Source: Lunularia cruciata (Eukaryota > Streptophyta > Marchantiopsida > Lunulariales > Lunulariaceae). Taken from it: a DNA stretch of 64,000 nt. A program made the translations under genes and the position numbers. Below are positions 1 through 64,000 of the stretch, piece by piece. The stretch is from positions 13,778,974-13,842,973 of the forward strand of contig OX419757.1 of NCBI GenBank assembly GCA_948567375.1. Direction: 5' to 3'. Each line of letters starts with the position of its first letter. Position 1 is the first letter of the stretch. The notes below the pieces were generated by a model. That model made no database searches. It was not told the origin of the DNA and saw only the letters and a list, made by a program, of their open reading frames with translations.

Positions 1-2186
1 TACCATGGGAGGCCTGGAATGGTCTTAAACCTGATTTGGAACACCTATGCACATGGAGATGCCAGACTTTCATACTTGACAAATTGCATAAGAAAATTTG
101 ACTCCCATGCAATCAAAGGAAACTTCAGTGGCTATGGAACACGTGGCTACATCTTCTACATTCCAGATAAAGGGAAATGGATATGCTCACATTGCTCATA
201 GAGCACACCACACTGCAATATGGCAATTGAAATTGACATTAGTCCTAGTGACAATTATGATTTCTTCAACAACAATATGGACAATCAAATCTCACTAACA
301 ATGATGTACTTGATCTTCCTCCAATAGAAGCATCAACTATCACACCACAAAATTCAGCACCACAACACGTCAATGCTTTTCATAGATCCACCAGAATTGC
401 ACAACCATCTTGTTGGTCCTCTGCACCTAAGTACACTACCACTGCAACATCTAACAACAACAAAAAAATTCACAATCAGTTGATGAACATTGAAAGCTCA
501 TTCTCACAAACCACTAAACCAACATGCTATGCTGATGCCCTTAGAAGTACTGATGTAGCACAATGGAGTGAAGCCATACAAGCTAAATATTATGCACTTA
601 TTCAAATGCAAGTTTCTGCAGAAATGCCAAGCTCCGACTTACATCGCTTTTCAAATATCATCTACTCCAAGTGGGTCTACAAAATGAAGACCAATGCATA
701 TGGAGTCATCAAAAGATACAAATCTTGTGTGGTAGCACAAGGTTACACTCAAATCACGGACACCAACTTTTGGACCATATTTGCACCTATTGCTTTTATG
801 ACCACTATTCCCATCTTACTCAAAATGGCTACAACACATGGTCTCTTATTGAGCAGGTGGATGTCATCACATCTTACCTGAATGGAACTCTTGAACATGA
901 GGTTGATTTGGCACCAACACCCCGTTATGCCACATCCAGAATTATCTAGAAATTGCAAAAGCACTACATAGTCGCTGACGTTCTGGTCACAGTGGTTCAA
1001 GACATTTAGACTCAGAGGTTACTAGACATGGGTACTACATCACCTTACAATCAGAGCTTGTTCTATCTCCTAGACAATGGACAATCATTGCACCTCATCT
1101 TATGTGTTTGTGACATATTTCTCATCAAAAAATCTTCCTCACTCATTACAGTCAAACAACGCCTTGCTCGCAAACTTATCTCAATGATCTTGGTTCACCA
1201 CGCTACCTACTTGGCATTGAGATCAGCCGCTAGGGCATCGGCAATATCTCCATCAACCAAGCAGGCTGCCTCAAATGAGTACTCTCTTGGGTGAATCTTG
1301 CCAACATGCACTCAATTTGCACACCTCTCATTCCTAGAACTCAACTCACTACAGCTAACATCATAAATTCAAAAACAAAGCACCCATTGTGTCAACTTCT
1401 TAGCAAACTCAACTCCGCCGCCACTTGCACCCGCACAGACATTGCTCCCAGTCTCTTTACTTGCTCAACATTCTTCTCACCCGATTGATGCACATTGGGC
1501 AGCCCTCAAACATGCTTGTCACTACATTATTGGCACAATTGATTAATGTCTTACCTAGTCAATGTTTAAACCACACCCACCTTATTTGCTTATGCTGATG
1601 CAGACTGGGCCAACCAATGATAGTCTTGCAAATCATACACTGGTGTACTTCTCCTTCTCAACAATATTGCTGTCATTTGGTTCTCCAAGAAACAAACAGC
1701 AGTCTCACTTTAGACAGTTGAAGTAGAATACTACGCTCTTGATGGTGCAGGCCAAGAAGCCACATGGGCACACAACCTCCTCACCTCCATCAGCAATTTC
1801 AACAGACCAATTATCATCTATGCAGACCTCCATGGAGCGATTGCTGCAGCCTCTAGTACCAGCACTGTTGCCTCCACTCTGAATGGAACACATAGACATT
1901 CATCACCAAAGGACTTGTCTTGTTAATTCCAATTCCCACCAACAACATGGCAGATTTTCTCACTAAAGTGCTCCCTAGGCCTTGAATTGCTACCCGTTCT
2001 TGAGACCTCAAAACTCTCTAAACGCTTCTTTCTTCTTCTCCTAGAGCTATCACATTCCACAAAATTCCTCCACAATTCTCCATATGCAACTCCTTCATTT
2101 TCCCCTGTCCAACACCACCTTCAATCCCGACCCCGACACCAACCTCCTTCTTCTAATAACCACAAAGTCTTCGTGGTAGAGGGGGG
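1..2186 (+). mobile_element. Ty1/copia retrotransposon fossil, pol 3' part
   Basis: Decayed internal region of a copia-type LTR retrotransposon that runs in from the left edge. In order I see the integrase-to-RT linker region (about 100-480), the start of the reverse transcriptase domain (about 480-940, with a typical QWSEAIQAKYYAL-like block), and the RNase H domain. The RNase H part shows ADADWA near 1595, VEYYAL near 1720 and NMADFLTK near 1945. A polypurine run just before 2187 would be the 3' polypurine tract. The element is broken many times and has no 5' part in the window. It looks old. Copia assignment rests on domain order and these motifs. Confidence 0.8.
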
Positions 2187-3124
2187 TGTTGCCTAGTGGA
2201 TGAGGAACATGCCACAATACCGACCACATACCGACTTTGGAAATGTTAGTTTTAATTCCTTGGTTGATGGTTTGTACAACTCGAACTAGAACACCCGTTG
2301 CTGAACCTTTCCCATCGTAGGGCTAAGACGCATAAGTTTCTTCTTGCTGCTTGGCAATATACACCACCTCGTAAGCACGCATGTGGAAGTAATGTATTCA
2401 TTATGCGAATGCCAATTTTTTTCCTCCAGTTGCCTGATCTCCATTGTTTGGGCAACTTGTGCCTCCTCCAAGTATTCTTGAAGGTGGGTGTTCCCGGGCT
2501 ACGATTTGATTCTGTTGAACGGTGTCATAATGTACTTGATCCATGATTGCACTATGGTGGTATTTACTTACTTCGCCACACAAGTAACCCATGACGTATC
2601 GATTAAGAGAACCAGGTCTCGGAGCAAAAGGGGCCGAGTTCTCTCCAGGGTCTGTACCAGACTGTGGGTGAAGAAGGGTGCCTTGTTTCTACATGTCTCA
2701 TGCTTAATCCAAATTTTGTTGATCTGCAGATGAAGGTTCATAATGAGGTTTCAAATGTGCAGGTCTGATATCCTCGTCCGTTGTATCCTCGGGAACCATT
2801 ATCAGGTCCACGTCCAAGACCTGCCAAAGAAAAGTTCCAAGATCCCTGGCCTAAGGTGTTAGCTGGCTTTACTCCAAGACTTGGTTTCTCTCTTCTCAGC
2901 CTTGTTGGTACGACTTTGGGTCCAGCAAAGATGGTGTTGCATGATCTCACCTTCAGAATACAAAATTTTGGTGGATCAGGTGACAACATAGAGGAAGTAG
3001 ATTGATTGAAGGGAGCCCCTGGCCCCTTACTACACATTTATGCTCATTAGCTTAAGGACTAACATTAGCTTCAGGACTATCAACTAGAATCAATGCAAAA
3101 CACAATAAATAGTCCCTCCCAACA
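2187..3124 (+). repeat. Candidate 3' LTR of the copia fossil
   Basis: Begins TGTTG directly after a purine run (GAGGGGGG) at the end of the copia internal region. A matching CAACA end occurs at 3120-3124. There is no second LTR in the window to confirm the boundary, so the right end is a guess. Open frames inside (for example 2738-3037 minus, 2781-3005 plus) match no protein I recognise. Confidence 0.3.
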
Positions 3125-3468
3125 ACCGAACCCATTCATCATTCTTGGTTGTAGGTTACGATACCCCATTCTTTTTGGCGTTATGTTTCGATAAAACTTG
3201 TAATTAAACACTTTGATATATTAAACTTTGTCACATAAAGAAAACATTTTAAAATGTCTTTAGATCTCAATATGAGCTTTTTTGCTTTTCTTTCTTCCTT
3301 AATAAAGAAAAAACTAAATAAATTTCATTTGTCAAGTATTTCAACCCTCCTTTGTCGTTCTTCATACGCACGCGTCCTGCACAAATTGCCGATGTCAACA
3401 TCCCATGTGATGTGGAACACTTATATTTTACCTCCATAAGGAGAGCTTGAGAAGGTATGGAGGATTAC
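3125..3468. other. AT-rich spacer, nothing recognised
   Basis: Spacer between the copia fossil and the pseudogene exons. Further exons of the cyclopropane synthase pseudogene would be expected here on the minus strand, but none could be recognised. The methyltransferase half of that gene appears to be lost. Confidence 0.4.
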
Positions 3469-5554
3469 CTTCATCAACGGTTTCCACATAGGCGACGGTA
3501 GTGGTTTTTCTAATCTCGGCACCTTATGCTCCGAGTTCCTTCACCACCTGCATTGAAAAACAGAATTAGAAGTTCAAAATGTGTAACATATGTTCAGCTG
3601 TATCCAAAAGTTTCTAGATTCTGTTAAACAGGAAAAACAAAACTCAGTGGATAGCCATATCTCAGAATCCAAATTCCTTGGTCACATATTTCTCAGAGTG
3701 CCCTTTGGTTGTTATCCACTGCGGTCGTCCAAAAAGCTGCGGACAACACAATGGTACAATTTATATGGAACTCCGGGTTTCTTCTCAGGCGTGGTGCAAC
3801 TCCACAAATAAATCAATCTGCTGTGACAAGGACCATCTACTACAAGAGCCAAGCATTAGAGCATTACGATTGTCGATATGCTGAAAATTATATGCACGAA
3901 CTCACCTGTAGAAGATGATGACTTCGGCAGAAGGTCGGGATGGATATCTCCGAGAAGCCCAAGACTGCTTGAGATGAGCAAGACCAAATTGACGCACACA
4001 CAGGGTCCTACAAATTGTCGTGCAAAATCCATAAACAGTGAGGACAATCAAAAAGAAACTTATAAAGCTATCAACCGAGTAGTACACAGTAAGTAGATGC
4101 TGTCGAAACTCCTCTGAAGTAAATGAATAACCACAAATGAAAGAGCGAAACACGAAATCAATTGATATGGGATTATCGGACTGTGCAATTGCGCAGTACC
4201 CGGTAGCATTCTTTGAAGTATTGTGAGTATGAATATGATTCAAGAAACTCGCCAAGTGTGCACGTCTCTTCGACTGATGAAAACGTCGCTTTCTACTACC
4301 TCTAGAAATCTGCAACCACCAAAACGATCAAAATTAAATCATTCACAACCTCTCTCTGCTGCAGACAATGCTAGAATTACGAAAACTTCCATATCCGAAG
4401 AGACCTCCACAAACGAAATGAGCCAGGACTCGAACTTACTCAACATCATTCGTTTTGAATTTCAGCATTTCACAAATCATCTTCCAGGAGTACGAATTCA
4501 CCGCATGTCTCCTCTGAGAGAAGCTTCCTAGTACAAGCTTCCAAGCTTGTAATTCCCCACTCGCCACCTTTTCCTTCGTCCAGACTGTTTTCAATAACAC
4601 ATCGGGATTCTCCATTTTCACTCCGATCTCGTCAAAGAACGCCATCATGTTCGGATGAGTCACCTGCGTTTCCACGCCCTTGGACATGATTACCATAGAG
4701 ATGCAGCTACTCCAACACCGAGTATGTCTGCTGCCAATACTCTTATTGTACTATATCACTCGATAAGCAAAGGTAGACTGCTGATAGGCTCTTGGACCGC
4801 CGAAACCAGCTGCAATTTTGCCCCATTGAATCAGTTGATGTCCCGCTAACTTGCCCTCTCGCAGAAAGAATGTGCTCTTCTTACAGAGACTCTTTTCCTC
4901 TCATAGAAGCTCAGTTCTTCAGGGCGGTACTGACCGAAGCATATGGTTGTGGGTATCTACCTTCATGAGGGGTTTATTTTGCCAATATTCTCGACAACAG
5001 AAGGCAGGGCGGAATCAAGAATTAGCAGTGCAGCTGTTCCCAGGTCGTGGTCACTGAAGACCAAGATCAGTGGATAGAGGACCAAAAGGAAAGAGCAAGA
5101 AGAGCTCCACCTGTTGTATTACAACGAGTTTCTTCAACTTAACTGGGGCCAGAGGAACCTCAATGTAGTAATTACAGTAGTTGGCAACAGAAAAGAGCGT
5201 TCTGACCGCCACCGATAGCTTCTTCGTGTGTACAGTGAGAGGTACTTGTGATTGGGTTCTTGATTCCCCTCGTACATATCGAAATTGACTCAAAAGATTA
5301 CAGTCTACCTCCATCTATAATCACGCATTCAGTCTAAAAACTTCGTTCTAGGCAGGCAGTATAATGTCTATTCCAAAGTTTCTGAGAAAACAAAGGAACC
5401 ACAGAAGTGAGGTCACACGGACTAACCTGAATGGAAAATATCAAGAGTAAATGTGGCCACCCTTCTCGTAGAGAATCACATTTATGCCTGCTAGAGCTAG
5501 AGTCCGAGCAGCGGTCAGACCTGCTACGTCGGACCCGGCTGTTGCCACTCTCAT
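3469..5554 (-). pseudogene. Cyclopropane fatty acid synthase-like pseudogene (N-terminal flavoprotein half)
   Basis: Plant cyclopropane fatty acid synthases join an N-terminal FAD amine-oxidase-like domain to a C-terminal SAM methyltransferase that adds a methylene to fatty-acyl double bonds. Minus-strand exons match the N-terminal half in order: 5554-5453 (MRVATAGSDVAGLTAAR, the FAD Rossmann loop, with D where GSG is usual), 4663-4440 (VTHPNMMAFFDEIGV...MLKFK), 4309-4200 (LGEFLESYSYSQYFKECYR), 4007-3906 (VCASIWSCSSQAVLGF...CRSHHLLQ, fully open), 3736-3677 (LFGRPQWITTKGHSEKYV) and 3547-3469 (AEIRKTTTVAYVETVDEG). Several splice sites still join in phase. It is dead: the second and third exons change frame internally, the donor after 3677 reads GA, the last exon has an in-frame TAA, and the stretch between the first two exons is unrecognisable. 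No methyltransferase half is seen. Family identity is strong; pseudogene status is firm unless the assembly is wrong. Confidence 0.8.
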
Positions 5555-7258
5555 TTTGTCCGCCCCATACGCTACTAGTTGATCATCCCAATGTCTTTGC
5601 CCCTTCCTCTCTGTTTCCATCTGTGCGCTTTAGAACGATCACAATTTCTTCACTTACCTCGAGGTGGAAGTCTCCTCTCATCCAGTCCTGTGGCTTCTCC
5701 CACACAAATTTTCAGTCCTATTACTGCATGCAGTCCACATTCACGCACATTTGCTTTGCAGTACTCGAAATCTCTAACTCAGCCAGTAGCCGAAATTAAT
5801 GATGGAACCTTCTTGGGATTCTGTGCACGCAGACTTCTGTAGTCACCAAAAAGGAACCATGCTGCAGCAGCAAGCGGTGGGGTTAACCAGAACGTCAATC
5901 TCCACCTCCTGTAATAATATCTATGGTCTTCCTTTTCCGTCCTGTCGGACTCAGCGATTGAATTAGCAGAACTTAGAAGAGATTTATAAACTTATCAAGG
6001 ACGCAAAAAGAAGAGTCTGTTTGAAGGGGAAGGAAAGGCACAAAGTCTCGGCTTCCGTACATTGAGCAGATCCACGCAAAAGAAGAAGAAGAAGGATCCA
6101 ACGAAGCTTTACTTCAGTGGTTGTTGTTGATGCTGCTACAAGCGCAGATGCAAGTGTGTGGAAGCCAATCCATACGTTTGTATTCAGCAGCAGCTGTATT
6201 ACCTTCTCAAACTTCTGGACAGCAGCGTCGTCATCCCACTCGAGGAGGAGCCCATTACAGCGGCTCCTCTCACTGCCAAGTCACAGTACAAGTTCAGACA
6301 AAATGCATTCCACCAGCATACTCAAATCTTTAAAATCTAGAACGGTAAATTATAAGTAGCTACTGCCTAATTATAATCGATCTCCAGATTGTTGAGAGCA
6401 CAGAGAGACTGGATCAACTTGTGGACAAAGGGCCATCAGAAGATATCAGGGCTTGCAACCAGTTGAAAATCATCATCTTCCCCTTCTTTTAGTTCTTCCT
6501 TGGACCCACACAGAGACCACTACACCGTAAATGATTGGTTCCCCTCAATGCCTTGTTGCAGTACAATATATCAAGAATTACGGACAGCATGATTCTATCC
6601 ACGTTGTATTTACTGTCCTACAAATCCCCCTTCTTCGCCTTGTGAATCTACTGTGTGTCAAATCAGCATCATTCCATAACATTATGTTGTTCATTTAAAA
6701 ATATTCTAAGAGTTTCCTTCTTCTCCATTCTTTAAATTATGGCTTAGTGGACAGCTTTTCTTCGTCCCTGCAAGGCAGATTTTTCAAGTACAATTCTCTC
6801 ACATGATAGAGGTATATACCGAGTTATGGCAAAAAAATGCTTCCAACTGATCATGTCAGAATGAGGGTAGCAATATTAGGATCTAGAAGAAGGTAAATGG
6901 ACGAAGTTCGAATTTTGACTCATTCTATGACCCGCTGAACCTCCATATTTCCATCCGATACGATAGTCTCGTTCTCTAGTTATGCAAACCATTTCGACTG
7001 CCCTAGCTTGAGCCGCGCAAATTCACTCGTGGGTGGATCTTCTTGTACGCAGTAGAGTAAATTTCTTCAGCTTGTTCAAATTTGGTATCTCAGATTTTTG
7101 GGAAGTTCTAAATGTAATCCGGTGTCTTCGAGATAAAGGTTGTGTCTTTTTCCGAAGGGATGGAACAGATGAGAAGACCGACGTCACAAGGTCGAAGACC
7201 TTGGTGTTGGATGGACTGGGAAGGAGAATGACTGATATCCATTTTCCATCAAACACCA
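5555..7258. other. Unassigned region upstream of the pseudogene
   Basis: Would hold the 5' flank of the ancestral cyclopropane synthase gene. It has a GAA-rich tract near 6080-6095. A 60-codon plus-strand frame at 6158-6340 (MEANPYVCIQQQLYYLLKLLD...) reads like real protein, being leucine-rich with mixed charge, but I do not recognise it and see no flanking exons. A second frame at 7033-7272 runs into a dispersed repeat. No RNA gene was seen. Confidence 0.3.
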
Positions 7259-7374
7259 GATTTCTCATGTAGACTTTATTGGGGCCTAACTCCATTTTAC
7301 CTTTTCCGTCTCTCCCTTGTACGGCTTGATGGGCCTTCCCATCCTTCGTGTTCTCTACGCGGTCGCCTTTTACT
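7259..7374 (+). repeat. Solo copy of a dispersed 115-bp terminal repeat
   Basis: Runs from ATTTCTCATGTAGACTTTATTGG to GCGGTCGCCTTTT. The same sequence forms both inverted ends of the 1-kb element at 21138-22138, so this is a stray arm or the remains of a second element. The shared inner segment contains TCTCCCTTGTACGGCT and CTTCCCATCCTTCGT. Confidence 0.7.
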
Positions 7375-8863
7375 CAGACACCTGAAGATGAAAGAAGCCA
7401 AGGCGAACATTCACAAGCCGATACGTACTTAATTTGGTGTAAGGCACCGATTGTTCAGTAATTGGTGTTGATGAGTTATGCAAGAGCCAACGTCTTGACT
7501 ATTGTTGTTTACTGCGTGGCTCTCACAAAGTACACTACAGTCCAGTCACTCTTGATAAGTGCACAATGCCTCAAGATTGCAATATGGGAAATTTTGCAGT
7601 TATCCAGAAATTTCAAAGTGTAACTATTCACCAAAATTCAGATATATGACATATTCTTAATAAACTATAATACAGTATTCTAGTTTTTCTAAATAATACA
7701 AATTTATGTTTACTTTGGGGAAGCTTTAATAATTCTACTTACAAAGAAATCGTAGCTATGAAGAACGTAATTAATTGTAATTACTCGTGTACATCGTTTT
7801 CCGGTCAAACCGATTCCATTATCAAGAGCTGCACGACAGTGTCCAACTTGCACTTATCGAGCATGGACTGTCTCGGGAAGAGATCGCTACCAAACTGGTG
7901 GCAATAATAGGCAAGTGAGATCGAGCCAGGTTATCGCCGAATCCCAGATCAGTTATTTTCGCTTGAGCTCTAAACTGATCGGGGCTGACTGTGTACGTCT
8001 CACCACTCTTCTGATCACAAAGAGGAGATTGCCAGAGCGCGATCGGTGCCAATCGAAGTGTTGAAAGACCAACTTGCTGTATCCCACTTTGTTATTGATA
8101 CAGCAATCAATTCTTCCCATCCTTCGTTTTTCCTCTGCGGTCGCCTTCTTCTTTATTATTGATACTGCAATTTCATAGACTAGCAGGCTCTGGTTAGTAA
8201 TATCGGAAAGAACTGTCGAAATCTGTACTGCATGTCAATAACCAACCAATTTGTTGTTGGCCACCTTGCTCAGGCCAAAAGTAAATTTTGAGACGAATGA
8301 TGAATCGAAATAATCTCATCTTTGAGAATTGACTGGGCTGTTACTTGCCGAGAATAGCTACCAAAATCGTCCCGAGAATTTATCCATTCGAAGCTGCAAT
8401 TAAACCTGTACTGAGTTCTTAGTACGGCAAGTGAGTCGCATGAGACTCTCGTATATGTCCTACTACACATTGTCCTCTATACATTGAGAATACAAATATG
8501 GAAGCGTTCCTTAGATCACGGTTCACTACCCAAGTACGACTTGACGAAGGATAAGTAGTAAATTACTCGTTATCATCCTGCATACCTAGTGGCGAGCAAG
8601 GTCTCATGTTAGTTTGTACTTCCAAGCGAGATTAGTGTAAAATAATTGTCTATATTGATTAGTCAATATACTAATGCTATCACTCATTCATTTCAGAATG
8701 CGACTAGATGTAAATATAAATCGTCCTAAGCTTCCTAAATTCCCATGAAGCTGTGCATGATTACTGGGATTTACCCCCGCCTGTTCGATGTCAACAGGAA
8801 TCCATCAACACTTCACACCAAAGGAAGTAGCAAGACTTTCATAGTAAGTCTGCACGGAACACG
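7375..8863. other. Unassigned; includes a partial dispersed repeat at 8112-8148
   Basis: No gene recognised. At 8112-8148 the segment TCTTCCCATCCTTCG...GCGGTCGCCTTC is a short copy of the inner half of the 115-bp repeat. It is flanked by TTATTGATAC(A/T)GCAAT on both sides (about 8092-8107 and 8155-8172), which may be a direct duplication around its insertion. Confidence 0.35.
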
Positions 8864-9179
8864 GAAGGTGGGTCCCCACTGGGCACAGTATGACTTCCTT
8901 CATCACTGGTCATTCGTGTCCAGAAATCGGGTTGCAGTCCAATAGCTCTGTATGCGTGGTAAGTTTCTGGTGATTGAGTGTATACATATATACATGCTGC
9001 TTCATGTATACATATATACATGAAGGTGGGTCCCCACTGGTCACAGTATGACTTGCTTCATCACTGGTCATTCGTGTCCAGAAATCGGGTTGCAGTCCAA
9101 TAGCTCTGTATGCGTGGTAAGTTTCTGGTGATTGAGTGTATACATATATACATATATGTATATGTATATATGTATACAT
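8864..9179. repeat. Two-copy tandem duplication, 158-bp period, with TA-rich palindrome
   Basis: GAAGGTGGGTCCCCACTGG starts at 8864 and again at 9022. The copies are nearly identical, differing at a few sites. Each ends in a TATACATATATACATG stretch; in the second copy this grows into a longer alternating TA/TG palindrome (about 9138-9186). The low-complexity frames across it are artefacts of that stretch. Confidence 0.9.
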
Positions 9180-11730
9180 ATATACATGCTTCGAGTAAGA
9201 ACTCAACGATATGATTTTGTTTTGACATACAAAGATGAAGTTGCTAGGATACTTAAGGGTTTGAAGTGGGATTTAAAATGGGAGGAACCTGAGGCTCAAG
9301 AAAGTGCCATGAGTATCTAAGTAAAGATCTAAATTTCTGCTCAATTCACGGGCCCCTCATTCCGAGTTTGTAAATGCAGAATATCAATCACAATTTGAGC
9401 TGCGAAGGTTATTTCGGTCATTTCTGAGAGATACTGGAGGAGAAATTCTATGAGTAAGTTCACACATTGGCGTTGATGGACCTCTTGGTCCAATGTAACG
9501 CAATTATCCCGTGTGGGTCCTAGTGCAGAAGGTAATGTGTTGGTTAGCTCACAGTCTGCAATAGTCTGATTCGACGAGCCGCAGAGACGAAATGAGATTT
9601 TGTGGGAGGTGGCAGAATATCGGAGCAGTTTCTCCGTCACTACTATGGATGAAGAGGGGAGTAATGCTAGGTAGGGTGACCAACTCCAAGAGCAACCAGC
9701 ATGCCTCAGATCGGCTTAGGTTCAGAGAAGGTGAAGGCGAAGGTTGACGATGGTTCAGCCAAGGGTCATCCTCCTACCTTCCTCTTCGTAAACGCTTCTT
9801 CTTCCTGGACTAACTGGAGGCCTTATACAGACCCTCAATTGATGCCGTACCTCCAATAGGGGAGAATTGGAGGTGCGCAGGGGGTAAACTCGAGATATCT
9901 GTCCCCGGACAAACTAGTTTTCAGTTCTGAGGGCTGGGCAAACTTGAAGGTTAACTGGAAAAGTATGTGTGAAATGTACATGTGAAGTGACATACTTGTA
10001 TACACTAGAATGTGTGAATGAAGTGAGATCAGAAGCTGTGCTCGTAGAACGAAGAATCCATCAAGCATGTGCCACTTACTACTCGCTTAAAGACAATAAT
10101 TTACCCTAGGTTGTTGACATCTTGTCTTCAATCTATCTTATCTTAACCTATTTACCCGATAATTCTTGTTATCCTACGCAGGTGCATTCAATCCCCACTT
10201 CCGTGTCGTAAGTGTATGTCACATTATATACACGTAGTATTTTTCTGTTGTTCCAAATCGCGCTAATATGTCCGAGATACCATAATCCGTTGAAGAGGGA
10301 ACTTGGCATTTCATGAGTCATTATACATAAGGGAAATCACGATTGGTGGGACTCTAATTCAAAACACTATTCTGGCACTACAGTAAATTTGGAATAATAT
10401 GTTAAACTTCTCTACATAACAATTTACTTACTTCGTTGCTGGTAAGTCAACCAATCGACTCTACTGCCATAACTAGAAGTCCGAACGAGTCATACAAGTT
10501 CCAAGATGCCATTTCATTCAACAAATCCATGACCAAACTTTTCTCCATAGCTATCGTGGGGGCAGTGTGTCTAATAAATATCGTCTCTCATTTCATTTGT
10601 TGGTGAAATTTTCAGCCCTTGTGGGGACCAATTCGTTTTTCGCTCCGAACAAGGTCTCTTCATCAGCAAGCTTTGGGCAACTGGTAAATATATATTGCAG
10701 CTGCCACAAAGTCTCCCCCACAGAAAGCTTAGGCAACCGTTGATATGTAAAAACCAATGCGCTAGTTCTCATAAGCATCAAAAGTTCCGCCTGCAAGCCT
10801 ACGAAGTACCCTCGCGCTAGAGAATAGTTTTGAAAGTCCATGAGAGGGTGCTAAATTGACCGAACCCACATCACAAAATATCATAATGCCTGGCCTGTAA
10901 AGATCCAAGCAAGGAAAAATACAAAATTTCGACCTGGGGATAATAAAAGGGACACATCATACTTCATGACATAAACATTCATGCAGTTTTCGTTATCAAA
11001 ATGTTGAGATAAGTCTTCTGGTTATGAAGATGTGAAGACTCGGGAATAACCCGCAAGATTAAACAATTCTCCAATATGCCAAGTAAGATGCGCATAGCTT
11101 CGAATTAAGCTGTAATGATGAAGGTCCCGCGAAATACTCCAGTATTAACAACTAAAGGTGAGAGATGGCAGGACATGTTTGTTGCACAGAGGTATCTATC
11201 GCCCTTATAGTTTCGAAAGTAAGGAGGTTAGGGAGGCCCTTGTTTGGAAACGTGGACATAATGGTACGTGTAATCTGCTATACCAGGCCTCGAATTCCAA
11301 GCTAAATGGAAAGAGAATGCTGTGTTCCTCAGAATGCTGGGCGCGGGTATGCAAGCTGACAAGTGAATGACAAGTACAAGTTCTCAAAAGGACCCCTACT
11401 CCCAAGATTATACACCCAACTTCCCACTACGCGAGGGCAGAGACCTAAACTGGCTTAACCAGCAGTTCTCTTCAGACTACAGACAAGTTTGAGGAAACGT
11501 CAATGTTTGTGACGTCCTATTCTAAACAAAACCAGTTCTGATGTCAGTACCATACAATTGTACTGTGGCCCGCGAGGTTGAATAACCTGCTGCAGTAGCA
11601 TGTAAAACCAGGAAGAGTTCTCTCCCGGTTCTTGCTTCTCGTCATATCCAGTACGATTATGGCAGTGAAATGAGTGCAATGACTTAAGGCTACGATACAC
11701 TTGAATAAGCGCATGGCGTAAACTCTAACC
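9180..11730. other. Unassigned region; one orphan open end at 9186-9320
   Basis: The frame 9186-9320 (plus) encodes RTQRYDFVLTYKDEVARILKGLKWDLKWEEPEAQ and then stops. It is charged and protein-like and could be the last exon of a host gene, but no family is recognised and no partner exon was found upstream. The remainder (mixed composition, many short frames) shows nothing I can support. Confidence 0.25.
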
Positions 11731-11890
11731 ACTACTCTTCTCGTTAGCTGTTGCTTGCTTGATGTTGGGTTTGTATCCACTACTCTTCTCTCGTTATCGG
11801 TTGCTTGCTGGTTTCTCCCCCCAACTCTTCTAGTTCGCTGTTTACTCGTTAGTTTCTACCCCATTCTCTTTTCGTTCGCTGCTGTATGCT
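11731..11890. repeat. Degenerate short tandem repeat
   Basis: Three to four imperfect units of about 55 bp sharing ACTCTTCTC(T)CGTT followed by TTGCTTGCTG or similar and a TTTCTACCCC-like tail. Copies diverge in length and sequence. Confidence 0.5.
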
Positions 11891-13441
11891 GAAGAAGACA
11901 TCGAAGCGAAGAAGGTATGCGCGCTTCTCAAAAATATCAGTATCTGAAAGTAAACTAAACCTGAAAGACTTATGAGGCCTACGTCTAGAAAGGCAAGCCC
12001 CACGTTACTTGACCATGGGGAAATGCAACTTTCTTACAGAGTTCCCGTAGACTGCAACGGAAATTGTAACATGATCCATGCCTTAGTGCTTTCAAATATA
12101 ACTCCGCTAGAACTGATTAATATCAGCCTAGCTGTTTCGATTGTAAAGACGGAACAAGAGCGTTCTCCTCAAGATAACTGCTAAGAAAGAGAGAACTAAC
12201 AATAGTTATTAAAGTTTGTCAGTACAGTCAAAACCTAAAGGGATCGCCACCTCTGACCTGGAATATACCCTTGAACCTGGAAACAACTCGAGCATGTTTC
12301 AAGGTAAAACTGACCGTAATGTACCGGATATCGCTATATATAAGCGCTTCAAGAGAGAAAGCTTATTTAGACAACTGTATCTGTAAGCGAAGTTACAACT
12401 CAGACATGACATTGGGATGAACGAAGTACGAAACTGTCAAATACGTCCTTTATAAGTTTACTAGCGGACGAAGCTGCCTGTTCACGGAACGATATAAAAA
12501 TACTCCGCGAACGACAGAGCTTTGTACACAACAAACAAATACACTCCAAGTCTGCACTCAGCTCCGAATGGAAAGGGAGAGTATAGATATTGTCACTGTT
12601 CACTCTCTCCCTATCGTTCAGAAATGAGCTGGTAAGCAGCCCATGATCTACGGTGCCAAGCAGATTCGCAAGTACTCCTAAAGTCAAGAGTGACGACCTT
12701 ACCACCGAGTATCATTTCCCAAAGGAATTAGTTACAAGTGCCACTTCCCGACTGACTGCGGGAAGAAATAGACGACTGACATGAGCGATGACACAAACAG
12801 CAATATCATTTCTTGTGACCAAACCTGACGTTTGTAAACTAACAAAGAGACTGAGTTGACCACATAACTCCTATGATCAGCTTTACTACACTAGACAGAT
12901 ACAAGTGGACTATAAAACATTCTTGAAGCCAAAATTTCTATTTGTGGATATTAATAGGAGATAAGCCGCTGTAACGACCTTGTCGTACGACTCGATTCCT
13001 AGGGATTTAACAGTGGTAAATATATGACTCCACCCCACTCGTAATAGATTGAACACACTGAACGACTACTACAACCCGAGAAATCATCACCAGCATCACA
13101 CATCTACGTGGATACCTAAAATCAATTCAACTACTCTAGAATCAACAAGAGAACCAAGTTGCTACAAATGAAGACAGGCAGAACTGTCGGTCAAATTTAT
13201 GAAGATATCAATCAAAACATGTTGAAGATAATGAAAACACGTACACCTAAATGGATATGCCATTAGGCAAGACACCAGTTTCTTTACAGAGATTATGTCT
13301 TACAATGCGAGTTGATTGGGTATAGGACAGATTAAAACCTAACCCCAATCTTACAAGAGCATTACTGACGCATCGAAGATACAAGAGAATCAAATGTAAC
13401 AAGACACAAATTCCTGTGACTATCCTAAGTAGTGTAAGTTA
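11891..13441. other. Unassigned, 3' flank of the UBC12-like gene
   Basis: Lies downstream of the minus-strand neddylation E2 gene and should contain its 3' UTR and polyadenylation region near 13.2-13.4 kb. The longest frame (12400-12705 minus, 101 codons) resembles no family. No other gene seen. Confidence 0.3.
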
Positions 13442-15913
13442 TCAGATACATCTTGGAAAATGATTACCTCCAACATAGCCTCCTGCCATTGATCTTCTTA
13501 CATTGTTCTCAAATTGCCTAGGGTTGTCCCTCAGAACTTCAGCTGCCTCATGGTTGAGAGGATCATCAGGATTGGGGTCCTGCATCAAAGACGAAAATGC
13601 CTTTGAACTTAAGGTGGTTGAAAAGAGCGGGACAGTGTAAAAGGAATATCAGATAGACCTCCTAACTAATCATTTTGACGATACATATAGATCAAACAGA
13701 TTCATAAGTGATGGTGTGTAGAAGCCGCTTGGAGAACGCGAGAGGGATCAAATAGAAGTAACCAGATATATTGGTATACGAGAACAGAAGCCGTTCTGGG
13801 AACGGGTTATCCAGAACTCATGAAGTGCAAATGATCGATAAGCAACATGTACATGAATCACAATGCTAGAGTAGTGTTAAAGCACTAAGGTAGAATGCAT
13901 CGAATGTAACCTGCAGCAAAAGCATAATTGAAACAAATTGAGAATAACTGATGGCCAACAGACTAGTAAAAAACATTAAATCGAGAGCATCTATGCAAAC
14001 GCTAGCGAGGAATAGGAAACGTGATGTAAGAGGCCACCAGTAAGCAGTGCATGAACTCCGATGAAGAACCCGCCAGTAAGCCATGCGTGAACAAATTTAA
14101 AGAACGTGGGCTGGAGTCGGGTAGGAACACTGTAGGCACGAGAGGGCGAAGCAGGAAGCAATCAAAGAGCGAAGGAAGGGAAAATACTATGGAGGGAATT
14201 AGTTGAGGAATGGAGGAGTGGAACAAAACAAGAGGTCTCAGAGGATGTGGCTACAGAAATGGGTCGAAGTGTAAAAGGGGAACGAGAGCGAAACGGAATA
14301 GGACAGGATATAAATAATATCACAACCAGCGCTATGGACGCTGGAGTCCTGTGATGCTAAACAGCTAAGGGAAGCAGAAGGCGGCCATAGTAAACCTCCA
14401 CGAAAACACCTGCGACTTCATCAGTGCCTCACGCAGTGCCGAAGTAACCAGATATATGAGTACAAACAGCTCCTCGCAGAACGGGGGATCCACACCCACG
14501 TAGGACACAACTGATGCAAACTCAGACATGCAGATCTGAGCAATACGCATTAAACAAATATGCAAATTTAGGCATTTGTTACTAGAAAGATGGGATACAT
14601 ACCAAGAAAAGATATTGCAGCCCGTAGATGATCGAATTCACACTTAGAACTGGATTCCAGTCTTCTCGAAGAATGTTCAGGCAGACATTGCCTTCCAAAT
14701 CTATATTCGGGTGATAAACCTGCAACCCGACCGGCCGAATGTTTTGAGAGTGAACAAAACTACTTTGACCCACTACCTAGTAAGAAGGATCTCTTGGTCA
14801 GGCTCCGATGGTCCAATGGATCTCCTGAGATTGTCTTCAAACACATCCTCGAGGCTGTGCAGGCCTATACGGGTTGCATTTATAAGACAATATGTCTCAC
14901 TAAAGAGAAATCAAACGGTCTATTCAGTCAAGAACTCAGGTCCAAAAGATCTCTCCGTAGGATTCAGCTAAAATCGCATAACTTATCTTCGTGAAAAGAG
15001 CACACAAGCAGAAAGAGATTATAATCTGTTCCTAATTGCACGCAAATTCGAAGATTGACCAACCAAATACTCTGGAAGTATACAGTCTAATACAGGAAAA
15101 TGATGTCGGGGCAAACAACCGAAAAGGAAGCAAATAGATACTTCATTACCAAACGGTCAAAGCAGCACAAACTTTGCTGGTCCTTTCGTTAAAGACATCC
15201 TGCTAAGAATTCACCACTCCGGCTCTTCTTACCTTAGTCTTGCACTTGACTTTCGGTGCCTCGTGTGGGTAGACCTGTGAGATTTGAAAGGTGAAAACAA
15301 AGGTGCCACCTCTGTAATAGAGACAAAATAGAAACTTGTCAGAAGGGCAAGACTCATGAGATTGCGCACTTGTCATGAAGAAATCTGCTTGGCTAGAACC
15401 TGTTGCCCTTATCATGACCCTTCAGATCATTCGCAGCAAACAGAGTGAAAACTCAGAGTCACACATGTTGCCTTTAAGAAACCATAATATGTGCGGCACT
15501 TACTGATAATAGCCTTCGTCTGGACGGATTGTGATCTCAAAATTAAGAAGATTATCTTTCCCATTTGGGAACGATATGGATGTGGTCTTTGCCAAATTCA
15601 GCTCGCTTATGTCTGCGCATATACAGTATTTCCTGAGCTCTACAAAAGAGAGAAGTAAAACTAACATTCCCACAGGTCGCACATGCCTCGCAGATAAAGC
15701 ATATACAGTATTTCCTGAGCTCTACAAAAGAGAGAAGTAAAACTAACATTCCCACAGGTCGCACATGCCTCGCAGATAAAGCATGACGGAAACTGACCAC
15801 AGACCTTTCTGCACACGCAATTCGCCTGGACTCTGCTTTTTAACAGGCGCTCGTCCATTCGCACTTTCAGCAGCTTCTCTTTGCTTTTGTTTCACACTTA
15901 ATAGTTTAATCAT
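13442..15913 (-). CDS. RCE1: NEDD8/RUB1-conjugating E2 enzyme (UBC12/RCE1-like), 5 exons
   Basis: E2 enzyme that takes activated NEDD8/RUB1 from the AXR1-ECR1 type E1 and passes it to cullins, activating cullin-RING ubiquitin ligases. Exons on the minus strand: 15913-15805, 15612-15504, 15311-15233, 14719-14603 and 13579-13442, all with GT-AG introns that join in phase, giving 183 residues (the Arabidopsis protein is about the same length). The start is the ATG opening [17 protein letters not shown], the basic N-terminal tail family members use to dock on the E1 and, when acetylated, on DCN1-type ligases. Core landmarks are [20 protein letters not shown], the HPN motif at residues 102-104 and the catalytic Cys at residue 112 in [11 protein letters not shown]. 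The last exon reads through [13 protein letters not shown] to TGA. The first intron carries an 82-bp tandem duplication. No damage is seen, so the gene is probably functional. Plus-strand frames over it are shadows. Confidence 0.95.
15617..15784. repeat. 82-bp tandem duplication inside UBC12 intron 1
   Basis: GCATATACAGTATTTCCTGA starts at 15617 and again at 15699; the two copies look identical by eye. It occupies most of the 192-nt first intron and stops five bases short of the exon 2 acceptor. Near-identity implies a recent event. The coding exons are untouched. Confidence 0.9.
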
Positions 15914-17225
15914 GATGAGCCCAAAGGCCGTCCTGTCAAACAAGTGACGGAATCATACGCTGCTTTGTGAGACTGTGTCCCAAGGTCCAAGAAAAGAGAC
16001 AAGGCTACAGTAGCGAAATAGACTGCTTGTACAAAGGCATATTCCGTCAGTAAAGATAAATTGTTACAATGTCATACTTCTCTACCGGCATCTGAAAGCT
16101 CGTGCTAGTATTCAACCTTCCTAGCCATAAACGGAATGGTGACAAGAGCTGATGGATGAACAATTATAGCGACATGCTCAGAAACAGCAGGAGTCCTCTA
16201 ACAAATCACCAAAGAAAGTTAGGATCTACAAAACGTGTACAGGAAATTTTAGCGTCTCCCTTTCTATATGTGCCAGTCACTAGGAAGCAACACGCTGGGG
16301 TACTGTAGGAACCACACACTAAGAGTGTCCAAGGACACTTTTTTGATACTCCCTGCAACACTCGGAAAGCAAGCAGCACTCAATATGTATACGTGTGCAA
16401 CACGTGCACAAACTAAGAAGGCCTTACAGGTAAAACAAGAACACCGCACAGAAAAGTGCTTAAGGAGAAGTTTGACAGGGAAACAAACGTTTGCTCAGGA
16501 CCCATTTTGCTAAGCAACATGGAAAACCCTCCCGGTCATGGAAGTGAGCAACGGGTATATAACACCATATACTAAAGCACGTTTGGTTCCAACCGCGACC
16601 CCATGTATGATGCGCTTCTCCCAGACATTACAGATCATGGCTAAGTAGCTGCGGCCATGGGTATTCTATTTCCATACAACAAAAGAATGTCGAAGTGTTA
16701 GTCGCAAACAGGTAAGGGAAGCGTCGAAGTACCAGAGTATTGTCGAAGAGGAAGAAGATTCGACCTCATAGGGTCCTGGCGGATGGTGAGTCTGAGATGG
16801 CAAGAAGGGATGATGATGCGGCCTAATAAGCAATCTCGATTGTGATAGGATAATTATGTATTATTGCATCAATTATTAGGAAGGTGCTTCTACCAACTGT
16901 TCGACAGGAGGATAAATAGAGGAGGTTACCCTCACTGAAGATCATTGAGCTTGCAACTCAGAAGAGTCGATAGACTCTAACCAAGACCTAAAAATTACCT
17001 GTTTCGTTAGGGGTGCGGAGAAGCCACATTCAAATCCACGGTACCTAAGTGTTCGAGAGAATGAAATGAATCTTTACGAATGTCTGGAGAGATAGTAAGT
17101 ATAATAGAGATAATTGCACAATCCTAACTGCTCGAGCGCTAGCTTGACCTCGAAGGTGGAGGATGGAGTCCTCGAGGTTATATACACTTGCCGTTCACTT
17201 GTTAACATTTGGCATTCACAGTGGG
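15914..17225. other. 5' flank of the UBC12-like gene, nothing else recognised
   Basis: Should hold the promoter and 5' UTR of the minus-strand gene (about 15.9-16.5 kb), but no clear TATA box or UTR intron could be assigned. No other gene or RNA seen. Confidence 0.3.
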
Positions 17226-17957
17226 ACACAACTAGACTGGATCAGATGAGAAGTGATTATGAGCACAGAAAAGGTCTGTTAAGATTTTACGAAATCGTGT
17301 GATCCTGATTCCGGACAGAGACACCATAGAAGGAACCAGTGGTATCTACCGTACACAACTAAGCTGGATCAGATGACATGAACTTATGGGCACAAAGAAG
17401 GTCTATAAGGTGCTATGGAATCATGTGTTCCTGATTCCGGACAAAGGCCACATAGGGGGATCCAGTGGTATCGATAAACCTAGACTTCGACCTGTGCCCC
17501 ATGGACCATTAGGCCGAGAAGATGAAGGACTCAACTAGGCTAGATCAGATGAGAAGTGCTTTTGGGCACAAAGAAAGTCTACAAGATACTATGAAATCAT
17601 GTGATCGCTGAGTCCGGATGAAGGCACCAGTGATATCGACAAATCTAGACTTCAACCAGTGCCCCATGAACCAATAGACCGAGAAGACGAAGGTAGGACA
17701 GAAATACATAAGAGATACAAGCTGAAATTGCCAGGGCACAACTATGCTAGATCACACAAGAAGTGCTTGTGAGCACATAGAGGGACCATAAGATACTACG
17801 AAGTTCTATGATCCTGATTCTGAACAAAGACAACATAGAAACAAAGAACCAGTTGTATCGACGAAAATAGACTTCGACCCGTGCCCCATGAACCAATAGA
17901 CTGAGAAGTCGACGGTAGGACAGGAATACATAAAATACTACAAGCTGAAATTGCAAA
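17226..17957. repeat. Four degenerate tandem units, 127-220 bp each
   Basis: Units start near 17226, 17353, 17532 and 17737. Each opens with CAACTA...CT(G/A)GATCA, then GGGCACA(A)AGAAGGTCTA, TCCTGATTCCGGAC, and a tail with CTAGACTTCGACC and GTGCCCCATGAACCA. Later units are longer, with a tail ending AGCTGAAATTGC. Divergence is roughly 15-25% by eye, so the array is old. The sequence after it (LEPEEKLEESKPEGVGG, near 17960) could be coding but is unrecognised. Confidence 0.75.
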
Positions 17958-18065
17958 GATTAGAGCCAGAAGAGAAGCTCGAGGAATCCAAGCCAGAAGG
18001 AGTTGGAGGTCCAAAGTGGACCTCGTCTCGGCAAAAAAAGAAACAACGGTTTGCAAGTCGCGCAA

Positions 18066-18260
18066 ATACTTTCCATTGTTTACTCCGAAACAGAATCCTG
18101 ATAATCACTGGAGAGCTTTCAAGATCCGGTGGGATTGATCGACTACCCTAGCGATAATACTTATCCTTGTTTACTAAAAGACAGACTCCTGATAATCACT
18201 AGAGAGCTTTAAAGATTAGTTGGAGAGCATCAAGATCAGTTGGAGATTGACGGATTACCC
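18066..18260. repeat. Degenerate two-copy tandem repeat, about 95-bp period
   Basis: CTTGTTTACT...GACAG(A/C)CTCCTGATAATCACT(A/G)GAGAGCTTT appears near 18071 and 18163, followed each time by AAGAT and a short GATTGA/GATTACC tail. A further partial unit (GGAGAGCATCAAGATCAG) follows. Confidence 0.6.
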
Positions 18261-20816
18261 GGTGATAATAAGAAGATCATGACTTTTTGCAGCACTCTAC
18301 GAAGTGACTCTGCAGAGTTCATCACAAGATAATGTAGGTCCGTTCCAGGTCAGGAGAGAGATAGAAAGAGAGTGTATTGATACTATGGCTCCAATATATA
18401 TCGGGGACAGGAAGGAGGGTCCATGCTTGGTGTCATCTGCAGAACCGCCAGTGAGAGATCTCAGAAACCAAGGTATCACGCTGTGGCTGAGAAGTTTCCC
18501 CTTCAAACTGTTACAGCAAAACAGCTCAACTAATTGATTGGCAACCTCGTAAGGATCCCACGGTTACCAAAGGATCTCTTAAATCATTTGCATAGGGTTA
18601 ACATGGTAGCAATTCTTCAGCGTAAAGACTGATAGATATGAAGCCATCAAGCTGGAAACTTGACAACTTCATCCGCGACAGCAGAGACCGGCTAGCAAAA
18701 CCAGCTCTAGGTATAAACGGGAGAAAACAAAATTGCCAGTGCTACGAAAACCAGAATGTGCGTCGAGTGTGGAGCAACAAGGTTTAACAGGGGCCAGTTG
18801 TTGACAATGTGCACATGCAAGCACAGCGTACCTGATGCCCTAAACTTGTCTTCAAACCAATTCCATAAAACACCGTTCCAAACCGAATATCTTATCTGGG
18901 CCAAACCCTCGCGATGGGGAAACTCTCATAGATGCCAAGCAGCAAATGATTAGGAACAAGATCGCATGACCCTAACAACACCGAGCCGAAGAAGTAATAC
19001 ATGTGCGTTGGACGACCAAACAGCATAAAGTTCAACGCGAACGAACATGCATCAGAAGGGGTACGATTCACGAAGCAAGTAAGGGAAAACATGACATCTG
19101 TGAAGAAAGGAAGCATATCAAACACATTAGACACCACTGCGGAGCATTTACAGGAAACCAAGCAACTGAAGACAATCAAAGGCAGACCATCCAGGGCGAT
19201 GGGCAAATTTGCTTGGAAAATTGTCAAAACCACGAAGCACGGCGAGAAATTTCGACGAAGAACTGTGCTCTTCAAACCATTGTAAGTGGCGATGACCAGA
19301 TTAAACATACGTACCTCCAACAATGTACCGCCCGCCGCGATGCTTCTTGACACCGTGACGAAATGCACGATGCGAATTACGGAGCCACCGACTGGAGACG
19401 GTACTACCAGACCGATCTACAGGCTTGCAAAGCACCGCGGAAAAACGTATCACACCAAAGTGGGACAACCAAGAGGTGGACACACAGCAGAAGTAGGACG
19501 GATTGATCAAAGCACGGGACGAAAGGGTTGACCTCAGTCCGACGAAAAAATCGCACGCTAAGTAGCAGAACCGAGCTCCAAGCCTCAAAAGTAGAAGTGG
19601 ATGCTGTCCTCAGATAGCGGGAAATGATAATTCCGAATAACCACAAGCTCCTCTTCTTCTGATAACCCCGTGGATCAGCCTGGCTGGGCAACACAACAAA
19701 TTGCCACTGAAGCTCCCCGTGGGAACAATGCAAAGACGAGGCGAAGAAGAAAGAAGTGTGTAGAGAGGGATGGAAGACAAGAAGAAAAGGTAAGGAAGGG
19801 AAGTGAGAATAGACTCTCTAAGGTCGAGAGAGACACGAGAGGAGAGGAAGATTAGGACGAGAGAGGAGAGAGAGAGAGAGAGTAGAACAATAGAATTCTC
19901 GTACTGGTAAAAGAAAATCTTGGGGTAAGTGTTATTTTCTAATGCTGAAACTCCTACAGGCCTGACAGACGGTCGCCGCCGGGAGGCAGCACCCCATCCC
20001 GTCGATATCACTGACTTTCCCGGCCGTTTTGTCTCCTCCGTCCGTACTCCGAACAGGTTCCTCACCTGAAGGCCCCGATGAAAACCGCGATAACTCTCCA
20101 TATTCAGTAATTGTTATCTTCAATTGCAGTGGGAAGACGTCCAAGTTTATTCAAAATAAGTTGAATTTCTAGACAGATCCAAAAGACCTTTTTTCATCAG
20201 CCTTCAGTAACTACAATGGATTTTCGTGGTTTACGTGGCAGTAGTGTACTTAGGATGTCCTGAAGTACCATCCGTATGTTTTAAACATATTCTTTAGATC
20301 TCTCAAACTCTATGAAGCTTTTACATTTCTTTATGGTAGTTCTAAGTTTAAGGGATTTTAAAACACCTGATAAAGACTAACGTGAAATTGATAAAGAAAG
20401 TTTACTCTTTCAAATTATTTTATAATTTTCAAAAATATTTTAACTTTAAATCACTAATATTATCTGTAAGGAACAAAAATTTTAAAAATTAATCGTATAC
20501 TCCAAGAGATAGTCTGATTGACTTTTAGCTGGGATAAGATACAGATTAAAGTGTTGGGTAAAATTAACAGAAATTGAGACTTTACACCTTTCTATAGATG
20601 TCATTTTAGAACATTTAACTTTTCAAAAGACTTTTTTATTTTTATTTTCTTCATCACAAATGGGGAAATATAATTCAACACTAATGAACCCGAGGCACTA
20701 AATGCTTGTTTATCCCATCTTAATTACTGAGAAGAAGAATCGTTATAGAGGGGGTTTGTTCCAATAAAACTTCAAAATAACTTGTTTTAAAATTGATATC
20801 ATACTCTGATAATTAT
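18261..20816. other. Unassigned region with open frames on both strands
   Basis: From 18.9 to 20.1 kb the GC content visibly rises and long frames overlap: 18892-19368 minus (158 codons, hydrophobic), 19001-19285 plus followed in the same frame by 19286-19531, and 19610-20101 minus (163 codons). None resembles a family I know, and opposite-strand openness of this kind often reflects composition. It may be a transposon fragment or the remains of a host exon cluster. 20.1-20.8 kb is AT-rich with nothing recognised. Confidence 0.25.
19856..19883. repeat. GA-rich microsatellite
   Basis: GACGAGAGAGGAGAGAGAGAG-type purine run. GA tracts are common near plant 5' UTRs, but no adjacent gene start could be supported. 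Confidence 0.8.
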
Positions 20817-20956
20817 AGAGAAATTAAATTTGCACTTCTATTTTGGATATTTGCACCTCCGTTCCTCCTACATTTCGAGCATTAGAGATCGATTGTTTTG
20901 GTCTGGACGGAGCAGGGGTGCAAATATCCGAAAAGGTAGTGTAAATATAATTCTCT
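20817..20956. mobile_element. Foldback MITE-like inverted repeat, 140 bp
   Basis: The left arm (AGAGAAATTAAATTTGCAC...GGATATTTGCACCTCCGTTCC) pairs with the right arm (GGACGGAGCAGGGGTGCAAATATCC...AATTCTCT) over about 50 bp each side, around a short loop near 20885-20905. The transcript would form a near-perfect hairpin. No convincing target duplication beyond TA/TTA is visible. Confidence 0.7.
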
Positions 20957-21137
20957 TAATAATATATCTTAACCTTGCCACAAAAACACATTACAACAGT
21001 TAATTATCTCACATGTGCTTTCCAATGTTTTTAATTAATTAATTGCATAATTAATTATTTCGAATCATTAATATATACAATTTCTTAACTCAAGAAATAA
21101 TATCAAATCTAATAGAAGTACAAATGCGATAGGGCAG

Positions 21138-22138
21138 ATTTCTCATATAGACTTGATTGGAGTTTAGCTCCATGTTAAAAGAAAATTTCTCTCCCTTGTA
21201 CGGCTCGATGGGGTCTTCCCATCCTTCGTTTTTCTTACGCGGTCGCCTTTCATTTCTTCAATAGAAGTACAAGTCCCTCTCTGAGCTACACGAAACCTCC
21301 ATATCCAAGGAAGATTTGCTCATTGCTAGGTGGCGATACATATTCGGGCATGGCCGGCGGCTTCCAGGATACTCAATTCAAGATCATCCTATTAATAAGC
21401 TTTTTGTAACTAACTTTCTAATAGTACGAAAAGTTACCTCAAATAATTCAAAAAATCGGAAAGTTATTTATAGGAAGGAGTAAAAAGGGCGACTGCGTAG
21501 AAAACAGGAAGGAGGGGAAGACCCATCAAGGCCGTACAAGGCTATAGGACAGAAGGGTAGAGCAAATTCGATACCCATGGGTCTAGAAGTTTTAAATATA
21601 GAAATCATCTATACATAATGGTAAATGATTCGAATACTAATTTATAATTAATTTGAACTAATTTATAAACATAAATTAGAAAATGAGGTTTGTCCTTGCT
21701 AAATCAGTTGTATGTTGTTAATTTGATCAACTATTTGCATAATTTTGAATCCGTAAACAAAATATTTACACAAAAAAATAGCTTTAATATTAAAAAATTC
21801 TATGCACTTATGAAATAATATGAAATTGAATAAAAGTGTATTTTCATAAGAGTAATAATTTTATTTTGTAATATAATCTGTACTTGAAATATTAAATAAT
21901 ATTAAAATATGATTTATTACAGTCCAAAAATATAATATGAAAAATGTATTAAATTTAGTATAATATCTTATGAAGAAATTTTGTCAAAATTATGAAAATC
22001 CATGGAAATTTGTCCATAAGAAAAAAAAACAGACACCGTCTAAGAAAAATGAAGGATGGGAAGACCCCTTCAAGCCTTACAAGAGAGAGACAAAAAAGGT
22101 AACTTGGGGCTAAGCACAATAGAGTCTATATGAGAAAT
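21138..22138. mobile_element. 1-kb non-autonomous element with about 110-bp terminal inverted repeats
   Basis: The left end, ATTTCTCATATAGACTTGATT..., and the right end, ...AGAGTCTATATGAGAAAT, are inverted copies of a 110-115-bp sequence. Both contain TCTC(C/T)CTTGTA(C/A)GGCT and GGGGTCTTCCCATCCTTC. The interior is very AT-rich and noncoding. No transposase is present. Flanks (GGGCAG | GTCAGT) give no clean target duplication. Solo arms occur at 7259-7374 and 8112-8148. The superfamily cannot be named from the ends. Confidence 0.65.
21487..21571 (-). repeat. Extra inverted arm inside the 1-kb TIR element
   Basis: GGCGACTGCGTAG...GGGGAAGACCCATCAAGGCCGTACAAGG matches the inner two-thirds of the left arm in reverse orientation. 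It lies about 230 bp inside that arm and forms a second, shorter inverted pair with it. This suggests either nested insertion or build-up from a smaller hairpin element. Confidence 0.6.
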
Positions 22139-25100
22139 GTCAGTATAAGTATAAATCTTCAATAATGTAAGCATCAAATACACCAAGAAGAGCAATATAA
22201 AAAGTAGTTCTAAATTAGGTTTGAAATTAATTCAAGACCTGGTTACAATGTATATCATTGTTTAAAAGATCTCCAAAAGATTCATTATATAAAGTAGAAA
22301 AGGAAATATATAGAATATAGAACGATCAAGAAACTTTATTTAATATTTTAGTATAAAATAAAAATAATAAAAATAAATTTGAGAATATATCATATTATCA
22401 ATCAATTTGGAATTTTTTTTGAGAATTATGTCCAATAGGTGGCAACAGACGTTCTAGAGATATTCTCGTTATTAATGATATTTATTGATGTATCCTTTAT
22501 AAAGACCTTATAGATATCTATCTTATAGGAGAAGTATATCTCACTACGAATAATGAAATCTCTATTAAACATGTCCTTTTAAAGATCTGTTCATATGTGT
22601 TTCTTGAAAATCATTTCATCGGTCATGTAGTCTTAATTTGTATGATACACTTATAATTTAATTAAAAAAATAATGGCCAATCTATTGTTTAAAGTTCTAA
22701 GTAACTAATTTTACTAAAAATATAATTAAAATTTTATTTTATATCTATTAAAAATTAGATAGAAAATAATTTTAAACATAAAAAAGTCTCAGCACCAACA
22801 AGTTCATATAACAATATAAAAAATACAGAAATTTGTCTATACATTCCAGCTATACAATATAAGAACGTAGGATGGAGAGTTGAAGTCTTAGTGAAAACTT
22901 CACGACTACTCTTAAAATTAGCGCACAGCTTAAAATCCTCCTTCCCGTACAACAACTTCCTGGCCACTCCTAGGCAGTGCAAATTAACCAGGGTCTGAAT
23001 CAGAGTTACTCAAAAGTTACCAGACCACCTAGGCATTGATGGATATCGAGATACCTACGCGAGTCGCCGTTTCTCGTTGAGAAGGCTTTGGGAAGATAAA
23101 CTAATGATGACAAAGGATTACGAGGACTGAAAATAATATAACGGGACCAATAAACAATATGATCCAACAACTTTGTCATCACTAATTCTGTTTTAATCAA
23201 GGAGTAATAGTGATAATTTAACTGTTTGGGAATATTCGAGGGAGAATAAAGAAGTCAGAGACAAATCTGTAAAGGAATATCTTGGAACTGGAGTCCTTAC
23301 ATGTGTGGAATTAGCCAGCAAAGCGAGTGAGTAGTCTTTAGAGATAGTCTTCATTAACCGTATTGATTATGTTGATATACACATGTGATCTCTTTTGCTA
23401 AAGCTGGCAACATCAGATATCTACCAGAGATAGTACAAAAGTTTAGGTGAATTCTTGTACGTGATCAGAAAAGGGATGAAGACATGTTCTGATGGGACTT
23501 TTCCTGATTGGATGGAACAACGTAATGATCGATAGAACTTCTTTATAATGTAACAACCAACCTTGTCTGTGGGAAGAAGATGTTTTGTGGTCCCTAACCA
23601 CTTTGTGGATAATTGTTTGGTCATAAATCAAGACAAAGTTAGAAAAGTAGAACACGGTATTTTGTAATCTTGTTATCGTAGAGCTAAAATAGACTTCATA
23701 TAAAATCTGAATTATAAACGAGAGAAAAGGTGCCTAAAGGCTCATGTGTTGATCACTATGAGAATAAAAAACCAGATCTACAAGGTTCGTCTACCATCCA
23801 AAGTGCAGAATGAACAAAATAATATCTTAATTGACTTAGAAAATTAATTACAGATTAGGCTTTAGGAATGAACCTGGACACTAGATAGATAGATTTTATT
23901 TAATAAATTTCCTTGACAAAGATAGAAAAAGGAAATGGAAACTTGAACAAGCAAGCAAGACGTGTTATCAAAGTCTCTTAAAAAGGAGAATAAACGTAAA
24001 TAGAGCCATCTGGCTTAAGAAACATGATGGAAAGAGACAAGATGTATGTGAGACCTAGAGAAGATGTGTTCATCAAAACAAAAAAAATATGCACAGTTGA
24101 TAGTGTTTTGATTGTTGTCCAAAAATGTTAAGAAAATAAGAGAAAAACTTACATCATGATAATAGTAATATACCAGAAACTAGCATTGGTATAAGATTAC
24201 ATGTGCTTCTTTAAGCCGTTTGGGTTTTTGTTAGTATTTGGTTATAAAGCAATACGTAGTCACAATTAATTGTTGGGGTGCCACAGGTAAGAGATAAAGG
24301 TGTTCGATTCTGATAAAGCTGATTCATCAACATATTATAGATACGAGAAAGCTTGAATTAAGCTAGTAATATTTAACAATGTTAATTAGTTATTAGCCCT
24401 AATTTACTTACAAAGCTTTTACTCTATAGAAATTTCACTTTATGAGCAAAGAAAATGGTTACCTCATGCTCAGGATTATTATCATAGGTCATAATCTCCT
24501 TTCGATTACTTCCAGGCGAATTATAAATAGTTTTATACATGTTAGAGGAGTCATATTATGCAGCAGTTCTCTTCAGGCATTACGCAGTATTTTATCCAGG
24601 AAGGAGTAAAAATAGTTTATTTCTTTCACTACCAAGGCAGAGTATCCAAAATAGTGGTAGAAGGAGTTTAATTTATTTTCGTTATTAGTAGCGAAACTAA
24701 AAGTGAGAGAGGATTAAAAGATGCTTTGCAATGTCATGCGATCCATCTATATTTGAACCCTTCTGAATTGTTTATCAGCCAAATTTGCCATAGTAATCGT
24801 TTGTCGAGTTCTGTAAGTCCTACTGAAATATGACTCATTCAAAAAATTCCGATTGCCGGGAAATTTCCCGACACGCAGCATAATTCCCGGTTAAGCAATG
24901 CAGAAACCGGCTTCATGAGATCTTTGGGGTGTTTCCTGGATAGTTTGGAGCTTTTAAGGATATCCCAATACCAGGTTTTTAGCCGACAGGTATCGCTTCG
25001 ATGACCAAATTTTCAGTACCTGCCGGGACAAATGCACGATTGCCGGGACGTCTCCGAGCACTAGCCTCAGTGGTCACTGGGAGAAGAGTTGGAATAGTCG

Positions 25101-25404
25101 TACTGGTCCTCTCATAAAATTACCGGTAATCAGAGGTGAGTGAACCCCACATGTCAATAAGCACAACAGTTCTTTAATCGAGAGGGAGGTTGATTCATAG
25201 AGGAGAATTTTGCAGCCCTAAAGTTGAGAAATGATAGATTTCTCGTTGAAGTCTCTGTGAAGTTCCTCGATCTCACCTCGAGCTTTGATGCTGACAAAAT
25301 TCGGGTGTGTACTGGCAATCCGAGAAGTCGAGCGGGGTTCAAAGGAGTATTTCATTGCAATTTTGTGTTTGCATTTGCGTTTCTGAGGCAGATAACCTAC
25401 CACA
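22139..25404. other. AT-rich intergenic sequence upstream of TRAPPC13
   Basis: 22.1-24.8 kb is strongly AT-rich with only short frames and no recognised gene. 24.85-25.1 kb is more GC-rich, with several GCCGGGA repeats (ATTGCCGGGAAATTTCCCG and similar). It probably belongs to the promoter/5' UTR area of the downstream gene. No TATA box could be singled out. Confidence 0.35.
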
Positions 25405-28400
25405 ATGAGCTCGACACCAGGAGGTGGCCATTCTTTGGCATTTCGAGTCATGAGACTGTGTAGGCCTGCATTACAAGTGGATCTCGGGCTGCGTGTGGAT
25501 CCAGGTGAGAGGTTCTAGAATATGTCGCTTTCTTCCGGAATTATAGGCTGTGGGGGTCTTCTGGACTGAAAATCCAATTGAGCAGTATATTAACAAGTCG
25601 TTGAATTGGCCTTGATCCCAGTGTTTGAGATAGTCAGAGATAAATTGCGACGGGAGTTTACTGATTATAGTTGCAATGCAAATGCTGCACTCGTTGACGA
25701 GTTAAACGATGTAGAAGCAGGCGTTTGTAAAACTCTCAAGTTTGAAGTGGAGGTGTTAATGTGTTGCTGTCATAAAACTTTGGTCATCTAAATGACAGCA
25801 AGATTCAGGCGAGAAAGCAAAATCTACTTCAATATATCGTACAAAGATGCCCAATTTCCCGAAGTTAGAGTCGATGAGTATACACTCAGCTGCAAAAATT
25901 GTCTCATCTTCTATGAACCGACGGAGCATTCAGCCTTTTATAGTACAGTTGTACTGTAAAAGGAAATCTTTTTGAATCTAGATCTCTTTTCTCTTGGAAT
26001 GTATATATGACAAATGGAAAATGGAAAGGACTTAATGAGGAGTTCTGATGATGGAGAAGGAATTCTCTCCGTAGTCAAAATGGTTTGCGTTAACTTTTTT
26101 TGAATCCACATCTGGCCAGACCGCTGAGGATAACTAAAAGTCATAAGGATTCATCTCGCAAACGCAGTGGATCTGATATGTGGAGAGGACGACGTCCAGA
26201 AGATTGTGGAAACTCCTGATCTTGAAGAGACGAAAGACAAGACGTCGTTCTATAGACGTGCTGAGTTGGAGGAGCCAATCGATGCGTTAGGTCTCTCGGG
26301 AATTCTAGTTCTTCCTCAAACCTTTGGGTAAGCTCAAAGACGCTAATGAGCTGTGCTCTCCTTTATCTCAAACATGAAGTTTACTTAAATGTAGGTCGGA
26401 TTCTACCTCCATATTCACTGCTTTGTCATCCGAAAACCCGTGGCTTAAACTACAATTGAAATCCCACTATCTATTCGTTCTTGTGCAGCTCGATATATTT
26501 AGGGGAAACATTCTGCAGTTATATCAGTGTCGGAAATCATACCAATCATGATGTCAGAGATGTTGGAGTGAAGGTAAAAAGTGTACTTTAACCCCGACAT
26601 ATGTCTCATAAGAAGACAATTTACTGATTTTATTACGATTGTCATCAATCGCAAGTTCCTCACGTCTGGGAAGGTTGTAATAAGTCTTCCTCGCAGTGGG
26701 CACGTTCATTCTGGGCGAAAGAAAGAAAGAAGTCAAAAGGAAGTCTTTGAAAGTCGAGCAGATTACTAGAGGATGAACTTCCATCAGCAGCAGAATTTAA
26801 CAATATTCTCTGCAGTCCATTGTTGCTACCTCTGAGTACAGTGGGAATCAGATTGTTCACCATCTCTGCCGTTTAGCTGAGATGTAGGCGTTGTGCAGGC
26901 CGAGCTGCAGACGGAGCGGCAGAAGTTCATTCTTGCTGATAGCACTAAGTCTCCCCTAGATTACATACGAGCAGGTGGCCGTTATGACTTCATTATTGAA
27001 CATGACATCAAAGAGCTGGGACCGCATACGTGAGTATAAGCTCTTGTCATTTCCAAACTTCTTGTAACTCAGCTAATGTCCATGTTCCTGTATCACAGAT
27101 CTCGTTTCCAGGTTTTTTTTTCCTCTTAAACGACGACGTGTGTAGAAGCTTTTCCTACCTTGAAGCTCGATACAGATGAGGAAATAACAAGTATATAACA
27201 GCAAAGGTCTTCAGTCTCGTCTGTATTGCAGTGTACACCGATTCTGATGGTGAACGCAAGTATCTCCCTCAATATTTCAAGTTCATGGCAACCAATCCTC
27301 TTTCTGTGCGAACCAAGGTATGTTCCTATCGTGGAGGTGCCTAGTTATCCGCTGTCTGGAATGAATGCATAGCTAATAACTTTCATATACCTACTTCATG
27401 AGTGTGTCCAAAAATCTTCCTTCCTTTGTACACTCTCTACTCACGGTTCCGTTGTAGCTTAGTACCTGTTGCTCTTGTGAGTGATTCCTTTCCTCATCGC
27501 CTCTAACAATCTACTTCTTGCCGTCTGTACGCAGGTGCGAATGGTAAAGGTGAGAATAAGTACATCAAGCCTACACTGCCTACCGTAGTCCTTGTCGACT
27601 TTCAGAAGTCAGATAATTCTGCCTAGGCACGTCGTTGACAATGGCAAATTATGATTATGCAGGATACTACGTATTTAGAGGCCTGCATTGAGAACAATAC
27701 CCGTTCTCATCTATTCTTAGATAATGTAAACTTTGAGCCAGCAGCGCCATTCTCGGTCAAAGTTCTAGAACCTGACAATGAAGTCAAGGACGAACATGAT
27801 GGACTACTGAGGTACTTCCTGCAACTACGGCACGCGTCAGTGCTTATATGGAACTCATCAGATACATCCTATTCATTCAAAAGAATACATATGACATAGT
27901 ACTTTGAAATTGGTAGAATTACGTGCATTCAGCTCAGTATTCTCTGCTGTTCGCTGTTCGATAGGTCTATGAAATAATCACCAAACACTTTCAAAGATGC
28001 TCCTGATCTGGAAAGCAAACACTCAGCTCTTCTGTCGCCTCTCATTTGCAGTGGCCTCTTCAATCAGGTGAAGCTGGTTAGAGCAAATGGAGGTACTCGA
28101 CACTTCCTCTATCAGTTAACACAACCTCCAACTGAACCAGGTACTCCCAAGGTCCCGGGTCCCAATGCACTGGGAAAGCTTGATCCGGTTGCCAATGCGC
28201 TGGGAAAGCTTGAGCTTTTGTGGCGTACAACGCTAGGTGAACCTGGACGGTTACAAACTCAGCAGATTCTTGGCAATGTAAGATTTCAGGATTTACCTCT
28301 TATCTCGCGGTCATTGTAAATATCTTATGTGCCTGATACAGGTTGTTAGAATCCATAGCTATTGAAGTTTCCGTCTTGGGTTGCTACCAAAGGAAGTCCT

Positions 28401-29885
28401 ATTTTCACTTTAGCCCGTCTCTCAATCTCCCCGGGTCTTTTGCATGATTAGAGCCACGTTACTATTCATCGGACACGGAGGTTAGCAGTTGACACTATTC
28501 ACTCCCATCGCTCCCCGCTCCCATCGCGTCCATTCCAAGTTTGCCATCTTGCGAGCTTCTCTTGCCATACTGTTAAGCTTTTCTTATGTTGGATATCTTT
28601 GTCAGCAGCCTATTCCACGCAAAGAAGTAAGTTTGGGGTTTGCAGAGCTACCATCGCGGATTATTCTCGAGCGTCCTTTCCTGGTCAGTTTTTACTCGTC
28701 CAGTTATCTACTTAAACGATGAATCCTTTTCTGAGACGATCCAATGCATTGCTGCACTGTAAGATAAGAATTTCGCACGTCATGAACTGATTAATCTTCC
28801 CTGCACTGCAAACTGCTCTTTAGGCGCGGGTAAGTGTAAGTAACTGCACCGATCATAGGGTCGGCCCTCTTCAAATATCTATGTCCCAGGATGATGCACA
28901 GGGTGTAACAAGAGCGATTGTGGTGAACGGACTCTGGACACTGGTAAGTATTCTCCTGGTGGTTACTGGAGATTTTAAAAGCACGTTGTTGTCTCAGGTG
29001 GGTCTCTATCTTAAGTGTTCTCTGTAGTTTGTTCTGTTTCGTCCTTTCTTGTCAAAAGTAGTCTAGAGGGACTGATGTCTTAAGCTGCGCGTACTGTTTT
29101 TCAGATTGTACCACAACTTGAACCTTTTGCCTCGACCGATGTCAATTTGGTAAGTTCCTTCTGGAGAGGATTGCCATCTTGTTTTAACCCTTTGAACAGA
29201 TTGCACCGTTCTTTAAGATCTAGCAGTTGCAATAGGGCTCCTTCTTGGCACGAAGACAAAATGTCATGCCTAATCAGCTTGTTGGTGTTTATACAGAGTT
29301 TGGTAGCCACGGCCATTGGAGTGCAACGCATAATTGGCATCAAGGTGTTCGACGTGAGGGATGGGAAATCCTACGACACTCTTTCCCCCACTGAGGTACA
29401 CTTAAAGCATTCCTGGCATTATTCATGCCACTATGCCAGTCTTAAGAATCCAAATCTGGTTTGCAACCTTATCGCGATCTCATCTTCGTGTTAATGTACG
29501 AGTGGTCCTGTGGTTTGATCCTTGAAACATATGGTGAATGCACGAAGATGAATATATTTAAATTTGGCTTGGCTGGCGGCATGAACGCGAAGAAGTTTGT
29601 GTAGCGCAGGTTGGGTGGTTGATAAAAGCTTGCCTAGAGTGAACAGACTCTCAAAACAAAATACTGTTATAGTGGGTTTGCTTTCCGTCTACTTTTGCTG
29701 AGAGAGGACTGGACATGAACTTGTCATGCAGTCCTCGAAAATAACACCTGCTTTCTTTTTCTGTTGAACGTACATTTGTGCTGAATCTTACCCCCCCTAG
29801 ACTGCATATGAGATTCCCTCTAATGCCATGTTTGACCTAGTTCAACCTGTTTTTGTTTCGGCAGGTTTTTGTGGAGCTTGAATAG
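25405..29885 (+). CDS. TRAPPC13: TRAPP complex subunit TRAPPC13 homologue, 13 exons
   Basis: Subunit of TRAPP tethering complexes, which act as Rab exchange factors at Golgi/TGN and related membranes. Exons: 25405-25504, 26168-26327, 26489-26573, 26899-27029, 27215-27317, 27535-27549, 27663-27811, 28052-28277, 28606-28683, 28824-28943, 29105-29149, 29297-29395 and 29865-29885. All junctions are GT-AG and in phase, giving 443 residues, close to plant homologues. Landmarks in order: HSLAFRVMRLCRP near the start, ALGLSGILVLPQTF, SIYLGETFCSYISVGN, IRAGGRYDFIIEHDIKELG, DSDGERKYLPQYFKF, TTYLEACIENNT, WRTTLGEPGRLQTQQILG, CTDHRVGPLQISMSQDD, GVQRIIGIKVFD and a VFVELE end. The start is the ATG opening MSSTPGGGHS, directly before the conserved N-terminus. 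Oddities: exon 6 is only 15 nt; a 10-residue repeat (NALGKL twice) precedes WRTTLGEP; the exon 9 acceptor could be 28606 or 28609. It looks intact. Confidence 0.94.
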
Positions 29886-31688
29886 TCGTTGGGATGTATT
29901 TGCTTTGGGATGCCTATGAGGAAGTCAGGTTATCTACATCAAGTTTCAAATTGTGGTATGCCATAGTTTGAGTGACTATCGAACCCACGCTGAATTGAAT
30001 AGTAAAGACACGTTTCTGTGTTCCACTTTGTGGTCTTAGTTTGTTGTTTTCCTCTGTCTGGGTCATATGGACAATGCGAAGCGTGTTTGACGTGGTCACT
30101 ATATTCGCGCTAGCTCCGGTCGTTCGCTCATTATGACCTGGGTCTCAAGTTATTTGCTGATATGTTCGGTCATGCAGGAACTTTGTACAGTTGCAGTGTC
30201 ATGACAATTTTGACCTGCCTGTAACACTACCTTATACACATTCATAACCCAATTGGCACTGCGGGCTACGATATGCTACTACAACAGCCTACAGATGACT
30301 CAGCCATTAATACTCGATCAGTGCAGACAGGAGCAAAGGGATATTGCCATTTAGAGGATCGTGATTCTCTGTTCGCCAAGATCCAACAGAATTATAGAAC
30401 CGCACAGGGTTTGCAGGGTGGATTTGTTGGTTCCCTCTTCAGAGTGACGACTTTTTAGTTTATCTATTTTTTGGTTTGTGTAACAGGGTGGTTCATATGA
30501 CTTCCCCTGCTATTGACATAGCCAAACCCGGACAAAAATAATTGAGCAGGAGCCAGGTTGAGAGTAGATGAAGTTGAAAGACCGGAAGATGAAGCTTCTA
30601 GGTTTATATTTATACTGGGTGCCCATGGTTTGATCGTGCATTCTTTGATGATCAATTCCGGTGGCTGAATCGACCTATAGCATACCCCCCAAAGATGAGG
30701 TCACGAATTGTAATCAAAAGATCTTCTCAGTAAGTAATCTGCGCCACGAAGCTTCATGTGGTAGTCTTTGAGCAATGATTTTGCAACCTCTTGGCCAGGT
30801 TAGTGTCCATGGGTGTTTTCTAGAAGTCTGTTCAGGGATTTTGAATTCAACAATTACTACTGTGTTGGATTATGGAGCTAGTACTGAGCGCTTAATTTTT
30901 TGTAATGTTCGACTAGCATTATTGGTTTGCAAGTATCTGCTTTTACTGCACTTAGTCACTTGTATGATCCTCGTAGATACCCAAGTTTGACTTGATAAAG
31001 CTCGGCTGCCAACTTAAGAAGGAGACGCTCATACCGACGTCCGAGCAACCTGGCCCACAAGTAAGAAAGTAACTTAGATTCATCACGCTAATTTGCACAC
31101 TCTAGCCCGTCCCCGACGGTGGTCTCGATCACCCCTCATGGAAATCCCAGTGCTTGGTATTCTATTTCATGCTGTAATTATGACAACGAAACCTGACTAT
31201 GAGGGCCACGGAGCGATTCGGCTTCTGAAGGGGAGAAAGTTTCAAGATAGCATGTCAACATTGATTCATACGACTTGGACCAACTTATTCTCCTCTTTAA
31301 GGATATTCAAGTACTTGCTAAATCACATTTATTGGGTAACCGAAAAGCGGACAGTTTGGCAGCAAGGAAAACTAATATGTTAAAAGGGAACCGGTCGGGA
31401 GACACCCCTTCTTGGTTGGAAGACACTCTCTACACATGTGATCCATGCACATATGCCTTTCGTGGTGGTACTCGTATTGAATTTGATAATCCATACTTTT
31501 ATTGGGCCATTCTACTGCCAAAATATTACCAGAATCACTAATAAATATAACTTTCAATTCGTGTGTGATTTTCTAGAGAGCATAATGCAGCCATCACATT
31601 TCATCCTCTTCATTAAGGAATACATTTCGGTAAATGTTTTAATTTCAACGACGGTATCAAAGTATATTGCCCTGCAAAATGAGTCAAT
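29886..31688. other. 3' flank of TRAPPC13, then unassigned sequence
   Basis: The first few hundred bases should be 3' UTR. A plus frame at 31275-31541 (DQLILLFKDIQVLAKSHLLG...RKADSLAARK) has a faint resemblance to the end of a plant RNase H-like domain (an ADSLA block), but the rest does not fit, so it is left unassigned. No RNA gene seen. Confidence 0.3.
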
Positions 31689-31915
31689 GGGTTTCCACTT
31701 GAACCCTTTATACAAGTGAGATCATGCATAAGGTATGAATCAAATAGCTCAAATGATGAAGTCTAAATGCATTGATTAGATCCAAAGGACATTAGTATGA
31801 TCAATGGGGTTTGCACTTGACCCCCTACCATAAGAGAGATCATGCATAAGATGTGAATCAAACACTTCAAATGATGAAGTCTAAATGTATTGAATAGATG
31901 CACATGATATTAGTA
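31689..31915. repeat. Two-copy tandem repeat, about 116-bp period
   Basis: GGGTTT(C/G)CACTTGA.CCC...GAGATCATGCATAAG...CAAATGATGAAGTCTAAATG occurs at 31689 and 31805, each ending in ATTAGTAT. The copies differ by roughly 15%. It marks the entry into the repeat-rich half of the window. Confidence 0.85.
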
Positions 31916-33037
31916 TCATCCTCATTTGTATTCTGATTTTTATGTATATCTCCCTTATACCGCATGTAAAAAATATATATAAATAGTACCCAGTAGGAAA
32001 GGGGAGAGCAGTATAAAGCACAACCAAGTGCGAAAGGAAAATGGAGCATAAGGCCCAACAAGCCAAGTGGCCAAGAAAGACATATTGGAGTAGGGCCTGA
32101 AGGTACCAGAGGAGAAAAGCACACCAACAACAAGCACCTAAGAAACTAAGGAGAGGGTAGTTTACTATTGAACTGTGTGGTAGAGATCCTTCAATGATAT
32201 GTCTGGTAAGTTTGGAGGGAGAACCTAGATGTGTTGGGTGTGCATAATGCCACTGCTCGTTGGTGAAGAACCAAAGCCTAAACATGTTACAAAGTGATTG
32301 ATACACATTGTCGGTAGTATGAAGTGAGCATGGCTAAAGAGACAGCCATTGCCACTTTCCTTTGGAAAGAACCCCATGTTGCATATCCCTAAGGAGACCG
32401 TCAAAATGATGATGTAGGCACCCAAAAATCTCAATCGCTAGAGGGGCAAAGGTATCCAAGGATAGCTAGGGAGTGTAGTGGTCCTCCTCCCCCTAGAGGC
32501 AATCGCCATTACTGCTCCCGCTTGCCCGTGCCAATGACTCCACTTGTAGAGGGTTTACCACCACCATGTCATACAAGGTGCAATGACCATCCATGAAAGT
32601 AACAATATTTGCTTGCACTCAATGGATAGATGGTCAAGGTAGATCCAACCATCGATTAATTTGAACTTGGCTTGTAAAATTTGAGCAATTGTATCACAAA
32701 TTGCATCTTGAACCTATTGCATATGTGTATCCCTTGTATGTCATATGGAGAACCACATGCACACTGGTCCAGAAGTCCTATGAGGTCAGATCTCCTACAT
32801 CCCATGGATGTAGGAGATCCGACTTCAATTATAGTGTTGTCATAAACTCCTCAAAAGTAAACTTGAAGTTGTCAATCAAGGGTGAAGTATAAAGCCAAGC
32901 TCCAAAACCTTTAGCTCTAAAAGAGATGATCCTAGTTGTCTTAAGTAAAGGTGCATCAATGAGGTGCTAGGAAGTGTGTGAGTGTGCATATGCTCACTAA
33001 GATCCGCTAGAGATTCCTAGAGTCTAGGGATACAAAG
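31916..33037. other. Repeat-derived sequence, no gene recognised
   Basis: Few long frames and few CG dinucleotides, typical of old methylated repeats. It contains a strong hairpin at 32785-32823 and otherwise nothing that can be assigned to a family. Confidence 0.3.
32785..32823. repeat. 39-nt hairpin, 18-bp arms with one mismatch
   Basis: Arms GTCAGATCTCCTACATCC and GGATGTAGGAGATCCGAC around the loop CAT. The inner 14 bp pair perfectly. Too short for a typical plant microRNA precursor and without a U-tract on either side. Confidence 0.85.
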
Positions 33038-33480
33038 TCAATCAACTTGAGAGGGATGTGCATGCATGGCTTGGAAATAAGTCACAAGCCAATCAAAAAT
33101 ATGCTTGGAAAGTGTACGTGCTTGTATCCATTGTTGTGTAGGTCCCAATAGAAAAGGCTGGCCCTCATGTAAGAACTTGTCTACTAAACAAGGGACCATT
33201 AGAACCCATGCTCCAACATATGCTATTGGTGTTGTGGCCTCATGTAGTATGAAGCCACATCCGCCCATGACTATGTGGAGAGCTATGTACTGCCTATATC
33301 ACTCATCTAATGGTTATGGGAGCATGCATGGCCCTAACAAAGTGGAGAAATTATGGTGGATAGTATTGTCAGATATTCACAGATGTGGCAATAGTGCCTC
33401 TATAAGCAAGAAAGTCTATGCCAAATATGAGGCCCTAAGGAGTGAACACCATGTAAGAATGAGATAGGCCACTTGAGTAT
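33038..33480 (-). mobile_element. Possible non-LTR retroelement RT-tail fragment
   Basis: The minus strand reads LHIVMGGCGFILHEATTPIAYVGAWVL, resembling the LPLR.GG.GL.SA..T..AAY.GSWA block found downstream of the reverse transcriptase core in some non-LTR-type elements of plants and protists. About 80 codons downstream of this are open, ending in ...MHAHPSQVD. Upstream (33268-33480) the match is weak. No RT catalytic motif is visible. An old fragment; the assignment is tentative. Confidence 0.3.
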
Positions 33481-35339
33481 TCCACAACCAAGGGAAGTGG
33501 TGAGCATAGGCTATGGCCTGTACTAAGGTGTTTGATATGAACACACTACAAAAGTTCTCTTGTCCCAAATAATAGCCCAAAACTCTTAGACCACCTACAT
33601 GGGATTGGAATCCTAATGTGAAGTCAAAGGGAATAAGGACTGTATGTGGGCTCCCAACCTTACATGTATGAGTCTAAACTTGTAGTCTAGAATAGATTGC
33701 TAGAGGTTGCTTAGAGATTCACACCTCTAAGCTGAGTGTGAAAGCAAAAAATGCCCTAACTACATCTCTCAAAGGCCCCAAAACATGAGTGTCATTTGAG
33801 ATAGATGGAAAAGACAAGACAAAAAAGTTGATGCCAATTGTCATAAAGCTGTGTAATGCACTATGGCAAAGAGAGATCCACCATAAGGGATCCTCCTACT
33901 ATGTGCACTTAACTGATATGAATTATGACAACTCTCTTGTGGCTATATGGTGGTTGTACAATAGATGTGTCTTGATACAATAGAAAGTATAGACAAACAA
34001 GATCAAGGAAGGGATTTGATCACTAGCTAAGAAAAGGATATGGAATAACATTGGACTAGATATAGTATTGAAGGATTGGAGACATCTAGTTGGACCACCA
34101 CCCAATTTGGATAAATGTCCAAGGATGCTCAAATAACTACAATAACCATCTTGCATCTCCTTGGAGTACCCACAAAAAATTGATAGGAAGATAAGAAAGA
34201 AGAAAAAGACTGATGCATCTTTAAGTAAATATTATGAGAAGCCAATTGCAGAAAAACATCCCAATGGAAATGGGACACACACATGAGATCACCTTTGCAA
34301 GAGTGAGGAAACAAGATACTCCAAATAGATAAGTTACTCCAAGAGGCACACGACCAAAGGTAATAAGTTGACAAAAACCAAAGAGAAGAAGAAAACCCAA
34401 ATTTGGAGTATTTGGGAAGAGGCAATCATGTAGGTGCTCAAAAAGTAGCTCCAATGGCACACACATTGAGAAATATGGAGAGTAGAGTAGAGCATGGGTA
34501 AGGAATGAATTTGTCAACTAGAACTCCTCATCTGGTTGATAATCATGGAGGAAGGTCCTCTATAGTGGATGAATCTAGGGGTTGTAAGTCTACTAAAGTA
34601 TAAAGGAGAAGAGCATTGATCGAGAAGATGAGAATGCTTGGACTTCTGTCTTGTACTCCCCTACTTGACCTAACATCAAGGAGAGGTAGAAGTGAAATGC
34701 TCTAGGGCTATGGAGACTCTAAAATCTAGTTGGCTACAGCTTGGGCCTTAATAGTGTATTCCTCTTGGAAGGTTGCCCAATCTCCTCTCAAGAACCTATG
34801 AATCTTGGAGGCCATCTCCCAATGTCTTGAAGTCATGCCATGGGCTAGAAGGAGTAATGTTCACTAATGAAAAAGGGCCAATAACATTAAGATGTAGACA
34901 TCTCTCCTATGGTCATTAGATAAAATAACTTGGAGTAGGAGAGAGAGTGTGTATTTGATGCATGTGGATGGACGTGCAAATGCTAAATATTGATTCTTGA
35001 TAAGCAATAATAGACTATGCATTTCCTAGAGGAGCTATGGGTTTTGGGTCCTACACTATGCCCTTCTTTTGATATTCAAGTATATGCCCTAAGAGGCTTT
35101 GTGTTTATCTTTCTACCAATCACATAGATTATCCAACTCTAAAGTTAATTATTATTGGATTCTTTCCCATTGAGACCATGATTTTAACTTCTTTTTTTTT
35201 TACTCCCAAACACTTTCTAACAAAGAGAGGATGAAATTAGAGAAGGGAGCTCGGAGCTGAGTTATACATATAGTATCCAAACTAAGTTTGACCTTTATTC
35301 TCTAATTGGTGGCTATTCACTCATAAAATATTTAGAAAA
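33481..35339. other. Repeat-like spacer, nothing recognised
   Basis: CG-poor sequence with minus-strand hydrophobic frames at 34129-34517 that look compositional. The left part of the family A LTR should begin somewhere in 35.0-35.34 kb, but the alignment to the other LTRs becomes unclear there. Confidence 0.3.
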
Positions 35340-35481
35340 CTTCATGAGAAGCTTCTCAAGAGCCTTGTATGTTCTCTATAAATACCAAAGCCCAAGCTCA
35401 TGTTAAGTATTTGTAGTTTCTATCATTCAAGTGCTCCAATGTGATCTTCCATTCTCTTATTTCTCTCCTCAGTCTTTTACA

Positions 35482-35494
35482 TTGGTATTAGAGC
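35482..35494 (+). promoter_or_regulatory. Primer binding site of element A
   Basis: TTGGTATTAGAGC directly follows the LTR terminus TTTTACA. It matches the widespread plant primer site TGGTATCAGAGC, complementary to the initiator methionine tRNA 3' end. Confidence 0.75.
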
Positions 35495-37392
35495 AAGAAT
35501 AGGATGGATGGAATTTATGAACCTCCAAATCCATGTCTCCCAAACCATTAGGATTTTTGTGTCCATGTACTACCCAAGCATCATTTTACACAATTCATCA
35601 TCTCATGCTTTGGGGAATTTTTTTGTAAATGAAATCACCTTGTCTGATGAACCCTTGATACTTTTGATTGTAATTTACAAAGAATAATGGACATATTGCA
35701 TTTGAGAGTTAACCTAGATGGTTGTAGATAGATAATTTGATAGACTAGTAACTATGGTGGCAATGCCTAAATTTATAGTTGCTATGCATCAACAAATCAA
35801 GTATTTTACTCAATTGTTGGAAGAAAGAGACCATCAATGACAAGAGCATGTAGATAGAGTACCATTTTAAGAAGAAGAAGAACAACAAACCTGATTTCCA
35901 AGGCCCAAGGTATTTGAAGGCAAGAATCTCTCAAGGGTAATGGAGAATTTTGTGTTATTGTGAAGCTACAAATCTTCAAAATGAATCAAGATAAATTCTC
36001 ATGGCTTCAAGCCAATTGGATGGTGTGGTAAAACTATGATGATGATTCCAAGTGGAGCAAGCTGAATGAAAATTTTTTGCACCAATATTTACATGGGAAG
36101 AATTCAAGAGCACAATAATTTGGAGATTTTAAGGTATAAATGCTACATGAGCCGCACAAGCTAGATTGGTAAAATTGAAATAAATTGAGTCTATGAGAAC
36201 CTAAGTCACTCAATTCCAAAATACCATAATGCAAATCCTGGATATATAAGAAAGCAAGCTCTTGATTGATCTATGAGGTTTTTGAAATCTTTGAGGTTGA
36301 TCTTTGAAATTGCACACCAAATTGGAAGTGACTATGTGGGAGCACAAATACTTAGAGGAAGCCATGTAGTTGGTTGAGTACTTTGATTCCTTGGTTGCAA
36401 CAACTTGGTCTTGGCCTTGACCTTCAAAAAACCTACCGACACATTACACATAAGTGGAGAGGCCGGCACCAATGGAGATTGATGCCATTCAATGGAGATT
36501 ACTTGGCATTGCAGATATAGAAAGATTGTGAAAAAATGGAGGTTTCTTTTGTTGTCACCAAATTGGACATCATATTGTTAAATGTCCACTCACAAATGTG
36601 TGACCTTGACATATTGCCTAAATGGAAATTTTAAAGCATGATGTTCAAGGAAACAAAGAATCTCAATGGGAGAGTTTGAGCCACCTATTTGGAACTTAGA
36701 TTAGTTCTAAAAGGATTGAAGGCTTGACCTATGCAAGTTTGTCTCACTTGCAAGGTATGATATCTAATTATTGTTGTAGGATTTTGGTTGATTTTGGAAG
36801 CTCAAAGAATTGCATGTCCTTGTAACTAACAAAGGAATTAGGTATTCTTATCAAGCCAATAAATGGAAATAGACTGATGATGGAAAATGGAAGAAAAAAT
36901 TCTACATTCTATACCTCACATTTTATTACATTCAAGATTGGAAAGGAATATTTGGAATGTATGAGGTTTGCAGTGGCACCTCTATACTAGGATGTCATTC
37001 TAAGTTTGTCTTGGCTTGAACATCATAAGGTTAAATTTGATTGGACCCAATGATAAATTCAAGTACAACACCAAGACCAAAATGACCAATTTTAGGTTTT
37101 TTGGCACCTTTGAGTAAGATACCTTAAAATAGTCAATCCCAAGATGGGAAGTTTGTCAATAAAGCAACCATAGAGCAAGCTTTGGAGGAAGATATTCCTA
37201 TTTTTATAGTGTAGATCAAGTCAATGGCACAATGGAGAATCTAATGAGGGCCAAAAGCCTCATCAAGCAATGGTTGATCAAATAATTCAAGAGTTTGTAG
37301 ATGTGTTTTTGGATGATTTACCAAAAGGGTTACCCTCTAATTGTGATATGCTCTTCAAGATTGAGTTATTGCCAAGTACTCCAGTGAGTAGA

Positions 37393-38132
37393 TGTAATAC
37401 TCCGAGGACAAGAGAAGAGAGAAAACACAGATCGCACACTCAAACATTTGATGCCCCAAGGGAGCACCTTCTCTTTATTATATAGACAAAGAGGATCTCC
37501 TCCAAGAAAACTCCACCATAGGATTAGGGACAAAGATAAGTGACATGTCAGCAAGCTCCACCCTTGGATTACTTACTTGGATGGGTGACCTGTCTGGTCT
37601 AGGTCCTATCTGGTTGGTCAAATGAGCATTGACCGGAGGGAATCTTTTAGGGAATCTTCCTGTAGGAATCTCAGAATCACATGAGTAAGGTACCGTTGGA
37701 AAGCTCTCGACGAGACAAACCAGGGGGAAGGAAGGCCAGCCTATCATCCATTGGGGGGGGGGAATCTGCACATTTTTGAGGCCTAATTCATCCGTTTAGG
37801 CCTCCGAAATTGCCTTCAAAGATTTCAGGCATATTTCGGTTCCTACCCTATTAGTAGAAGTCCCCTTTTGGTGATACCTCTTTCTGATCTGTTTAGTCCA
37901 TCATGTGTAACATCCTTCTAGATGTTACCAAACCAATTCTCACCTGTAAATCATATGTCTAGCTATTGGTTCTAAGGTTCTCAAGTCTATTTCGGTTTCT
38001 GCCCTATTAGTAGAAGTACTCTTTTGGTGATACTTCTATCTGATCTATTTTGACCATCATGTATAACATCATTCTAGATGTTACCAAACAGAATTTCACA
38101 TCTAGATCATATGGCTAACCCTTGGTATTACA
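37393..38132 (+). mobile_element. Solo LTR, family F, inserted in element A
   Basis: 740 bp from TGTAATACTCCGAGG to CCTTGGTATTACA, with inverted TGTAATAC/GTATTACA ends. It is flanked by a perfect 5-bp target duplication GTAGA (37388-37392 and 38133-38137). It interrupts the RT domain of A, so it is younger than A. The right third holds an internal duplication of about 155 bp (CCCTATTAGTAGAAGT at about 37848 and 38004). No internal element sequence remains, as expected after LTR-LTR recombination. Confidence 0.92.
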
Positions 38133-39865
38133 GTAGACCAATCTATTGGCTCTCACCTAAGGAGTTGGAAGAGCTTCAAGCAATATTGACGAGCTGTTGG
38201 AGAATGATTTCATAAAACATAGTACATCTCCTTGGGGATCACTAGTACTATTTGTCCCAAAGAAGGATGGAGGACTTCACTTTTGTATTATCATCATGGC
38301 CCCAACAAACATATAGTGAACAATGCATATCCCTTGCCTCAAATTGATGACTTGTTAGATCAATTAAGTTGAGCACAATACTTCTCCAAGTTGGATCTTC
38401 AAAGTGGCAATTGGCAGATTCTTATTGATAAAGAGGATGTGCAAAAGACTATCTTTCATACAAGGTATGTGCATTTTGATTGGAGAGTTTTACCTTTTGG
38501 GCTCACTAATGCTCTTGTAATCTTCATGGATCAAATGCATCGGGTGTTGGATGGCCTTTTGGATTGGTACATGGTGTTGTTCTTGGATAATATTTTAATC
38601 TATACCAATATGGAGGTAAAACACACAAATCATGTGCAAGAAGTCCTAAGATGACTACATCAATTGAAGTTTGATTGTAGGAACTCAAAGTGTGCTTTTT
38701 GGTAGAGGGAAGGTACCTTCTTGGGTCATAAGATCTCATTGGAGGGGACCAAGATGGGAGAGAAGAAAATCAAGGTCATTACTAAGTGGCCTACTGTAAA
38801 GGATTCCATAGAAGTGCGGGCATTCAATGGATTGGTAAGTTTCTATTGATGGTTTATCCACTATTACGTTCATGTGACTGCACCATTGATTGATCTTTTG
38901 GGGAAGACCTCAAGCTTTCAGTGGACCACCAAGCACAAAAGACATTCTAGAAGTTGAAACATATGGTGTCTTCAAGACCCATTCTTCAACCATATGATCT
39001 TCAACTATCTTATGTCTTTGATTTTGATTCTTCTAACTTTACCATTGGAGCTATATTGCAATAAGAATTTCCAAATAGGTTACATCTCATTGCCTTTTTT
39101 GTCTTGCCAACTAAACACCACAAAAAGGAATTACTCAGCTTGAGATCAAGAACAACTAGCAATGATTTATGCCACCAAGGTATGGAAGCATTATTTCTTG
39201 GAGAAACAAGTGATCATGCAAACTAATCACAAATCCTTATTACAAACATTACATTTGGAACACATGAAGAGTCAATATCATTGATGGGAGGAAAAACTAT
39301 AGCTTTTTGACATCAAAGTTGAGTACAAACACAATAGGTTCCAATCCATCCTCAATATCCTATCATGATAACTTGATTTGAGGATTCTTCCTCTCATCAC
39401 GATGGCAACTATGACATTATCAATTGATTCAAAAGTCCAAAATCAAGTTTAGGATTACTTTACAACAAGATCCCTTCTTTCAGATGGTACAAGGTCATCT
39501 TGCAACATATGACAAGGAATACAACATGTTCTCCTTCAAGGAAGGCCTTATATTTTATGAGAATTGTTTCAACCAAGAGTGATCTACTACTTGTGCACCT
39601 TCAAGAAGCCCATGAGTTACCTATCACTGGTCACATGGGCATGGACAAGACCTTGGGTACCCTACAACACCAATGGTGGTGGCCCAACATGGCACAAGAG
39701 ATTTGAGAGTTTTTTTGATCTTGTGAGAGCTACCAATGCAACAAGGCCAATGACCAAAAACCAAGTGGACTCCTTGAACCACTTCCCATCTCATTTGCTC
39801 AATGGGAACACATGAGCTTAAATCTCATCACATCCTTGGCAAAGGCTACCAAACCATCTGTAGCA

Positions 39866-40290
39866 TCGTACCTAGATTGCTCGGGTTCTGAAGTAGTAGT
39901 GTTGGTAGTCAAACGTATTTGGTAGTTAATCATAGACTACTTGTTGATGGTTAGATTTCATGTTTGGGGTAATGACTACATGTGGGAGATCACCATCACT
40001 TGCACCATTAGGTGTGCTATCAATATGACCATTAGGGTTGGAGATCTAGGTCAAAATTAGAGGTTTACCCTAGAATTGTAGCCCTAGAGAGCTCACTTCT
40101 TTGATGTTGAGTCTTTGAGTGCTGGCTATGGTGGACAAAAAGCCAATGAGCGTCACTTGGAGTCTCTTAGCTAGAGTGTGTGTAGCTTAATTGTAACTAG
40201 TGCCCACTTGTAGGCAGATTTTTGAGTGAATGATCAAGTACTAATTTGATTTGAGTTGATTTGAGTTTATGAAGAATTGATAACATCACA
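39866..40290 (+). repeat. Family B LTR-like repeat, copy 1
   Basis: TAGATTGCTCGG...GGTTAGGGTTGGAGATCTAGGTC-type sequence through AGTGAATGATCAAGTACTAATTTGATTTGAGTTGAT. Reverse copies lie at about 52490-52930 and 61890-62334. Its place directly 5' of the family B leader and gag suggests it is the 5' LTR. The exact ends are not defined. Confidence 0.65.
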
Positions 40291-43200
40291 AAAGTGACAA
40301 TTAAGGGGAAATTGGATGGAAGAATTGAGGGTGTTGGTGGTATTTCCAAGCTTAATTGATCATTGGTACCTAGATTGTGATTTAGATTTCCCTAAGAGTA
40401 ATTATATGCGGAAGTTGGGATCATTAGAAATTCCCACAAATTAGAAATTTAAAGATCTCCATCCTTTCAATTTGGCTCAAGTTGAGATTTAGTAGAGGAT
40501 TTGGTTGTCATCAAACTCTAGGGATTTATATCAAATTTTACACCGATTGTCAAATTTTGGGGAGGATTTATGTTAGATTTCAATGAGAGGAAGTTTGATC
40601 TCATTCTCAATGATCCTTGTAGCTTAGGAAGTAGATAGAGACTTTGATTATGTCAAATGCCAAATGGTGGCAGAGTCAGTCCGGTGTTAATTTATGAGAA
40701 GAAGGGTTTTTGTTTAACCTTCTTATAATTGGACCCCCTCCATTCTCTACTTTCTTTTTGTGCACCATGTTTGTGTGAGGTGATCTACTTTTAGAGCATT
40801 GGTGCTTTGGTGTGCTCTCAATAGTGAGGCTAGAGTGATGACCAGTCAGACTACTTGTGTTTCTATTTGGTGAGGTAGGAAGTGATAACTTACAGATCAT
40901 GAGAGTGTGTGTTGTGATGGTAGGTTATAGTTTGCCCTTTCCTCCTAGTGTAGCTATTGTAATTAGAGCTACATTAATGGATGGTGATTCTTGGTGGAGT
41001 ACTTGTGGTAGTTATTGTTGCAATTTTTAGTTCATGATTACTTTTTCATGATGGAGTTCTTTGGGGATTCTTGAGGAGATATCACGATAGTATGCAATGG
41101 ATTTACTTGGAGTGCCGCTCAATATCAATTTGTATCTCATTTCCCAATGCGGGAAGAGATTGACTCTAAGTTGGAGTTTGACACAAGAGCTGATTCAATT
41201 GAGAGTGCACTTAGTATATCCACACCATTGTTGTGGGACATGATGAGATTTATGGGGTCTCCAAAGACCCCATGTGTTACTCTAGTATAGTGGGTACCAT
41301 TGAGTTAGATGACTTTATCTAGGAGTTCAATAGTTGGTATGATCTATAGTAGATGCGGAACCCAACTTTGTTCATACCTTTCATGGCATGGAAAGGGTTG
41401 TTTCAATACTTGGAAGGTCTGGCAATGATGACTATCATGAGTTCAAGAGAGCTCACTTGGAGGAGATTGAGCTATGGAGACAATATTGGTCTCCAAACTA
41501 TATCTCCATCACTTTAGGCTTGGTTTCTAGGGGTAGATTGGTAGTACTTACAAGTTCTAGCTCTAGTAGTGTTGGTGAATCTATTGGAGATAGTACTACT
41601 ACAAATGGAGGTACTCTTACAAGATATGGTGTAGTACTAGGGTTTAACCCCATGGTAGAGTTCTTCTAGTGTTTGAGGTAAAATTACCAAGAGGTGTAGG
41701 TTGACAAGCTAAGAAAATTGCAAGAGTTCCAATGGAAGGTTGGAGAGAGCCTACACTCGCATGAGATGGTTAATCAGTTTTACTTAGGGAGTTGCTAAGG
41801 CCCAAAAAATCTAGTTTTGGTATGGGATTCTGGATAGGGAGTTGCAACATAGAGTGTGTGATGCTATGTTATTACATGCTACTTCACCTACTTTGGTAGT
41901 GGTCTTTGGTTTGGCTGAGCATATTGAGCTCAACATGGTGGAAGAGAGAGTGGTGACATCTGGATTTGGTATAGAGACCTCATCCATAATTGTTATTTCT
42001 TCTAGAGTGAAATAGAGTGCACCATGCTATGTTGGCTTCCAAGGGCAGAATGGATAGCCCAGATCCTAAGCAGCAAGTGGAAGGCCTTGTGGAGTTAGAT
42101 CCTTACCTTCATTTTTTGGGTTAGTAGTAGCCAATGAGTGATGGTGTTTCTTGTTGGACTTGTGGTGGACCTTACTACAAGAGAGAGTGTACTCAATGTA
42201 GTGTACATGATACCTCTGGTGCATCACAATCGGCATAGAGACAATGTGACCATTGCCACAGATTTGGTCACACTAGTGATCAATGTTTGGCCTTCACTTG
42301 GAGTTATTGAGTGGTGAAGTTGCTATGGAAGATAGTAGAGGAGCTCCAAGTCATGGAGGACATGCTGGTAGAGGATCCACACCTGGTAGGGGTGCAATAC
42401 TTGCCCTTAACTTTTGATACAACAATGGCTACTCAAATTAAGAAGTTGGAGCAAAGATTAGCTAGCATGGCCATTGCTCAAAGGAGATCAAATTTGGGTG
42501 CTTTGGCTTCCACTACTTATGCTGGTGATAGAGATATCTTGGACTTCATGTGCAGAGCAACATAGGTAGATGCATTTGCTGTAGTGACTAGGAGTGCAAT
42601 AAGTGCTTTATAGCATAGAGGAGCATCAATGGAGTTGGACTCATGGAGAGGAAAGGCTGCTAGACAGATCAAACTCCCCCAATCTTTACACTCTTTGAGG
42701 CACTACAGACAACATCCATGGCTCCTAAACATCCTAGTGTAGGTGTGGTAGGTGATGATAAGGTGCATGATAGACTATTTGCTAGTCAGCCACCTACTAC
42801 TACATTAATTGAGAGTAGCTTGATGTTGGGAGCGACTCAATTGATTATATGCTTCACTTTATTCTCAACCAATGACATGTTTACATTGGGAGTTGACCCA
42901 ACTCCAATGTCCTAACTGGCTATCACACCTTGTGATAATAGGGATGATGTGGTTCCTATTACTAGAGTAGAGGTGGTTGATAGTGGAGTTGACTTGGTTG
43001 AGGAGCATAGGATCCCTCAACAACCAATGGTTTATGGCAAGTAGCAATAACTAGATTGGAGGAGTTACCAACTAGACCTACCTTTGAGCAAGCATGATTC
43101 ATACTTGGAGTTGTCCTATTGGATAACAAGAGGGAGATTTTCCATTTAGTGGGACCTTCAAGGAAGGTCTACACACCATAGAGGGTCTTATTAGACTATG

Positions 43201-43740
43201 ATACATAACCCCTTATGTTGGGGAAGGCTATAGTTGTCGGTTTGGAGCTACAAAAGACCAATGTAGAGAGGGTCCATTTCAGATCCAAAAATCTATAGGG
43301 TGGTTCTATATAGTACATCACATATAGAGAGCTTGTTGTCCAAATTCGACCTGGTCATCTGATTGATAGCTTTGTGATGAGAGGTCAAGCTATTGTGATA
43401 GTAGTTGAGTTGTATGATGTGCTAGTTGGTGGAGCAATGTTATACCCCATGGGTTTCAATATTGACTATTAGGAGGAGACAACATCCTATAGACCATGTT
43501 GGCAGACAAGTGAGGGACGTATATGTTGGTACAAGTGGGATCATTCCTTCTACCTTGGATGTTCCATTGTGGAATTTTGAGGAGGTATTGCAGATTAGTA
43601 GTACATGCAGATTAGTTGGTGCAATAGGCTTAGAGTGGAGTCTTTGTACCACCAAGAGATCAATGTGAGGATGAGCTTTTGGAGTTGATTACCTTGTCAC
43701 CTTTGGATATCATACTCATTGCTTGGTATTATCCAATAGG

Positions 43741-45390
43741 TGAGTTATATCTATTGGAGTTTTTGGTGGGATTAGCATCAGACCAGCTATGGTATTACAA
43801 GTAGGTATCTAAGTATAGAGGTACTTTATGTAGAGAGAGATGAGACTACAAGGCAAATCTCTCTACATCATGGGGGACATTTGGCCTATTGATATCTTGA
43901 GTTATTACCAATGTCAACAATCAAGGGTTACCAAAAGACCCTACTAGTAAACATTTCATTGTTGGGGGTGTAGGATCTAGAGAGACATGGTCACATTCAT
44001 TTGGTGATTTCTAGATGGCCATGTTGGGGACATACACGTTCTGGTTGAGGGGTCAGGGTCTTTAGGATCCCTATTTTGGTGTGTTTTGGGAGATGCTACA
44101 TATTCTACAACATCTTTAACTTCATTAGTCCATTTCTCTAGCTTACATTTTGGAGAATGTCCTTTTGATGGGCAATTCTTGCACCCAAGTGGTGGTGAGT
44201 ACACATCAAGTTCATTCTTGGATGGGACCTACTATGTTGTTGGATGCAGCCAAAGTGGGATCACGGGCTCATTGTCTTTGTCTTTGGTGGATGAACCTCT
44301 TACCTAGAGAGGTTCTACAATGTGCTTATGATGGGATTTACCAACTTGACCACCTCACTATTGATCATCAACATCCTGGATGTTTGTTGCCAATCTTACA
44401 TGGTGGTAGTGGCTGATAGGTCACCTATGGCAATGGTGAACCTAGTTGGATAGCCTTGAGCTGTAATACCCATTCGTGCATGCGTGTGTATTATAATATT
44501 TAGCTTAGTATTACAAATACTTGAGAGATATTATTTATATAGAGATAAATGATGGTTCTACATTAGTCATGATTAGCTAAATTAAGTCATAGATAAGATA
44601 ATGGGGACCTTACTTTAGAGGAAGTAGAAAAGATGAGCACCACTATTTTGGTTTCTAATGTGTTGACTTGGTATTATTCCTAGGTATTTGGCTTTGAGAA
44701 AAGAGTTCAAAACTCTTGGGCCCGTAAGCCTTTTTTGTTTTGGATTCTTCTATAGTCCAAGGATAGCCCATGTGAAGGAATCCTTGACTTATTGGTTAGG
44801 TCAAGATAAGATCACATGCTTGGTGGAATATGCCCATGTGGATAAAAATTCTTTTATATGTTTTGACTTTACTTGACTTTTAGCCTAGTCACTCCAGTAA
44901 TTAGTAACTTTGGTGTGTAACTACTTCACAAGAATATAAACTAGGGGTGAGGAGGTACTCATCATCCTTTCATTTGCAACTATCTCTCTCTCATTGAGTT
45001 CTCTAGTGAGCATTGTCTTGAGTCTTGGAGTGTTAGCCTTGGAGGAGTATGATGGAGTTGGGATTCCTTGCCTTCTTAGTCCATGGTGTGCTACCATAAT
45101 AGCCATCAGAGGTTCATCTTGAGTGAGAGACAAGCCGGCTCACAGAGCCACTTTACCCACACTTATGAGTTTCCACTTTCATGTTTTTAAGAAGGGGGTC
45201 CTAGACTTTTTTTGGGACTCATAATTATTGCAGTTGGTGGAGCCCAACATCGATGAGGTTTTTGTGATAGCTTTTTGCACTTGTATTACTGCTATTCCAG
45301 TAGTGTTAGAGGCATCTAAGCATCAAATGTTAGCTTAGGCTATGGACTTGAACTGTTTGACTTGGATTGTGAGCCTTGGCTTAGCAAAGT
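43741..45390 (+). other. C5-cytosine DNA methyltransferase-like domain inside element B
   Basis: Lies between the retropepsin-like region and RT of element B. The ordered signatures of the DNA C5-methyltransferase fold are legible in the raw translation: an FGGI loop (motif I, SAM binding) near 43760; HIHLVISRWPCWGHT with the Pro-Cys pair of motif IV near 44016; an ENV triplet (motif VI) near 44150; VGSRAHCLCLWWMNLLP (motif VIII region) at about 44254-44304; PMAMVNLVG near 44427; and, beyond the inserted family C LTR, AMDLNCLTWIVSLGLA (C-terminal motif X region) at 45338-45386. In a live element this domain would be expected to methylate cytosine in DNA; its target is unknown. This copy is a fossil. 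DNA methyltransferase capture by retroelements has been reported in some algae and dinoflagellates (from memory). Confidence 0.78.
44462..45144 (+). mobile_element. Solo LTR, family C, copy 1, inside element B
   Basis: 683 bp from TGTAATACCCATTCG to GCCGGCTCACA, flanked by a 4-bp direct repeat GAGC (44458-44461 and 45145-45148). It interrupts the methyltransferase domain of B; domain homology continues on both sides, so it is a secondary insertion. A reverse copy of the same LTR lies at 48019-48711. Confidence 0.88.
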
Positions 45391-48018
45391 AGCATAGGAT
45401 GAGCTTGATAAGCATCACCACTTGAACACTTATGAGCTATATGCCTATCAAGACAATTCATGCACATGTTGAGGGTGATAGATTGAGTGGGCACGGTATT
45501 CATGGGACACAACCAATGGCTACTAGTGAGAGAGGTCCATCCAAGTGAGCATGGTCTACTTGGATTACACCCTTGGTCTTCTTGGGATGCAGCTAGAGGA
45601 CATATGGAGCTTGCAACTAGATTGGAGGGAGTTTTCTACATTGAGTTGAGACCTCTAGTTGTTGGGAGCATGACACTATTGCTCCCAAGGGCTTGGTGTA
45701 GCAGCCAATCAATACATCTTCCACTCCTACAATAGTTACAGATGATACTTGGGAGCTAGATTTTGGACTCAAATTTACAAGAGGGGAAAGACGTAGAGTT
45801 TGGAGTTTCTTGAGTAGCTACACAAGTTTTTTTACGTTCAATATGAAGGATTTGGGTGTTCTAAAAGGACTTAGTATTTGGATTGAGTTGATTAGTGATA
45901 CATTAGTTTTTTGACGTCCTTATCAATCTAGTGACATGGAGAGAGCATTGATTTAGAGCCAAAGTAGAGACCTTTTTGAAGTTTGTTTTGTAGAGATTTC
46001 ACATAGAAAGTATGCATTAGCTACAATGATGCCAACCAAGAAGGATATGCATGGAAACTACACAAATAGGCAGATGTGTGGAGATTACCGTCTTATCAAC
46101 CAACAAACTAAGTTTGATTGGTATGCCATGCCTACATTGGAGGATATCTTTGATGCATTTGGGCTTGCAAAGGTCTTCAATACTTTGGATCTTTGAGCAA
46201 GATATCATCAGTTGCTAATTAAGGAGGAGGATAAGTCCAAGATAACATTTTGGGCTATTGATCCTTATGATAAGAATGTATTATATTAGTGGAAGTTCTT
46301 ACTATTTGGGTTAAAGAATGCTCATGCCGAGTTTCAAAGTGTCATGCAAAGGATCCTAACAACATTGGATTTTGCTTGGTGTTATATTGATGACATTTTG
46401 GTCTATAGCACTATTGTGGAAGAGCATGAGAGGCATTTCTTGGAGGTATTTGAGAGATTGAGATCTCACGGACTCAAATAACATCTTGGGAAATGTAGAT
46501 TCTTCCACAAGCAGGTTGAGTATTTGGGTCACACTATCTACCCTAGAGGACTTGGTGATTAGTAGACCAAGTGGAGGCTATGCATGTATCCTTAGCCTAC
46601 GGATGTGAGCAAAGTGAGAGCATTCCTTAAGTTGGAAAACTTCTATTGCCAATATGTTAGAGGATTTAGTGCCATTGCCAAGGCATTGACAAAGCTGACC
46701 AAGCTTACATAAGAGTGGTGTTGGGGAGATGAGAAGGAGAGAGCTTTTTTAGAGCTCAAGGAGAGGTTGATATCTGCTCCTATTTTAAGGAGATTGATCA
46801 GAGGATGACCATTCAGGTTCACACTCATTGGAGTACATTGGGACTTGGAGTAGTGCTCATCCAACGTAATGATGTAGAGAAGGAGTTTGTAGTGGCCTAT
46901 GCTAGTGGGTACAACAATTCAATGGAGGCAAAGTATAGTTCATATGAGGAGAGTGCTTGGTAGTAGTATGAGCAGTAGTATATTTCTGATATTACCTATT
47001 TGGTAACTCCTTTACGCTCATCATTGATCATTAGCTCCTAAAGTGGTTGATGGAGTCCAACAAGCTTTCAAGGAATCTTGCATGATGGGCTCTGATTTTA
47101 TAGGAGTATGATTTTACGATTATTCATAGACCTAAAGTGGTCAATTGTGATGCAGATGGGTTGAGTAGAAACCCATGTCCCAGTTAGCAGGATCAAATAA
47201 GAGCATGTTGGCATGGTGAGACAAATGAGTAGATGGTGCTAGGTTGGCATGCATCTACCTATCTTTGTATATTTTTTGAGGCTTTGGTGGTATCTCTCTT
47301 AATGCATACAAGAGGAGTTATTGAGATTATAGATCCAAAGCGTGGAGAAAGTGGTACAGTTCAATGGGACATTCATGATGATGTCTTAGTGATAGATTAT
47401 CTTTGCATTGGTGTTGTAGGTGGCACAATTGGGGCCAAGGAGAGAGATTGTGTTTTTCAACAAGCTAGATGGTTCAGGTTGGAAGGTAGACACCTTCTTT
47501 GTGTATGGGAGGATGGTAGAGTGCAAGTAATACCACTTCCATCTCAAAGACCACAATTAGTTTATCATGCTCATGAGGGGCTAGGACAGTTTGGAGTAAA
47601 GCTTACATATAGCTTACTCTAGAGTCATTATTGGTGGTGTGGTATGTAGACCAATGTACATCAATTTGTTGCTAGATGTGTGGTTTGTGATTGAGTTAGA
47701 GCATCATTTTTAATGCTCCTACAACACAATTACACTCATTACCTATCATGTGGTGGTTGGGTTACCGTTGGAGTTTGGACTTTGTTGGACCTTTACCATT
47801 GATTGTGAAACATCATCGGTATGTTTTGGTTATGGTGGAGCATTTCTCCAAGTGGATTGAGTTGGTAGCACTTCTTGACAAGGCCAGTGAAGGGATGGCT
47901 TGCTCATTCTTGGATTGAGTTCTTAGTCATTTTGGTGCACCAACTGAGGTTTTGACTGATCAAGGTACAAAGTTCTTGGGAGAGTTTTAGGTATTGTGTG
48001 ACAAGGCTGTGATTGACC

Positions 48019-48711
48019 TGTGAGCCGGCCTATCTCTCACTTAGGAGGAACCTCTAATGGCTATTATGGTAACGCACCATGGACTAAGAAGGCAAGGAAC
48101 CCCAACTCCATCATACTCCTCCAAGGCTAACACTCCAAGACTCAAGACATTGCTCACTAGAGAACTCAATGAGAGAGAGATAGTTGCAAATGAAAGGATG
48201 ATGAGTACCTCCTCACTCCTTTTTTATATACTTGTGAAAATAGTTATGTACCAAAGTTACTAATTACCATAGTAACTCAAGTTATTAGACTAAAAGTCAA
48301 GTAAAGTCAAAAAGTAGAAAGGAATATCCATTCAGATGGGAATATTCCCCTAAGCATGTGGTCTTATCTTGACCCAACCACTAAGTCAAGGATTCCTTCA
48401 CATGGGATATCCTTGGACTAAAGAAGAATCCAAAACAAAAAGGCTTGTGGGCCCAAGAGTTCTCAACTCTTTCCTCAAAGCCAAACACCTAGGAATAATA
48501 CCAAGTCAACACACTAAAATCCAAAATAGTGGTGCTCATCTTTTCTACTTCCTCTAAAGTAAGATCCCCTCTATCTTAGCTATGACTAACTTTAGCTAAC
48601 CATGACTAATATAGAATCATCTTTTATTTCTATATAAATAATATCTCTTAAGTACTTGTAATACCAAGCTAAATATCACAATACCACACACATGCACAAA
48701 TGGGTGTTACA
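48019..48711 (-). mobile_element. LTR, family C, copy 2, reverse orientation
   Basis: 693 bp from TGTGAGCCGGCC to GGGTGTTACA, the reverse complement of copy 1 with moderate divergence. Flanks are GACC and GTCC, so a 4-bp target duplication is at best imperfect. It separates the integrase of the plus-strand B copy from the gag of a minus-strand B copy, a junction that simple insertion does not explain. Confidence 0.85.
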
Positions 48712-51700
48712 GTCCGCACTCCTTGGTAGTTTTTCCTCAAACAATAGAAGAACTTTACCATGGAGCTAAACCCCTATACTACACCACCTCATGTAGTAGT
48801 ACCTTCACTCATAATAGCACCATCTCCAAGAGATCCTCCAATGCTTCTAGAGCTCAAACTTGTGACTATAGCCAATCTACCCCTAGAAACTAAGCATGAA
48901 GTAATAGAGACATAGTTCAAGGACCAAAACTGTCTCCATAGCTCAATCTCCTCCAAGTGAGCTCTCCTAAAATCATGGTAGTCATCCATTGATGGACCCT
49001 CCAAATGTTGAAACAACCCCTTCCATACCATGAAGGGTGTGGACAAAGTTGGGTTTTGCATCTACTATAGATCACACCAACTATCAAACTCCTAGATGAA
49101 GTCATCCAACTCAATGGTATCCATTGTACCAGAGTAACGCCTAGGGCCTTTGGAGGCCCTATAAATCTTGTCTATGTCCCATAACAATAGTATGAACATG
49201 CCAAGTGCACTCTCAACTAGGTCAGCTCTTGTGTCAAACACCAACTCAAAGTTGATCTCCTCACTCACTAGGACCTGAGATACAGACTGATGCCAAGTGT
49301 CACTCCAAGTAAATCCACTGCATACGCAATGCTATCTCCTTTGGAATCCCCAAAGAACTTTTTTGTGACAAAGTAACCAAGAACTGCAACTTGCAACTGT
49401 AACTTTGCAAGTATCCCACCATGTACCAACACCACCAACTAAATATCACCAACTAATGTAACTCTAATTACAACAACTACACTAGGGGAAATGACAATCT
49501 ATAATCTACCATCACAACACGCACTCTCATGGTCTACAAGTCATCACTTCTTGCCTCACCGGAGAGAAATATTGATAGTTTGACTGGTCATCACTCCAAC
49601 CCCACTACCAAGAGCACACCAAAGCACCAAAGCACCAAAGCACCAAAGCTCTAAATTCAAGAAACTTCACACAAATACGGTGCACAAACAAGAAGCAAAG
49701 AATAGAGGGGATCCAATCACAAGAAGGCTAAACAAAAACCCTCCATCTCATCATCAATCAACACTCGATTGACTCTACCACCAATTAACATTTGACATAA
49801 CCGGAGTACTTATCTACTTCTTGAGCTACAAGGATCACCGGAGAATGGGATCAAAGTTCTTGCTAAAATTTGACATAAACCCTTCACAAAATCTGACATA
49901 AATTTGACGTAAATCTCTAAATTTGGTTGACTACTAAATCCTCTACTAACTCTTCACTCAAGACAAATTGGAAAAATTAGTATTGTCCAATCTCTAATTC
50001 ATGGGAGAGAGTTCCTAACTCCACCTTCAATTTCATTTTTTGAGCTCAACTCGCACCAGATTGGTCTTGTGTTCACCTCCTGAGCTCAAAATCACAACTA
50101 CCACTATTGACTTTGCCTTTCTCTCTCTAGGAACACTTAAGGTGCCTAGCTGTGGAGCCTATAGATCAGAGGTTGTAGATTAACCTATCTCTACTAGTTT
50201 GAGTGTGTGTAGAACCCAACCTGTAAAACCTTCCGCTCTAGGTTTTGGTATTCTTGCTACCGTGTAAGGTGATAATGTGCAACCTAACCTATCATCATAA
50301 CACACACTCATGGTCTATTAGTCATCACTTCCAATATTATCAAGAAGAAATACATAGCACTCTTAGAAGGAAAGAACCTAAGTGCAATGCCCGCACATCA
50401 ATCCAAACCAACTAGGTGTACAAACAAGCATGCAAGCACGGAGAGGATCCAACCACAAGAAATCAACAACAACTCTTCATGCTTTTGGTGGAATTCAACT
50501 TCAGAGCTCCCTACCTTGTCCTCAAGTTGCTTTCAATTTGTACTCCAGCTTCCTCAATTCTGCACTTCAGATTTCAGCCAATTCCTAATCCAAGTGTAGA
50601 ACTTCTATCTCTTTTGTTGGAGAAAATCCTATGAAACTGAGATGGGTGTAACTTTCTCTATGTGGCTTGAATCCAAGTTCTAGGATTCAATGGAAAACTT
50701 GTGAGATAAGATTTCCAATGATATGAAATATGCCTCAATTTGATTACTACAGCTCCCTTGACAAGCTCCTAAACTTGGCCAATTGCTCGTGGGTTTTTAC
50801 CCTAATTTCAAAATCCATATTTTGGGGTTTGCTCTTGGTTCTTGGCAATTTTTCCTAGATTTCTGATTCAGAAGAACACTTGATCCTCAAAAAATCCCTA
50901 GCAACATGAAACCCTCAATCATAGTCACAATGTAGGAGAATTGACATCCAATCAAGATGGAAGATAAAAATTGCTCTACTGAGCTTATCACAATATCTGC
51001 ATCAAAGTTTTTGGCATCAATTCTTACTCTCTATGGACCCAAAGTCAACCAAAGTTTTCACAATAGTTTTTTGTGATCTTGTCTAACCCTTTACAAAGTT
51101 TAATACCCTAATCCAACCTCAAACCCCAAATATGGATCAATTCTTGAGCTGGGCTAACTTGTGAGCTCTACAGACCCAAGTCTACTTGATCCAAGACTCC
51201 AAATTTTCTATTCAACAAATTCACATGAAATCTTTGCACAAATGTGAAAACGCTAACCACCAGCAAGATTGGAAATTTTCACAAGGTGTATCAAACCACA
51301 ACTTTAGGAATGACGAAAATTCCAAACCTGATTAGCATCTCATCTCCAACACCTCACTTTCCAAAACTATAACTTCAATTGACCAGATCTGACTAAAGAT
51401 TGATCAAATTTTTATATTATTTCAGCTCAGCACTACAAACCCTTTGTCATCTGTCCTATCCCCTTAACAGATCATGAAAATGGCTAACATAGCTCTCCAA
51501 ATTGTCTATCTTGTCTTCTTGGGTATGAATTCTACCCCCTTACTTCAATTGATCATATCTCTCACAGACTTGACTTAAATCTCTCAAATTTGGTCTCAAA
51601 ATTGTAACATGTCTACTCTTCTCTTTAATCGTGGTCTTTTTTCCTTGAATGCTCTCCCTAAACTCCCCTAATCATCCCAAAGTTCCCAAATTCTCTTCTT

Positions 51701-52489
51701 GGAAACCAATCTCATGCAATTTTGTCTTTTAGCTTTTCACCTTTTGACAAGTGGACCCCACAACTCCACCTTGAAGCTCATGAGGAAAAATTTAGGCATT
51801 TCACAACTATAGGAGCACATATATTGCTAAGTCCCAGACTTGCTTGTAAGTTAGCACTAGAAGGATGATAGGATGCAGGTTTCCCATCATCGACGTGATG
51901 AATGAATATTGCCCCAAAATGTACCACCATCCAGTCCTATAAGCCGTCACGGTGTAGAATCTGAAGCCTGATGAGAAAAGGATTTGGGAGTGGCAGATTG
52001 GGAGCATGGGACACCTCATGCTCAAATGTGGCCTCCGATGGTCTACCACTTGTGCTTTGCTACAACTTTCACTCCCAACGTCCTCCTCCCTCTCAAGACT
52101 CCTTAACTAAAACACACCTCTATCTCTCCACTCGCACTCCTCTATATCCATCAAAGCTCTCAAACATAATAAGATCTTAATCCATGTGGCCAATCACATA
52201 TATGTACATAGATTGCTCACATGGCAACATCTCATCCTTTGGATCTATCATACAACCTACTCCACTAATGTAGAGATAACCATGATAGTTTATTTTTTTA
52301 CAGGCTCTGTAAACCACAATACAACATTACTTGAAATCAAATCTCTTTGGCTCTAAATTTGGCCAATGCTTCCGCACATAATCACTCCCAAGGAAATCAA
52401 AATTGTGATCAAGGTACCACAATCCACCAGACTTGGAGATAGCACCACCACCACCCTCAGTTCATGCATCCAATTTCATCATAACTCTC
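48712..52489 (-). mobile_element. Family B element, minus-strand copy, gag and leader only
   Basis: The minus strand at 49061-48789 reads GPSMDDYHDFRRAHLEEIELWRQFW, clearly the same gag as at 41388 in the plus copy. Upstream of it (49.1-52.5 kb) is leader sequence, much longer than the 1.1-kb leader of the plus copy and including an apparent internal duplication: segments at about 49480-49770 and 50270-50500 resemble each other. Nothing of protease, methyltransferase, RT or integrase from this copy is present. Fossil. Confidence 0.7.
49617..49651. repeat. Short tandem repeat, 10-bp unit (ACCAAAGCAC-like)
   Basis: Three and a half units of ACCAAAGC(AC) in the leader of the minus-strand B copy. 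The equivalent place in the plus copy has single TTGGTGCTTTGG-type units, so the expansion happened after the copies separated. Confidence 0.8.
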
Positions 52490-52930
52490 ACTTCTCTATT
52501 GTAATCAGTTCATTTACACCACTCAAATCACACTCAATCAGATCAATACTTGATCTGTCATTCAATGATCTACCAACAATTGGGCATTGATTACAGTCAA
52601 GCCACACCCATTTTAGCTAAGAGACTCTAGGTGATGCTCACCGGCTTTCTATCCACTCCAGCCAGGAACTCGAAGGCTCAACAATAGAGAAGTGAGCTCT
52701 TTGGAGTTGAACTCCCAAGGTATACTCTTGACTTTGACCTAGGTCTCACGCAAATGGTCCCATTGATGGCACACCTGACAGTGCAAGTGACAGTGGGCCC
52801 CACCATGTAGCCAATACCCAAAACACAAAATCTGACTGATGGAAAGTAGTCTTTGAGTAATTGCCAAAATAACCCTAACTACTATCATTGTTACTCCAAT
52901 ATCCGAGCAATCTAGATGCAAAGCTACAAA
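52490..52930 (-). repeat. Family B LTR-like repeat, copy 2 (reverse)
   Basis: Reverse-complement match to 39866-40290, including ATCTAGATTGCTCGGATATTGGAG-type and TTTGACCTAGGTCTC-type blocks. Position: 5' of the minus-strand B leader, consistent with a 5' LTR. Ends approximate. Confidence 0.65.
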
Positions 52931-53922
52931 TGGCGTGACATTTGCAATATAATGGAAATTAGGAGTTATTTTCTAAATGTCCAAGAAAACCATGCCAACT
53001 TGCACTTTGATATATTGAGAAATGGCATCCAATTTTCAACTTATGATTCTTTCAAATGTATCTCAATTGATTCCTATCATCCACTATGATAGTTCAATGT
53101 CTTATTGGTGTTAGCACTCTAAAAGATTTGTAAGCTTCAAGTGAGCTACATTTCCAATAGCCTTTCTATTGCAAAGCTACCTAATGGTATTTGTGAGTGA
53201 CAATAACCCATTCATGGTTACTTTTATAGGTGCACATTGGGATTGCTTGCTATAGATATCAATCCTTTTGCCAACCAACTCATCCAAGTTTTTATAATAG
53301 GTATCAAGTTTGCCAAGGAATTGAATCTACTCAATCAACTTCATTAGCAAATCTTTGGAAAGTTCCAATCTTTGAAAAACTTAAATCATTACCCATTTGT
53401 GGCTTGCATCAATGATGCCAAATTCAATGAGGCTATGCTCATTGTACTGCCAATGTTTTGCTTGAAACCAATTCATCAAACACCTAATACATATTGCACA
53501 AATATCACAACACAAATTAGGCTTGAAATGAATGTCTTGCAAGAGCAAGTAGGGTAAGACAAAGGATCATCATTGTTGTAGAGAATAAAAAAATGAGGCA
53601 TTCTACCACCCTTGTGTCTTGTGTCTTGTGGCTTGTCAAGTTCTAGCAAAATGATTTGATTCTACAAGATGACAAGAATATCCATTTGAGAGATTTAGTT
53701 GTTCATGCCACAAATGATCAACGTATTTACTCCCAAGTTTTTCCTTACTGAACAAGTGTATTGAGCTCATTCAATGCCAAAGACTCTTGATGTCAAATAA
53801 CACCAAATAGATTATATGATATTTGACACAAGTTAAAGTTCTTGAAGTTTTGTTTTGACTCTCCTCATTCTTTGATCCAAGAATTATTGGACTCTCCTCT
53901 TTGATCATGATCTCTTCTTTCA
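52931..53922. other. Unassigned sequence beside the MULE remnant
   Basis: AT-rich with short frames. The C-terminal part (SWIM-type zinc finger) of a MULE transposase could be expected on the minus strand here but is not recognisable. Confidence 0.3.
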
Positions 53923-54800
53923 TCATGACCAACCATGAAGTGCTTTGCAATAAAGGTGGCACAACATGTGTCTTGCCTCACCCATACTAACTTCAAAATT
54001 CACTGATATCTTAAATATCAGTGAATTGCATTGCTTAACAAAACTCTTGCAAACATTGTCCAGCATATTATGACAACAACCAAACAAATTTGTACAAAGT
54101 GGTGCAAACACATGAGTTGGCCCTACTTCAATGTTGATGTTGTAAAAATGCTAAAGCTCCATAAAACACCAAAACAACACCTTCTTGATCCAATCCAAAT
54201 AGCCAAGCGGCTTTGATTGCTACATCCAATGATTTTGATATGACAAAATCCATTTCTATGAAGGTTATTTTGCTGAAGCAATCAATGTTGTTGAAAACCA
54301 GCAAGGTCAAGTTATATGATGTTATCTTGAAGGTTTTGTCCAAAATTATGAAGTCTCCATACATTTTTGCATATGGTATCAAAGAAGGCTTTTGGACATA
54401 AATCTCTTCAATTCTCATTAAGAGATCATAAACAATGTCAAAAGTAACACCTTTGGCCAAAAAATTTTACCCATTTTTACACATGCATTGATAGCTACCA
54501 AAAGCCATGCTTCTCCTCTTGGCTCTAACTCAAAACATGAGATTATCCTCATAGTCAATATTTGGCCATTGCCACCTCATCATATACCAAAGCTTCCCAT
54601 TGGGAGGGAAGAGACCTATCTCCATTAGGAAAGTGAGTTCTTAACTCAGATTCATAACACCTTTGTGTGATATCATAGATTGTCCTTTGTGAGATATGGT
54701 GATTTTGTTGCATATAGATGCTAGTAGTTTCTCTCTTTATAACATACTCCTTATCTTGGAAAAGATATGTGAACATGATATTAAATTGCACTTATTGTTA
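53923..54800 (-). mobile_element. MULE-like DNA transposase remnant
   Basis: The minus strand at 54460-54128 is open for 110 codons and reads KMYGDFIILDKTFKITSYNL. This matches the MULE transposase core pattern in which an aspartate sits in a (I/V)..D.T(Y/F)K(T)..YN.PL block. Further upstream, 54791-54555 (TIYDITQRCYESELRTHFPNGD) may be part of the preceding region. Downstream, 54111-53923 contains RHMLCHLYCKALHGW, comparable to the H.LC.WH block that follows in the family. At least two frame changes separate these parts. No terminal inverted repeats or target duplication were found. Superfamily assignment is moderate. Confidence 0.5.
53997..54027. repeat. Perfect 13-bp inverted repeat, 5-nt loop
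   Basis: AATTCACTGATAT - CTTAA - ATATCAGTGAATT. It lies within the transposase remnant, so it probably arose after the transposon died. No U-tract or conserved binding-site identity is evident. Confidence 0.9.
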
Positions 54801-56214
54801 CTTGATCTGCAAGTTTTGCAATATAAACATAATTGTTGGATAACATCTTCGCTTCCAAAAAGTTCTAGAGCCCTTGTTTTGTCCATCTTAAAGATACTCT
54901 TGCCAATTACAAAACCTTTTCTTGCAATTTCCCAAATATGAGGTAAACCAAAGGCCCACTAGCTTGGTTGCAACACTACCAGAAAAATTGTTAGCAAAGT
55001 CATCACCAAAACAATTTGAGTAACCAATCATAATTATGCTAGTTTTAGGTTCATGATGAAATCAGAACTTGCCTTATGCTTGGCAAAGAAATAAGGAAAG
55101 AGATTTGCATTATATTGGACCCGCATTGCATTGGTAGCAGAATTAAGGATTGAGAGATTCAAGTCATCAGCATGTGAGGCTCAAGAGAATGCAATATTCA
55201 TATTGAAAGTTAGAAAAGTATATAGCAATCAGACCCATGTTCTATCCTTGTGCAGTTCAACTCTCACTATTGACCACTTGATGAACCAAGGCCTCACAAG
55301 GTTAACTTTTCACGCATGTGACAAAGACCACCTGATGACAAGGACACCACTTGGCAAGGACAGAACCTTGTGAGGATAGAAATGGGAATTATATAGTAAA
55401 TATGTGATAATAGAGTAGAAGGTCTTTTAATTTTCATTCCATTGATTTAGTATTATAGTCTAGTTGTAAAAGATATCACTTTCTAATTAATGAACTTAAA
55501 ATTTATTAGTTTCTTTATAATGTGTCATATTATCATCATAATTCATTTAAGAACTTGTTATATATTAAATAGTAATAATCAAGTAACAAGGAGAAAGGTT
55601 ATACTTTGACTTGATCTTTCTTTAACATTGCAAACTAAAATATATCTCTACTCTTTCAAAATGCATGTACAAAAGATATTTGATAAAGGAGATATATCAA
55701 TCATATCCATTCTTATTTTGGCTATTATGTGAAATATATCTTTTATAATGATCAGATTATTCCTTTGAACTGTATAAAGATCTTTCCAAGGACATAAATA
55801 AAAAAGAGACCTGATTATTAACTTTTATTATTACCTTTACATCAAATAATCTTACTCTATTCAGAGACAAAATAGAAATTTTAAATAATTTCATACCCAG
55901 AAATAATCTATTTAAAAATTTTGTTTTATTTTTATACACCTCTAATATTTAAATTATTTTATTATATATTTTGTGTGTTATATGACTTATTAGAAACCCC
56001 TTTCAAATAGTGGCAGTTATATTTTTTATCATATTGATAAAATGTTCATAATTGAATTATTCTGATCAGCAACATATGCAAGTAGCAAAAAATTTTAAAC
56101 TATAAAATAAAATACATCTCAATATCTCATCATGGTTCAACATATTTTTAGGGTAAACAGAGACCTACTTGGAAAAAGAAAAAGTGTTTAATCTTTTCTG
56201 AAATAAATAAATAA

Positions 56215-56260
<46 letters not shown>

Positions 56261-56766
56261 CTATACTTACAAAAACCATTATTTCTTATTACACAAAGGA
56301 TAGATCTATCTGGTGAGCCATCTTCACACTATTATTAGTTTTTACTTTTTTACTTTTATTTTTGTAGATTAGTTAAAGGTTAGGAAAGCTATTAGGGCTA
56401 AAATACAAGATTGTGTTACTCATCCTTGGCCTAGAAAATAACCATGCAAGAGGACAAGAATGTGACATAGGAAAAACACCATGCCTCTTTTGCCTTCAAG
56501 GATCCTAGGGACAAAGATCCTTGTGGTCGTGATCTTCATGGTTGTAAATTTGTGCATAGAATATCAAAAAAGTTTGAGAAATCAGAGTTGAGAACTTGAG
56601 GGATTGGGTGAGCTTGTGTTTGGGTAGGTATTTTCTTTCAACAAATAGATTGTAAGTGCATACAATGACTTCTCTACCCGCCAAAAAGGCATAGAGTAGT
56701 TTTGGAGGTGATTCTAAATCACTTGGTGTGAGTAAGTGTGCGCTCCATTGTAGAGAGTAATTCATT
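54801..56766. other. AT-rich spacer between MULE remnant and element D
   Basis: 55.4-56.25 kb is very AT-rich without frames. A frame at 55131-55373 is unrecognised; it contains a local repeat (GACAAAGACCACCTGATGACAAGGACACC). 56.3-56.77 kb adjoins the LTR of element D and holds nothing recognised. Confidence 0.3.
56201..56260. repeat. TA microsatellite with AAAT lead-in
   Basis: (AAAT)4 followed by about 20 TA dinucleotides with one C interruption. Confidence 0.95.
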
Positions 56767-59700
56767 TATAAAAGACCATGAGAGAAATAAGAGAATGTAA
56801 GATCACATTGAGACTCTTGAATGAAGGAAACTCCAAATGCCTAGCATGAGGTTGGATTGTGTTATTTATAGGGAAAATACAAGCCTCTTGAGCCATCTTC
56901 TTAAAGTCCAAGCTAAACTAATCAAGAAGCGTCCTTCTGGAAGCCGCCTACTTGGCATGCAAGTTAAGCTAGACGGGAAGCTTCCTTCTAGAAGCCACCT
57001 ACTTGGTGTGCAAGCTAAGCTAGTCAAGAAGCTTTCTCTTAGAAATCACCACTTGGCATACACATTACCCAATACTTGGAAAGTACCAAGTAGCTTCCTT
57101 GATGCTTCTAGCATATTTTTATAATTCTTGGTAATTTGGCCTATTTTCTACTTTTTTAATCTTGATTAACTTGTCTATAAACTCCATGTTTTTACATATT
57201 CCCACACCACTAGTTGGTGATGGCTTTGTCACCATGGAAGACTTCAAACTCTTGGATGGTTGTTTGTGCATTGTAGAGATGAGAAAGAGACTCTCAAGTA
57301 GCATAATGAAGAAGATACCTTTTCCAAAGGACTTTGTACTCAATATGTTATTGGTAGCCATGTTGAATGTGACAATGTGCAAGGATACAATTAGCTTCAT
57401 ACTCCTTATGATAGTTCATAGGGACAGGAGGAGGAGGAGGTTGGACACAAGAGGAAAAAGAAGATGGATTAGAAAAAAAGGGTTTCAACTTGGAAACAAA
57501 AAAGACAGGGTGGATTTGCATATGATAAGGTAAGGGAAGTTGATAAGAAGGGTGAAATCAAATTGACCTATCCAATTAGGAGTAAGTTTATAAACTTGAG
57601 TATCAAGTGGGAAGGGTAGGTTACTAGCAAAAAGCATAACCTTATCATAGAGTTGATAGTAAGATGACAATGGTGTTGGTACATGTATTGTTTTTGATAA
57701 TTTTGAGCAACAAGGAGATGAGATTTAGCTTGTTGTAGGGATTGGGATATTGTGGTCAAGATGGTGGAATTATGAGGGACATGAGATGGAGGAAGAGCAA
57801 GAAGAGAATCTAGAACAAGTGAGTCTTGGCCAAAATTAAGGAAGAAGGGAGAGAATTAGGTGCTTGCCTAATTGGAGTTATTGTAGGCAAACTCTACAAC
57901 TACAAGACATTCATCTTAGTTGGTATGGTGAATGCTAAAAAGACAAAAAGCATATCTTCCAAGGTAAAATTTTCATATTCAATTTTTCCATCATTTTGAT
58001 GATGATAGGCCTTGGATAAAGCAAGCTTGGTGTCAACTAGTTGGAAGAGAGCTTGCCAAAATATTTTGGTGAATCAAGGATCACAACTAGAGATGAGTAC
58101 ATGAGGCATCCCATGATGCTTCAAGATATTTTCAAAGTAGATCTAGGCCAGTGTTGGAGCATCCATTATATCCAAGGTTGGTGCCAAATGGATTTGCTTA
58201 CTAAGCTTATCAATGAACACCACAATGGTTGTGTGACCTTGCTTTATCTTGGGCAAGGATATGATGAGATTTAAACTCACATGTTCCCATCAAGTAGATG
58301 GGATGGGAAGTGGTTGGAAGAGTCTACTTGGCTTTTGGTTAATGACCTTGTTGCATTGGTAGCTCTCACAAGATTGGGATAAATTCTTGAACCTCTTGTG
58401 CCATGTTTAGCCACCACCGTTGGCATTGTAGGGTACTCAAGGTCGTATCCACACCCATGTGACCAGCAATTTGTAAGTCATAGGTTTCTTGAAGGCACAC
58501 AAGTTTTAGATCACCCTTGGTTGGAACATAGATCTGGTTCTCATAAAATAGAAGGTCTTCCTTGAAGAAGGGGCTGTTTTCAATGTAATGTGTTGCAATT
58601 TGATCTTGTACCATTTGACTAAAGGGGTCTTGTTGTAAAGTGGTACTAAACTTGATATGGACTTTTGAGTCAATTTAACACTATCATAATTGCCATCATA
58701 ATGAGAGGAAGAGTCTTTAAACCAGGTCATTATGATAGAGCATCAAGGATGACATAGAACCTATTGGATTTGTACTCAACTTTGATGTCAAACAATTGTA
58801 GTTGTTCCTCCCATTGATGATGTTGATTCTTCATGTACTCCAAATCTAATGTCTACAACAAGAGTTTGTGATTGGTTTGCATGATTACTTGTTTACCCAA
58901 GAGATAATGCATCCATACCTTAGTGGCATACACCATTGCTAGTTTTTGATCTTGAGTAGAGTAATTCTTTATGGTGTTTAGTTGGCAAGACACAAAGGCA
59001 ATAAGATGTAACTCATTTGGAAATTCTTGCTGCAACAGAACTCCAATGGAAAAGTTAAATGCACCAATTGTCTTGAAGACACCATATGTTTTAACTTCTC
59101 AAATGCTTCTTTGTGCTCAGTTTTCATTGAAAGATTCAGGTCTTCCTCAAGAGTTTGATCAATGGTGCAGCGACATGAGTATATTGGTGGATGAACTTGT
59201 CAATCTATTAAATGCCTGCATACCTGTATTTAAATGCATTATACCTACATTTTTGTGACATCCTTTGGAGTATGCTACTTAGTAATGGCCTTGCTTTCTC
59301 CTCTCTTATCTTGATTCCCTCCAATGACACCTTATGACCCAAGAGGTAATTTTGTTTTGCCAAAAGGCACATTTTGACTTCTTGTAGTAAAACTTCTAAT
59401 GATGTAGTCTTCTTAGGACTTCTTTCATGTCATTGTGTGTTTTACCTCCATCTTGCTATAGATTAAAAATATCATCCAAGAACATACCATGTACCAATCC
59501 AAAAGCCCATCCAACACCCAATGCATTTGACCCATGAAGATTGTTAGAGCACAAGTGAGCCCAAAAGGTAAAACTCTCCATTCAAAATGCCCATACCTTG
59601 TGTAAAAGGTAGTCCTTTGCACATCCTCTCTATCAATAGGAATCTACCAAAAGTCACTTTGTAGATCCAATTTGGAGAAGTATCGTGCTCCACTCAATTG

Positions 59701-60730
59701 ATCTAGCAAGTCATCAATTTGAGGCAATGGATATGCATTGTTCAAGCTATCTTGTTGTTATTTAGCTTGCTCCACTTGGAATTTCCACCATAGTTTGCCA
59801 CTCCATCCAGCTAGCTTGAAGCCAAGAGAATCTATCTTTGTTCATCTTGAAGATTTATAACTTCAAAATAACATTCACAATCAAACACAAAATTCTCCAT
59901 ATGCTTTGGAAATTCTTGCCTTCAAATACCTTGGGCTTTGGAAAATAGATTTGCTCTTCTCCTTCTCAAAATGGTGCTCTCTCTACATGCTCTTGTCATT
60001 GAGGGTTTCCAATAATCAAGTAAGGTGTTCAATTTGTTGTTGCATAACAATGATAACTTTGGGCATTTTTGCCATAGCTACTACTCTATCAAAAAAATCT
60101 ACCATGATCTAAATTATACTCCAAAAAATCTAGTCCATTGTTCTCCATAAGTTATAATCAAAAGTATCAAGGGTTCATTGGAAAATGTGAGATGATAAAA
60201 TTTGTGAAATGAAGCTTGGGAAGTACATGGACACAAAAATCCTAATGGTTTAGGAGAAATAGATTTGGTGATACATAAATTCCATCCATTCCATTCTTGC
60301 TTTGATACGAATGTAAAAGATCAAAGAGAGAAAAAGGAGAATGGAATCACATTAGGACACTTGAATGAGTGAAACTCCAAATTCCTAGCATGAGCTTGGG
60401 CTTTGATATTTTTAAGAATATACAAGGTTCTTGATTCCTAAGATTCCTAAGAGCCGTCTTCTTAGAGTGCAAGCTAAGCAAACCAAGAAACTTCTTGAGA
60501 AGCTTACTTCTAGAAGCCACCTACTTTATGTGCAATCTAAGCTAGTCAAGAAGTTTCCCAAGATGGTTCCTCCTAGAAGTCACCACTTAACATACATATT
60601 ACTCAATATTTAGAAGGTACCAAGTAGCTTCTTAGACGCTTCTAGAATTTCTTATACTTCTTGGCTAATTTGGCCTATTTGCTACTTGTTTAGTCTTGAC
60701 TAACTTGTCTATAAACTTTATATTGTTACA
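56767..60730 (-). mobile_element. Family A/D Ty3-like LTR element with both LTRs (D)
   Basis: The most complete LTR element in the window by layout, minus strand. The 5' LTR is 60730-60312 (419 bp, TGTAACAATATAAAG to CTTTTACA). The primer site after it is TTCGTATCAAAGC (60311-60299). Gag-like remnants lie at about 60.2-59.8 kb, RT at about 59.7-59.4 kb (WRVLPFGLTCAL), RNase H at 59035-58850 (NYSTQDQKLAMVYATKVW), the integrase zinc region at 58614-58366 (DLQIAGHMGVDTTLSTLQ) and the integrase C-terminal part at 57760-57480 (QAKSHLLVAQNYQKQ). A purine-rich tract ends at 57197 and the 3' LTR is 57196-56767 (430 bp). The internal region is short and broken many times. LTR divergence by eye is well over 10%, so it is old. 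Same family as copy A. Confidence 0.82.
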
Positions 60731-61800
60731 TATTCCTCCACCGCTAATTGGTAATATCCTCATTAGCATGGAAGCTTCAAACTCTTGGATTGACATTTCA
60801 GCATTATGGAGATGAGAAAGAGGCTCCCAAGTGGCATCATGAGGGAGATACCCTTTGCAAAGGACTTTGTACTCAATTTATTGTTTGCAACCATGTTGAA
60901 TGTGATGACCTGCATAGATACAATCAACTTCATATTCCTCATGATTTTTGATAGGGATATGAGGAGGAGGGAGTTGGATACAAAAGGAAAAGGAAGATAG
61001 ATTAGAAACAAAGGGTTTCAACTTAGAAATATGGAAGACATGGTGGATCCATATATGTCAAGGCAAGGCAAGTTGATAAGCAACAAGAGCAATGATTTGG
61101 ATGACATCAATTGGACCTATCCAATTAGGAGCAAATTTACAAACTTGAGAATTAAGTTGGAAGGGTAGATTACTAGCAAAAAGCATGACCTTGTCACCAA
61201 TTTGAAAGGTGAGATCACTATGATGTTGGTCTACAAATTGTTTTTGATAATTTTGAGCAACAAGGAGATGAGATTTGGCTTTTTGTAGGGATAGGGATAT
61301 TGCAATCAAGAAAGTGGATGTTTGAGGGACATGAGATGGAGGAGGAGCAAGAAGAGAATCTAAAAAAGTGAATCTTGGCCTAAATTAAGGAAGAAGAGAG
61401 AGAATCTTATGCTTGTCTACTTGGAGTAATTGTAAACAAACTCAATAGCTACAAGACATTCACCTAATTGGTATGGTGAACATTGACAAGGTATGAAGCA
61501 TATCTTCCAAGGTGCAATTTGCATGTTTGGTTTGTCCATCAGTTTGAGGATGATAGGTTGTGGAAAAAGTAAGCTTGATGTTGAATAGCTAGAAGAGTGC
61601 TTGCCAAATTTTTTTGATGAATCAAGGATCACGGTTGGAGATGGGTACACAAGGCAACCCATGATTCTTGAAGATAATGTCAAAGTAGATTGAGGCTAAT
61701 GTTGGAGCATCCATTGTATCAAAATTTGGTGCCAATTGGATTTTCTTATAAAGCTTATCAACAAACATCATGATTGTTGTGTGACCTTGCTTTCTTATGT
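60731..61800 (-). mobile_element. Second, partial D copy sharing the 60.3-60.7 kb LTR
   Basis: Directly outside the 5' LTR of D lies another 3' internal region of the same family in the same orientation. It has the purine tract GCGGTGGAGGAATA, then integrase C-terminal sequence at 61309-61058 (LQKAKSHLLVAQNYQKQ, IGDKVMLFASNLPF) and integrase core pieces at 61828-61417. One LTR therefore serves as 5' LTR of D and 3' LTR of this copy. Homology ends near 61800 at family B-type sequence. Fossil. Confidence 0.8.
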
Positions 61801-62930
61801 AGTCTGTATATACATCACTACACAACATACATTGTTGTCAACATCATACATTATAGAAGCCCAACTCATATATTAACTCTAAAGTGCCACAATAATCAGT
61901 TCTTCATCAACTCAAATCAAATCAGTACTTGATCATTCACTAAAAAATCTACCAATAATTAAACACTAATTAAAATCAAGCCATATCCACTCTAGCTAAG
62001 AGACTCCATGAAACACTCATTGGAATTCTGTCCACCATAGCTAGGAACTCAAAGGCTCAACATTAGAGAAGTGATCTCTCAAGGGCTACACTTCTAAGTT
62101 ATACCTCTAATTTTGACCTAGATCTCCAACCCTAACAATCCCCCTGATAGTATACTTAATGGTACAAATGGTGCAAGTGATGGTAGGCCACACCATGTAA
62201 TTGGTACACTACACATGAAATTTGACTGTCAACAAGTAGTTTATGAGTAACTACCAAAATAACTCTAACTACCAACACTACTACACCAACATCCAAGTAA
62301 TCTAGGTGCAAATTGCATGAAAATTATTGTGCATATATACATCACTACACAACATACATTGCTATCAACATCATACACTATAGAAGCACAACTCACACAT
62401 AAGTTATACATGAACTCTAAAGTGCCACAATTGCCTCCCTAGTTGCCGGTTAGGTCCCTTTAACTCTAGATAGCCATCTACTATAAGTATATGATCTACC
62501 CTATGGTGGGCAAAGATCAGGAGATTGGGTGCTATTGAGCCCTATTGTTAGTTGCATGTTTGCAATATGTACCAAATAAAAGGTGAACTAGCTATAGGTC
62601 AAGTACATCTAGGACATAACTACTATCTTTGTGGAACTACCATGAGGAGAGGAGTCAAACATACCATATGCCATCCTCTCAAACAACCATCACACACTAA
62701 CATAGTAGCAACTCCACTAGAAGAGCCGCATAACATACATCTCAAGCTTGCACCTACAAGTGACAAGCTTGGGTCCATAATACCATCAATGTCTGGGAGA
62801 TGGCATGGCGCACAATTGCACATATGATCCTTCCAAAAAACAACATCATGTCCTTCCAACATGAGGATGCCAAAAGGTAAAACCTCACGCACTCTCAAGA
62901 TAGTGCGGCCCATAGTAACATCAAGTGTTG
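61801..62930 (-). mobile_element. 3' end of a family B-like element: PHD region and LTR
   Basis: In minus orientation: an open segment 62913-62623 (TILRVREVLPFGILMLEG... then a CNCAPCHLPDIDG block and a PHD finger), spacer, then an LTR-like repeat (about 62334-61890) matching the copies at 39866-40290 and 52490-52930. The LTR-like part is bounded by roughly 90-bp direct repeats (61806-61889 and 62332-62431, TATATACATCACTACACAAC...). The arrangement suggests the region downstream of integrase followed by the 3' LTR. Linking it to family B rests on the shared LTR. Fossil. Confidence 0.55.
62640..62742 (-). other. PHD-type zinc finger in retroelement 3' region
   Basis: The minus strand reads RCMLCGSSSGVATMLVCDGC followed by LRGWHMVCLTPLL, the C-x2-C...C-x2-C...H-x2-C spacing and CDGC.RGWHM.CL signature of PHD fingers. 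PHD fingers usually read histone H3 tails. Inside a retroelement this would suggest a chromatin-targeting or chromatin-sensing module. The adjoining TILRVREVLPFG...CAPCHLP block is part of the same open segment, so this is not a host gene exon. Confidence 0.7.
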
Positions 62931-63279
62931 TCCATGTTGTTTGTTATAGATATACATAGTCACTTGGATGAAATTCATGGATCAAGGGTCTATAACCTCC
63001 TCTTCAAATTGGAGCATAGCATAAGGTATCCCTATGTTGAGCAATCACCAAGTTCTCAAATGCCATCAGCATCACTCTCCAAACGTTCTTTACCCGTTGA
63101 GAACATGCGCTCATCCATACATTTGGATCATCCAAGTCCAAAACTATAGTAGCATCTTGGAAAATGGCTATAAGTAAATCTGGATTTTGTCCATAGAGTA
63201 GGAAGTAAGGAGAGAAGGATGTTAAGGAGACTTGCCGGTTGAATTAATAGCCCATGGCCAACCAAGATAGTTGTAGATT
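62931..63279. other. Unassigned spacer
   Basis: Short frames only, including 62925-63149 plus, which resembles nothing known. Lies between the family B-like fragment and family F LTRs. Confidence 0.3.
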
Positions 63280-63868
63280 TGTAATACTAATAGTTAGATA
63301 TATTATCTAGAGGTGAAAATTGACTTGGTAATATCTAAAAGGATAATAGGTATGATGGGTTAGGTAGATCAAATAGAAGTTTCATAGAAAGAGCACTTCT
63401 ACTAATAGAGCAAGAGCCAAAAATAGCTTTAAAATGTAATCCCAATAGCTAGACATATGATCTAGAGGTGAAAATAAGACAAGTAACATCTGGAAGGATG
63501 TTATAGATAATGGACTAAATAGATCATATAGAGATATCACCAAGAGAATAATTCTACTAATAGGGTAGGAGCCGAGAATAGCTTGAAAACTTTAGAGTCA
63601 ATTTTGGAGACCTAAATGGATGAATTAGGCCTCAAAAATATGCACATTCCCCTTGTGAAAAAAGGTTAGCTTTCCCTCTCCCTAGGCTTGTCTCATTGCA
63701 ATCTTTCCAATGGTACCTCACTCACATGATTTGGAGATTCCTATAGGAAGATTCCCTAAAGATTCCCTCTAGTCAAAGATGGTTTGACCAACTAGATAGG
63801 ATCAAAATTGACATATCACCCATGCATGCAACTAATCTAAGGGTAGAGCTTGTTGACATATCACCAAT
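63280..63868 (-). repeat. Family F LTR, reverse partial copy
   Basis: Starts TGTAATACTAATAGTTAG, the reverse complement of the family F LTR 3' end, and contains the same internal duplication (ACTTCTACTAATAG / ATTCTACTAATAGGGTA at about 63400 and 63553). It lacks roughly the first 150 bp of the LTR and stops next to a forward copy. Confidence 0.85.
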
Positions 63869-63870
63869 TT

Positions 63871-64000
63871 TAATACTCCGAGGACAAGAGAAGAGAGAAA
63901 ACACAGATTGCACATTCCAACAATCGATGCTCCAAGGGAGCACCTTCTCTTTATTATATAGACAAAGAGGATCTCCGCCAAGGAAGCTCCACCATAAGAT
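63871..64000 (+). repeat. Family F LTR, forward copy running off the window
   Basis: TAATACTCCGAGGACAAGAG onward matches 37395-37525 closely. It may be the 5' LTR of a larger element continuing beyond the right edge, or one half of a rearranged inverted pair. Confidence 0.85.

What the first reader, a model, noticed from the sequence alone, without database searches (positions are those of the whole stretch)
43741..45390. Retroelement family B carries a C5-cytosine DNA methyltransferase domain
Five signatures of the C5-methyltransferase fold occur in the correct order (FGG near 43760, WPC near 44016, ENV near 44150, RAH block near 44260, AMDLN block near 45338). They lie between a retropepsin-like region and an RT with YIDD on the same strand. 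DNA methylation normally silences such elements, so a self-encoded methyltransferase is paradoxical. It could protect a fraction of copies from excision or mutation, or it could shape the host methylome. Related captures are known in some algae and dinoflagellates (recalled, not checked); I do not know of a described family in this lineage.
Basis: partly seen in the sequence, partly recalled or inferred. Interest (0 to 1): 0.88.

Follow-up and report, generated by a model that had tools for sequence, protein, structure and literature searches.

The report
Dead retrotransposon carrying DNA methyltransferase
A long-dead jumping gene in this window carries the remains of a DNA-methylating enzyme, and related proteins, some with part of the same layout, occur in a moss genus and in liverworts, so some plant jumping genes appear to bring along an enzyme of the very system that normally silences them.

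Summary
In detail: all five motifs lie where stated, in order, on the + strand. Raw pieces match no Pfam or NCBIfam model because the copy is decayed: stops, at least three frame changes, and a 683-bp solo-LTR-like insert of another family at 44462-45144 that cuts the AMDLN block off from the rest. A read-through query found four relatives at E 2.6e-45 to 4.2e-33; their profile found 457 proteins at E<=1e-3, 120 of them listed, seven named (Sphagnum, Calypogeia, Marchantia). PF00145 passes its cut-off in 11 of 18 relatives scanned; best PDB matches are DNMT3A/B. Six of 120 hold a retropepsin-like motif and the start of the methyltransferase in one open frame. RT, RNase H and an integrase remnant follow in the window: Ty3/Gypsy order. 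DNMT3-bearing retrotransposons, including a Gypsy element of the alga Klebsormidium, are published (PMC5890265), so this is a new family of a known kind. This copy is dead and as CpG-poor as neighbouring elements lacking the domain, so nothing suggests self-protection. Host identity and copy number were not established: the genome search did not complete.

The parts
40432..41691 (+). 5' part of the carrier (read as LTR end to gag, inferred), shared with a second, inverted copy
   Evidence: 76.6% identity to 50006-48722
42143..42289 (+). gag zinc-knuckle region (two CCHC-like motifs)
   Evidence: tblastn of Marchantia P0044, E 6.7e-8, 50% identity; CCHC reading recalled; Pfam gave only a weak unrelated hit (E 0.12)
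43035..43520 (+). retropepsin-like region
   Evidence: tblastn of Calypogeia P0064, E 6e-40, 46%; relatives read VLLDSGAQ here, a recalled protease signature; no Pfam protease hit in relatives
43753..43827 (+). methyltransferase motif I (FGG), frame 1
   Evidence: tblastn P0028, 52% over 25 residues
43824..44051 (+). methyltransferase, motif IV (WPC), frame 3, 3 stops
   Evidence: tblastn P0006, 60.5%, and P0028, 54%; stop count
44051..44365 (+). methyltransferase, motifs VI (ENV) and VIII (RAH), frame 2, 3 stops
   Evidence: tblastn P0028, 51%; 54% to P0002 and Sphagnum P0054, stop count
44349..44461 (+). methyltransferase, stretch before the insert, frame 3
   Evidence: tblastn P0006, 49% over 44349-44471
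44462..45144 (.). 683-bp solo-LTR-like insert of another family, TG...CA ends, GAGC on both sides
45145..45479 (+). methyltransferase C-terminal part, motifs IX-X (AMDLN), frame 3, 4 stops
   Evidence: tblastn P0010 over 45144-45479, E 6e-25, 46%; stop count
45565..45630 (+). stretch after the methyltransferase, also found in relatives
   Evidence: tblastn P0010 and P0028, 41% over 22 residues
45957..46481 (+). reverse transcriptase (two open pieces, frame 3; YIDD)
   Evidence: PF00078 E 3.3e-10 on the 46290-46481 piece; the 45957-46196 piece gave no hit
46733..46963 (+). RNase H
   Evidence: PF17919 E 2.3e-8
47700..47918 (+). integrase core remnant
   Evidence: PF00665 E 2.7e-4, below its curated cut-off
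48019..48711 (-). inverted copy of the insert's LTR, at which the carrier's integrase breaks off
   Evidence: 88.5% identity, ends

Best explanation
It is a decayed Ty3/Gypsy-type LTR retrotransposon whose polyprotein held a DNMT3-type C5-cytosine methyltransferase between the protease-like region and reverse transcriptase (shown, about 0.97 for a retroelement-borne C5-methyltransferase). Relatives occur in mosses (Sphagnum) and liverworts. The working element most likely made the enzyme as part of Gag-Pol, released it with protease, carried it in the particle beside RT, and used it to put 5mC on its own new cDNA or at the insertion site (inferred; no step tested here). The copy in this window is dead: damaged by point changes that look like methyl-cytosine decay, and split by a later LTR insertion.
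For: Four relatives at E 2.6e-45 to 4.2e-33, 457 at E<=1e-3. PF00145 above its cut-off in 11 of 18 different relatives scanned. The top 29 of 43 PDB rows for P0010 are DNMT3A/B/C, best 2e-7; the profile of 35 relatives gives 1.4e-7; weaker rows are HhaI, HaeIII, DNMT2 and plant DRM, and no DNMT1 appears to E 0.1 or E 1. A phage DNMT3-like enzyme, itself E 9e-31 to DNMT3B, aligns with P0010 from motif I to X. Protease-like motif plus methyltransferase start in one frame in 6 of 120. Motif IV Cys kept in 84 of 84 relatives that cover it, Asn of ENV in 47 of 47. RT, RNase H and integrase follow on the same strand. De novo CG methylation in yeast by published SymbioDIRS-Dnmt3 enzymes (PMC5890265, section 10).
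Against: Raw window pieces give 0 Pfam and NCBIfam hits and the 95-aa open piece finds no methyltransferase in the PDB. The motif IX-X part of P0010 alone gives no PDB hit. P0010 also matches 302 phage records by tblastn (E 2e-9 to 5e-8 in the five rows listed, all under 60% identity), so DNMT3 class rests on PDB rank, without a tree, and a prokaryotic source is not excluded. AlphaFold models were poor (mean pLDDT 42.6 and 43.9); the fold search gave nothing at E<=0.001 (best DNMT3A, E 0.13, then HhaI). None of the 18 relatives scanned shows an RT or protease model. Invariant Cys is weak evidence of selection, as the database holds open frames only. The published Klebsormidium Gypsy enzyme showed no activity in yeast, judged inconclusive by its authors.
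Confidence: 0.6

Rival explanations
1. Passive passenger: the domain was captured once and is carried by copying of the element without any function in transposition.
For: The copy here is as CpG-depleted as two RT copies of another family without a match to the domain (0.065, versus 0.072 and 0.074), so no benefit shows; several relatives are cut short, lack inner stretches or differ at motif residues (Glu of ENV 40 of 47; P0030, P0052 and P0064 lack inner stretches).
Against: The domain is found in Sphagnum, Calypogeia, Marchantia and this host, and in the same place relative to the protease-like region; relatives P0010 and P0028 still hold motifs I to X in one frame; purifying selection was reported for the Klebsormidium element. 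No dN/dS could be done here.
Confidence: 0.25
2. The methyltransferase works on the host genome or chromatin rather than on the element's cDNA, for example biasing where new copies are tolerated. This overlaps in part with the best explanation (insertion site).
For: Moss DNMT3b acts de novo on nuclear DNA (PMC6453930, passages); the published discussion weighs effects on the host methylome (PMC5890265, section 11).
Against: No data here; [quoted passage not shown]
Confidence: 0.2
3. A host DNMT3 gene lay here and retroelements inserted around it; no real fusion.
For: The domain is broken into several frames with an LTR inside it.
Against: Relatives carry the protease-like motif and the start of the methyltransferase in one open frame, 6 of 120, and zinc knuckles with methyltransferase in Marchantia P0044.
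Confidence: 0.02
4. The five motifs are chance matches in a decayed sequence.
For: Raw Pfam scan gives 0 families.
Against: tblastn E down to 1.5e-54, 105 bits versus at most 22.7 in 20 shuffles.
Confidence: 0.005

Closest known systems
KnitGypsy-Dnmt3 of the charophyte Klebsormidium nitens (de Mendoza et al. 2018, PMC5890265)
   Same: Gypsy-type element of a streptophyte with an unrearranged DNMT3-type domain in the Pol polyprotein (section 9 read).
   Different: Reported in an alga, with DIRS-like repeat structure; its sequence was not held, so common descent is untested. The named relatives here are land plants.
SymbioDIRS-Dnmt3 and SymbioLINE-Dnmt of dinoflagellates (same paper)
   Same: Retrotransposon-borne C5-methyltransferase; the DIRS versions methylate CG in yeast.
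   Different: DIRS and LINE elements, not Gypsy; independent captures according to the paper.
Plant host DNMT3 (Physcomitrella DNMT3a/b, PMC6453930; passages only)
   Same: DNMT3 class, found in non-flowering plants.
   Different: Host genes, not in retroelements; PpDNMT3b is needed for CHH methylation.
DRM methyltransferases of plants
   Same: Related catalytic domain (4onj, recalled to be tobacco DRM, E 0.013 with P0010; DRM2 E 0.53 with the profile).
   Different: DRM has rearranged motif order (stated in PMC5890265); here the order is I, IV, VI, VIII, IX-X.

Membership tests
C5-cytosine DNA methyltransferase (PF00145) | Profile match of the family above the curated cut-off | tested here: met
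   11 of 18 different relatives scanned: 4 of 4, 7 of 10, 0 of 4 new ones, which hold only the start of the domain; the window pieces themselves do not match
C5-cytosine DNA methyltransferase (PF00145) | Motifs I, IV (PC), VI (ENV), VIII, IX, X in order | tested here: met
   motif names recalled; motif IX is eroded in the window copy
DNMT3-type | Closest to DNMT3 among characterised classes | tested here: met
   Top PDB rows are DNMT3A/B/C; no tree with reference enzymes was built, and phage enzymes also match
DNMT3-type | Fold of DNMT3 catalytic domain | tested here: inconclusive
   Models too poor; top fold hit DNMT3A at E 0.13
Ty3/Gypsy LTR retrotransposon | RT, RNase H, then integrase | tested here: met
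   integrase hit below its curated cut-off
Ty3/Gypsy LTR retrotransposon | Pair of own LTRs with target-site duplication | tested here: inconclusive
   5' part shared with other copies; 3' end lost at the 48019-48711 junction
DNMT-encoding retrotransposon | Methyltransferase fused in frame with retroelement proteins | tested here: met
   6 of 120 relatives by motif search, P0044; fusion to RT in one frame not seen in the 18 scanned
DNMT-encoding retrotransposon | Purifying selection on the domain | not testable with these tools
   No DNA of relatives could be fetched
KnitGypsy-Dnmt3 | Same capture event as Klebsormidium | not tested
   No Klebsormidium name among the 120 listed relatives; 337 further hits were not listed

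The most novel reading that the evidence does not exclude
One ancient capture of a DNMT3 domain by a streptophyte Gypsy element, before land plants, has lived on in bryophytes and in this host as an autonomous lineage that writes its own 5mC; the lineage could have served as a source or decoy of de novo methylation, and could have vanished where DNMT3 itself was reported absent (angiosperms; PMC6453930 passage).
Probability: 0.25. Interest if true: 0.8.

Novelty: new member of a known kind. Interest (0 to 1): 0.58.

Why it matters
Elements that carry the enzyme class used to silence them test what self-methylation does for a transposon. The published cases are an alga and dinoflagellates; a family in Marchantia and Sphagnum would make the question testable by knock-out and bisulfite sequencing in a tractable plant. 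I saw no description of a land-plant family in the listings of ten full-text searches of open-access papers (of 270 and 67 papers found only 20 each were listed, and searches found none) nor in the parts seen of the five papers opened. Subscription papers and preprints are largely not covered, and PMC12344493 speaks of 'streptophytes' without detail in the passages seen.

Tried and rejected
Pfam on whole frames was turned back for stops. Pfam and NCBIfam on pieces: 0. PDB search with the 95-aa open piece: only an unrelated polymerase at E 0.71. First protein search with a single-frame read-through: none at E<=10 among 391 candidates. DNA of relatives: viral contigs twice and genome contigs once, none confirmed. 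AlphaFold on 35 and on 39 aligned relatives: poor; fold search without support. C-terminal part of P0010 in the PDB: no hit. tRNA and Rfam (gathering threshold): nothing in the window. Own-genome search for PF00145 and for the DNA: not completed. Chance motifs and host-gene-with-insertions were rejected (see rivals).

The 457 relatives were listed only to 120; counts on relatives refer to these 120, to the rows that cover a column, or to the 18 given to Pfam.

Full report
What is there. On the + strand between 42.1 and 47.9 kb lie, in order, a gag zinc-knuckle region, a retropepsin-like region, a C5-methyltransferase, reverse transcriptase (PF00078, E 3.3e-10), RNase H (PF17919, E 2.3e-8) and an integrase remnant (PF00665, E 2.7e-4, below its cut-off). 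Of the seven carrier pieces given to Pfam, four gave no relevant hit: the first RT piece, a piece between RNase H and integrase, the zinc-knuckle piece and a gag piece. RT, RNase H, then integrase is the Ty3/Gypsy order.

The five motifs. Searches place FGG in frame 1, WPC in frame 3, ENV and RAH in frame 2 and AMDLN in frame 3. The raw pieces match nothing in Pfam or NCBIfam. A first protein search in one frame found nothing; one that used both frames found four relatives, 49-52% identical over 66-80% of the query, with E 2.6e-45 to 4.2e-33. A profile of these found 457 proteins with E<=1e-3 among the 7999 candidates scored; 120 are listed. Seven bear names: Sphagnum tenellum, Sphagnum troendelagicum, Calypogeia fissa (2) and Marchantia polymorpha (3). 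The other 113 come from unnamed jgi, ncbi or ena records, presumably metagenomes.

Chance. The real 40001-50000 stretch scores 105 bits with P0010; the best of 20 dinucleotide shuffles scores 22.7. None of eight relatives hits the window outside 42143-45630 at E<=1e-3.

Decay and insertion. The methyltransferase holds stops (3, 3 and 4 in the three main pieces) and changes frame at least three times. A 683-bp segment with TG...CA ends and GAGC on both sides, 44462-45144, separates the C-terminal part from the rest; a 693-bp inverted copy, 88.5% identical, lies at 48019-48711 without a clean duplication. It looks like a solo LTR of another family. The second copy of it joins the broken integrase to the gag region of an inverted second carrier copy at 48722-50006, so the carrier has no 3' end here, and that second carrier copy does not reach the methyltransferase region.

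Class. P0010 and P0028 span motifs I to X in one frame. The best PDB matches of P0010 are DNMT3A/B/C (29 of 43 rows, best 2e-7), then HhaI 0.012, 4onj (recalled to be a DRM) 0.013 and DNMT2 0.042; a profile of 35 relatives agrees. A Pseudomonas phage enzyme that itself matches DNMT3B at 9e-31 aligns with P0010 from motif I to X, 25% identity, and with the profile at 97.8% probability. The motif order is not that of DRM. Against: 302 phage records match P0010 at E<=0.01, so a prokaryotic source is not excluded; the C-terminal part alone finds nothing in the PDB; structure models were too poor to use. No tree with reference enzymes was built.

Fusion in relatives. Of 120 relatives, 6 hold both the VLLDSGAQ-like protease motif and the start of the methyltransferase in one frame (P0064, P0078, P0082, P0083, P0107, P0109). 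Of these only P0064 runs on to motifs IV-VIII, with an inner stretch missing. None gave a Pfam protease hit, so the protease label rests on a recalled motif. Marchantia P0044 joins zinc knuckles to the methyltransferase. PF00145 reached its cut-off in 11 of the 18 relatives scanned; the seven misses are P0030, P0052, P0078, P0082, P0083, P0107 and P0109. None of the 18 shows RT; the longest of the 120 has 533 residues, so whole polyproteins were not sampled.

Catalytic columns. Cys of motif IV 84 of 84, Asn of ENV 47 of 47, Glu of ENV 40 of 47, His of motif VIII 40 of 41, first G of FGG 92 of 104. Motif X was covered by 5 or 6 relatives only. As the database holds open frames only, this is weak evidence for selection. 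No DNA of relatives could be fetched, so dN/dS was not done.

Methylation footprint. CpG observed/expected is 0.065 in the methyltransferase, 0.072 and 0.074 in two RT copies of another family, 0.055-0.18 in the 2-kb bins of 32-64 kb and 0.58-0.89 in those of 2-32 kb. The CHG count over its reversed control is at most 0.51 in 15 of 16 bins on the right (0.88 in one) and 0.72-1.52 in the bins of 2-32 kb. The right half thus looks long methylated at CG and CHG. The carrier is no better off than elements without a match to the domain. That the depletion stems from 5mC deamination is inference.

Known relatives. DNMT3 in a Gypsy element of Klebsormidium and in dinoflagellate elements is published (PMC5890265; outline, sections 9, 10, 11 and passages). 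PMC12344493 (passages) says some DNMT3 members sit in LTR Copia and DIRS elements, as reported in streptophytes and dinoflagellates. PMC6338049 (passages), PMC9516144 (passages) and PMC6453930 (passages) show no land-plant element of this kind in the passages seen. Listings of ten searches gave none. Whether the land-plant family and Klebsormidium share one capture is open.

Open. Host identity, copy number in the host, selection and activity. The genome search did not complete.

Noticed in passing
window 2001-32000 versus 32001-64000: Sharp change in CpG observed/expected (0.58-0.89 to 0.055-0.18) and in CHG content, a boundary between ordinary DNA and retroelement-filled DNA that looks heavily methylated.
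   Followed up: partly
window 48019-50006 and 52369-52933: Chimeric junction: integrase of the carrier, inverted LTR, then gag region and a 5' part of an inverted second carrier copy; could come from recombination between the inverted LTRs at 44462-45144 and 48019-48711.
   Followed up: partly
window 35356-39844 and 58248-63864: Another Gypsy-type family, matching pieces in opposite orientation at 75.8-77.8% identity; its RT at 38328-38897 matches the carrier's RT at E 2.6e-21.
   Followed up: no
window 261-881: Copia-type reverse transcriptase piece, PF07727 E 6.7e-11; four other long ORFs of the window gave no credible Pfam hit.
   Followed up: no
window 8864-9179, 15617-15784, 37809-38120: Short tandem duplications: 158 bp (93%), 86 bp (100%, overlapping by a few bases) and 156 bp (80%).
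   Followed up: no
window 56200-56269: Stretch that matches its own reverse complement in several registers.
   Followed up: no
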